Shown one piece after another: positions 1-64,000 of a DNA stretch of 64,000 bases. The stretch's first letter is position 1. Each line of letters opens with the position of its first letter. The position numbers and the translations under genes were made by a program. Below the pieces are notes generated by a model. The model made no database searches. It was not told where the DNA came from and saw only the letters and a program-made list of their open reading frames with translations. Source of the stretch: Cenococcum geophilum 1.58. Its lineage: Eukaryota; Ascomycota; Dothideomycetes; Gloniales; Gloniaceae. Where the stretch lies: NCBI GenBank assembly GCA_001692895.1, contig KV748194.1, positions 1,054,001-1,118,000 on the forward strand. The letters are read 5' to 3'.

Positions 1-1844
1 TCTTTTTTAGATCTATACTAAGTTGGCCTAGTTTAATAATAAATCTAACAAAATTGGTCTTTCTGGTAAAAAACTCGCATTTCTTAATTACTACTAGCAT
101 TTGTTCTTCTTATAGTCTCTTTAAGACCTATTTAACGTGTTCCCCGTATTCTTCCTTAGTTATTAAGTAGATAATAATATCGTTAAGGTATACTATAATA
201 AATTTATCTAAGTATTCTCCTAATATATTGTTAATACGCTTCTAGAATATTACTAGTGTGTTTATAAGCCCGAATTATATAACTAATGGTTTATATAGTC
301 CTTCCTTTAATCTAAAGGCTGCCTTCCATTTATCGCCTTCCTTAATTCTAATCTAATAGTACGCCTATCTTAGATCTATCTTTATAAAGATTTGCGCATT
401 ACCTATCCTATCTTAGATTTCGCTAATTAAGGGTAAAGGATACCTATCCTTTCTAGTAATGCTATTTAACTATCTATAGTTAATATATAGCCTTAGTTTG
501 CTATTCTTCTTTAGTATAAATAGTACTAGATAACCCACTAATAACTGCGATAGTCTAATATATCCCTTCTATAAGTTTTCCTAAATAAACTCTTTTAATA
601 CTTTACCCTCTTCTTTAGTAAGCTTATAGATTAGAAAAAATCTTAGACTTATTCCTAGTTCTAATTCTATCTTATAGTCCTATACTATATACTTTACTAG
701 CTTTTTACTTTCTAGTAACTATAGTTTCTTGCTATACTTATAGTATCTTTTTAGTATATAACTTAGTCCCTTTTCCGTTTCTTTATAGGTTACTCCTACT
801 TAGTACTATACTAACTTAGCTTATTATTATATCTTACGGCATTAAGTATCCCTAATATTAACTTAACCTATAATCTAATTAATCTATAGATTATATTCCT
901 GTAACTAAGGCATCCTTAATACTGCCTTATTATTTCCTAATAGTAATATATTAAAAGATATCTTAATTTATCTCCCCTTAATAGTTAACTAAATTGGTCC
1001 TATTTTAAGATTAATAATGCCTCCTCTATAGGCTATTAGATCTTCTAAAATCACTACCAATAGGTAAAGATACTCCTTTTTCCTGTGTGGTAATCCTATT
1101 CTTTTAACTACTATTAGCGAGATATGGTTCCTTATTACTCTACTATCTATTAATGCCTTAAACTGTTAATCTTACTACTTAACTTATAAATTTAGGTATT
1201 GTCCTTAAATTCCTTTAAGGGTCTAAGGCTCTACTACTAGTTCCCTTTAGCTCTATAGGCCTCTACTTTTCCTAACTATTAGCTACTTAATCTGGTTTAT
1301 ACTTAGTCCACCTTTAGCTAATACTTAGTTCGCTTTTTGTCTTTAATATACTATAGATATATATTCTTTAGGTATTCCTACTACTATTATCTATTTAGGC
1401 ATTCTTCCATAAGAAATCTTTTTAGCTAAAGTATTAAGTCTCCTAGCTCCTAAACTTCTACTAGATGCCAGCTATATATATACTTAGCGTTTCTATACTT
1501 TTATTTTTCCGCTATCCAATACATTCTTATAAGGTATTTTTAATACTTATTCTTAGGTGTTCTATATATATTATACGCATTATCTACGTATATAATCCAC
1601 GCTAATATGTAATATACTTAGTATTTTAGGTTAACTTTTGGCTCGTCTTTATTCTTAAGTTTAAACCTTTCTTATATTAATCTAAACGTCGCGACCTTAT
1701 TCGCAGGTACTAAGATACGTCTCTTACTTCTCCAGTCCTCTAAACGCTCCTTTAGATCCTTTAATGTTATAATTAAGGCTCCTTTAATATAACTTATCGC
1801 CTTTTCTATAATCGGGTGGTTTTAGATAACTTTCTTATCTAACT

Positions 1845-4800
1845 TAGGGTTGGGTAAAATTTAATCTTATCTCGATACAATCGACGATCGACAATCGATA
1901 TAATATCTCGTATCGATTAAAGTATCGTGATATTCTCTTGGCATTCCCCACAAAATTTTCTTTTATTGAATTTACTACTTTTTTACTGCAGTATCGTACG
2001 AAACATGGCTTTAGAAGCGGATTCATCTCTTTTTAAAAATACTCCTAGCTTAATTAAGAGCTCTAGCACATAATAGGCACAGCTTCGATCTCTAGTCCAT
2101 AAATTTACTCGCCCACTATATAAGAATAAGCTAACATACGATAAAAAGAACCGAAAGCTTATATACTGCAATTAGTGCGAAAGTTACTTAGCACGATTAA
2201 CTACAAATATAAAAGGACACCTTAAGAAAGACTACGCAATCTCTGTTAACTTAAAACAGCCTTGTATAAAAGAGCAAGCATTTAGGAAGCTTTAGGAGCT
2301 TTAGGTATAAACAGCATTAGAATTTAGGACAGACGAAGTTAATTCTATAGTTCTTATAAAAGTTCTAAATAAGGAAGTTATCTAGCAAGCTCTTATTAAC
2401 TTAGTTATTATATAAAACCTTCTATTCCGGATTATAGAGTGGGAAGAGTTCTATATCTTCTATTAGGCTCTTAACCTAAAGTCGTCTAATTTAATAATAA
2501 CAATATATAAAGAAATTTCTTAGATAATTACCCATTCCTTTTAGTTACAAAAAGACATCGTACGAAGACGAGTTCAATTAGCGTTAACAAGTATTTATCT
2601 TTCTATTAATATCTAGACGTCTCTAAATAACCACCTTCTTCTCGCAGTCTGCGCCCACTTTATTAATAGCCAGGAAAACTAGATAAAAGCTCTTCTTACC
2701 CTTTATACGGTACCTAGTTATAGTAGAGCTAAATAATAAAATACTCTTCTTCTAGTCCTAGAGGAGTATAAGATTATATAAAAGCTTGGAGCTATTATCG
2801 TAGATAATTCTATAACAAATAATACTCTCTATTATACGATCTAGAAGTATCTTACTAATAACGAGGATATTACCTAGGATCCCATCTAATAACGTATCCG
2901 CTGCTAGGGATATACTATTAATCTCACCATCTAGGCCTTCCTCTTTAAAGATACTCTTAAACTTAAGGCTATTAAGTTATATAAAAGGAATAATATAAGC
3001 GGAAAGGAGCAAAGTTATAAGAAAGAGATTAAGTAGAAATAGGCTTTCTAAGCAATGGGCCCACTTAGGAAGCTTTATAATATTATAGTACACTTTTATA
3101 CCTTAGTAAGTCGTATAAAGGAGTTTAAGACTTTAGTTAGAAGATGAGTTCCACTTAATAATTATATAAGATAGAATAGCTAGTATTAAATACTAAGCGT
3201 TTTACTTAAGCACGAGTTAGGAATTAATAACTATATTAAAAGCAACTTTAATACGCTTAAGGAGGATTATATCTCGCTATAAGACTAAAAGCTTCTTTAT
3301 ACGATTTATACCTTTCTAAAGCTATTTTACTATATAATATTAGAGACACAAGGAGATTATACAACACTTAATTAAGTACTCTTTATAATAGATGTACTTA
3401 TTAAATATATAGAGAATTCTCTTATATAACTCTTCTTCTAGGTACTTTATTTAAGCTAAAGCTAACATTATATAATAGGCACTCTTTAAATTAAATAAAG
3501 CTCTTTTATTTTAAGTAAAGAATATATAGGCAAAGTTTAATAAGTACTACCAGAGAACAGATAACTCCCCTCTTTATGCCGCTATACTTATTCTTTACCC
3601 AAATTGTTATATAAAGTATATTAAGACATTTTAGAAGAAGGAGTGGTAGAAAATAATACTTTTAAAGGTTTAATGGCTCTAGGAAATATACCGAGAATTA
3701 GAGAAGCCTATTACCTCTCTTTAAACAGTATTGTATAACAAGCTATTATAAGATAAGTATAAGGAACTTAATAAGTACGATTAAATTATAAACGAATTAA
3801 ATAAAAAGGTTACTTAACTAGCAAGCTAGGATAAGTACGATAACTACTGCTCTAAAGTACCGTACGAAATTAAAGTTTCTCCACTTTAGTGGTGGTCTTA
3901 AGAACAGCAAATAAAGCGCTAGCTGCGGCTTTCACTCTTTACAAGAGAGGTACTTTTAATTCTAGCCATAAGTAATAAACTAGAGAGAGTATTTTTAGGA
4001 GGGCGTTATACGGTATTATAGGAGAGAATGCAGCTTGGATTATAGAACCTTAACAAGACGAAGTATATAAAGAGCTAGCACTAAAGTGGAATTTTAAAAG
4101 AAATATAGTAGTTGTACGGAGAAAGGTATATAAGAGATATATTATATAACACTAAGGGGTAGGGGTATAGGATATATAAATAAAATAATTATAGGTAAAA
4201 GGTAACTACTAAAGGCGTATAGGTGGCATAGGTAAATATATGCTAACTTTAAACTTAATAGATTATAACTTCAAATCCCACTAATATTGTCCTTTATTAA
4301 GAATCGGGAAATACAATTATCTAGTACACTTCCCGTCCTACTATATAAGAGATTCTTCGGCAACATTACCATACTATAAGTAAACTCTCCTTTCTATACA
4401 ATATACCTATATAACTAACTACTCTTAGAATAAGCAGGAGAGGGTAGAAGCTTTACTAGCAATTAATATAGAGGCTTAGGTGGGGGGTGGGCGATTAAAA
4501 AAGCAGGTGTAGACGGGGAGGCGGGTATTAGAGAAGCAGGTGTGGATAGGGAGGCCCTTATATATAAATGCAATTCTAATTTAGAGCCGTGAATCTCTAA
4601 ATATAATTATAAGTAACCTATATTACTTATATAAGGTAGAGAGCTAATTAAAGCTAGCCCTACAAGGCCTATACGGCGACTCTACGTCGTCTAGTAGGCC
4701 CTCGCCCCTTTACTAAGTGTTAGAGTCTCCTAGGGTTCTGTAGTAGGTGCTATGGAAATTACAAGTAGCGGGATTATAGAGCTTAATGTTCGTCGTATAA

Positions 4801-5133
4801 TAAAAATTCTTAGCCTATAGCGGCGGTAGCAGGAGCACTAGAGGGTAAGGATCGGATTGTGGAATTGGAGGATACTAAGGAATAGATAAAAGTTACTAAA
4901 TTTAATCTCCTCTCTTTTTTATTACTTTTATTTTATTTTATAGTATCTTATATAAGGAGAAGCATAAATAGAAAGGGTAAAAAGGAGATACCTAATTAGT
5001 AGGGAAGCTAAGGACGTTAGTAGATTACTCGCTTATTTAGTAGCGGATCAAAAAAGATTGATTAATATGATATGATATAATATAATCTCGCGTATTATAT
5101 TAATAACGATTGTTTAGATTTTACCTAACCCTA
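1845..5133 (+). mobile_element. hAT DNA transposon, complete ends, inserted in Gypsy family A copy 1
   Basis: Both ends are defined. The left end starts TAGGGTTGGGTAAAATTTAA and the right end is its near-complement, giving a TIR of about 19 bp with two transition mismatches. It is flanked by a perfect 8-bp duplication ATCTAACT (1837-1844 and 5134-5141), the hAT target-site length. It is 3289 bp long and carries one plus-strand transposase gene. The first ~165 b and last ~90 b keep normal CA/TG content and contain ATCGA-rich subterminal motifs, while the interior is RIP-saturated. The insertion sits in the gag/pol part of a minus-strand Gypsy relic and so is younger than that Gypsy copy. Confidence 0.9.
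2000..4150 (+). pseudogene. hAT transposase pseudogene
   Basis: Transposase of the hAT element at 1845-5133. Near 2165-2250 a BED-type zinc finger can be read (C-N-x-C spacing followed by H-L-K-K-D). Near 3960-4110 the hAT C-terminal dimerisation motif is clear: NKLERVFLGG, then ERMQLG, then a degenerate ECLKxW-like block. Many in-frame stops of the CAG/CAA to TAG/TAA or TGG to TAG kind show that RIP destroyed it. In an intact relative it would bind the TIRs and cut and paste the element through an RNase H-like catalytic core. No intact reading frame of useful length remains. Confidence 0.8.
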
Positions 5134-7807
5134 ATCTAACTATATATAGAAATCTTCCTACTTATTATTGTGCCTTTACCTATACTACTTTTAGTACAGC
5201 TGTTAGAGTATATACGGTTTATCTATAAGGAAGTATCTTCTTATTACTATATCGTAATAGCCCTTAGTATATCGTTTCTCAAACCTAGTTAGAATCCCTA
5301 GATCCTCTTCTTATTCTAGTTTAGTAAGCTACTTAGCTCTTAGTATACCTATTCTAGGCCTATTAGTAATTCTTTATACTAGTACTCTATTCCTTATACG
5401 ACCTAGTATACTAGATCTCTTATCCAGTTTCTGTTCTTGCTATAAAGTAATTTACGCCCTAAACTTCTCTATAGTTTCTTCCTTTTCGCGTCTTATAAGT
5501 AGATCCTTAAAGTCTTCTTACTTCTTAATCTTAGTATTAACTCTTTAATCTTTAGGCTGAACACTATATTCCCCTAGTAAGTCCTCTAGGTCTATATATC
5601 TGTCTCCTAATCTAGTTGCTATTTATGCTACAGATTCTCTAATCTCGTTAATAGTCCTTATTTATATCTCGAAATCTTGGTTTTATAGGATTCTTAATCC
5701 TAAGCTTACTTCTTTTTTAAGCTTAGCTCCTACCTTAGTCTAACTAGGCTTAGGTGTTCTTATCTTATCTTAAAAGTCTTAAATCTTACTTATCTTGTTT
5801 TAAGAGTCTTATACCTATAGGAAACTCTATCCTAAGCTCATTTGTATATCTTTAAATTAAGCTACTGCTCTACTTTATCGGTTTTTATCCGTTATAGGTC
5901 CTTAAGCTTACCTTATCTTATTTTAAGAATCTTAGTCATCTCTTATCTCGTCTTAAGAGTCTTAAGCCTTTGGCCTTTTGCCTTTATTAAGTGATAAAGT
6001 AGCACTAGCAGTTATCTACTTACTTAGTCTATATAAGACACTCTTCCTTTTATCTTATAAAGCAATAGATACCGTATTTAACGGTATTATAATACCCATT
6101 ACTAAACCTTACTCTATAGCGGTCTTAGTCTCTACTTCTAATATAACTTCTCTAAGGTTTATACATTTCTAGTAAACTGCCTTTATTTCCTTATTATCTA
6201 TAAATATTTCGCCTATATTAAACTTGTTGTCTTTAATATCCGATCTACGCGATAGTTTATTAGTTCCCCTATATTCTAAGGATTCTAGCTCCTATAGCTA
6301 GTAGCTTACGCTATACTTAGCGTTCTTATAAATTTAGCATGCATTATTATAACAAAACGCGAAACTTCTAATTAAATATTCTCTTATTCCTTATAGTATA
6401 CTATTATCCCTTTATACGTATATATCTTCTACTAGTCTAGTTCCCTTTATTACATAGTAACTCTAACTATCTTTATAATCCCTCGCGAAATAACCTTATT
6501 TCCCGCAATTTATATAAGCTCTATCTTTACTATAGAGTCCGCCTAAACGTCTTCTGCTACTAAGATCCCTAATTTAGCCTCTATTCCTTAGTCCTATAAT
6601 TACTAAATTCTTAACTTTTAGGTTTTTATAGTTTCTTACTCTATCTCTTATAGGCTTCTTTAGTACTACTTAGGTCTATTAGCTCCGCGCTATACTATAG
6701 TTTCTAACTTAGCTTTAGTTATTATATACTTTACGCCTTATATAACTATAAAACTCTATTCTAACCTCTTTTAGCCTATTCCCTTTAGTAGATCTAATTG
6801 TTAATCTTAATCGCTTAATCTATTAACTCTCTTAGGGTATCCGCATCTTTTATTAGAATAATCGCGTTCTAGACTTTAGCCTTAAGTCCCTATTTATACT
6901 ATGCTATAAGCGCCCTATTATTCCACTTAACTTATATCGCTAATGTCTAGAACTATATTATATACTTAATTGCTAAGGTTCGTTACGTAATATCTTAGAG
7001 TTTCCTTTTTACTATAGTTGTTGATTCTGGGTTCCTAAATATTTATATAAGTTACTCCATAAATCCTTTCTAACTTAAGAATATAAATCGCACGTCTTAG
7101 TTAGTGGTCGTTATTCCGTTCGCTTATATTTCCGTAAGGTAAAGCTTAAACCACTTAAGTGCTCTTCCTAACAAGAATAGTCCCGCATAGGCTATTCAAT
7201 CCATAGATATTAGTAGCTTTACCCCTTCTTATATAACTTTAAAGTGCATTTATATAAGAAATCCCTTAAGCTTTAATCTCTCCCCTAAAAATCTCTTAAT
7301 TAATAGTAACTTAATCTTCGCTACTCCTATCCCGTTAATCCTATTTTCTAACGTTATATTATTCTCTATTAACTAGTCAACTATCTTTTATAACTGTCCG
7401 ACCGTTACAGGTTACTATAAGTTAGTATCTGCTATACTAGTGTCGTTTCCTAATCTTAAAGTAGTTGCTGCCGTTAATAGTATTATAGTGGCTGCTTTTA
7501 GTAGCATGTTNTTTAACTTTTTNTATTTAATACTGTAACTAGGTAGTAATTATATAATAGAACCTTATAGCAGGAACTATAATAGGCTTATTATTAGGCT
7601 AGGTATATAGGTAATATAAATTAAAGTTAATAACGTAATAATAACTAGTGGAGTAGTTACCTAATAGATTAACTCTAATTATATTCTAAGAATNANTATA
7701 AGGAAGGAACTATCTAGGTAGGGACTAAAGGTCCTTAAATACACAACCGTACTCCTATAAAATTCCTCTTATACGTAATATACGTGTGCTCTATCTACTC
7801 TGTTACG

Positions 7808-7840
7808 GATTATATAGATTATATAGATTATATAGATTAC
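7808..7840. repeat. Short tandem repeat, 9-b unit GATTATATA
   Basis: About three and a half copies of GATTATATA in direct tandem, just outside the recognisable LTR of the left Gypsy relic. It sits between GTTACG and GTCACGTAAC and is probably replication slippage. Confidence 0.8.
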
Positions 7841-8281
7841 GTCACGTAACCTTAGTTACTATTCCTCGTTATATAGCTCTATCAGCTCTATTTTAGACCG
7901 TACTTATATTAACTAACTAGCTTCTTTTAACTCTTCTCTAAGTAGTTATAACATTATACTTAAAGCGTCCGTAACAATTAAAGCAGATTAATATTAGAAG
8001 TAGTGGTTAATTAAAGGCCTTTTATTAAGCAGTTTAATTAACTATATTAACTTTAATAGAGCTTTAACTACATCTTAGCTAATAAGCTTAAATATTAATC
8101 TTACTGGCTATAAGCCAGCTTAGTAAAATACATTTAATAGAGCTTTATATTTAATTAAATCTAATATAAAAATAGAGTCTCTAAAGCCCTTACCACTAAC
8201 GTTATTACTGATTTTAATATCTATAGAGGATAATTTTAGATATATTTAGACACCATTAGATAAATTAAGGTCAATTTTTAA
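7841..8281. other. Unclassified AT-rich relic
   Basis: About 440 b of RIP-type AT-rich DNA with no open frame. On the minus strand near 7990-8080 a short stretch resembles the end of a Copia RNase H region, but too weakly to assign. It carries no terminal repeats or duplication I can see. Probably a fragment of an old retroelement. Confidence 0.4.
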
Positions 8282-8365
8282 TTAGATAATGTTAATATTT
8301 ATATATAAAGAGGTGCTGCTAAAAATCCGTAATAAAACACTATGAACTTTATACAAATTGCCTAA

Positions 8366-8490
8366 TTCGGACAGCGAGCTAATAGCGTAACAGTCAGCGT
8401 ACCCAATTTTGACGCAGCGGACAGCGAGCGATCCATTTAGCTGAGTCAGCCAGCGATAAGGCCTCAAAGCTCGCTGTCCGCTGACTGTTG
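8366..8490. repeat. GC-rich foldback with repeated GGACAGCGAGC motif
   Basis: CGGACAGCGAGCT near 8368 recurs in direct orientation near 8418 and inverted near 8467, and AACAGTCAGCG near 8390 is inverted as CGCTGACTGTT near 8478. The arms could form an imperfect hairpin of about 120 nt. This segment keeps CA/TG and CG dinucleotides although it is bordered by RIP-mutated DNA. It could be a subterminal (end) region of the hAT relic that follows, or a small MITE. No matching target duplication was found. Confidence 0.5.
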
Positions 8491-8544
8491 GACACACTGA
8501 CGAAATATAGGGCCTAGCTCTTTATTGGTGGACTTAGGAGCCAT

Positions 8545-8750
8545 AAAAAAAATAATGGCTAAGGCTTTTAATTCTTGCCATGAATATCCTCTCTATTTTA
8601 GCTATGAGCGATAATCTAGAGAGAGTTTTCTTAGGCGGCTGTTGTATAATAAGCTAGGAAAGAATAAAGATGGGAATAGACAGCCTTAAAAGAACAGAAT
8701 GTTTAAAAAACTGGTATAGAAGTGGGATTTTAAGCGGGGTTATTTAGAGT
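8545..8750 (+). pseudogene. hAT transposase C-terminal fragment
   Basis: The plus-strand frame beginning near 8572 reads as the hAT dimerisation domain: ILAMNILSILAMSDNLERVF, then ERIKMG, then ECLKNWYRSGI. One stop replaces the expected Trp before ERIKMG (TGG to TAG, a RIP-type change). Only this 3' end of a transposase gene is present; nothing upstream continues it. It is a third hAT lineage in the window, closer to the hAT consensus than the other two copies. Confidence 0.75.
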
Positions 8751-8830
8751 CTAGTTTACCTTTATTTTCTTATACGGTAAGGGTTTAAGGGGTAGAAATA
8801 TCTCTTTAATAGGATTAATTATACGGGGTG

Positions 8831-10267
8831 CCAAGGAATCTGCTATCACGTGCTGTGATTATCAATTAGATTGTGATCGTCAATCAGAATCTCGCAATCA
8901 CAATAATCCGATTGTGGCTGATTGTTTACAACCCTGTACACCGTTTTAGCTGCCCTAAGGGCGCCATGCCGGGTCTTCTATTTTACAGAGGTAGATCCTG
9001 GGTAACCACCCGTCTCACCTGCAGCAGTGGTTCCGTGAGGCCCTCATCCGCCTGTCTACCACGTGCTGTAAATGTACGGTGCCCAGGAGAGAAGCAAACG
9101 CCTGAAATTAAAATTACAAGAATATATGCGCGTAGGGTAAGTTCCCGTGCAGAAGAGATGATCGAAATCAAATAATCAACAAGTTGTGAGTACCCAAATT
9201 ACCTCCGTTCCGTGCCGTATATTGGAGCCGGGCCTATTTTACGGGCCTAGAGTTCTTGCATTGATATCCGTCTTCCGCCAATATCGCGTGTGACATGTCT
9301 ACCACTGAGAGAGACTCAGTTGGTCACTTCAAGTCTGTTCCTGGCCTCCAGAAACTGCCCTAAGAGGCCTGTTTGTACCATATATTGTGCTGCTTTCTTT
9401 GCTGACCATGCCAGGTTCAAGATCGAATTGAAATCACCATAACTTCATTTTCGGCACCGATGCCAAGAGTCACCCCGCGCGCATTCCTGGAGAGAAAAAA
9501 AAGGCCCCTACGCAGGCAATTCGCCAGACAAACACCCTCGAGAGCCTATACGGCAAGCCCGACCCGCTTGGGTTTAGATGTTACAGAGAACTGGAAGACA
9601 TATGAGTTTATACCCCTCCGCTGCACGGTTGTGATTCCATTAAGAGTCTGTCACGTTAATGCGAGTGGTTGAAGACGGAAAGACGATGGTGGAAGTTTTG
9701 CTGGATAACTAGTGACCTAATTTTTAGCTAAGGCTAAATCTTAATATGAAAGGAGCTTTACGGTACGGGGCCCACAAGATAACCACTCCAATGGTATTAT
9801 CTAGCCAATTAAGGAGTATACCAACCCTGTCCCTGGATGATTTGCTTTTCCAGAACACGGAAAATATGGAACGACACAACAAAGTGACGAGCCTCTGGAT
9901 TAAGATAACGTCTGCTCCAAGTGGTGGGTAGTGTCTAATGTTGATTGCTGGTAAATCAAACCCGGGATGCACAAACCACCCCGCGACCCAGAAGATGGAC
10001 CGTGTGGCGTTTTGCAGGTTTTGGATCTCACCAATAAACGTTGCTGTGCCAAAGAAGTGGAAACGACTGCAGGGGAGGCCTTGCGAGCATGTAGCCAAGC
10101 CTCGCAGATTTCGGACGGGGGTCAGAAGTCGGCGGCCAAGCCTTGCGGATTTTGGACAGTGCATTTTGCCTCGCCTTTAAGAATGGTAATGGTATAAATT
10201 CCTTCAGCTTGCCGCTGGACGACATAATCCATCGTTCGCAGTTTTGTTCCTGGATTTATTCCTCAAA
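8831..10267. other. Intergenic DNA, 5' side of the Clr5-ankyrin gene
   Basis: Ordinary base composition without RIP. It contains a diverged repeat shared with 53890-53985 (separate entry), clustered ATTGTGAT/ATCACAAT words near 8850-8930, and a short direct repeat (AGCCAAGCCTCGCAGATTTC near 10091, again with changes near 10134). Open frames of 60-146 codons occur (longest on the minus strand, 9724-10164), but none has a recognisable domain or a convincing start, and they overlap one another on both strands. Confidence 0.5.
8941..9045. repeat. Diverged interspersed repeat, copy 1
   Basis: Shares the ordered blocks GGCGCCATGCCGGGT, TCCTGGGTAAC, ACCCGTCTC and TTCCGTGAGGCC with 53890-53985, separated by small insertions and deletions. 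It is non-coding and not RIP-saturated. It could be a SINE-like or MITE-like relic; no ends were definable. Confidence 0.6.
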
Positions 10268-13200
10268 ATGACCTTTCTACCGCAGGATAGGGCGGCGGCT
10301 GATGCCCTCTGGGAAGACAACAAAGATACCCTACGGAAATTGTATATCTCCGAGAACATGACTCTTGACCAGGTCAGAGGCATCATGGCTGAATCCCATA
10401 ACTTCGAAGCGACGTATGAATTCCATGTCTCTGGCCTGCAGACGTAGACAAAGCAATAAGGTTACGGCCTTCTCATGTACTGACATATACGAACAGGAAT
10501 TCACAATACGAACGTAAGTTCAAACAGTGGAAGTTCCGGAAGCACTGCAAAAAGAAGGATTGGGTCACCATCAACCGAGTGATTTCGAAACGTAAAAGAG
10601 AAGGAAAGGAAAGCGAAGTCCTCATGGATGGTGCCCTACTTCCACTGAAAAAGGTTCGAAAAGAAATCAACCGTAATGAACCTACGTATTCCTTGGAGAC
10701 ATATAGCGGGGGTAGTCTCTAACTAACCTCGAATACGAAAAAGATCTAACTCAGTGTTGCAGCACCGACACCAAAAGTGCCAGAAGGGTTCATGATACGC
10801 ACGCCTTTGGCATCGCCAAGCCCCAAAATGCCAGCACGTGCTATGACCTACACATGTTCATCGGTATCTACCCAGGAAATGCTAGAAAATATGATATTAG
10901 TTCCTCGAGCGGTATCCCATCCGAGAGAATACGAAAGCACGTCGTTCCAGGAGCCAGTACCTCTCGAAGGAGAGTTTTTCTGGGGTATCGACCTTCCCTT
11001 TTTCAAGTTTGTAGCGTTTTATAATTCGCGAGGTCTGTTTTGCTAATTACACGTGTCGTCTTATACTGATCATAGTTAGTGGGCGGATCTCATATGCATA
11101 ATGGAAGACTATCAGAGCTCTATCACGAGAAACCTGAGAATTCGTCGAGAATCTTAGGCATCAAGCCTAACTCAAGCTTCCCACAAGCAGAGACAGCCTT
11201 TGAATCTATACAGACAACGGTGCTGAATTTTGTTGCCCGAACCACAGGACGCAGCGTCACCAGATGCACAAGCTTACTTTTACCAACGATGCATTCAATC
11301 ATGCCTAAAGTGGACATTGAGGGTCCCTTTTCAGTTATCCAAACCATGGAACAGCCAACAGAGCACGACAAGGCTACTGAGATGGTCAAGTTCATGTTCT
11401 TCCTGTTATCCAATAACCTGCTTGATATGAAAACCAATGCTGCAAGCGAGGCCGTCATCTCATGGCTACGAAGTAATGAAGGCACGAAGCTCATCGAGAA
11501 TCTTCCGATGATGGAGGGCGCAGGTTTTGAATCGATAGCAGAAAAGCTCTTTCAAAGCGCAATCCTTGCGAAAGACTTGCCCACGGTTAAAGCGTTGCTT
11601 CGGACGGGCCTGCAACCAGACAAGCAAGTTATTCGGAATGATTATGGCCGGAGGCTATCACCGCTTTTACTAGCTTGCGGATCGAACGATATAGAACTGG
11701 CGCGCTGCTTAATTAAAGCAGGTGCTGATGTGAACGGAGTCAATGTCACAGCAAATAATACGAAAACACCTTTGATCGCTGCCATCAGGAATTCAGACTC
11801 TGAGCTCGTGTCTCTTCTACTTGAAAAAGGAGCTCAAGCTAATCGACCAGACTCGCCGGACTTCCGACCCCTCATCGAAGCCGTAAAATTTGGAGATATT
11901 GAAACAGTTCAGCTACTCCTGTCGGCAGGTGCGGAAGTTAAACCCAAGCAAGGCTCTCATTACACCGCTTTGCATGCAGCATTTTATCATGAGGAGGGAC
12001 CGGAATTGTTAAATCAGGGGGGTGTTTTGCGGGTCGTTAAACTTCTTCTGAAAGCCGGGGTGGACATCAATTCATCACGAGGAAGAGATCCTGGGCTGGA
12101 CGGGACGACCGCCTTAGATATGGCTGCATATGCGGGTTTTCTGGATATTATCAGGCTACTCTTGTCTCGGGGTGCCGAAACGACCGATGCAACTCTGTTC
12201 TTCGCAACAAGAAGTGGCATCACTCAAGTAGTCCACTTCCTACTTGATGCCGGAGCAAATATCAATGGCAAAACAAAGTACGGAAATACTGCGCTTAAGG
12301 AAGCGGTCCGTACTGAAAACGTTCAGATGGTCGAGATTCTCCTTAGGAGAGGAGCTACCGTGAATGATTTTTATTATGGTCGCGCAATGACTCCACTTCA
12401 GGAAGCATGCTACATCGGNCATGTGGACCTAGTCAAAACTCTTTTGGAGGCCGGAGCTCTTGTCAACCCTCGCGCAGGTGAACATTACCCGTGGTACGAT
12501 GATGGTGCCGATTTTCAAGGAACGGCTCTGCAGGCCGCAGCGCATTGCGGCTCCGCGGAGTTAGTTCGCGTCCTCCTGAATGCTGGGGCAAACCCAAATG
12601 CGCTGGTACCCGAATATGGGGAGGCACCCCTCGTAGCAGCTGCTAGGAAGAAAGATGTGTGTTTAGTGACACTGCTGCTTGATGCTGGAGCGGATGTGAA
12701 TGTGAATCAAGCCCCGAGTAGAGACGAGGATAAAACTGCACTTCAGTATGCCATAGAATGGGGAAACGCCTCTATCATTGAAGAATTACTTGATGCAGGT
12801 GCGGAATCTTCTGAATCCACCGACTCTGAATCAGTGGCGCTCATTGCTGCTGTGAAGAGCGGAGACATGACTCAAATTCAAAACCTTCTGGACAAAGGGG
12901 TAGATATCAACTCCCCATCAGCGAAGTTAGATGGGAGGACAGCACTTTCCGCGGCAGCAGGTGAAAATAATTTGGACCTCGTCCGGTATCTACTCAGCAT
13001 TGGTGCTGATTCCAATGACTCTGTGGCAATCTTACTGGCTGTGGAGAAACGTGCCAGCATCGAGATCATCAGAACTCTTCTTACAGCTCGGTTGAATGCC
13101 TACAAATGCGTTGGAAAGAAATACGGAGGTGCTGCTCTCCAAAGGGCAATAAGGAATAAAGACATTGAGAGGGTCAGAGTTCTCCTGGACGTCGGTGTCG

Positions 13201-13979
13201 ACGTGAATTCTTATGTTTCTAAAGGGAATCATGGCAGCCAAGAAGGTTTCGACAATAGAATACGTTCCGGAGAAACGGCATTTGGAACAGCAGTTACGGA
13301 AGTTAAAGATGACGATCTTGATTTGGTTCGCCTCCTTTTAGCTGCTGGAGCAGATCCGAGCAGCATTGTCGTCGCATCACCTAAACAAACAGCCCTCATT
13401 CTCGCAATTTCTACCGGATCTCTTTCTCTTATTCGTCTTCTAATCGAAGCTGGTGGGTTAGTGAACGCGCCGGCGGTCAGAGGACTTCGCCGAACAGCAC
13501 TTCAGGCGGCTGTCGAGGCCGGAAATCTCAAGCTTGTTCAACTGCTTTTAAGCGTCGGTACAGATGTCAATGCGGCACCTGCGCCATATGGTGGGGTAAC
13601 TGCGCTCCAGGCTGCTGCAATAAAAGGTTACATCACAGTTGCGAACACTCTTCTTAGCCACGGAGCACATGTGAATGCAGAACCAGCAAAAGTCAACGGG
13701 CGCACTGCACTGGAGGGTGCTGCGGAATATGGGCGGATTGACATGTTACAGTTGCTCTTAGATGCTGGAGCTCAAACCGAAGGCAGCGGTCAAGCTCAAT
13801 ATGAAAATGCAGTGAACTTTGCGTCGCAAAATGGGCATGATGCTGCACGGAGGCTCCTAGAATCGCATCGTGCTCGGCAATCAGTCGTGCTTGAACAACA
13901 AATCTTGCCTGAGGGCGATTCCAACGAGCCTGACGGGTACCCAGGCCTGGATTTTGATGCAATTTTTAATTTTGACTAG
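10268..13979 (+). CDS. Clr5-domain plus ankyrin-repeat protein, four exons
   Basis: Proposed exons 10268-10413, 10497-10711, 10763-11010 and 11076-13979 keep one frame and give 1170 residues. The introns (83, 51 and 65 b) have GT...AG ends and CTAAC, TGAC or CTAAT branch-like sites. The start ATG at 10268 has an A-rich fungal context. Residues ~15-66 form a Clr5 domain (W15, TLxxV near 32-36, SQYERKFKQWKFRK across the first splice), followed by a basic SKRKREGK stretch. Residues ~360-1130 are about 21 ankyrin repeats (LLLDAGADVN-type ends). Clr5-ankyrin proteins are a large, fast-evolving fungal family; a regulatory or protein-binding role is inferred, not shown. One ambiguous base lies at 12419. 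The gene is open throughout although it sits between two RIP-destroyed blocks. The middle exons are the least certain; a shorter gene starting in exon 4 is the alternative. Confidence 0.8.
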
Positions 13980-14137
13980 AGCTGATATTACGAAGCCCGG
14001 TATGATAGATTTGTCTTTCTTTTGGCGCTTTGCTACGCTTTTCTTTGAGCATACTTTGATATGATATTCGTGCAAGTTGAGGTCCAGTGGCGCTTTTACG
14101 GCAGTTTCAAGGATATCTTTATTTTTAGGTCAAATAT

Positions 14138-14415
14138 TGTCGGACGGACAAGTCACTCATAAGAACTCTGTCGATTGAAGCTGGCTCTAGAAGCTCTCTA
14201 TATACATGAGGTAGGGGCAAAGGACTAACGACGACACTGACGACGACACTGACGACGGTTTGGAACTATTACTCAATCGCCACCAGGTTGACATTGCTAC
14301 TTAGTCGGTGATAGGTAATGAATAGGTAATAGAAAATAGATAGTAAGATATACGATGGCAAGAAATAGGGTGTGAGTTATAAGGTGGTATTTGATAGTGA
14401 CCTTAACGTTTAATA
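14138..14415 (-). repeat. Copia LTR, left
   Basis: Begins TGTCGGACGG and pairs over its full length with 35887-36164. It includes a short GACGACACT tandem and keeps much CA/TG, unlike the interior. Confidence 0.9.
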
Positions 14416-17400
14416 TACCCCCCTAGCTGCTTAGTCTTGACTAAGCAGCTAAATAGAAAATAGAAAAAGTTATAATACCAATTTAGTGTTAAATTAAAGA
14501 AATCCATATAGTTACTTTATTTAATATTATCTAGATTAAATTAAATTAGATCCTTAATATTAATAAGATTTAATTATTAAATAAAGGCTTTATACTTCTG
14601 GCGCGGTAAGGCCTTTATTAAGCCGTCTATAATTATTATAATAGTAGGTATCTAGTTAATTTTAATTTAACTATTACGTACTTCTTAGCGTAGCTAATAG
14701 TGGTATATATTAATATGTTAAAGCTTTATAAAAAGCTCTTATCTATCCTTTATAAGCAGTTTAATTATCTATAAATTATTATAGCTAATTATTTATTCCT
14801 TATCTAAGGACAATTTAATTTCCTTAAAGAAGCAACTCTACTAAATTAACTTAGTTCCTATATAGGACAGAGCCATAAGTTTTACCTCTATGCTTAACTT
14901 TATTACTAGCGTCTGCTTTATAGAGCGCTAATTAATTACTTCTCTAAATAAGGTAAATAAATATCCTTCTGTACTACGTCTAGTTGTTAAATTATCTCTA
15001 AACGCCGTATCGCTTGCCCCTATAAAGGCTTAACTTCCTATATTTTATCCTAAGTATTTAATTGCTAGAGTCCTATTTTAATATAGGTATATAATCGCTC
15101 GTCGAGCTATGGCGTTATAAAGAGGTATAGGGTTTTGTAGGAACTTTAATAGCTTACTTAAAGCTCTAGCTGCATTAGGTCTTATAATATAGGTTATATA
15201 AAGAAGTAATCTAACTATCCTTTAGTAGACGTAGATCTCCTACTTTAAAGCTTTCTTTAGGTTAGGTAGGAGCTTATTAGTACTTATAGGTATACTAACT
15301 AAACGCATATTAGTTAGGTAAAATATATTAGCGATCTTCTTAATATAGGAGTCTTAATAGAGCTATAGCTTTCTTTAACCTCTATCTCTTATAATTTAAA
15401 TCCCTAGGAACTAGGATAGGTTACCTAGATCTTTTATCTTATACTTCTTTATTAATACTTCCTTAAAGCTCTAGAGCTTTAATTAATTTTCTTTAGTAGA
15501 GGCGATATAGATATTGTCCACGTAGAAGAAGACGATTAGTAATTTATTATAGTAGAGGCACGGCTCCCCACTAACGGGTCTTAGCCCTAATTTAATAAGT
15601 TTATTGCTAAAGTTATTATACTAAAAATATAGCGATCATTAAAGTCTATAGAGAGCTCTACGTAGTAGTAGATATTTGCTCTTAATAGTAAATCTATCTA
15701 GACACTTAATATAGACTATCTCGTTAATTAGACTGTTTGTAAACGCGTTAATCGCGTTACCTTACTAAATGTCTAAATTAAATACTGCGATAATTACTGC
15801 GAGAGCTCTAAAGACTCTAGCTGCTAGAGTTACTATAGAGGTATCCTTATAGATTAACTCTTATAGGTTACCTCTAACACAAAGTTAGGCTTTAAATTTT
15901 ATTAGGTATCTATTAGTATCCATTTTATATATAAATACCTATATAATAGGTACCGTTTTAATAAATAAAGTCTTATTTATAACTTTAAACGTTCTACAAT
16001 TATCTAGATTAGTATACTCCTTTATAGCAGCTGCTAGGAACTCTACCCTATATTAGTAAGTTAGCAGCTCTTTCTAATTCCTAGGTAGAGGTAGAAGCTC
16101 ATTATAATATATTTTCCTTTAATATTTAAGGCCTGCGTAAAACACTGCCTAGAGTAGTTAAAAGGTATCTACTTCTTTAAGATAAGTTAAATAAGCTTTA
16201 TTTTGCTTTATTAGCTTCTTTAATCTTCTTCCTTATATAATATTGTCCTTAGAGACCTTAGTTAAGTCCTTCTTTCTTAAGTCCTTTGGGTTAATTTTAT
16301 TGTACTTAAAACCGGGGCGTTAATAGGTTAATAAAGTAGAGGATCTAAAGGTGCTTAAGGCGCTTAAAGATTCTACATTAGTAGGAATCAATTAAGGCTT
16401 TAGCGTTAATTCTAGTGTAGAAAGGCTAGGTAGAGGATCAGTCTTGGAGGTATCTACTATAATTATATTATCGCCTTAAGTATCTAGCTCCTTACGGTCC
16501 TAATTTCCACAAGAATCCACGCATTAATTTCTATTATTTTTAACTCGAATTTTATCTAGAATCTTATTATCCTTACTTATATCTTTTACTAGGTCTTCCT
16601 AGAGCGTCCTATTAGGGTTAATTATGTTAATTACATCTAGTATTTAATCGGCCTTCTTCTAAAGCAAATTTGCTAGATTTGGCTGGCTATTATTATAAAC
16701 AAGTTACTTATTAAACGTAACATCTCTTATATAAATTACCTTCCCTTCCCTTTGCTTAGTATATATATTCAAAAGATGTTCATTAAATTATACCCTACTA
16801 GATACCTAATATAGGCTCTAAAAGCAAGCTTTTAGGTACGAGGAATATTATACTTAAGTAGGTAGGCTCTACAGCCATAGGCACATAAGTAAGCTATATT
16901 TAGCTTAGTTAGTAAAAAACCTATTACTAACTAAAGCCTTTTAAAGGGCGTCTTCCAGTTAAGCCATTAGCTTAGTGTCCTATTCGTTATATACGCTACT
17001 ACTTTAAAGACTTTAAGCTAGAGTTCTTCTAGTAATTATACTTTAATTCGCATATATTAAGACTTTATAATAATTACCCCCCTAAAACGTTCCGTAGGAC
17101 TATTCTATTCTAGTATATTTAGAGCTAAGTACTCTACTATAATACTTTAGTCGGCGGTCTAGTTATTAAATTTACCTCTAAGCAATAACTTATTATTAAT
17201 ATAAATAATAGCAACTTTAAAGCCGTAGCGGCGCTTAACTATATTATAATATTTAATAATTGCTTAAGTGGTTAATAACTTTTATACAAACGTTTTAACC
17301 TTATTTATTTATATTAAATCATTAAGGAAATATATCGTGTATTTATATCTATTATAGGCTTTAATTTCCTAAATTAAATCCACGTGTATATGATAGAAAG

Positions 17401-18215
17401 GCCTTATCGCCTTATCTATAGGTGCCCTTCTTAATATTACCTTATAAGCCTTACTAACTATATAGGTTTTATATTTAATTGTTATAGGGCCTTATATAAT
17501 TGCCCTAGTCACTTCTTTAAGCAATCTCTTAATTGTAGCACTTTTTATATATCTAAGTTAACTATACCAAAGCCGTCCGTCTACCTTTTAATTCGGTAAA
17601 AGTTTCGTTAATTTAGCCGCAAAGGACGCGTCCTCTATCCTAGGCTTTTATTTATTCTATTTAAGAGTTATCTAACTATAGTAATATCCGCAATATACAA
17701 ACTTTTCGCCACCATAACAGTAAAAGTAGTTTCCCTTATTATGCCAAAAGACACCCTTCTTATTAAGTCTATAATTATAAACTAGATTTATATAAAATCC
17801 TAATATATACGCAGCGTTAATAAGATAGATCTTCTACTTTCCTAATAGGGTAATAACTGTAACTTTAGCTATTCCGAAGCCTTTAATATTTTTTATACTA
17901 AATCTAATATATAACTGTTTACTAGCTAGTTAGATATTACCTATAAACCTTACTTAGTCGTTAATAATATATAAGGTTATTATAGGATTAAGAATTACAC
18001 TATTATAAAAAGCGTAATTTAATACGATATAAGCTCTAGCTTAATAAACTACAAAGCTTCCATAAGGTTTACTAGGTAAGCTCTTTTACTCTATATTATT
18101 TAGCTTCTTATTAGATAAGGCTTTGTTCCTTAACTAATTAATTATAGCTTTAAATTTGGGTAAAGACTTAGTAAGCCTCTACTCTACTAACTACATTTTT
18201 AAATTATTTAGTTTC

Positions 18216-18634
18216 TGTTACGGACCTTATATCGGCAGTAGTACGACTACTAAGAATAGACATAAATGGGTTGGTTAAGATAGTATAGGAGGCGCTAGAA
18301 CCGATTAAGCTATAGGATAAGGGGTAGCCGAGTTATATAGCTAGTTACGTTACGAGTTCGGAACGTAGGAACGTGGGAATGTAGGAACGCGATATACTGA
18401 CGTACTAACGTACTAATGTACTCAACCTTTACTATAGGGAGGAGTTATATATTTAAAGACATACGGTCTCTATAGATAGTTTCTCTTCTTTATAGTAAAT
18501 CTTAGAATATAATTAGGGTTAATCTGTTAGGCAACTACCCTACCAGTTATTATTATATTGTTAACTTCTTATTTACCTATATACCTGGCCTATTAATAAG
18601 TCTACTATAGTTCCTACTACAAGGCTTCGTTATA
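18216..18634 (+). repeat. Gypsy A LTR, left
   Basis: 419 bp, begins TGTTACGGACC, aligned end to end with 34441-34843. It contains a short tandem of ACGTACTAA-like words that is shorter in the right LTR. Confidence 0.88.
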
Positions 18635-18709
18635 TATTTACTACTAAGGTTATAGTATTAATAAAGTTAAATAATATACCACTAAAAGTAGCAGCTATAA
18701 CGGCGTTAA

Positions 18710-18893
18710 TGTCACAGCGACTCAGTCAATCGAGGCACGAGCGCCGTTTAGAACGTATGCAAGCCTGTACAATTGGAATGTCTATGGACCCGGATATCAA
18801 GATGAGGAGCAGAAGGTGGAAAAGGACACGTCTATATACATATGCCAAGGCTCAAGCGAGCCCCCTGACTAGATCCGTTACGGTGCCGTAACA
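18710..18893 (-). repeat. LTR of small element 1, left
   Basis: 184 bp, ends GTGCCGTAACA, directly followed by the C-run that marks the polypurine tract. Confidence 0.9.
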
Positions 18894-18965
18894 TTACCCC
18901 CCCCTTCAAAAAAGCTTGCCCTCAAGCTTTATCCTTAGGTGCTTGTCTTCTACCTCTTGTACAGT

Positions 18966-19168
18966 TGTAGTTATTTGCTGCAGGTGGGGCAGCAGTAGTC
19001 GATGAGGTGCTGCAGGCAGGAGCAGCGAGTGTCAGTTGGAATGCTGCAGGCAGAGCAGCGAGGGTCGATTGTAGTGCTGCGGGCATAGCAGCAGAAGTCA
19101 ATTGTGGTACTGCAGGCAGGAGCAGTAGTAGTCGAATTAAGGTTTAGCTGCAGGCAGGAGCAGCTGTG
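18966..19168. repeat. Minisatellite inside small LTR element 1
   Basis: About six imperfect copies of a 33-37-b unit built around GCTGCAGGCAGGAGCAGC. A second set of GGCGTATCGGCACGATCG-like units follows at ~19280-19410. It creates a Cys/Thr-rich open frame on the minus strand that I treat as a by-product of the repeat. Confidence 0.75.
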
Positions 19169-19996
19169 TTCGGGTAGTAGTACGGTACTAGCGGCGGTAA
19201 CGATAGTGGTCGAGCATAGAGCTCGTCTATCGGTTGTCTTGTGATAGCAGGTCGAACGTAGAGCTCGAGCTATTAAAAAGTCGTGGATCGCAGGCGTATC
19301 GGCACGATCGTACGGTCGGTGGGACTGTAGGCGTACCGGCACAGTTGTGGTCAGGTCGTAGTAGCAGGCGTATCGGCGCTACTGTTGTCTAGATCGTATG
19401 CATATCGGCACGATCGGTAGTTAATAGCAGAGTGATGCCAGCGTCGGTAGTCCTAGTGATTTCGTTCCTCAAAGCTCGTACAACTCAGTATCAGTTAGGG
19501 TCGTTCATCGCAGCTAGTGCACAGCACTAGTCTCAGTATCAACCGATTTCGTTCCTCACAGTATACGTGGCTTAGTATCCATCAAAAAGGGCTATTTAGG
19601 TAGTAGTACGGTGCAAGCGTCCAGAGACGTACGGTCGGTCGTCGTTCGGTCGATCGATAGGTAGTCGACAGATATACGCGTTCGGTTGACGGATATACGC
19701 GTTGTTATAGGACCTTTGTCGTTGTTGATTGAATTTATACGGTCGGAAAGAGTTACTGCCCAGCAGAGAGAAGAGAATAAAAAGAATTGAAATAAAAACA
19801 AAAACTTATGGGGTGCCTGCGCGGTGTAGGGAGTAAGCTTCTCGCAACCTAGCCACCACAGGACTTTGGTCCTTGCTTTGTTATAGAAGTGTGCATCTCC
19901 TTCCTTTGCCTGCGTGTAGGGCTCCGTCCACCTGTTTACTATAGGACTTGACCTGGATTACAACAGCCTGCGTCTGACTAAGGGATCTTGATATAA

Positions 19997-20180
19997 TGTC
20001 ATAGCGACTCAGTTAATCGAGGCACGAGCGCCGTTTAGAACGTATGCAAGCCTGTATAATTGGAATGTCTATGGACCTGGATATCAAGATGAGGAGCAGA
20101 AGGTGGAAAAGGACACGTCTATATACATATGCCAAGGCTCAAGCGAGCCCCCTGACTAGATCCGTTACGGTGCCGTAACA
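19997..20180 (-). repeat. LTR of small element 1, right
   Basis: 184 bp, 98 percent identical to the left copy by eye, followed by the GTTAA duplication. Confidence 0.9.
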
Positions 20181-20415
20181 GTTAATGGCAGCAACTATAT
20201 CGGGATTAAGTAATAATACCAGCATAGCAGATACTAACTCTTAACTAGTTACCGTTAGATAGTTATAGGAAATAGTTAATTAATTAATAGACAATAATAG
20301 GATATTTAAAGAAAGGATTAATGGAATCGGAGCAGCTAAGGTTAAGTTACCCTTAATTAAGCAATTCTTAGGGGAGAAGTTAAAACTTAAAGGATTCCTT
20401 ACGTAAATGCACTTT

Positions 20416-20785
20416 TGTTACGGAGTGAGCATAAGCGGTGATAATATATAGCGAAGTAGGTATTATTAAGCTATGTATATAAACTGCGTGATAAAGTTAA
20501 GATGTTGCGTAAGGAAAGAAGGTAGGAAAATGGGAAGAAAGGGTATATATTGTTGGCTTGGTTGCTTGGTTAACACGTGTATGGGCAGAATAGGGTTTAA
20601 GTTATGGTCCTGGCAGAACTTGGCAGAGTTTGGTGGAACTTGGCAGAATATGGCAGAATGCTATAGATTGCCGTTAGATTGCCATTAGATTGCTATTAAA
20701 TTGCTATTTCGCGGTTAGTCTTTAATTGCTAAGTTGGTGGAAATAGGTAGACGTATATAAGGTGTTACGGGGGTGTCCCGTAATA
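20416..20785 (-). repeat. Gypsy B LTR, left
   Basis: Begins TGTTACGGAGTGAG. It contains tandem TTGGCAGAA/ATTGCCGTTAG words and retains many CA/TG. Confidence 0.9.
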
Positions 20786-23700
20786 GTACCCCCCCTTTAA
20801 ACTCGAGCTTCTATAAGATGGGGCTGTGGTAGTTTTAGGTAGAGTTTATAAAAGTCTTTTATGGCTTATATAAGTCCTATAGAGTTAACGGGTTCCTATA
20901 AGGACTTAGTAAAGCCTCTTTATTTTATAAGATATATATATTAGCGTTTCCGTTTATTATACTTAATATTGTTAATTCTTTTAATAAAGTACTCGTTCTC
21001 ACCATCTACTTTAACTAGTAGGGGAGGGTCTTATATCTGTCTAGGCAGGGCGTCTAATACGGGGGTAGTAGGGTGGAGGACTAACGTATGGAATACGGGG
21101 TGGATTTTAACTGTATTAGGGAGCTTTAGTTAGTAGGCATAAGGAAAAATAACCTTTTTAACCTTATAAGGGCTAGTGTTTTTTTAATTAAGTTTCTTAG
21201 TAGGTTGTTTCGTGTTTAGATTTCTTATATTTAGCTAGACGAAATCGCTAATTTAGTAGGCTGGTACTAGGGTTTATTTCTTATTCGCTGCGGCTTTATA
21301 GATAGATTAAGCCTATGTTATCTTATTAGTAAGGAACTGTTATAGTTTCTCTATCTTTTTTACGAATTTATTTACTTCTGCGACTTATAAGGCGTGATAA
21401 GTAGGGTAAGAAACATTACTAAAGGGTTTAAAACCTATTTATGGGTGCTGGCCGTAATTGGCTAGGAATGGGGAGACTTTTATAGTTTCTAAGACGGAAT
21501 TATTTATAGTAAACTTAGTGAATGTAAGCTAGTTAATCCAGTTATCTTATAAATATAACGTGTATATCCGAATATACTATTCCATTATAGCATTTATGTA
21601 TTTTATTTAGCCATCCGTTTCTAGGTAATATATAGTAGATAATAGTGCTTTAATATAGAGTTAAGTAGTTAGTTCCTTCTAGAATGCTAAGATAAACTAG
21701 CTGCCTTTATTAGAGATAATCGTTTTGGGGAGTCTGTAGAGTTTCTATATATAATCTAAAAATAATTAGGTAATAGTAGGCGTTAATATATTAGGGCAGG
21801 CGATTAAGTGTCTTATTTTAGATAGTCGGTCTATAACTACTATAATGTTTATGCAGCCTCTACTCTTAGGAAGGTCAATAATAAAGTTAATTAAGATATC
21901 CTTTTATCTTTGGTTTGGAACGGGTAGCGGCTTTAAAAGACCGTTATATGTCTTATGTGAGGCTTTAGCTTGTCGGTAGGTATAGTAGCTAGAGACGTAC
22001 CTTCGTATTATATTATGCATGTTCGGCCAATAATACTCCCGTTGGAGTAGTTTTAGGGTTTTTCCTTAGCCCGGGTGGCCGGCGATAGGTAGATTGTATA
22101 TATATTTAAGGAGTTTAAGCTTAAGCTTATTGTAATTAGGGATAACTAGACGGTTCTGGTAATATAAGCGATTTCCGCGGGCTTTATATTTACTTAGAGA
22201 AATCTTTTTAAAGCGTTTAATGCCATCTTATATTAACTTAAGCATCTTTTAGATAAACTTGTTATTTAGGTATTTGTTAACTATAATTTATTTAATTAAT
22301 TAATTAGTTATTTTAAGGACGTATACCGTAAGATCTTTAGTGGGAGGGTTAAATAGTTTAGGGCGAAGTAGGGTCTGATTTCGGTAAGAGCGCGCTTCTT
22401 CTAGGGCTAGCGCGTCTTGCGAGCGTTGGGTTAGGGCATTAGGCTTCTAACCTTAGACGCCTAGGTGGTATGTAATTAAGAATCGGAAATAAGATAGATA
22501 TTCTAACTAGCGGGCCTGATAATGACTTAGCTGTTTTATGGTTATAAAGTACTGTAGGTTCTTATAGTTGCTAAGGACCTTAATTAGAAATCTAGCGCCT
22601 TCTAGTTTAGGTTGCTATTGTTTAAAACACCTAATAATAGCTAACAATTCCTTATTATAGATCTTGTAATTATATTTAGCTGGGCTTAGTCGTTTTAAGA
22701 AGTATACTATAGGGTATAATACTCTATCTTCGTTATACTAAGATAGGATGCCTTTAGTAACGTAGTTAGATAAATTGGCTTCTATAATACTTATTTGGTT
22801 TAGGTTAAAGTATTAAAGTATGGGCGCAGTAGTAAATATAACCTTTAAATAGGCAAAGGCCTTCTTATATTCCTTATTAAAAATAAAGACTTTATCCTTT
22901 TAGGTTAGAGCTATAAGGGGTGAAACTAGGGCGGAGAAGTTATTAATAAACTATTAGTAGAAATTAGCAAATTCTATAAAGGCTCTTACGTCCTTAATGT
23001 TCTTAGGTTCTTGCCAGTTTACAATTGCTTTAACTTTCTTTGGGTCTATTTATATACCGTTTATAGAAATAAGGAGTTTAAGGTATAGGACTTCCGTTTT
23101 ATAGAACTTGTATTTATCTATATCTAATTATAGACTAGCTCCGTGTAGGGCTTATAAGACAAGGTTAACGTATTTCCGATATTTAGTTAGGTTATTACTG
23201 TATATTAGGATGTCGTTAATATAAGCAGTATAGAAGATGTCCAGGTAGGGGCGCAGGGTGTCGTTTATATAATGTTAAAATGAGCTTAAGGCGTTTGCGA
23301 GGCCGAAGGGTATTACTAAGTACTTAAATAGTCTATATTGGGTACGAAATATAGTAACCCATTTGTCCCCTTTTGCAATGCGGAGACGGTTAAATGCAGA
23401 GATAATATTAAGCTTTGTGTAGTAACGAGCCTTACTTAGTTAGTTTAGTGTCTCCTATATTAACGGGATCGGATATTAGTTCTTAATAGTAATGGCGTTA
23501 AGAGCTTAGTAGTCTATATAGAAGCATAGACCGCCGCTGGGTTTCTTAATAAAGATCACTGGTACGGCTATAGGCGATAAGCTTGCTTTAATGAATCCTT
23601 TACTTAGGTTCTTATCTAAATACTTTTATAGTACTTGGAGTTCGTTTTAGGACATCCCGTATAAGGGTCCAAATCCAAGCTGCTTTCCTTCTTTAAGTAC

Positions 23701-25958
23701 AATCTTATAGTCGTACGATCGGTGTTCCGGTAGCTTATCGGCTTCCTTCCATAAGAATGCCTCTAGGCGGTTATAGTACTTTACTAGTACCTTCGTAGCA
23801 GGGTCAGTATGCTTCTTTAGTGCTAAGGCCTTTTTAATATCAGCTATAGTAACAGCAAAGATCGTATGTTTAGGTTTCTTAGCAAGTTGCGCTAACGGAG
23901 TAGCTCCAATTATACGGATATCTAGGGTACCGAGCTCGTTCGGCTCGTCTATAGTTTCTTATTCGGGTTTAGGTTTAGTGTTAGGTACGGAGTTAGTGTT
24001 AGATTTGGGTTTAGGTTCTTTAAGTATTCTTTTTATCGTAGGATACTAGTTCTTTTGGTAGTTTTATATACTAAGCTTGAGTTTCTGTTTAGTTTGGGGC
24101 GGTGTAGTGCTTAGTAATAACTTATAGAGCTTAGTGGAATTTTTGGATCCTTGGTGGGTGTTAGTGGAATTCTCGTATTGGTGGAATTCGGTGGAAATCT
24201 TACATTGGTGAAATCTAATAGATTCTTTAGATTTCGGTTCTGGGTCTAAGTAGCGAGTTGTAAAGCACTTCTGCTTACAATAGGAGGCGGTAAATAGAAG
24301 CTTAAGGTTGTCCTAATTAATAGTTACCTTATATAGCTTTATCTAGGGTTATTTAAGGATTACTGAGTGACCTAGGGTAGTAATGAAAAGCTTAATCAGT
24401 TCTTTGTGGTTTAGGTATTAGAGTTTTAGGGTTACTACATAGGTAATACAGCCTAAGATGGTGCGTTTGCCATTAAATCTAAATACATTAATATGCCGGT
24501 TAAGGGGGGTTAGGGTAAAACCATTATCTTACGCAAAGATCTTATTAATAAATCCTATGCCGCTAGCTCTTGTGTTAATTAGGATTTAAGTATTAGCCTA
24601 TTAACCATTCTACCAAAGATAACAGTTGATGGTTATGCTATGGTCCCAAAAGTTGGAGTTCGTGACGTTAAATGCGTTTAACGAGATCCTATAGCAGAGC
24701 TGTCCCGGAGAGCGACTTAGCTCTAGGACCTTCCTTTTAGAGGCAATTGGGGTGGGGTTCTTATAGGACATCGGCTGTAGCTTTGTCCTTATAAATGGTG
24801 CTTATTAGATATAAGGGTGGAACTAGATAAAGATTGGGGACGGTAACCGGAAGATTAATGTGGTAAACGGCTGCTAGTGCTGGCTGTTTGTAAATCGTTT
24901 TAAGGTATAGGGACGGAGTAGTAGTTTAAGAGGTAGGAGCTACTTCTATATTTAAAGCAGAGGCCTAGCTTAATGCGTTGTTTTTATTTAGAGGACCCTA
25001 ATGGGGCGTATCTTAGGGTCCTAGTGTTAATATCTATGGCATTAGGGTGTTTGGGTTAAGATAATGACTTAGTAGACGTTCGCGGGGTTGTTATATTATA
25101 CCAATAAACGGGCTTTAGTGTGAGGCGTAGTATATCGTTATACCATTTATTAATAACGTTTGTATAGGCGTTAAGAGTTTCTGGGAGGTCTACGCCTATT
25201 AGGGAGGTTTTTAGTTTAGGGCTTAAGGACTTAATAAGGCTGTTAATTAGTGCGGAGTTATTCCAGCCTATTTCCTTTGCGTAGCGGTTAAATTTAGAGA
25301 AGTATACTAGGAAACTTTTTTTTTCTTAAGTTATTTGGTTTATCTTTCTTTAAGCGGTAGCTTAGCGGTTTAGGTTACCGTACGTGGCTTTAAGAAGTAT
25401 AACTAGGTTTTGTACTAAGTTTAGTTAGAGAGATTTAATAAGGTTAGCTGCGTCTCCTCCTAGTTAACTTAGGGCGTAATAGAGTCGGTTAGCTTTGGTT
25501 AGGTAGCGGTTAGCATTACTAGTTAGCTTATTCTTAAGCCGGCTTAAGAATAACTAAAGCTTTTATTATTTACTAGTGAATATTAGGGGGTCTGGTAGTT
25601 TCTTAGATCGTTTTAATATAGTAGTCGGTTCTATGGGATAAGTAACTACTACTAATTCGGGGCTTGCGTTCCGCGTGTTTATCTCTAGAGATAGCGTTTG
25701 GTCTTAGGGCCTTAATATAGGCATCTTAAGGATGCGGACTTCTTCTTAAAGTGCTTTAATTAATTGTTGTTGTTATGCTTTTTATTTGGCTTGCTATTAA
25801 GTTAAAGTGGCTTAGTGCTGTGCAAGGGCGTCCATAAAGGACTTCTGTATACCTGCTAATTGTTTTTAGAGTGCAGCTATAATAGCGTCGGCCGTTGCGG
25901 GGGCTTTAGGGTTGTTCTGTATTTTTGGAGGGTAGTATAAGTTTTTAACGCAATATAG

Positions 25959-26328
25959 TGTTACGGAGTGAGTATAAGCGGTGATAATATATAGCGAAGT
26001 AGGTATTATTAAGCTATATATATGAACTGCGTAATAAAGTTAAGACGTTACGTAAGGAAAGAAGGTAGGAAAACGGGAAGAAAGGGCATATATTATTGGC
26101 TTGGTTGCTTAGTTAATACGTATATAGGTAGAATAGGGTTTAGGTCATGGTCCTGGCAGAACTTGGCAGAATTCGGTGGAACTTGGCAGAATATAGCAGA
26201 ATGCTATAGATTGCCGTTAGATTGCTATCAGATTGCCGTTAGATTGCCATTTTGCGGTTGGTCTCTAATTGCTAAGTCGGTGGAAACAGGTGGACGTATG
26301 CAAGGTGTTACGGGGGTGTCCTATAACA
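25959..26328 (-). repeat. Gypsy B LTR, right
   Basis: Same length as the left LTR, ends GTCCTATAACA, followed by the ACTTT duplication and resumed Gypsy A gag sequence. Confidence 0.9.
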
Positions 26329-27372
26329 ACTTTAAGGTTATATAAAAGGGAATAAAACTAGTAATACCTATTAACTAAGTAGCCTACGTAGGACTATTCC
26401 TAACGGGAAGAGTACTTAAGTAGTTTAAACCATATCTTACGGAGATATAAGAATATAGTATAATAACCACTAGCTAAAATATGTAATATATGTTTGCTAG
26501 TTAGAATAGGTTTATAGAATAGTTAATATAAATATTTAGAGACCTAAAGGTAACTACTATAGCAGAATAAAAACTTTAAAACCTAGTATAAAGGACTTTA
26601 GTAATTAAGTATATAACGTAATTTTAAATATTAATAATATAAGTTAAATGGAACAATAAGGCGCTTATAGCATAGTATAAATAAGGACTTAAGGTAAAAG
26701 TCTAAGATATAATTATCCTAATAGAAGATGCGAATACTCTTAGGGAATTAATTAATTAAGTAATTAAGATTAATAATAGGATCTACTAAAGAGAGTAGAT
26801 TAAGAAGGGTTAGGATAAAGTTTTATAGTTATATAAAGCGTAAGGCACACAACAATAAAGTTAAAGTTAGAAACTATAGTATAGCGTAGAGCTAATAGAC
26901 TTAAATGGTACTAAAGAAAACCGGAAATAGAATAAACAACTGTAGGAACCTAAAGGATAAGGATTAAGTAATTAAAGGTCTAAGGAATAAAGGCTAAACT
27001 AGGGATCTTAACAGCAGAAGACGTTTAGGCGGACTCTATAATAAGAAAAATGGTTTAAAGAAGGAGCTTATATAAATTACAGAAAATAGGGTTATTACGT
27101 TAAAAACTATAGGAGTAATTAGAGTTACTATATAGTAAAAGAAACGAGATTAGTAGAAGATATATACGTATAAAGGGATAATAGTATACTATAAGGAACT
27201 AAAGAATATTTAATTAAGAGTTTTGCGTTTTATTATAATAACGCATACTAAATTTATAAAGACGCTAAGTATAACGTAAGCTATTAGCTATAGGAGCTAA
27301 AATTACTAGAGTTTAGAGGAACTAACGAACTATCTTATAGATTGGGTATTAAGGATGATAAATTTAATATAG

Positions 27373-27558
27373 TGTTACAGTACGTGCTAACTGTCAAGGT
27401 ACGAGGTACGAGGTGACTGTATATTATTAACAAACGATGTCGTGTGAGGATCTATGTAGTAGGTAAGGCGGTATATATACACGTCGCTTAGGGGTTAGGT
27501 CTGTGCTCGTGTCATAATAACACTGAGTTATAACAACATGTTAGGTTAGTGCGTAACA
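27373..27558 (-). repeat. LTR of small element 2, left
   Basis: 186 bp, more RIP-shifted than its partner; ends GTGCGTAACA next to the purine tract. Confidence 0.88.
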
Positions 27559-27875
27559 GTACATCCCCTTTCTAAGGCGAGCTCCTGTGAGCCAAGTAAC
27601 GGCAGTAAAAATGCGGAGGTAAAAAAAATAGACCATATATCCTCATCCTTCTAGTCCTTAAAGGTTCTCGTCCTTCCAGTCCTTAAAGGTCCTCGTCCTT
27701 ATAGTCCTCAGACCCTCCTACCTATATCCCTACTATATCGCTCTCCGCTAGCACTCGTCTTAAGTGCTAGATACAATATAAAGCTAAGGCGAAGGAGCGA
27801 AACTAATATGGAAAACGGAGGAGACGAAAAAAAAAAAGTAACCGCGGGGCGTATTGCGGATATTGACTCTCGAAA

Positions 27876-28040
27876 GGCTCGAAGTTGCGGAGATTGAGGT
27901 TAAGGCGTAGACTTGAAAGGCTTGGGGGTTACGGAGATTGAGGTTAAGGCGTAGACTTAAAAGGCTCGGGGGTTACGGAGATTGAGGTTATTGCGTAGAC
28001 TTGAAAGGCTCGGAGTGCGGAGATCGAGGTTAAAACGTAG
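27876..28040. repeat. Minisatellite A in small LTR element 2
   Basis: About three and a half tandem copies of a unit of roughly 50 b containing GAAAGGCTCG, GCGGAGATTGAGGTTAAG and GCGTAGACTT. A short GACGGA hexamer run follows at ~28083-28112. Confidence 0.8.
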
Positions 28041-28104
28041 ATTCTTGTCGCGGTAAACTTGAAGTAGTATCTATACGGATTCGAAGACGGAGACGGAGAC
28101 GGAG

Positions 28105-28440
28105 ACGGAGACGAGATCGTAACCCATAGTCTTACACTATAATCAAGACACGAGGAATATAGCCCGTAGGGTGTCTCCCTGCAGCCGGCTTAGAAACTCG
28201 GGATGTGAAGCAGAAGCATAGCTAGAAATAGACTCGGAGATAGGGACAGAGATCGGTAACCTATAGTCTTACACTGTAATCAAGACACAAGGAATATAGC
28301 CCGCAGGGTGTCTCCCCGCAGCCGGCTTAGAAACTTGGACGTAAAGCAGTAGCATGGCTAGAAACAGACTCGGAGACGGAGACACGAGGAATATAGCCCG
28401 CAGGGTAAACTCCCTGCAGCCGGCTTAGAAACTCGGGTGG
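28105..28440. repeat. Minisatellite B in small LTR element 2
   Basis: Three copies, spaced about 120-150 b, of a block reading GGAATATAGCCCGCAGGGTG then CTGCAGCCGGCTTAGAAACT. The third copy is shortened. It accounts for the GC-rich interior. Confidence 0.8.
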
Positions 28441-28615
28441 ACGGAGAGGAGATCGGCTTAGGTACTCGAATAGATTCGACAGAGATTTTACTGGGTCGCA
28501 TTGACGTGGAGCGAGGGTAAGAATCCCGCCCGGGGTAGGGTCGTAGCTTTAGAGTATAGCTTTGGAACAGTGGAAACAAAGCCCTACCGGGGGCGTATAA
28601 GATGACACGACATAC

Positions 28616-28802
28616 TGTCACAGTACGTGCCGACTGTCAAGGTACGAGGTACGAGGTGACTGTATATCATTGACAAACGATGTCGTGTGAGGATCTATGT
28701 AGGAGGTGAAGCGGTATATATACACGTCGCTCAGGGGTCAGGTCTGTGCTCGTGTCATGACAACACTGAGTCATAACAACGTGTTAGGTCAGTGCCGTGA
28801 CA
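28616..28802 (-). repeat. LTR of small element 2, right
   Basis: 187 bp, begins TGTCACAGTACGTGCCGAC, ends GTGCCGTGACA, followed by TATAG. Confidence 0.88.
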
Positions 28803-31800
28803 TATAGGCGAAACATTCCGTAATAATAAGGTAATAAGGGCAGCTTACTAGGAGTATATAGACCTTAGAGATATTATAAAAGAGGTAAAGGATAATTCTA
28901 CTATAGAATAGGGAATATTAGTAGGGATCGAGACCCTACTAGACACGATGTCTATTACTTTATAAGATATAAGAGAAGTAGGATAGTAAACTACTTCGGC
29001 ACTTAATAAAGGCAAAAGGCTAAAGGCTTAAGATTCTTAAGACGAGATAAGAGACGTCTAGGATTCCTAAAAAGGGACGAGATAAGCTTAAGGACTTATA
29101 ATAGACAATAACTAATAGAGCAGAGCAACGGCTTAGTTTAGTAATATATAAATAAGCTCGGGACGAAGTTTCCTAAAGGCATAAGATTCTTAAGACGAGA
29201 TAAGTAAGATTTAAGACTTTTAAGATAAAATGAGAATACCGTAAAAGCCTAGTTAGACTAAGGTAGGAGCTAAGCTTAAGGAAGAAGCGAGCTTAGGATT
29301 AAAAATCCTATAGGACTAAGATTTTAATATATAAATAAAAACTATTAAAGAAATTAACACCAAGATTAAGAAGTAAGAAGACTTTAAGGATTTACTTATA
29401 AGACGCGAACTAAAAGAAACTATAGAGAAGTTTAGATAGAGAATCCTTATATAGTAAGAGCGAAAGCTAGATTAATGGACTAGTATATTAGGTTATATAA
29501 GGGACAGAGCACTTATATAAAGAATTACTAATAGGCTTAGGGTAGGCACGCTAAGAGCTAAGTAGCTTATTAAACTAGAAAATAAAAAGGATATAGGAAT
29601 CCTAACTAGATTTAAAGAATAATATATAAAGGGCTGTTATAATATAGTAATAAAAAGATACTTTCTTATAGATAAGCCGTATATACTCTAATAGCTATGC
29701 TAAAAGTGGTATAGGCAACAACATAATAATAAGTAAGAAGATTTCTATATATAGTTAGATAAGTAAGTTATCTAGGACCACCCTATTATAAAAAAGGCTA
29801 TAACTTATATTAAGGGAGCCTTAATTATAATATTAAAGAATTTAGAGGAATAATTAGAGGATTAGAGAAGTAAGAGGTAAATTTTAGTACTTGCAAATAA
29901 AGTTATAACGTTTAGATTAATATAGTAAAGGTTTAAACTTAAAGATAAAGACAAGTTAAGAGTTAACCTAAAGTACCTAGTATACTATACGCTATTATAG
30001 ATTATATATATAGACGATATATACGAGATATATAAAAATCCAAAAGAAAAGAATTGGAAGTACCCTATAAGGATATATTAGGCGCTAGATAAGCAATAGT
30101 ATAGAAATGCTAAGTATATATATAGATAGCATTTAATAAAAGTTTAGGAGTTAGGAGACTTAATACTTTAACTAGAAAGATTCCTTATAGAAGAATACTT
30201 AGACGAATAATAGTAGTGAGAATGCCTAGAGAATATATATTTATAGTATATAGAGAATAAAAAGCGAACTAAGTATTGGCTAAAGAGCTAAGCATAACAG
30301 GATTAAGCAGCTAATAGTTAGGAAAAGTAGAAGCCTATAGGACTAAAGGGAGCTAGTAGTAGAGCCTTAGACCCTTAAAGGAATTTAAGAACAATACCTA
30401 AATTTATAAGTTAATTAGTAAAATTAATAGTTTAAAGCACTAATAGATAGTGGAGTAATGCGGAACTATATCTTACTAATAGTAGTTTAAAAAAAATAGG
30501 ATTACCTTATAGGTAGAAGAAACAACTTTACCTATTAGTTATAATTTTAGGAGATCTAATAGCCTATAGAGGAGGTATTATTAACCTTAAAACGGGACCT
30601 ATTTAGATAACCATTAAAGGGAAACAAATTAAGATATTTTTTAATATCCTACTATTAAGACGGGATAAGGCAGTATTAGAAATGCCTTAGTTATAGGAAT
30701 ATAATCTAAAGATTAATTAGATTATAGGTTAGGTTAATATTAGGGATACTTAATAATATAAGATGCGGTAATAGACTAAGTTAGTATAGTACTAAGTTAG
30801 AGTAATATATAAAGAGACTAAGCGAGGCTTAAGTTATATACTAAAGAGATACTATAAGTATAGTAAGAAACTATAGAGCCTAGAAAGTAAAAAGTTAGTA
30901 AATTATATAGTATAGGACTATAAGATAGAGTTAGAACTAGGAATAAGTTTAAGATTCTTTCTAACCTATAAGCTTACTTAAGAGGAGTTAAGAGCACTTA
31001 AAGAGTTTATCTAAGAAAACTTATAAAAGGGATATATTAGACTATTATAGTTATTAGCGGGATATCCAGTATTATTTGTACTAAAGAAGAACAGAAAACT
31101 TAGGCTATATATTAACTATAGATAGTTAAATAGTATTACTTAAAAGAATAGGTATTCTTTACCCTTAATTAGTAAAATCTAGAACTAGATAGGTAACGCG
31201 CAAATCTTTATAAAGATAGATCTAAGATAGGCGTACCATTAAATTAGAATTAAGGAAGGTGATAAATAAAAGGCAGCCTTTAAGTTAAAGGAAGGACTAT
31301 ATAAACTATTAGTTATGCAATTTAGGTTAATAAATACACTAGTAATATTCTAGAAGCGAATTAATAGTATATTAGGAGAACATCTTAATAAGTTTATTAT
31401 AGTATACCTTAACGATATTATTATTTACTTAATAACTAAAGAAGAACATAGGGAGTATATTAAATGGGTTTTAAGGAGACTATAAGAAGAACAAATACTA
31501 GTAGTAATTAAGAAATGCGAGTTCTTTATAAGAAAGACTGATTTTATTAAATTTATTATTAAACTAGGTTATATTAGTATAGACCTAAAGAAAATCAAAG
31601 CTATAGTAAGTTAGTAAGAACTAGAGAACGTAACGCAGTTAAGGTTATTTTTAGGGGTTTATAACTACTATAAAAGGTTTATAGTATAATAGTTAAAGAG
31701 TATTAAACCATTTACTAGGCTTATAAAGAAAGAGGAACTATAGGTATAGGGATATAAGTAGAAGAAGCTGTTTAAAGAACTTAAAGAATTATTCACCCAG

Positions 31801-34440
31801 GAGCCAATCCTTAAAATTTACTAACTAGAACTAGATATAGTTATAGAGATAAATACATTAGACTTTATATTAGGAGTATACTTACTATAGAAGTATAGGA
31901 ATGTATAGCATCTAGTAATATATTATAGTCGGAAAATAATACTACTAGAGTTAAACTATAACATCTACAATAAGGAGTTATTAGGTATAGTTATAGTACT
32001 TAAGAAATAGAGAGTATTCTTATAAGGCGCAGAAAAACTATTTATAGTTAAGACGGATTATAAGAACCTAATAGGGTTCCTAATAACAAAAGAACTTAAT
32101 TATAGGTAGGTTAGATGGGTAGAGATACTTATAGAATACTATTTTAAGATTTAGTATACTAAAGGGACTAAAAATATAAAAGTAGACGCACTAAGTAGAA
32201 AAGCTAAACTATAAAATAATAAGAAACTATTAGGGGCAATGCTACGTAAAGATAAGGATAGGTTAATTAGATATAATTACCCTAAGCTAGTAGCAACTTA
32301 AGAGGATAATAAACTAGAAAGAGTCTATAAGACACTAGAAAGCTTTTAGGTATAAAGAATTCTAAAAGTATAGCTAGAAGATCTATAAATAGATATATAT
32401 AAAAATTAAGAAGTAAAGTATATCTTAAAAAGTATAGTAGAGCATTTTATAGAAGACTTCTATAAGGGAATAACTTAAGGACATAATAGAGCAACAGGCT
32501 TAGTATTAAGGCTTTAAAAGGAATATATTATTAATAGAATCTAGAGTATAGCCAAAAAAGTAATAAAGGAGTATCTAGATTGCTAAAGGAATAAACTAAT
32601 AAGGCATAAGCTATACAGAGGGCTATAACCTATTAAAATACTAGAAAGACTATAGGAGGTTATATTATAGGACTTTATTATTAAGTTACTAAAGTTAAGA
32701 GATCTTATTACCGGATAAGAGTATAATATAATCTTAGTAATAGTAAATAAGTTAACTAAATAGGGCTACTTTATAGTATATATAGAAGAAATCTTAGTAG
32801 AGGATATTGCTAGAATCTATATTAAGGAAGTGTTTATAAGATATAGAGTACTAGGTAAGATTATATTAGATAGAGATCTAAGATTTATAGTAGTATTTTA
32901 GGAGGTATTTTTTAGCGGAACAAGGAGTTAGAGCAGTAACTTTTACTATATATTATCCGTAGACAGACGGTTAAATAGAAATATTAAATTAGACGCTAGA
33001 ATAGTATCTAAAATATTATATTAATTATATATAGAATAATTGGGTATCGCTATTACTAGTTATATAGTTTATATATAATATAACACTATAAAAAGGAATA
33101 GGTATATTACTATTTAAGGTAAATTACGGATATAAGCTAAGAATATTATTATTACTATAATAAGTAAAGAAAATAAGTAGTACAGCTAAAAAAAGGATAA
33201 AAATATTAATAAATCTTTATATAGACCTTATAGAATTAGTAAAAAGGGTATAAGAAAGAATAAAAAAGTACTATAACGCTGGGAGATTTAAGGGACCAGA
33301 TCTTAAGGAGGGGGATAAAGTATGGCTACTATATAAAAATTTTAAGAGTTAACAACTAAGTAAGAAATTGGACTATATTAGACTAGGACCTTTTAAAATT
33401 ATATAGAGGATTTTACTAGTTATATTTAAGTTAAACCTACTAGCTAAGATAAAGATTTACCCTATATAGTATATTATAATATTAGAGCTAGTATATAGGA
33501 ATATTAAGCCACTAATTTATAAAGTAGACACGTATAGAGGATAAGAAGAAGATAAATAGTAAGTTTTAAAGATTATTAGTTATAAGGACATTAACGATAA
33601 AATATAGTATAAGGTTAAGTAGATAGGCTATAACAAGACTACCTAGGAACTACTATAGAATTTAAAAAATACTATAGGAAAGGTATAAAAGTATTAAAAG
33701 AAAATGGGTTAGGTAATATTAAGAAGGAGCTAAAGATAAAAGGATTAGTTAAAGATAATAGATAAGCCGGGTTATCTAAGGAATCCACTACTAGCGTATA
33801 AGCTGTTTCCGTCTCTTCTTAATTAGAATCCTTTTTAGCCTCTTTAGCCTTAAGTTTAGATAAACCTTACTCTACTAAGCGAAGCTCTTTTAAGCGTACC
33901 TTTTTATAACCCTTTACTAGACGGCTTAGGTGAGTATAAGTATCTAGTTAAGCTTTTAGAGCCTAAGACGCCTTATTAAAATAATATTAAACTTTAGTAA
34001 GGGCCTCGGCTAGCTCACTTTCTAGTTTTTTAGCTACTACTAATATACGTAACCCTAAGATAGATTAAATAAGGAACTAGATAGTTATAAGAAATAATAA
34101 GATATATATACTTAGCGTTAGAGACGGATTAAATATTATAGGACGATTATATATTTACTCGCATATACTTAGTATAGGAAGAAGATTAGTAACTAGACGG
34201 AGACGCGATTATAATATATACTAACTTTTTCTCTATATAATAAGAATAGGATAATATAACTTTACTAAGTAATAGAATAAATATCACTAGCTAGTTATAA
34301 TAATTCGACGTAGAAGATTTAATAAAAAGCATTAAAAATAATAAAGGTTATTAAATTAAAGATAGGAATACTATACCTCTAATAAATAACTTAGAGATAG
34401 GAGATATCTTTAAGGATAAAGATAAAAAGGAGGGGGATAG

Positions 34441-34843
34441 TGTTATAGACCTTATATCGGCAGTAGTACGACTACTAAGAATAGATATAAATGGGTTAGT
34501 TAAGATAGTATAGGAGGCACTAAAACCGATTAAGCTATAAGATAAAAGGTAGCTAAGTTACGTAGCTAGTTACGTTATAAGTTTAAAACGTAAGAACGTA
34601 AGAATGTAGGAATGTAATATACTAATATACTTAACCTTTACTATAGGGAGGAGTTATATATTTAAAGATATACGGTCTCTATAGATAGTTTCTCTTCTTT
34701 ATAGTAAATCTTAAAATATAATTAGGGTTAATCTATTAGGCAACTACCCTACTAGTTATTATTACGTTGTTAACTTCTTATTTACCTATATACCCGGCCT
34801 ATTAATAAGTCCACCATAGTTCCTGCTATAAGGCTTTATTATA
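34441..34843 (+). repeat. Gypsy A LTR, right
   Basis: 403 bp, more AT-shifted than its partner. It is followed at once by the GTTTC duplication and then by resumed Copia sequence. Confidence 0.88.
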
Positions 34844-35886
34844 GTTTCTAACCTAACGGTTGAATTAACTTAATAAAGTAGAAGCATTTCCTAAACGGGT
34901 ATAGCAATCCGTATAGGTACGGCTTTGTTTATTCCTTATCTAACTTTCTTAAAAATTTAGCTTCTAGTTTAATTTCTAATTTATCTTCTAATTTAGGCTT
35001 ATTAATTAGCTCTCCTTTAAAGCTTACTATATAAAAGCCTTGCTAGCTCCTTACCTTTTAAGCAGAGTCTAATTATTAATAATTTTAATAGACCTTAATA
35101 ATAACTTAAAGGGTAGGTAGACTTTCCTTCTTCCTCTTAAGGTTCTGTAATTTGTTTTTTTAGTATTTTAACTATCCTAATAAGATAGATTTAATAGTAT
35201 ATATAAAGTCCTTAACTAGTTAATTACTATCTACCTTAGGTAGTTTAACCTTTTTGCAATTATTATATACCTTCTCCCACTTGCGGAGCTACTTCTTAAT
35301 ATTCTAACTCTTTAGGGCCCTCCTTATTTTAAAATATTAGGTAGCTAGGTTAACCTTCTAAGCATTATTAGTTAGAGTAACTGCCTGCTTAAGTAATATA
35401 AGGATATTATAGACGGTATTTCCTTTAAAGGTGTATTTAATATAGTTACGAGAGACCGTACTAATAATGTAGGTGCGTAGAGATTTAAGGGCTACTTCCT
35501 CCTTCTTATATTACTTATAGGCACGGTTATAGTATTTTTATAGAGCTTAAAGCTCTTCCTTTTCGTCGTTATTAAGAGTTAAGTATATTATCTTTTAAGG
35601 ATTAATAACTAATAGTAAGGGCTCTAACGGTGCTCTATGTTTAAGTAGATCCTACTTCTTAACGCTTAGATTAATGTATTTCTATACACCCTTACCATCG
35701 GCTCTATACTTAATAACACTAATCTATTAGTCCCAATTGTTTAGGCCTACTAGGATTACAGTATGCGTTATAATAAGGGTTTCGGATTATTAAGAGGACA
35801 TTTTAAGGCTTCTACTGTTTAGTTAACGATAGGGTAATTAGGGTTTCAAATTAAAGATAATGCAGTAGATAGCCTGGGCTTATAAC

Positions 35887-36164
35887 TATCGGACGGACAA
35901 GTCACTTATAAGAACTCTGTCGATTAAAGCTAGCTCTAGAAGCTCTCTATATACATGAGGTAGGGGCAAAGGACTGACGACAACACTAACGACGACACTG
36001 ACGACGGTTTGGAACTATTACTCAATCGCCACCAGGTCGGCATTGCCACTTAGTCGGTGATAGGTAATAAATAGGTAATAGAAAATAGATAGTAAGACAT
36101 ACGATGGCAAGAAACAGGGTGTGAGTCATAAGGTGGTACTTGACAGTGACCTCAACGTTCGACA
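35887..36164 (-). repeat. Copia LTR, right
   Basis: Same length (278 bp) as the left LTR, ends ACGTTCGACA, and is followed by the AATAT duplication. It is the less mutated of the pair at its right end. Confidence 0.9.
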
Positions 36165-36434
36165 AATATGCATCAATCCACTACTGAGACCGCCGCGCTT
36201 TCAAAACTTTCTATTTATCAAATTCTCCATATAGTCTCAAGTTTTTCCCCACAACATAATTACGCTGTCGTAGGATACCTAACAAGGCCAAACAAATCAA
36301 TACATTTCCCTACCGAAAACGCCAAAGGAGGAACTTACTTTATAATAACCGACTTGGTTTAACAGTACTCTCTCAGCACATATTTGCCATTCTCCTGGCC
36401 AATTCCACTGCCTATCCTCTTGTCAATCTTAACT

Positions 36435-38115
36435 CATTCCACTCCCCCCTCCACCTTTCCAAACTATGACAGCAGAAAGTACTCACTCTCAAAACCCCTA
36501 AATGGTGTGATGGAATGAAATGGCATCGCATTGTTAACAGCCACAGTCCTTGCTTCCAGCTTCCCCGCAACCTCACCGCGTGATTCAAATCCCTCGTACA
36601 AATTGACGCACCGAGCCCGTACTCGGTAGAATTCGCCTTCTTAAGCACCTCCTCCTCGGTCTTGAACGTATCGACAACGACCACCGGCCCGAACACCTCT
36701 TTCCGCACAATCTCGGCCCCCTCGACTGGCTTAAAGAAAATCGTCGGCTCCACAAAATACCCCGAACTCCCCCAGCTATTCCCACCGGTAACCACTTCCA
36801 CCTCTTTCTTGCCCTTTTCCAAAAACCGCATCACCATCTCCTTCTGGCGGCTATGAAACAGCGGACTGGACATCGTGCTCATCTCAAACGGATCCGCCCC
36901 CTAGCGACGCCGCATAGCCCTCCACGCGCGCCTTCAAGCCCTCTAGATACTTCTCGCGATGCCCTCGTGTACGTAGATCCGTATCCCGAGCACGCAGCCC
37001 TGCCCATTGAACGCGAGGAACCGGCTGCTCTCCCCGACCGCCTCGTCCAACCTCGCGTCCTCAAACACAAACACGGGACTCTTCCCGCCTAGCTCTAGCG
37101 TCACCCTCTTCAAATTGCTGTTCGTCGCCGCGACCTGGACCTTCTTGCCGACTACCGTGAAGCTGATCTTGCGGATCTTCACGTGCGAACTCAGCGCCAC
37201 GCTGGCCTCTGCAGCGCCGCCGAGGATGTTGAGGACGCTGGGCGGCACGCCGGCTTCGATGGCTAGCGAGCCGAGGAGTAGGGTCGAGAGCGGGTTCATT
37301 TCGCTGGCTTTGGAGATTAGAACGTTGCCGGCGGCGAGGGGGGGCGGCTTTCATGGCGAAGGTGAGGAGAGAGCTATTGAAGGCGTTGATGGCGGCGCAG
37401 ATGCCGAGGGGCTCGTTGCGGACGATCTGGTGGAATTAGGTGAGAAATTCACTCTTGAACTCTTGGTGGGGATGAAGGACGGAAGGCTGGGAAGGGGGGA
37501 GGGAAGGGAGATAGGTACCCTGAGAAAGCCCTTGTTGTTGGAGAGGCATTCTCCTGAGAACTTGTCGTAGAAGCCTGCAAGGTCTGGCACGGCGCATTGG
37601 ATGTTAGAGTAGAGAATACTATAAATTTCATCCAAAGAGGAAAAAGAAAGGCTTTATACATCTGAATAGGTCGGCGGTCTTGGGCTCAAACACTGTATTA
37701 GTTTCCCGGCGACATCCCATATACCCTGATTTCCCGTCATTCCTCTCGATAAGCTAAGCGTATTTCCTGAGAATCGTGCCGCGTTCATCCTGCAAGCGCT
37801 CAATAAGCACATTTTCGCTCTATTTTGCTGGGGGACGAGCTTTACAGGAGACAAAGCTTGCCACACTGGGAGCCTTTTCAACAGACTCGACAGCGATTTC
37901 GATGTCTTCTGCGTTAGCGTAATAGAGATCTTTCCAGAAATTTGCATCAGCACTTTTTGATCGGTAGATAGCAGGGCATGAAACTCCATCCTACCTTGCA
38001 CAACCACCGAATCATCAATCGTCAACCTTAGCGTCGCGCGCTCACGTCCCTTCGCATTGACAAACTGGCCATGGATATACTGTTGCGTCGGAATAGGGTA
38101 CTTGAAGCCCGCCAT
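36435..38115 (-). pseudogene. Aldehyde dehydrogenase pseudogene
   Basis: NAD(P)-dependent aldehyde dehydrogenase superfamily, oxidising an aldehyde to its acid; substrate unknown. On the minus strand the N-terminus starts at 38115 (MAGFKYPIPTQQYIHGQFVN). Pieces in several frames follow in the right order: DLAGFYDKFSGE (near 37570), the coenzyme-domain stretch with VTLELGGKSP (catalytic Glu, near 37100), FNGQGCVLGIRIYVHEGI (catalytic Cys, near 37010), FVEPTIFF and KEVFGPVVVV (near 36740), and a C-terminal NNAMPFHSITPF block (near 36500). Frames break near 37900-37650, near 37340, near 36890 and near 36560, and a stop occurs in the segment near 36904. The family is normally about 480-500 aa. 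It is not RIP-saturated, so decay is mostly by small indels. Confidence 0.85.
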
Positions 38116-38485
38116 ATTTCCACAGAAAGCTCCTCTAAAATTGAATTCTATTTGTACGTCAGCGTCCATATCATCCTACGAGCAGCCTAATTTTCACATA
38201 CTGTAGTGAGGAGCGTCGCTTGAGGGCCTAACGAAATTCCGCCGGGATTTGTCCTAGGCTCCTTGATCCATATGCTCCGCGTCTCATCTCGATCAGGATA
38301 TCGGAGGGAATAAAACCCCTCCTGGTACAGAAGCAAAGGGTTCCGGATCTAGGACACTTTTGATCCATTAAGTTAACGAAGACGGCCGATGTCCAGGTTG
38401 GGTGAACCTCCCTTCCGAGAGCGCGCTAGAAGCTCCTTCTAGAAGGGCTCTAGAGAGCCGGGAAGCTTTCTTAGGGCAGGGGAGG
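38116..38485. other. Former promoter region of the ALDH pseudogene
   Basis: Ordinary composition with no open frame of note. Joined in thought to 48201-48480 (the two flanks of the 9.7-kb hAT insertion) it makes an intergenic spacer of about 640 b between two divergent pseudogenes. Confidence 0.5.
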
Positions 38486-38879
38486 CCCAGGGCCAGACTT
38501 GCTAATAAACAAACAGCCGTTTGCCTGTTTCCATCGTTTGTTTGTTTGTACCAAACAAACAAATAATCTAGAGGGCTTGGAATAGGCAATCAATCAATCT
38601 AAAGGGAGGCTCGTTTGTTTGGGTAGATTGGGTCGTTTGTATATATATATATATTTGGTGGAGTTTTAGGTTTTAGAGGTGAGGTTTAGGTAATTATATA
38701 ATATACGTAGGCGTGATATAATATACCTAATCGCGGAAAAGTTAATACCTACTACCATTACGTCGCCTATTATTAATATACCGCCTCCATAATATCCTAC
38801 CATCTTACTAAAGCTAACCTTACCAATCTTATAGAAGAAATATACTTAGTTGCGGACACTAAGGCCGCCGAAGCCTCTA

Positions 38880-41170
38880 ATATTAATATTACTAAAAGCA
38901 GCTTAGTATAGGACGACGACGATTATATAGGGCTTAATTGGGATAAGGTACTAAAGTACTAACGGCCTTATTCTAGCCTAAAACGTACACTAAGCTATAT
39001 TTGGGACTATGGCTGGCGACTTTAGCAGTGATATAATGCTAAATCGACCGTTTGGCTATGTAAGTACTGCTATAAGCATAATATTAAAGTAACACTTTAT
39101 AAGACTGGTAAGGCTATATCCTTAGTAAAGACATATCTTGCTAAGGATATAGAGGGCCACCGAATTAGCTAGGACGGTAAAACTATTAATTATCCTAGTC
39201 GAAAGCGCGCAGGAACTGTTTTGGAGCAAATTTAATAAAAATACCACGTTTTGCAAGTTGTCGCTAATAAGCTAATTACGGCTTATAATACTAAGACCTT
39301 TAAGAACGCGTTAATTAATTGGCTGGCGGCTAGTAACTAGCCTCTACGAGAGGTCGAGCGACCTAAATTCTATACCTTAATTAGCGCCGCTAATAAGGAC
39401 GCCGAGCGCGATCTATATAAGAACTACCAGTTAATTCGCACTAAGATCCTTACTAAATGTAAAGGCAATAAAGGTATTATAACGGAAGAACTAGGTATAT
39501 TATTGTCGCTTATTTATATATTATTTAATGGCTGGACAATAAAGGATAAGAAGAAGGCGCTTACTGGTATTTGTGTTCACTATATTAACGCTAAAGGCTA
39601 AATTCGCGACTTTCTGCTCGCCTTACTAGAGCAACTTAGCGAGTATAGTGGCTTTAACTACGCCGACACTGTTAGCAGCGTTATATTTAAATTTGGCCTT
39701 ACTAATTAAATTAGCTGGTTTATTATAGATAACGCTTATAATAATAACATGGCCGTTAATAACCTTACGATTAAACTCGGGTTTAATAGCAAGGAGCGTT
39801 ATATTTAGTGTGTCGCCCATATCTTTAACCTAGTGGCTTAATCCTGCCTTTTTGGTAAGGATAAGGACTTATTTAATAATAAGCAGAATATTAATGTAGG
39901 CAGGCGTCGCTACTACCTTTTTTTTATTAATTGCTGATAAACCTTATAGGCCGAAGAAGCCTTCCTTAATAAGTAGCGAAAGTAAGGCCCGCTCGGAACC
40001 CTTATTAATTTTATCTACTTAATCTATTTACCTTAAAAATACAAAGAGCTCTATTAATTTTAGTAAGAGGACAACGATATGCTACCGCGCGACAACTTTA
40101 TAGTCCGCGAGGTAGTTACACCTATTAAGACTTGGTGAAATAGCTACCTACTAACATTTATACGGGCCGTTGATCTATAAGGACCTATATTAGTAATAAT
40201 AGCGTATAATATTAATAAATGGAATAAGAAGATCGCGGCTATTAAAGTAGCTTAAGTATAATGGAAGAAGCTATTAAAAGCAAAGATTCTAGAGCCTCCT
40301 TTCTACGTTAAAGTCGGCGGCCTTACTGCGTACAATTGGGATATTATTAAGTAGTATATCGCGATCCTCCAGCCGCTTTATAAGGCAACTCTTAAGCTTA
40401 AAGTAAGAGGCAGAGCTAGGCGCAATGGCATAATTTAGGAGGTGCTTCCTTATATAGAGTGGCTTATAAAGATATTTAAAGAAGCTAAGGCTTAAATAGC
40501 TGAGGCGATAACGGAGGATTATCCTAATTAAGAGGCGATTAAGGATTACTATAATATTAATATTAACGCGGCGTGGAGTAAGCTTAAAAAGTACTATAAT
40601 AAGCTTAATAATACGCCTATCTACTACATAGCTGTTCTTCTACACCTGAATTTAAAGCAATTCTGCTAAAACGCCTAGGAGGATAGGCCTGAATGGATCA
40701 TTAAAGGCGACGCCTCCTTTTAGACGCTCTAGCTTTAATATAAAGGTAAAAAGCCGCGAACTAGGAAGTAGGTAGTTAAAAAGAGCCAAAGCCAGTAATT
40801 TAATATTAATGACTTTACTAGAAGCTTTATAGGTCTTAACACCACACCCTCTTCTTTCTCTTTAGCTAATAACGACGATAACAAGTATAAGGAGTGGAAG
40901 AAGCTTAACCTACTACTAAAGGAGCACCCATTGGCTTAGAACATGTTCCTCTACTAGATTATAATAATAGAGCAATATCTAAACGTTAGCCAGATGGCGC
41001 TTAATATCCTTTTAATTCTAGTAATAAGCTGCGACTGCAAATGTATTTTTAATAAGTTAGGTAATATACTGGCGCCTTAACAATTAAGAATAAAGCCAGA
41101 CGTAATAGCGGCCTTATAGTATAATCGCAGCTTTAATCGCAATGGCTTTATTAGAAAATAACCTTTCCTA
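38880..41170 (+). pseudogene. hAT transposase pseudogene (second family)
   Basis: Plus-strand transposase of the hAT at 38494-48192. Readable blocks in order: a BED-finger-like stretch near 39035-39180 (WLCKYCYKHNIK then GHRIS), the catalytic-core signature near 39520-39830 (FNGWTIKDKKKALTGICVHY, then WFIIDNAYNNNMAV, then CVAHIFNLVA), and the C-terminal dimerisation region near 40930-41165 (SQMALNILLILVISCD then RSFNRNGF). Numerous stops are of RIP type. It differs clearly from the transposase at 2000-4150. Confidence 0.82.
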
Positions 41171-41497
41171 ATAAGGAAACTATATACCGGTTCGGATTTA
41201 AGCGGAGATTATACTATTTAACTTAAATTGCTGACTTTTAGGCAGGTCCTTCGCAAAATTAGATTTTTTATTAATCCTCCACAGAACGAGATTCTTCCTC
41301 CCCCCTATATCCTATAAACCTACCGTTACACAAGCCGATTAATATACCTATAATAATAAGTTCTAAGGTTTGGCGTAATAGCTAGATTAATATTGCTGTC
41401 GTTCTAGGTAGCAATCGATTTTTGGGCAAATTCTTAATGGACGAAGTTCTTTGTCAAAACCGAAGTCACGTGACACTACCTGCAATACCAAAAGTCT

Positions 41498-41600
41498 TTG
41501 TCTTAGCATGCTTAGACCACATGGGACGCCGGATAAATCCGGCCCGATGGCACTAAACCAGTTTAGGCCATCTGTCCCTGTGTGGTCTAAGACACTTTGG
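41498..41600. repeat. Left terminal foldback of the RecQ/DUF6589 element
   Basis: The TIR is followed by CTTAGACCACATGGGAC, which is mirrored as GTCCCTGTGTGGTCTAAG ending near 41592, with a small inner palindrome CCGGATAAATCCGG in the loop. The arrangement puts two oppositely oriented copies of the TIR core at one end. Confidence 0.75.
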
Positions 41601-42099
41601 CCAACGTTTATAAAGCACGTCGCGATATCCGCATAGCTAATATTATAGATATTTACTTCTTATTCTTATGATAAGTTTAGGCAGCTTAAAAAATCTATTA
41701 ATTATATACTAGGCTCCGGCGAATCAAATGGTCTATGTAAGAAGTCTCCCCGCCTTTCTATTCCTAATATTAATTTTAAAATAGCCGTAACGCGGTTTGC
41801 TAAAGTGAATAATTAGCAATATCCGCACTAACGACGCGTTAATCTTAACTACCTACTCTCTATCCATTATATCTATAATCTAATAATTAAAACCTATTAA
41901 GATCTATCTATTATAACGTGTTTAAGTCCTCCCTGCCTTTATTTAACCCTCTATTCTTCCTCTGCTGCTTTTAAGCGCTATTTACTAATACCTCTATTAA
42001 AGCGAATAAGGTAAAGAGGTTATAAACTATAAGCTAGTTAAGTAGATTAATAAGCTAGTAGTACGCAATAGGCTAGGGATTATATTAAAATGGATTCCT

Positions 42100-44500
42100 A
42101 GCGGTCTCTACGGCTATATAGCCTGCGGAGGGAGCTACCCTAGCTTATAAGTAGCTCTTATAAACTTTAAATAAGTAAGCTAGATAAAGCTATTGCGGAG
42201 ATATATCCATACCGCGGTTATACGGAGCAGCTTAAGGCCCTAAGGGTGCTAATATTTAAGCGGCGAGATTTTATGCTTATAGTAAAGACGTCTTTTAGCA
42301 AGAGTATAATAATATAAGCACTACTATATCTTATACCTAATGCAGTTATTATTATTCTTCTTCTACTTAACGCGATTAGGTTAGAGTAAGTAAAAAAGAT
42401 TATAAAGCTACCTTATATTCGACCTATTTATATATAGGAGAAAATAATATCTACTAAGCTAATTAAGGATATCCGTACGGGCAGCTATATACATATCCTT
42501 ATCTCCCTAGAGCTTTTAGTTAGTAATAAGCTGTATAAGGTTCTAATAGACCTAATATTTCGTTCCTATGTTGCCCTTATAGTAGTTAATAAAGTACACC
42601 TACTTATTAATCAGGGAGAGACCTTCTATATAGCGTATATATAACTCTTTAAAGTACGTTTAGTCTTAGTTAATAAGCCTTAGTTTATATATACCGCAAT
42701 ACTAGACCTATCTAAGTTTCGGACTGTATATAAGCTGGCTAGGTTTAAACCTAATATATAAGTTATTAAAACCCTAATTAATTAGCCGGAGCTAAAGATT
42801 ATACGAAGGGTTATAACCGCGCTAGAGAAGAAGGACTTTTAAGCTCTTTACTTTACTATTGCTACTACTCTAGTATATTTATATACTGCTAGTAATAGTA
42901 ACTAAGGAGAAGGCGAGTAATTAAGAAGCCGCTTAATATCCGTATAGCAGATATACCGCTAACAGTTTAATTAACTTTAGCTAATTCTAAAGATAATTAT
43001 CTTCTTTAATTTTAAGGAGTGGATAGCTGCCTATTGTAATACTATTCGCAGCTAGTTAATCTATCGCGGTTATAATGCTGCTATTGCTAGAGAAGCGGTA
43101 TAGAGCTATTATATAACGCTTGCGGATATTAATAAAGACCGCTTATACGCCAAATACGCACGCCTAACGTCTTAAATTTAAATTTTTGTTATATTAGATG
43201 CAGTAGTATATAGTACAGATGTCCTGGATATCTACCGTTTGATCTAATATAGAATGCCTCGCCATAAATCCTATAATATACTAGCACAGTGGTTTGGCCA
43301 GGTAGGCTAAGGAAAAGGCCTCTTAGGCAAAGCAATCTTTATAGTTAAGAGCTGCTAGTAGGGTCCTTATAATAAATTAGGTGGTTCTAAGTATACACAA
43401 CCTTAGTGTATAGGCGATCTTCGCGTAAGCGCGCTGCGTAATAATATCCGCGGGCGATAAAACGTAGAGACTGCGGATATTATAGGCGATGCTTTATCTA
43501 TAGCGTTAGTTAGTACTAAGTAGTTAGTAAATATAAGAAGCAGGCGTAGGTTAAGCCCTAGTGGTTCTATAGTACGCCTACCTAAAGAGCTTATTATACC
43601 AACCCTACGCCTAAAGAAGCGGTTAACTAATGCGTAGTTACGTAGTAAACTGCTGTTTACCCTATGGCGGCTAGTTAATAAGAATTAGGTATGCTTATAA
43701 GTAATATAACTTATACACTATAGAGACCTATAGTCTACTGTTAGTAAAGACTTGTATTATAGTAACTATAACCTAGCAATATTTATAGATTGCGAGTACA
43801 ATATCCGCACTAGCCATAGTGCGGATATTATAAAAACCCACTAAGAGCCTATATTAAGTAATATATAGAAGTGGTTTACGTAATGGGCGGAGGCTAGGTA
43901 TTAGGATATATTATAAACGCTTATAGTTAATTATATTATACTAGATAAGCAGCTTTATTACCTCTATAATATAGGGTGGGTTCTAGATGCGGCATTATTA
44001 AGGTAAGTAATGCCTAAGTGGGATCCTAATATCCTTAGTAAGGAGCTTCCGTCCCTTATTAAGCTTTTAGTAGATAAGGAATAAAAGTAGAAATAAAAAG
44101 AAATAGGGCAACTCTTAGGTTCTTCTAGGTTAATTATATAGATATTAAAGCGGTTTTCCTAAGCGTTAGAGCAGCACGCTGCTATAGATAAGCGCTTATT
44201 ATAGGCTCTTATACGGGCTTCGCAGGTTTTAGATAGGAGATTTAAAATATTAGCGCCGTAGTAATTAGCGCCTTACTATAGCGCTAATATATCGTAGGCT
44301 AGTTAATAGTTAGCTATAAACCTCTTACTAATAACTTAGGAAGAGGATATACCTATACCTTTGCTAACTCTTAAGTCTCTAGCTCCTACTCCTTTATTAT
44401 TACCCTTATACTAGCTATTAGATATATCTATACCGCTAGTAACCCACTAGTTAGATATATCTTTATTAGTACCATAAAGGTAGTTAGCGCGATTAAATAG
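42100..44500 (+). pseudogene. RecQ-type DNA helicase pseudogene
   Basis: Superfamily-2 helicase of the RecQ type (ATP-dependent 3'-5' DNA unwinding in known relatives). From 42179 the plus frame reads a motif-0-like GYTEQLKALRVL, a Walker A remnant KTSFSKSI (~42287), HILISLELLVS (~42510), a Walker B remnant VVNKVHLL (~42585, normally DEVH), and an AILDLSKF block (~42700). Past a gap, the C-terminal domain reads TDVLDIYRLI, MPRHKSYNILAQWFGQVG (~43250-43320; RecQ normally LWQRFGRAGR). A Cys-rich stretch near 43690-43800 may be the zinc-binding part, and a long unassigned tail follows. It holds many RIP-type stops. The start is not fixed. It runs toward the DUF6589-type gene. Confidence 0.78.
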
Positions 44501-44879
44501 AGGTAAATATATACGAAGAGCACTATAGGAAATTAATGGTAACGCCAATTAGTATATAGCGGGCTAATATTAGGCGAGGTTAGTTAATATTAGGCGGGGT
44601 TAGCTAATACTAGGTAAGTTTACCTTATATCCGCTAAGCGGATATTATAACTATAGTAGCTAATATCTATTAGAATAACGCCCCTCTTTCCCCTTATACT
44701 CTATACCCCTAGTAAGCACGGCCTAGGAACTAAATAGATTAATTACTTAGGAATATATACTAGTGCTACTAACTATAGCGGATATTAAACGGTTATAGTA
44801 ATAGCTTATAGCTAATATCTTATATTACTTATTAAGTAACTTATATATAGGTTAAAGCTAGGTTTAAGTAAAGTTGGTA

Positions 44880-47254
44880 GGGAGTATAAAGCTATCTAGC
44901 TTATTATTATTATTATAGAGATTAAGCTTATTAAATATAGCGAAAAGATTACCGCCTAGCTATAAATTAAACTCATTAAGGGTAGATTAATTAAGTTGTT
45001 TAATACCTAGTTATAGTAGAGGCGGCGCTTTTATCTTTACTTACTATGCCTAACGGCGGATAATAGAACCTTTAGCAATTGCATTAGCAAGCAATTAAAT
45101 ATCCACTATAGGAGATTTAATAGTATATTAAGTAGACATCCGTTTACCAAACGTAATCTTAAACTTTATATATAGTAGCCCTATATAATTAGTTATATAA
45201 ATACTCCAGCGGAAGAGTAAGTTTAGGTTAAATATTAAATTGCCACAAGTGTGCATAAGCTGCTTTAGCTCCCTATTAAGTAGCTCGTTATTAAGATCTA
45301 TTAAGTAATAATTATTCTATTTACCGCGGATATTTATTAAACTATTTACTAAAATAGCTTGCTAGAGCTTAGGGGAATAAGTATCTATTAAAGTTAACTA
45401 GAAGAAACGTAATATCTTTAGTAAATAGTTCTTATTTCGACTACCTATAAAATAGATATAAATATAGGGGAGTACGCGGCTAAGTAGGCCAATATCCGCA
45501 AGCTTAATGGCGTGCTTAAGGACCTTATACGTTTCTACTAGTTGTAAAAAGCAGACGTGCGTTAGAAACTCTGTATTAATAGGCTTAGGAAGTATTTGTA
45601 AGGATATAGTACTGCTAGCCTATTTAAGGTAACCCTTTTACTATAGTTCCGCAGGCTAGCTAGCATAGTTAGCTGCCTAAGAGACTTCCTAACCAAAAAC
45701 CGCTGTGTGGATATCCTTAACTACTGCTAATAGACGTTACGGAGATAGGCTTTTAAGGTACCGCTTAATATCTATAGGCGACTTAGTGTTATAAGACTCC
45801 TTAATCTAAGTATGGAGTAATGCTATAATACAAGCATTAAAGCTATAGAGAATTAACTCCTCTATATAATGAAACGGCGCACGCTTAGCTAGGATATTTC
45901 TTTAACCTAGGTAGTTTATATAGGTATATAGCGTAAAGTACTCTTAGGCTAATTATTTGCTACTATAGTAATACCATATAACTATATATAGGTAATTTAG
46001 CTTTAGGTGCTAAAGAGCTAAAATAGGCAGAGCCTAACGCAGGCTATTATAGGCGGATATTAACTTAGTATATTCTTCCTAATATAACCGAATAAGCTTT
46101 ACGGTCTTTTAATTACCATAAATTAAAAATAGTTGCTCCTTAAATGCTTTATTAGTGCGTTATAAATTTATTTAATAGAGAAAAATATTATCTAGTACCT
46201 TATAGGTTTTAGATATAGAAGCCTTTCTAATTATAATAGGTTTTAGGTTAAACCTAAACGTCTATATAGCGGGTATTATATTAATAGAAGGTATATATAG
46301 ATGTTTAAACTACAGGTTTTTACTAAGTAATATATTAAGGCCTAGGTACGCCTCTATAATAGCTTTATAAATTAAAGCTGTTAAGATCTACTTTTATATC
46401 TCGTCTTATAAATTACCTAGAGCCTCTATAATATCTAAGAACTTAATTAAAATATCCGTATAAAGCATACTTTGTTAAAGCCTACTATTAGGTATACTTA
46501 TACTAAAGATAAGCTTACTAGTTATACGCGAATAGAACGTCCTAGTATCCCTAAGTGTTTAATACTAAACTTATTAGAGGTAGTTAAAGTTATTATAAAT
46601 AATAATAGTATTAGAAGCTGCACCTATTAAGCGGATTTTTACCTATATATAGGTTAGTATATACCTATACCGCGGAGATTATAGGCTAAACCTTAATTCC
46701 TAGGCTATCTACTCCTTCTGCTGGTTTAAAGTAGTATAACTATTAATTAATTTAAGCCTATAGAGTATAGAAAGTATATAGCGCTTAACACCGTTAGCTT
46801 AAAGATATATCCCTAATAGCTATAGGATATAGTTTATAGAGTTTTATAAAAGGCTAAATATAAGTGTAGAAGCTATTAAAACCGCATAGCCTTTATATAA
46901 AGAATATTTGCGTTAACCCTCTTAATATGCTATAATTATATGCTCTAGTATAGGTGTGTAAGTTTTTATAGCTTAATAGTACTGCCTAAGGTTAAGCTGC
47001 TTAATATCCGCATATTAGTTAAAGCTGCTAAATAGTAACTCTTTCTCCCTTAGCTCTTTAAGCTCTCCCTAGATAGTAAGAGTAATACTAGTACCTACTA
47101 TACCGCGCTTCTCTATCTCTTTAGTATAGATATCTAGGATATTAGCATCCTCTAGGAGTTTATTAAGGAGCTCCCTTACTCTTTTTTTCTTTAGTGCCTT
47201 ACGTAAACCTTTAGCTATTATAATTTATTTAAGCGCTAGGTCTCCTATAGACAT
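44880..47254 (-). pseudogene. DUF6589-type protein pseudogene
   Basis: Minus-strand frame starting near 47254 (MSIGDLALK...), about 790 codons to ~44880. Readable blocks: basic N-terminus (GLRKALKKKRVRELLNKLLE), IEKRGIVGTSITLT, IRLIGAASNTIIIYNNFNYL (normally YDNFN), ESYNTKSPIDIKRYLKSLSP, VETYKVLKHAIKLADIGLLS, FIGSRNKNYLLKILRFLQLT, then VNSLINIRGK followed by YYLIDLNNELLNRELKQL. The GS/KNY...E-I-L and VN-x-G...DL-x-E series is what I remember of the fungal DUF6589 family, whose biochemical function is unknown to me. It is broken by many RIP-type stops but otherwise collinear. Given its place in a TIR element, a transposase-like role is a hypothesis only; no catalytic triad was identified. Confidence 0.68.
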
Positions 47255-47810
47255 CCGCTATAGCCTAAGATAGTTAATAATTACCCAGACCTTCTCTATA
47301 GCGGATATCTTCTTAGTGGATATTGCGGATATTGCGGGTATTTTATTAACTCCTACTTTTTTATCCTCTTGGGGATCTATATAGTTTAGCAGTAGTAAGT
47401 AGGCTATTAAGGACCGCTATTAAGCTGCGGATAGCAATAGGGGAGATAACAGGGGAGACGATAGGGGAGACAATGGGGGTGGGATAAGACGGCTAATGCC
47501 CTTAGGCACTATACCCGCTGTATCTCTTAATTCTCTAGCGGTATTAGTTAATAGAAAGGGTAGTTTATTATTAAAAGCTTAAGAAGACTAGCTCCTGCTA
47601 GACGAAATAAAGGGGTTTCTTTAACGCCTTTTAGATGCGCCTATGGCTAGCAGTTGGTTTTAGAAAATCTATTAATTAGAGAGCTAATTAAGGCAATTCT
47701 AATATAGGTATTAACAGGATAATAGACGTGGCGGTTGCTTACATTAATTTCATTAAAGTTAATGGTTTACCTTATATAAATAGACCGGCTCGGCTTCCAA
47801 AAGCTTGCTA

Positions 47811-47923
47811 AAGTGGCTCAGACTAAGAAACAGATGGATCGATTGAATAGGTTAGCTTGCGGATATTCGATTATCCGCGCAGCGGATATTCATCGGTTTC
47901 TTGGTCTGAGCATGCTGAGTCAA
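47811..47923. repeat. Right terminal foldback of the RecQ/DUF6589 element
   Basis: The arm GGCTCAGACTAAGAAACAGA near 47814 is the complement of the outer arm near 47890-47915. The loop of about 50 nt carries two GCGGATATTC words (47859, 47882) and a GCGC centre. The architecture mirrors the left end although the loop sequence differs. Confidence 0.78.
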
Positions 47924-48480
47924 CAAAAGTCTATCACCAACTCTCTTAACCCTAAAATATTACCACTATACTGCGCAAGGGCCTACGGGCAACTGTTTCC
48001 TACCTTTATTATGCTTATAGAGCCTTCTACTGTCAACTATTTTATATATAAAGCTTCCAAACGAGACAAACGAGTTTAACTGTTTGTTTGAGTTGTTTCC
48101 AATCTATCAATCAATCAAACGAACGCTCTAATATAGGCAAACAATTAAACCTGAAGGCCTTCGTTTGATTTGTTTGTTTAATAGCAAGTCTGCCCAGGGC
48201 TGAACCCGCAAAACGCACAAGCGCTGGTACGATTCCGCAAGGTAAAACTTATTGGACCTTCCACTCGGCTCCCGGTGACCTTTTAAACATCAGCTATAGC
48301 TTGCGCTTTCCTAGTCACAGACGGCTGAGTTCCCATACCCTTTAAGCTTGGGGGAGAGGTGTTATTTGTCGGAAAGAGGTAAATATAACTATATTTATGC
48401 TTCTCTCTCAGAATTGGCATTACATAGTCCATCAATCTTCCCAATTCTAATTGTATAGTCTCAACTGATCATCCCACGTC

Positions 48481-49296
48481 ATGTCTTCCCTAGCTTCTAA
48501 AGTCTTCGCCGTCTCCGACGACGCCTCTAGAATGGCTCGCAACATGCCGCATGCCGGCCGCCGCAAAAGCCAAATCCATCTCCATCGGCGGCTTCCAGGA
48601 TGCTGATTTCGAAGCCACTCGCAAGGAACTACAGCCTATAAACCCCAGCACCGAAGTCCAGACCGTAAAAGTTGATGTTTCCTCTTCTGCCTCCGTAACC
48701 GCCTGGATCAGCGACATCATCTCGAGCTTCGGCACCCTGGACGGCACTGTCAATGCGGCTGGCATAGCGCGGCCTGTAGGTGTGGGGGAGGGCCCCGCGA
48801 TTTTGAGTGGGGCGGGTGAAATGTTTAAGCGGGTGATGAGGATTAATTTGGAGGGCGTGTTTTATTGTCCGAGAGAGCAAATTAGAGTCATGATGGAGCT
48901 GCCAAAGCTTCGAGGAGTATTACCAACATTGCTAGTATCGGTCACTAGTTCATGGAGGTGATACGTATGGTTATGGTGTGTTGAAGGCTGGCGTGGCGTA
49001 TTTGTCGGCGTGTCTGGCAAAGGATGTTGCACCGCATGGGATTCGGGTTAATTGGTTTTACCTAGTATATTAATTTGAATGGTGATAATTTTGATATTTT
49101 GGCTAAGGGCTATTGTAACACCCATGCTACTGTAGCACAGTTCTTTGCACTGCAAGAAGCTGGCGCGCCAATCGGCACAAAGGGATAGCAGTTAGTGCAG
49201 CCCACATACATTGCCCAGGCAATTGTGCTCCTTCTGAGCGAGGAGTTTTCTTAGATTTCGGGAGTCAACTTACCTGTTGGTCCGGGTGCTCCATAG
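48481..49296 (+). pseudogene. Short-chain dehydrogenase/reductase pseudogene
   Basis: Classical SDR of about 260 aa, NAD(P)-dependent oxidoreductase of unknown substrate. The ATG at 48481 opens MSSLASKVFAVSDDASRMA, a damaged dinucleotide-binding TGxxxGxG motif. The frame then shifts near 48545 to IGGFQDADFEATRKEL, with LDGTVNAAGIARPVG (NAG-type motif, ~48735) and MRINLEGVFYCPREQIR. It shifts again near 48930 to YGYGVLKAGVAYLSACLAKDVAPHG, where the YxxxK pair survives. The tail ISGVNLPVGPGAP ends at a stop at 49294-49296. Glycine to aspartate changes in the nucleotide motif are G-to-A, RIP-like, but overall RIP is light. It is divergent from the ALDH pseudogene across the hAT insertion. Confidence 0.85.
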
Positions 49297-49691
49297 AGAT
49301 ATGCTACATTAAGGGCATGAATTCCCGTGATAGCAGCTCCTCAATCACAAAATATAAGATTAGATGGGGTAACTTGCTCATTGTTACTCGGTAGAACGCT
49401 ACGATACCTGTCTGAAAGAACCACGAAGCTAGATTTTGCTTCTCATCACGCCGATTTTGTCCTGTCCTGCCTTCCAATTCCTTCCAGGCGTTTTTTGGGG
49501 ATTGATGATGACGGTGATCCAAATGCTTCAAATTTTAAGTGAAATATAAACCATACCACGCCTGCGGCTTCCCATCCTTGCGGATGACAGAAATGCCATT
49601 TAATGGCAAATTACCTAAATACCTGAAATGAGAAAGGGGCTGACTGCTCGGTGACACCCTTCGACGGTCAAATTCCAGAGAGAGGAGAAAG
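49297..49691. other. Intergenic spacer
   Basis: 395 b between the SDR pseudogene and the 3' end of the F-box gene. Small overlapping open frames only; nothing recognised. Confidence 0.5.
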
Positions 49692-51134
49692 TTATTCCAG
49701 GTCCACCACGAAGGAGCCTGAATGGCGGCAGAATCGAATTCCTACTTTATCGAAAGCTTCCTTCGTACCCTTTTTGAATGGACGATGGCAATCCCATATG
49801 TGCACTTCTCTCAAGTTCGGAAATTGTTGTGGACATGAAGCATGAAAACATTGAATCTGGTCTCTGTGTGGGCCGATCCATTCCGTAATGTGAATGCTTT
49901 CGAGAGATTGTGGCAGTATGTCAACGAGAACAGGTGGAGGGTAGTTGTTTCGTCCAAGTAACATGTACTCCGGGACCATAAGTCTTGACAGCTTCTCAAA
50001 ATGCCTCAGAGAGCCGATTGGATGAATGGATCTCCAATTAGGTGGTTCGAGATATCTAGCAAAATAGGCAAGGCAAATTTGCTTTAATGCATTTTGTTGA
50101 TTTTGCAAAATTGCACCAATTGGTCTGTAGTCATTGCAGCATCCCTGCCAATTTTGAATGGTAACAGACTCAAGACACTTGAAGGAGCGGAACCATTCAT
50201 GGACCCTGAAAGATACCTGTCCGTTCTTAAGAATGACGTGCTTGATTGTCAACTGTGGAGATGGAATTTTTGAGGTTTCAATCAAAAAATCACTGGAATG
50301 AAATCCTACCGACACTAGAGTCTGTAGATGAGGAAGACGTGCAAAGCACTGTAAGGGGTAAGCTACACGTGAACTCAAAGGAACCCTCATGATGACCTTT
50401 CGTAGCGTTGTGAACAGCTGGCCATAAGCGGAGCTGGGGTTGCAAGCAGTGGTAAAAAGATTATGGACGAACGATTCTTGAAAATTTGGAGTGATAGTTA
50501 TATCGAATATTTGGAGTCTTGGTAACCGAATAAGAAGCATGGTGAGCCAGGCACCGTCCACGTGTCCTGCAGTAATGGTATTTAGCTCCTTATGGATATC
50601 ACGAACAGCCCTATTTAGAAGTTGGAACTCGTGAGACGTCATCTTAGGCCTTTCAAAAATTCTCTTGATATCCACAAATGTAAGATATCTGATCTCCAAA
50701 GAAAGGTCAGGTCTGGTGAGGAGGGTTCTCAACAGAAATTGGGTGGGCCTTTCAGTAAGCTTGATATTGCGATAAAGCACCGGCGAAGCGATCCTTCCCA
50801 GAAGCTTTGAAGTCAAACAAAGAGAATGGAGACCAGTAGAATTTGTCAGGAAGCCTATACAATTAAGCAGAAGTTCCTCTGGAAGACTCAAAAGGCACAA
50901 GTCCGGATCGGCCGTTGTGTCGAATTGATGGCTGACAGAAGAGATGGTGTGTGTTATCTGATCCGAATGTGATGAAGAGGCTTCAAGAGCCTCAGGCGTA
51001 GAATTCTCTTGTGCATCGCGACTCTGAAGCGGGCCTGTCGCCGTTCCATCTGGCAAGGCAGGCTGGTGTTTCTTAGACGGAGGTTCGAGGTGGGGAGGGA
51101 ATTCCTCAAGCGGGCGTTTGCCCCCCCGCTCCAT
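49692..51134 (-). CDS. F-box protein
   Basis: Single-exon gene, 480 residues, intact. Residues ~81-125 form an F-box (LLSLPEELLLNCIGFLTNST then SLCLTSKLLGRIASPVLYRN), which in known proteins binds Skp1 and brings substrates to an SCF ubiquitin ligase. The N-terminal ~75 residues are polar and low-complexity with a basic PPSKKHQP patch. The remaining ~350 residues have scattered LPxLxxLxxxxF-type segments that suggest a degenerate leucine-rich-repeat substrate domain, as in many fungal F-box proteins of this size. No specific substrate can be inferred. The start at 51134 is the first ATG, with an in-frame ORF to a stop at 49692. The neighbouring ALO1 gene lies upstream on the same strand. Confidence 0.8.
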   Translation of the reverse strand: MERGGKRPLEEFPPHLEPPSKKHQPALPDGTATGPLQSRDAQENSTPEALEASSSHSDQITHTISSVSHQFDTTADPDLCLLSLPEELLLNCIGFLTNSTGLHSLCLTSKLLGRIASPVLYRNIKLTERPTQFLLRTLLTRPDLSLEIRYLTFVDIKRIFERPKMTSHEFQLLNRAVRDIHKELNTITAGHVDGAWLTMLLIRLPRLQIFDITITPNFQESFVHNLFTTACNPSSAYGQLFTTLRKVIMRVPLSSRVAYPLQCFARLPHLQTLVSVGFHSSDFLIETSKIPSPQLTIKHVILKNGQVSFRVHEWFRSFKCLESVTIQNWQGCCNDYRPIGAILQNQQNALKQICLAYFARYLEPPNWRSIHPIGSLRHFEKLSRLMVPEYMLLGRNNYPPPVLVDILPQSLESIHITEWIGPHRDQIQCFHASCPQQFPNLREVHIWDCHRPFKKGTKEAFDKVGIRFCRHSGSFVVDLE

Positions 51135-51837
51135 AGCACGCTACAAAGCTAACCCTTTCGGAGGCTGGGTTGAGCGGGGTGAGGTATATGAACTGTAGAA
51201 CTGTGAGAACAGCGTTGAGTTGAGAGGGAAGATCTGGGTTTGGAGGCGGCGTCGACTTTATAGAGCCAGAAGAGTGAAGTGAGGTCAAGTTAAGTAAAGG
51301 ACCACATGCCGATGCTCTGGCGTAGATAGAGTTGTTCACTTTGGATCACCTTCACTGTGGATGCTTAGATTGTAAATCATAGAAGGACGCGTTCATGTGC
51401 GGTTATAAAGCGTAGACTTAACCGGAAAACACTGTTCGTTTGGTTGCCATAAGTGCCATATAGGATTCGCACGAGAGATTGAAGAACTTAAGGACTTCAC
51501 CTAATATGTTTTTCTCAAGAAGTAGAGGTGTCCTTAAGATCCCACCGTTGATGTATTTGAGCTATGCAGATTTAGTCTCATTTATTTTAAAAAGGGTGCG
51601 TGGCAATCGAATTGGGGGTAATGCAAGCCTCGAAGGCACATAGGATATAGTGAGAAATTCTATGAATATTCGTCAGTGCTAATGCTGAAGTTTTGGAGAG
51701 AACGACTTCTCCCCTTCTACTAATGCATGTTATACGTTAAGCCATTCACAAGTCATGACTGCGTCCATCGTCTTTCAACCGCACCTTAACCCACCTAGAG
51801 TGTCATCCCGGTACCATGCCAGCAGATGCCCTACATC
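51135..51837. other. Spacer: F-box gene promoter and ALO1 3' side
   Basis: About 700 b. Pyrimidine/purine-rich patches and no convincing gene. Contains the 5' flank of the F-box gene and probably the ALO1 3' UTR. Confidence 0.5.
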
Positions 51838-53625
51838 TTATCGAACACCCTCGTCCCCGTAAACCCCTGTCGCGTTCCCATGTTTCCGTCCTTGCAGTGC
51901 ATCGACCTCATCCTCCTCCATATCCTCCCTCAAGCTCTCAAGCAACACGCTCGCCTCCGCCTCGGCCCCAACCATCAAATCAAAGCTCTCCTCGCTCTCG
52001 CTACGCCCACTCCCCATCCCAGCCCCGCCATCCCACCACCTCGCCTGCTCCCCAACCCACTCCACACCGCCTCCCCTCTTCGGCCTCCTCACCACCTCCT
52101 TCTCCTCCAGCGCCAGCACAGGTAGTTCTGCTCTCGGCGGCAGCACAGTCCTCCGATGCCAGTCTCCCACAAACATGCCCTCCGGATCCACCTCCGCGCG
52201 CACGCGCAGATACGCCGCCATATCCTCGCCATACAAAGCGGAGAGCACCCCATGCGTGACGCCATCGGTAAAATTCTTCGCCCAATGCGGGCGCCCGCCC
52301 ATCTCGCGCATCAGCCACTCGAACGCCTGATAGTATCTCCGCAAACAGGGCGGATCCTGGCCGTACGGCCGGTAGAGCGTCGCGTTCAGATACAGCGTCG
52401 GGCCGTCGCGGACCGTGTTGTCGAGGAACGGGCGCGGGTCCGCGGCCGAGGTGTCCGAGACGCGGACCTCGATCGGCGAGTGGACGAAGACGCCTAAGGG
52501 GTCGAACGGGATGCGGGCCGTGTCGGTGTCGCCGTTGATCCAGGCGGTGAGGCGTGTGAGGGCTTCGGGGCCTTTGTGCAGCGGGAGCGCCCACTCGTTC
52601 ACGAACTGCGAGTAGAGACAGTTCATCAGAAGGCCTGAGCGGAGCTCCTCGACGGCGGAGGTGGTGAAGCCATCGTGAAAGCCGTACTGCATGCCGAAGA
52701 CGAACCATTCGATGGATGGGAGGAGGCGCGGGACGTACTGCGCTGCCCAGAGCAGGGTGTGGTAGGTGTGGTAGCCGATGCTGCCGCCGTACCAGTTGTG
52801 TTTAGGCTGGCAGAAGGGTTTTGTGGTTTTCTCGGCACGCCAGACGACCGCGCGGAGCGTGTAGGGCAGCCACCACACGCGCGTGTATTCGGTCTGGGTC
52901 CAGAGAGTGCGCTCCCAGTTTCTGAGAACGGTGGAGGCCGCGAGGATCGTTTGGAACCATTCGATGTTGCAGTTCTCGATCATCTCAAACTCTACCTCCA
53001 CGATGATTCCCAGTGCGCCCAAACTAACCAGCGCGGCGCGAAAGAGCTCCTCATTCTGCTCCTTTGAGCACTTCACTGCCTGGCCGTTCGCCAGCACAAT
53101 CCGCAAACTCTTCACCGACTGCGAAAGCAAGCCATGAGATAGCGAGCTGCCATGCGTCGCAGTCGCAATAGCACCCGCAATCGACTGATGATCTATACTT
53201 CCCAAATTACGCATCGTAAGCCCATACTCTTTTGCCTTGTTATTCAACTGATGCAACCTGATACCCGCCTGCACCAGCAAAGTCTTCTTCTCCGCATCAA
53301 CCGTCAAAACGCTATTGAAATCATCCAGATTCACCATCCATGCACTTGTGCAAGTGAGATCTGACGGCGAATGTCCGGATCCTACTACGACGACGCGCCT
53401 GCGCAGCCGCCGCGCGAGCGTCACGACCTTCTGGACTTCAGCGAGCGTCTGCGGCCGGATGTACAGCTCGGGCCGCGAGTGGAAGGTCCGCGCCCATGTG
53501 TGGTGGGTGTGTGTCTGCGAGGCGCGGAAGGGGACCGTGGGATCGAGCTTCTCAAGCTCGATGGAGAAGCGCGACGCCATATTTGTCGGGGGGAGCGGGG
53601 TGAGGTTCATATTCGGGTTTCGCAA
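51838..53625 (-). CDS. ALO1: D-arabinono-1,4-lactone oxidase
   Basis: FAD enzyme that oxidises D-arabinono-1,4-lactone to D-erythroascorbate with oxygen, the last step of fungal erythroascorbate synthesis; in yeast it is a mitochondrial membrane enzyme. The frame gives 595 residues. The vanillyl-alcohol-oxidase-type FAD domain spans ~50-220, with VGSGHSPSDLTCT at 81-93, where His85 is the expected covalent flavin attachment site, and GAIATATHGSS further on. The ALO domain follows, with GGRPHWAK (HWAK 447-450) near its end. The C-terminal ~100 residues (acidic, Gly/Arg/Glu-rich) extend past the ~526-aa yeast protein. In-frame Met codons at 1, 6 and 16 are possible starts; Met16 (MASRFSIELEKLDP) fits relatives best. 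No introns, no damage. Confidence 0.93.
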   Translation of the reverse strand: MRNPNMNLTPLPPTNMASRFSIELEKLDPTVPFRASQTHTHHTWARTFHSRPELYIRPQTLAEVQKVVTLARRLRRRVVVVGSGHSPSDLTCTSAWMVNLDDFNSVLTVDAEKKTLLVQAGIRLHQLNNKAKEYGLTMRNLGSIDHQSIAGAIATATHGSSLSHGLLSQSVKSLRIVLANGQAVKCSKEQNEELFRAALVSLGALGIIVEVEFEMIENCNIEWFQTILAASTVLRNWERTLWTQTEYTRVWWLPYTLRAVVWRAEKTTKPFCQPKHNWYGGSIGYHTYHTLLWAAQYVPRLLPSIEWFVFGMQYGFHDGFTTSAVEELRSGLLMNCLYSQFVNEWALPLHKGPEALTRLTAWINGDTDTARIPFDPLGVFVHSPIEVRVSDTSAADPRPFLDNTVRDGPTLYLNATLYRPYGQDPPCLRRYYQAFEWLMREMGGRPHWAKNFTDGVTHGVLSALYGEDMAAYLRVRAEVDPEGMFVGDWHRRTVLPPRAELPVLALEEKEVVRRPKRGGGVEWVGEQARWWDGGAGMGSGRSESEESFDLMVGAEAEASVLLESLREDMEEDEVDALQGRKHGNATGVYGDEGVR

Positions 53626-54613
53626 TTATATTCTGCGGTCCTCGGCTCCTTCCTCGGGTGGCGGAGGCAGGTGCGAAGGCGGTACCTGGGGACTCAGATA
53701 ACCAGGATGGCTGTCGCGCGCAGCCAGAAGTGTCTGGTGGTGATGGTGGTCGCTGCGGGCATGGTAGCGTATGGTTCAGACACTAGACGAGTAGATGGAG
53801 GGGTTTGTTTAGATGGTTGTTGTTCGATATGAGGGTCTACCTTAACTCGGTTTAGCTGCCGAGGAGCTAAACCTTTTTTTTTTTGAAATCATACACGTTT
53901 CAGCTGTCTACATGGCGCCATGCCGGGTCCTCTATCCTGGGTAACACCCGTCTCGTTTACAAGCAGTGATTCCGTGAGGCCTCCGAGGAGCAAATAAAGC
54001 TTGGCATTCCGTCATTTTGTCGTGACCTTCTCATCAGTCGTGTAATGTTCACCTTCTGTTACAGAGGTCTGGCCCATCATTTAAGTAAGCTGTCCCGCTT
54101 GTCAGCAAAGATGGCCTTACGGTTAGTAACACTGGCCTTACGGTTAGTAACACTGGCATCCCGACAAATCCCGCAGTCAAAGTACCTCCGAGCTTGGCCG
54201 ATAAAACGCCGCTTGGGCAATACTGCCGCTTCATAGCTTTTTTCGGCCGTCACTCGGCCCATATCTCGCGCGAGCTTTAATAATAAGCAACAAACGGTAG
54301 GATTTCTTTATTCTCGAAGATGTATATTAGATCATCCGTCTCTCACTGCCACATCTAACCCCTTGCTTTCAAACATCAGTAATCTGTATTTAGTTTACTA
54401 AAAGGCGACCTGGATCTTCACAGCTTAACAAATCATTACAACATTATTAACGAATAAATATCTCATCTTTCCCTTACATATATTTCCTTCTATAACCCCT
54501 TCACACATCTTCGCCGCGGCAAACATCTGATTCTTCCAAACCGTCATCTCATCCAGCAGCCTTTCATCTTAAAGCAAACCCAACACTCAATCAACCCTTC
54601 AAACACCACCAAA
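53626..54613. other. Intergenic: ALO1 promoter, small repeats, 5' leader of next gene
   Basis: Contains a T-run near 53875, the second copy of an interspersed repeat (53890-53985), a 21-b tandem duplication of CCTTACGGTTAGTAACACTG at 54115-54156, and a C/A-rich leader (CAACACTCAATCAACCC) typical of fungal 5' UTRs just before 54614. Confidence 0.5.
53890..53985. repeat. Diverged interspersed repeat, copy 2
   Basis: Shares GGCGCCATGCCGGGT, TCCTGGGTAAC, ACCCGTCTC and TTCCGTGAGGCC, in the same order, with 8941-9045. Same orientation, about 45 kb apart. Confidence 0.6.
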
Positions 54614-54853
54614 ATGACCTCCCAAGTCTCCCGACAGCCCCCTTCATACACTGCCAGCACCCAGTCCGCCCCAAAAACCGAACACACAAAACGACCCTCT
54701 CTTCTCTCGCTAAAGCACCTCTTCAAGAACTGGTCCCCCGACCTCCTGCGCGCTCGTGATGGTGACGGTGACGACTATAACTTTACTAGTGGTCGCCGTA
54801 GGGGTGCGGGGGATTACAACTTCACGAGCGGGGACAGGAGAGGGGCGGAGTAA
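54614..54853 (+). CDS. Predicted small protein, 79 aa, with an internal duplication
   Basis: The ATG at 54614 lies in a good context (CACCAAAATGAC) after a C/A-rich leader. The protein has a Ser/Thr/Pro-rich N-terminus, a central PSLLSLKHLFKNWSPDLL amphipathic stretch, and a C-terminal duplicated DYNFTSG unit with basic RRRGAG/DRRGAE linkers. No signal peptide or known domain is visible. Function unknown. Short length and absence of a recognised family keep confidence moderate. Confidence 0.45.
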   Translation: MTSQVSRQPPSYTASTQSAPKTEHTKRPSLLSLKHLFKNWSPDLLRARDGDGDDYNFTSGRRRGAGDYNFTSGDRRGAE

Positions 54854-55885
54854 GCTGTAGAGAAGACTATCGAAAGGAGAGTAGAGGTGGAGTGGGTACG
54901 AAGGGGGAATGGGGTTAGGGAAGCGGAGAGTTGAGAGGAGGGATTGATGTGATGGGGTAGGATATGGAAGGGACGAAAAAGAGGAGATAGAGGGGTGGGA
55001 GGAAGTGGCAGTAGGAGCCAGGGTAGGGCGTTGGGGAGGCTTGTCTGGGGATTGGATTAAATTCTTTAGGTGGAGATATCAGGTCAATGCGTACCGGTCA
55101 GGCTTGCCCGAAGTGTGGAGGGAAAGGGGCTTTGGGGTAAGAAGTGATAAAGTTCGGACTTGACTCGGGAGTTCTGGGCGTTAGAGGAGAGCGATGAGTT
55201 TTGGATTTGGACACACGGCGCTTGTAAAATTTTCTGATAATAATTGGACCGGAGAAAAAGGGGCATAGAGAAGTACGATGGTTGCAGGATTCATCCGTAC
55301 TCTTAACAACCGGCTGAGTGTTTGTCGTCTTGGTTCCTTCCATGAGAGGATGAGTGAACACCTGAGACCCCCCCGGCCATGAAACTAAGCCGTACTTTTC
55401 ATAAGTTGGTCTGGAATTAAGAAAGAAACCCGTGCATAATACTCTAACGCTGCCCCCTTATCGCAGCAAGCAAACCAGAACCTTGACCTCCTGCCAACCT
55501 CAATCATCAATCGCCACTCCGCCCAGCATCCTTAGCCCTACCTTTCTCTCATACCTAGCCAGTAAAACACCAAACCACAAGCCTCCGTCCAAATACCCCA
55601 GCTCAAACATTCATAATCCCGATCCTCGTGTCCGCCCCCGGCGACCCCAGCGCCGTCCCTGGGAGAAACCGCCCGCCGTCGGCCTCACTCAACACTACAA
55701 TCCCTAGCGCATCCCTTCCAAAATGACCCCCTCTGTATCTTTCAAGGCGTCACAGTCTTCGTCCACCCACCCAGCGCCCCAACCTGCACCCCACTCAACA
55801 TACGCCTCTGCTGCTGTTGCTCACCTCCTCACCTCCCTACCCCTGCCCCTGCCGCTCCCTCCCCGTCAAACAGCTCCCACCCATC
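54854..55885. other. Intergenic DNA
   Basis: Purine-rich on the plus strand to about 55060 (likely 3' UTR of the small gene), then mixed sequence with proline/serine-rich open frames on both strands that lack a recognisable start or domain. Confidence 0.4.
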
Positions 55886-56359
55886 CTAACTCTGTTCCCC
55901 AGCTCCAGCGGACTCCTCGCTCCCGCAGCGCCGTCGAGACCGAAAGGGCCGTTCGGTTCCGTAACGGTTGAGTCGGCAGCAGAGTTTGAGTTCGAGTTCG
56001 AGGAGCGTGTATTGCGGGTGTGCCGCGCGTCGAGGGGCGCGCTGGAGCGCGCGAAGCTGTCGGCGGCGCCTTAGTGCGCTTGGTGCGTTCTGACGGCCTG
56101 ATGTAGGTGATTTATTAGATCCGGTCTGAGGATCAACGAAGGTGACCGGTCGTGGGGTAAGTACAGTTGCCGGTTGAAAAGTGGTTGAGGAAATAGCTGG
56201 CTCGCTTTGAGGTTGAGGTTGTGTTTTAGCCTGAAAGTTGTCTGACGTTGGCTGAGAAAGATCTCTCTTGGGATGGATATCGACTGGAACTGAAGAAGCA
56301 TTTTGAGTAAACGGACTATTTGGGCTCGAATTATACTGAAAACCGTTTGCAGTGGCCAT
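55886..56359 (-). CDS. Uncharacterised low-complexity protein, gene model incomplete
   Basis: The ATG at 56359 on the minus strand (MATANGFQYNSSPNSPFTQN) opens a Ser/Pro/Gln-rich frame. After PVTFVDPQTGS (near 56125) the frame turns Arg-rich, while the neighbouring minus frame reads more protein-like (SSNSNSNSAADSTVTEP near 56000). An intron between the two is likely but no clear donor was found. No domain recognised. Boundaries are approximate. Confidence 0.3.
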   Translation of the reverse strand: MATANGFQYNSSPNSPFTQNASSVPVDIHPKRDLSQPTSDNFQAKTQPQPQSEPAISSTTFQPATVLTPRPVTFVDPQTGSNKSPTSGRQNAPSALRRRRQLRALQRAPRRAAHPQYTLLELELKLCCRLNRYGTERPFRSRRRCGSEESAGAGEQS

Positions 56360-57721
56360 GTCTAGGTGATAATAGTAGCGTATCTGCGAATGCTTTATGA
56401 AAGATAAAGCGTCTGAATGCGATGAGGTAAAGACTGCAGTGAAGATGGTGAGACGAAAGAAGAAAATCAAAAGTAAACATGGACAAACACACATTGGCAT
56501 AAACATATGTTAGATGGCGGGGAGCGGAAAGATCTGGGATGGCAGCAATGCTCAGGAAATGCGGCCTTGCCTGCTTCAGTCCATCTGAGAGTGCCTTGGT
56601 TTCCTTCTTCCACTTTTTATTGAAATGGAAATGAAACTTCAGCTTGCTCAGCCTTCATTACCTGAACGATCTGTTAATCAGTCTGTGATTTGCTTATCCA
56701 GAACTTAACACGACGATTGAGCTCTGAAGAATCCATAACTCAGGCCAGAGGTTTCTTTTCTTTTCTTTTCTTTTCTCTTTATTTTTTAATTTTACAATTT
56801 TTTATCACTGGGAGATGGCTGCTGGAAGTTTAGAAGTTGATTCATGGTTGGTATGAGTTGAGGTACTGAGGGGAGCCGTCTTGAAAGAAGGGTACGTTAC
56901 GACCCTTTCATAGGGCAACCGGGGCCCAAGCTCCATTACCGCTGGTCACGGTCACATTTGAATATTAAATATCAGTTGCAAGTTTAGATTTCGAGGGGAA
57001 AAGTTATAATTAAAAGCTATTTGAAAACCCCTCCTAATAACCTCCGTCATGCAAGTATTCCAATCGTCCTTCGGGTATAATACTGAAAATAGCCCGTCGT
57101 TGAAGAAGGTGAAGGTCCAGTTCAACGACTCCTCCACCAGCTGCGCATGTCCTTCCCAAGTTTCCGCAAAGGAAGCGACGCTCAAGCAAGGAGAACATCA
57201 TCGCGAGCGGTTAGCTCAAGCAACGATACCTCAACCCGCAAGCATCGAGCTCCCACGACACCTAATTTTGCCCTTTTTCCCATCGCACATGCGCAAATAC
57301 AAAGTCCCAGGGCCAAGCTTGATGGACCGATCCGGAATTTGGAGCCTCAACCCAGCCGAATTAAGCACCAAATCCTTTCACTGCTACAAGTCCACGCTCG
57401 GTTTGTCCCACGCCTTTGATATGGCTGCCAGAGTCGCCGAGATGTGAGAGAATTAAGATGAATTCGTTAATAACGCCATCACCACTTCAAACGAATCGAA
57501 AATGTTTGCAAGAGCGCGCCGGCCGTGAGCGAAACGTCGGCAAAGGAGAGTATTGTATTGCTATGGACAGAAGCCCAACACCGCTAGTCGAGGATCGCAG
57601 GGAAGAAGCATCAACCTGCTGCAAATGTACAAAGTCATAAGCCTAGCACCGTCACGCCATCTTTCGCCAACTTGCGCAGGGTGGAGAGGGGATGTGGAAC
57701 TTGTTGGAGGTGGGTGGGCTG
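56360..57721. other. Intergenic DNA with overlapping short frames
   Basis: Contains a TTTTC pentamer run (56752-56776), a T-rich stretch to about 56800, and overlapping plus-strand frames at 57049-57447 and 57147-57419 (Ser/Arg-rich, e.g. MSFPSFRKGSDAQARRTSSR). Neither is recognised; one may be an exon of an unmodelled gene. Confidence 0.4.
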
Positions 57722-58084
57722 TCATGGATCTACATAGTCGATGTCGTTGAATAGATCCATGACCACCTTCAACATTGGTTCACAGAGGCTTACTTCATCA
57801 CCGACCTCGCCTCCGAAGAAGCGAAGTCGTTGAGCTTCCAAGGCTTCCTCCTGTTGCCGGCGGAGGCAGTCCTGCCATGCAGGATACGTTTGATGCCAAT
57901 GATTCGTAGAGCGGCTCGCGAGAGGAAGTGGAGAGGGTGAGGGTTGAAGAAAGGATGCAGATGAAGAAAGGAAAGATGCGCTCGAGTCGATAGAATTGGT
58001 TCGATAGTGCAGTGAGCGTGCTTTGCCAGCGTCGCGATGACGAGGCCGACTCCTTATCCGCTTTCGATTGTGTCTTTGTCCCAT
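57722..58084 (-). CDS. Small conserved-looking fungal protein, 120 aa
   Basis: The minus-strand frame starts at 58084 with MGQRHNRKRIRSRPRHRDAG, a strongly basic head that could act as a nuclear signal or bind nucleic acid. A Ser-rich linker follows, then a more ordered C-terminus with WQDCLRRQQEEALEAQRLRF and an acidic end MDLFNDIDYVDP. I recall similar basic-head / WQ...QQxE...LF...DYVD proteins of unknown function in ascomycetes. No name or function can be given. An ATG soon after a purine-rich leader supports the start. Confidence 0.55.
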   Translation of the reverse strand: MGQRHNRKRIRSRPRHRDAGKARSLHYRTNSIDSSASFLSSSASFLQPSPSPLPLASRSTNHWHQTYPAWQDCLRRQQEEALEAQRLRFFGGEVGDEVSLCEPMLKVVMDLFNDIDYVDP

Positions 58085-58524
58085 GTTGATAGATTGCAGC
58101 AGAAGAGTGGAAAAGTCTTTGAGTGTGCAGAAATCTAGGTAGGGTACTTACAGGGCATCTTTATACACGGAGTCCGGAAGGAGAGTCAGAAGGACGAGTA
58201 GTGAGTCATAGCCACAAAACATGTGGTGTGAGTAAAACCGGAGTGGGTCCGTGCACGCGTTGGGTCTTGTGGCGAAGTTCGAGAAACGTCATACGCGGCT
58301 TATCATGATTGTTCGACCTGTGTCCATCATCTCTCCAATCATTTCTAATCCATGCCGGAACAACCTTGACACGCCCTGGTTAGCAACAGTTGGGTTTTGA
58401 TCACATAAATGATGCGTGTGCCTGGTGCCGCAGTATTCGTCGTCAAATTGTGGCTTGGCCGCGCGAACGTGTTCTTAAACAGCGTGAACGGTAACTTGCC
58501 GTTCCGTCCTCATGCTAGCCTTCT
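58085..58524. other. Intergenic DNA
   Basis: About 440 b, probably the promoter of the basic small gene on the left. Nothing else recognised. Confidence 0.45.
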
Positions 58525-58959
58525 TTAAATTAGTGGCTGTGCATAACAAATCCCATTGAGACACATCTCGTGTTCATCGCACTGATAATGGTGTGTTGGA
58601 AAATATTTCTGCCAGCTGATTGGCTTGCTTGCGTACGCAGCTGTTCGCCATCGTGGACGACTCTCCGACTTCGAAAACTTGTCACAGTTGGTGTTGTCGC
58701 CTGATAATTTGCTCAGACTTGAAATTAAGAGCATGCGAGTAGTCAGTGTCGCCTGGAAGTTCGTTGAGACAGTTGTTGGGGATGCCTTGTCTGTTGCCAG
58801 TACCGTCTTCAATGCCGAAGTTGCTATCTTTATGGGAGGCAGCAAGATGGACTCAGCATTTCTGCGCGGCATTGGTGAATCTTTTCTGCCTTCGAGTGTC
58901 AAACCTGGGTTTGTCCAATGGTGATGCCTCACGCCTGTTGGAGCCCTTGCGGGTTTCAA
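58525..58959 (-). CDS. Possible terminal exon of a Cys-containing protein
   Basis: The minus-strand open frame ends in a compact stretch with TNCDKF, PRWRTAAYASKPISW and CDEHEMCLNGIC before the stop. The Cys spacing resembles small secreted fungal proteins, but no signal peptide is in this frame, so at least one upstream exon would be needed. A plus-strand frame overlaps it (58625-58924). Weak evidence. Confidence 0.25.
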   Translation of the reverse strand: MKPARAPTGVRHHHWTNPGLTLEGRKDSPMPRRNAESILLPPIKIATSALKTVLATDKASPTTVSTNFQATLTTRMLLISSLSKLSGDNTNCDKFSKSESRPRWRTAAYASKPISWQKYFPTHHYQCDEHEMCLNGICYAQPLI

Positions 58960-60907
58960 AGACGTGACTCATCTTGAATGAAGCCATGATCGCGAACGAT
59001 GCTGAGTTTGCATCAAGAAACCGGAGCCGAAGATGAGAGTTGACAGGAGTACCCATCCGAAGTCGGAAGACCCTCAAGAAAAGGACTTACCCTCTTACAG
59101 CAGTCTTTACAGCAGTGTTGTATGCTACCGTAGAATACCCTCTGCTGACCAGCACAACCTACAATGCGGCACGTCCAACCGCGCGACCATATGGCTTCCA
59201 CATAAAGCTTCCCGTATAAACCTTTCCATGTAAAGCTTTCCGTATAAAGCTTCCCACGCGGAGAGTAATTCTCATGATAAGCCGAAACAGCAGTGAATGA
59301 TGCGGATGATGTGGTTGCAACGGAGTTGAAAAGATTAAGTTCATAGAAAGTACGAGCTCGTAAGACAAATGGCTGGGTAGAAATGAATAATAGAAAGTTA
59401 TATATTAACTTTTACTCCAAAAGCAGGGTCGTATACTATAGTGCAGATGAATTAATTAGGCAATAGCTCTTTGAAGCCAATCCGGTCCACTCACGCTGTG
59501 CCACCAAGGCTTGCGGCTTTCTGCATCAAGTCTACCAATAAGACTTGTTGAGGAGGTCACAAGGGCTTAACTGCCGGGAGGGGCCTAACTTTTCCTTGAG
59601 GAAACTAAGTGATAAATATTATATATTGCTTGCACCGCCGCCTTGCAAGGCTTGCTTGAGGTCATAGTAGTTGAGAATTCTATAATCATTGCGCCGGTAC
59701 ACGGAGAAAACATGTATCGACATCCTAGGCCTCAGCCTTGTGGGACATATTCCGGTTCAACTTAAAGTGATTTTGCGACGGCGGGATTTCTCCAATATAT
59801 TTTATCACACCTTCGATTGGCCAAGAGAAAGTGCCGTCGTTTGCAGTAAATATAAAATACAATGTCGGTTCCACCAGTGGATTTTGGATAAGCTTCGAGG
59901 GGCCATCTGCAGGCTTTTCAACTTCGGCTAGTCGCAGGGTCCCTGGATTTTCGAGCGCCAAAAATAGAGAGGTGGGCCAGCTGAAAACCCCCCATGGCGG
60001 TCCAGGAAAAAGCCGGTCAATTCCTCGTCGAACATTTGCTTTCTTTGCCAAAGAACAATTGGCGTAGTGTTATTTTGTTGGCAAATCTCTTGCCGGCATT
60101 GATAAGGCTGAATAGGCCGTGTAAACATGAGCAATCAATATCTGAAGTGAGGAGAATTCATATTCATGTTCATGTCTGCAAGGCTGGCACACAAGGCTGA
60201 ATGGCGAGTGCTAAAGCTGGCGAAGTGTGAGTGACCCTTGCGGGCTGCCTACTCTCCCTCTGGCAGCATCAGGAGCCTTGGAGGCTGAATTACGAGATGC
60301 ATCTTTGCCGTGTGAGGGTGTTGAGGGCAATACGGCGTCGACACTGGTCGGCTGAGCGAGAGGTTCTCCAGCATAATTCATCTGCGGATCAGTGAGACTC
60401 GCCTTGCATACAGTTACCCCACGACCTTCCTAGTGATGCCCTAGCTCTTTGCACTGCCACCGCCCTCGATATAGCACTTCGACGGGTCGACCTATCTAGT
60501 AATCGTGTTGATGCGGCTCGGGTCCAGTCTGACCGTGCTGCACGTGCGGCTGGCTCTGGGCTGAGGAGACATCCATCTCTCGCGCACATTATTGAGGAGA
60601 GCTGTCTTCATCCAGGCCCAATACAATGTTGTCTCAAGCGCGAAGGGGCGCTCCCTGCGACTGACTCCAACAGCCCAGCGTCGGTCGCACGTTATTCTTA
60701 GCTGTTCCATCCCCTCGCCCCGCCTCCTCGTTAAGCTCTGCAGTGTGAAGCTCCTTGGCCTTCAACACTGCGATGCCGCCTCCAAAACTCCCCTGGTCAA
60801 AGTCGAATCGCTCGCACTCATCTGTTGGCAGTTCTACCGACCATCCCCCCTCTGTGTCATCTGGTAAGTCTCTGAGACATTCTGATCCTCCGTATGCGGC
60901 TGAGTAG
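58960..60907. other. Intergenic or degraded DNA upstream of the Q-rich gene
   Basis: About 1.9 kb. Features: short repeats of GTATAAAGCTTCCC-like words at 59190-59260, an unrecognised 108-codon minus frame (59725-60051), and overlapping GC-rich frames at 60390-60870 without domains. No RIP. It should contain the promoter and the true 5' end of the Q-rich gene, which I could not resolve. Confidence 0.4.
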
Positions 60908-63868
60908 GAAGCACCGCCAGTAAACCACGAAGCGGCTGCGCAGCGATACCAATCACCTGAGGACCAGCAGCAACAACAACAACAACAACAACCGCAAGGC
61001 CCGCAAGGACCCCAAGGCCCTCAAGGTCCCTACAGACAAGTCTACCCCACACGTTCTACAAGCCACAGACTCTCCTCAAACCTCTCCTTGGACCCCCCTC
61101 CTCAGGGACCAATAGGCGTAGCTGTGCACCTGGCTGAACAGCAACCAAACCCGAGTGTCGAGAGAACCCCCGAAAATCGACACTCGTATAATCAACCGCC
61201 TACCAGCGGGCCATACGTCCAAGAGCCGAAAAAGTCCTTCCGTAGTCGCCTCGGATTCGGGGGACATTCCTCGCGAGAGAGCGAGGACAATTCACGGGCG
61301 AGTGCTTCAAATAAAAGCGGACTTAGTAGAAGAGTCTCCGTGAAGAAGAGCGACGCGCCAAGCGTAGACAAATATCAGAACCCAGGGAACGGCCAGCAGA
61401 GACTGCAGCCTCAGCCGTGGTCTCAAAGGCAAGGTTCTAGTCCACATTTACCCACCTCGAACGAAGAAGACGAATCCAACCTGGATCCATTCCTTCAGCA
61501 AGAAGACCATTCTCCTCAAGTTCCTCCGAAAGATTTAGAGTACCAACAACAGTTTCCGCCAAATCATCACCCTGACCAGTATCGGCCCCCACTCGCTAGG
61601 GTTAACACGGAATCCAGCTACCACACACCAGGCGGGGTCGAACATTACAGCCCGGAGCAACACGGTCTGCTACAGCAGCAGCAACCACCACAATACCAGT
61701 CCTACTCTCAGCCAGTAGAAATTCAGCAACAACATCAGTACCAAGCATTCCAGCCACCCCCCGCAGGTAGCCCGCATCCTGGGAACGGACAATCCCAGCA
61801 ATCTGACATTGCACAACAAATTCTCTACCACCAGCAGCAACTGCAGCAGCAGGCACAACAATCGCAGGGACAACAGGATAATTTACAATATCAACAGCAG
61901 CAACAATATCCTCCGAACCAGTTGCAACAGGGACAGCAAGAATTCCATCTTCAGCCCGGTCGACCTCAATCGCAGCAACAGCCACAACCACAACAACCGG
62001 AGCTCCACCACCCTCAAGCCACCCATCAACTTCCTCCGATTTTACAACAAGATTCTCAGCAGCTAGACAATCAGCATTTACAGCCGCTTCGCCCTGTGTC
62101 GCAGCAACAGCTCGCGCCTCCATCTCCGTTAGGTCCGCCATACCAAGCTTACGACCCTCAGCAAGGCCAGCAAATTCAGGGTGTTGAGAACCACATCCAA
62201 AATAATCCTTCTCCCCAGGGTCAGAACGCGATGGCACCACCTGGACAGCAACAGCGAAATGCTTTACGCAAGGTTGAACCGGGCCAGCAAAACATCCCAA
62301 GTGGGCCATCTCGAGAACCTTCCGCTATTCAGCAGCCTCAGCAAGGTCAAGGTCAAGGTCAGGGTCAGGGTCAGGGTCAAGGTCAAATGCAACCCCTAAC
62401 GCCCGGAATGCAAACATTTGGAACTAATGTAGTCCCCCCAGTTTCTCAAGGACAGCCATATCGTGGAGCAAGTAAACAAGGGCAACAGGGTCAACAGGGC
62501 CAACAAGGTCAACAAGGTCAACAGGTTCAGGAGAGCGATATGGGACGATCGACTCCGCCTCCACGAACGGTCAATGACATGACGGATGAGGAGTTGCATC
62601 AAATGATAAAAGATCATGATGTGCTGCGTAAGTCTGGCGCCGGCCTCTATTTTATTTTATACTAATAACTCGTCGCAACAGGAGAGAAATATCAAAAGGT
62701 AAAGAGATACTTCTTCGAGCAGCAGACCCAGGTGCATCAACTTCAGAATACCCTCGCTCACCAGCGCCTATCATTATCACGCACATCGTGGGACGACAGC
62801 GAATATGCAACAAGGTTCAACCGGCTGGACGGCCTCATCGCTCAACTATCCTTTGCTATACGTAAAGACTGGAAAACAATACCAAACTGGCTGCAGGGAG
62901 TCGTCAATAGAACAGCGGTGGAGACAGGTAAACAAGAAATGACTGCTGTGGGTCGTGCATTTATCTCTTCCTGGATAGTTGACGAGATTTTCGAAAAATA
63001 CTTCCATCCGGATTTGGAGCCCGGTCTGTCAACACAGCTTAAAATGATACAGCTGAACATTCGGAAGTTTGCTCCCACGGCTCAATCAGGTGAAGAAGAA
63101 GAAGCTTTAGTTACCAAAGTTATTAACTGGCGTCTTGCTACTCTCGAAGGTTTAACAGAACTCCTACGCTCGTCACAGTCCGCGACAAATCGCCAACGCC
63201 TAACCGAGGGATTGAACGAGAAACTAATCGCAGCTCTACAAATGCATCTTCAGGAACCCGCGCCACCAGATATCCAAGGTGGCGTGCCCATGATTGTGGA
63301 ATTGGCTGTAAACATCGCTCAGCATCTACCACTTGAGAGTCGGGAGGTCCACATCGAATACTTCCCTCCAGGTCACGGCCTAGTGGCGGACTTTATGAAG
63401 ATGGAAACCGGCATCCCTGCCTTAACCAGCCCAATCATCGACCCCAACGCCGATGCAGACAGGGCATCGTTGAAGAGCATAGCTTCGGACATGCGCGACT
63501 CAGCTAGCTCGTCAATAGCAGAACAAGAAAATCCCTCGGGCCAGCCTCAAAACCAAAACCAAGGCAACAACCCTGGTGCTAACATGCTTATGAACAAAGA
63601 CCCTGGGGAGAATAAGCGGGGCAGGAGCATGTTTGGCGGTCTAATGGGGCCAAAGAAAGGCACCAACACGCCTCCACAGCTCGGGAAACAGCAATCTTCC
63701 ACCGTTGGCGCAGGGGGTAGCCAGGTGTCGCTGACGCAGCAGCCGCCGGGCAGCTCGAACGGGCCGAAGGAGGAGCAGCCGCCACCGCGAGTACGGATGG
63801 CTGTAGGCGTGGCGGTGCAGATTCGGGGGAAGAGTATTCTGATTAAAGCGCCTGTGTACAGCACATAA
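60908..63868 (+). CDS. Gln-rich conserved fungal protein, two visible exons, start unresolved
   Basis: Open frame 60908-62627, intron 62628-62681 (GTAAGT donor, ACTAATAAC branch, CAG acceptor, 54 b), exon 62682-63868; at least 968 codons. The first ~550 residues are low-complexity, rich in Gln, Pro and Ser, with (GQ)n and (GQQ)n arrays just before a conserved-looking part: MTDEELHQMIKDHDVLREKY, coiled-coil-like YFFEQQTQVHQLQNTLAHQR, then a globular region (WDDSEYATRFNRLDGLIAQL ... GRAFISSWIVDEIFEKYFHP ... NWRLATLEGLTELL). I have seen this C-terminal arrangement in ascomycete proteins of unknown function. It ends ILIKAPVYST. No in-frame ATG precedes the Q-rich part: an in-frame TAG sits at 60905-60907, which may be an acceptor of an upstream intron (GTAAGT at 60863) or real damage. 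Confidence 0.75.
62343..62386 (+). repeat. Coding minisatellite GGTCAA/GGTCAG, encodes GQ repeats
   Basis: Six-base unit repeated about seven times in the Q-rich gene. It keeps the frame, so copy-number change would alter length only. Confidence 0.85.
62479..62528 (+). repeat. Coding minisatellite GGTCAACAR, encodes GQQ repeats
   Basis: Nine-base unit, about five and a half copies, in frame in the Q-rich gene shortly before its conserved part. Confidence 0.85.
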
Positions 63869-64000
63869 AGCCCCATGTGCTCGCATCACTTAGAATGGTA
63901 ATAACGGTAACGAATGGTTGGGGAAGGAATAGTGAGGATGTTGTGATGACTTTTTGGGGACGTGAATTTTCGAACTTTTTTTGGATAAAATGTGACGATG

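Follow-up and report, generated by a model that had tools for sequence, protein, structure and literature searches.

The window analysed here, a 64,000-nucleotide stretch of fungal DNA, holds two badly damaged genes lying between inverted repeats, one resembling a RecQ helicase and the other carrying the Pfam domain DUF6589, and the locus raises the question of whether these genes belong to a single mobile element and, if so, to which kind. Our data support the view that they are parts of one discrete transposable unit of 6,426 bp (Table 1), and we consider it likely that this unit represents a dead AcademH-type DNA transposon with two genes.

The initial annotation had proposed that the element has precise ends and a 9-bp target duplication, and both hold to the nucleotide: exact borders could be drawn, the two copies of CAAAAGTCT agree at 9/9 positions, and the terminal inverted repeats (TIRs) next to them, TTGTCTTAGCATGCTTAGACCA and TTGACTCAGCATGCTCAGACCA, agree at 19/22. 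Two of the three TIR mismatches are C/T differences in a CpA context, a change like that left by repeat-induced point mutation (RIP), and the third is T/A. Since the core of the left TIR is almost palindromic (18 bp with 2 mismatches), the element ends are also alike in direct orientation, with 5 mismatches compared to 3 when inverted. When the entire window was searched for 22-bp TIRs (at most 3 mismatches, 3–15 kb apart) bordered by a 9-bp repeat, the ends of the element were the sole pair, and 20 windows simulated under a Markov-1 model contained 0, although the scan, whose criteria were taken from the observed pair, shows rarity and yields no unbiased probability. A blastn comparison within the window revealed no further copy.

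The element was also said to sit in an independent hAT transposon with intact ends, and this, too, proved correct, given the perfect 8-bp duplication and the well-matched TIRs of the latter. Subtracting the insert and one 9-bp copy from the hAT leaves 3,264 bp. A match to Dimer_Tnp_hAT at about 40973–41122 on the plus strand (E=3.2e-4) fell 0.5 bit short of the curated cut-off (20.9 compared to 21.4 bits) and lies ahead of the 6,426-bp insertion; this position, together with the nesting, indicates that the hAT was there first. The exact TIRs, the 9-bp duplication and the nesting in the hAT thus uphold the earlier claim of a discrete unit rather than adjacent host genes.

Table 1 Features of the element and of the transposon around it, in positions of the window.
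Feature	Position	Strand	Remarks
DNA transposon unit	41498-47923		6,426 bp; 22-bp TIRs and 9-bp target duplication
9-bp duplication CAAAAGTCT, left copy	41489-41497	.	identical to right copy
9-bp duplication CAAAAGTCT, right copy	47924-47932	.	9/9 identical to left copy
Left TIR	41498-41519	+	22 bp; inside largely palindromic
Right TIR	47902-47923	-	22 bp
RecQ-like helicase frame	42003-44704 (outer limits approximate)	+	many stops; collinear with RecQ over 42228-42752
DUF6589 protein reading frame	44900-47698 (limits approximate)	-	broken by stops
DUF6589 domain	45245-46291	-	PF20231, E=3e-36, 125.4 bits (cut-off 27)
GCGGATATT palindrome example	43800-43829	.	two inverted copies, 30 bp
Enclosing hAT	38494-48192	+	TIRs 21/22; perfect 8-bp duplication; sub-cut-off Dimer_Tnp_hAT match
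8-bp duplication of hAT, CCCAGGGC	left 38486-38493, right 48193-48200	.	copies identical

Within these borders, the more clearly recognised of the two genes is the one on the minus strand, for which the claim of a DUF6589-like product was confirmed by a clear Pfam match to PF20231. The match covers profile positions 56–371 of 410 and residues 470–818 of the frame, which is convergent with the RecQ-like frame. When the six frames of the element were searched against Pfam end to end, no family besides PF20231 rose above its cut-off; a sub-threshold match to Emaravirus ABC_C (E=0.044) was taken as chance. NCBIfam and PADLOC returned nothing for the DUF6589 frame or the helicase frame. Among solved structures, a 433-residue piece of the DUF6589 frame had no match and the whole frame had one (E=0.094), which we judged to be chance, while an AlphaFold2 model of the read-through protein was useless (mean pLDDT 34.5). 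A literature search for DUF6589 gave no mention of it, and one for PF20231 gave a single paper, on optics and unrelated; no direct link from DUF6589 to the Academ transposase emerged. A 12-bp tandem repeat (3.8 copies, 47435–47479) lies near the N-terminal end of the frame.

The helicase gene is the less clear of the two, and its recognition depended on a profile built from 80 bacterial RecQ loci (the best 80 of 590 confirmed, with 80/80 used). This profile was run against 324 overlapping read-through chunks that together represent the complete window in its six frames. With stops read as Q, the helicase frame ranked first of the 324 (E=2.7e-5, next 0.27), the match being restricted to the first helicase lobe; it again ranked first with stops read as X (E=0.002, next 5.2). 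In phmmer searches of the PDB, all 13 sequences retrieved with the helicase frame (stops as X) were RECQ5 or BLM (best E=0.11), and 25 of the 26 retrieved with the helicase core (Q/W at stops) were WRN, RECQ5 or BLM (best E=0.0035). Wrong-frame controls matched PDB entries as well, a single odorant receptor (E=0.12) and SUMO in five sequences (best SUMO-2, E=0.0064). E-values from the PDB thus do not settle the RecQ identity by themselves, and it is the profile ranking that bears the claim. The sole Pfam match of the helicase core was to DltX (E=0.22), which we rejected.

Motif-like stretches of a second helicase lobe were read by eye only in this heavily damaged gene, and a search with that part gave 4 matches, none of them a RecQ helicase. 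Similarity at the sequence level therefore supports a RecQ-like assignment in the first helicase lobe only, and the earlier claim of an encoded RecQ-like helicase survives for that lobe, the second being undetected. A Pfam search of both products, as the initial annotation had suggested, recovered DUF6589 (PF20231) and no helicase family for the RecQ-like frame, whether its stops were read as X or as Q/W.

The damage to both genes has a characteristic form. TA/AT and (CA+TG)/(AC+GT) are the standard indices of RIP, and in the element they stand at 1.67 and 0.45, respectively, whereas the right flank has 0.73 and 1.24; the dinucleotide bias of the element is a strong RIP pattern. Its six frames contain from 149 to 263 stops each and no open frame, and the present copy is unable to make either the RecQ-like or the DUF6589 protein.

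RIP-type bias marks large parts of the window, most of them A+T-rich (1–8000, 14000–36000 and 38494–48192, the last being the hAT with its insert), in alternation with stretches of normal composition. An open frame of 966 residues, rich in ankyrin repeats (11079–13979; Ank_2, E=1.2e-96), ends where RIP-type sequence starts. The unmutated right flank holds a gene for D-arabinono-1,4-lactone oxidase (51838–53625; ALO, E=3.4e-79), and another open frame (49692–51134) matches LRR_15 (E=7.9e-7) and has an F-box-like start by eye.

Beyond its two genes, the element is marked by a dispersed 9-bp motif, GCGGATATT / AATATCCGC, present in 15 exact copies (10 on one strand, 5 on the other) that lie within the two reading frames as well as close to each end of the element. 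Some are paired, as in the palindrome listed in Table 1 and a tandem at 47318–47342. Only 2 copies of GCGGATATT were found in the other 57.6 kb of the window (at 17683 and 27856), and they are also the only ones in its other RIP-altered parts. Under a third-order Markov model of its sequence, the element is expected to hold 0.83 copies, with a maximum of 4 in 200 simulations, a comparison that overstates rarity somewhat because the motif was chosen after the sequence had been seen. As the motif is without CpA or TpG, RIP would spare it. A literature search with the letters of GCGGATATT turned up no connected work among the matches listed. Six viral contigs contain two tandem copies of the motif; with just 2–3 copies each and open stretches of 411–1011 codons, we took these contigs to be unrelated. 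Candidate explanations for the motif are a binding site, a short dispersed repeat and the remnant of a minisatellite that spread. We find it rather improbable that it marks internal sites for loading the transposase or helicase, with DUF6589 forming its own transposase family repeatedly paired with RecQ-like helicases and with the whole body of the element in use, not its ends alone.

Relatives were sought in collections of viruses, plasmids, phages and prokaryotes. None of the pattern matches among viral contigs was confirmed, whether for the DUF6589 frame (0 of 32), the DUF6589 core (0 of 14) or the helicase core (0 of 13); the same was true (0 of 30) of an extra query, a further DUF6589 fragment whose identity Pfam supported (E=5.8e-18). 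The TIR pattern had 0 matches in viral contigs and 0 in prokaryotic genome contigs, and tblastn gave no match for the helicase frame among plasmids or for the DUF6589 frame among phages. A check of one bacterial genome and 14 controls detected no PF20231, which is not proof of its absence there.

AcademH, within the Academ superfamily, was reportedly first described by Kojima in 2020 (Mob DNA 11:15). Passages of later work give AcademH duplications as 9 or 10 bp and those of AcademX as 3 or 4 bp, a difference related to the encoded helicase and nuclease (PMC10045372), and describe AcademH as low-copy elements of Basidiomycota, Ascomycota and Mucoromycota (PMC10799480). The CAAAAGTCT duplication, identical at 9/9 positions, falls within the 9–10-bp range given for AcademH (passages of PMC10045372), and the helicase expected of such an element is seen here through the first lobe of RecQ only; the 9-bp duplication and the helicase together fit AcademH. 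In another study, Academ elements were sought with a profile from an earlier paper (passages of PMC8290104). Passages of PMC12210899, PMC8290104, PMC9970103, PMC12730594 and PMC10294476 contain nothing on DUF6589 or the anatomy of AcademH.

If DUF6589 were instead a transposase of its own, non-Academ kind that had been paired with RecQ independently, the element would represent a distinct DNA transposon superfamily. The Pfam annotation of PF20231 as of unknown function agrees with such a reading, as does the lack of any link between DUF6589 and Academ in the structure comparisons and the AlphaFold2 model, but the coincidence of 9-bp duplication, helicase and fungal host with what passages of the AcademH reports describe speaks against it, and we regard it as unlikely. 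The duplications of Mutator-like elements (MULEs) are about 9 bp long. The length of CAAAAGTCT would also suit a MULE, and a MULE or an element of another known superfamily might have captured RecQ and DUF6589 genes; against this, the Pfam search of the six frames revealed no transposase family, whether of MULEs or of another kind, and we hold the idea to be very improbable, even with that negative weakened by the RIP damage.

The RecQ helicase itself recalls Kolobok transposons, among which KolobokH carries RecQ and is known only from fungi, and in one Kolobok from a red alga RecQ is encoded on the complementary strand, an arrangement like that of the present element (passages of PMC9587614). 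The target duplication contradicts a KolobokH element or relative, since Kolobok duplications are TTAA (passages of the same paper) and that found here is the 9-bp CAAAAGTCT; moreover, RecQ lies downstream of the transposase domain in KolobokH (passages of PMC9587614), and no Kolobok family appeared in the Pfam search, a negative again weakened by gene damage. We consider a Kolobok origin extremely improbable. That two host genes, for example a subtelomeric RecQ helicase of the kind common in fungi (passages of PMC4522978 and PMC5576322), are merely adjacent by chance merits next to no credence. The borders contradict it: exact TIRs with their 9-bp duplication lie within a hAT, and simulation of 20 windows yielded 0 pairs of this kind.

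Returning to the AcademH-type reading, we infer that the DUF6589 protein is the putative transposase of the element. It would be of the DDD/E type and would bind the 22-bp ends, excise the element and then cut the target with a 9-bp stagger, and gap filling by the host at the staggered cut would produce the 9-bp duplication. The RecQ-like helicase may assist this process by opening either the element ends or the intermediate of transposition. Once inserted into the hAT, the copy lost its activity, most likely through RIP. The initial annotation had suggested a helicase-assisted class of DNA transposon: a unit with both genes is indeed present, but that the class had gone unrecognised is doubtful, as AcademH and KolobokH are already described in fungi, and the element is probably a new example of a known transposon type, not a new class. 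If the role given to DUF6589 holds, a domain listed by Pfam as of unknown function would gain a likely function as a transposase, and some fungal RecQ-like gene copies would be explained as part of the machinery of transposons instead of as genes for host repair; the gain would be an aid to annotation, the transposon type itself probably not being new.

Compared with known systems, the element shares a RecQ-like helicase within repeats with the RecQ-like genes and repeats of fungal subtelomeres, which are also treated in passages of PMC4994206 and PMC3585121, but those are tied to chromosome ends, and the passages do not mention a DUF6589 partner. In Colletotrichum higginsianum, one family of subtelomeric RecQ-like genes also contains motifs of the HTH and DDE types, attributed by the authors of that study to an inserted DNA-TIR transposon (passages of PMC5576322). 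KolobokH is likewise a fungal DNA transposon with a RecQ helicase, though it differs in its TTAA duplication and in having RecQ downstream of the transposase domain, where our element has a 9-bp duplication and convergent genes (passages of PMC9587614). AcademH, compared here by the descriptions given in passages of citing papers (PMC10045372 and PMC10799480), resembles the element in its helicase, its 9–10-bp duplication and its fungal host.
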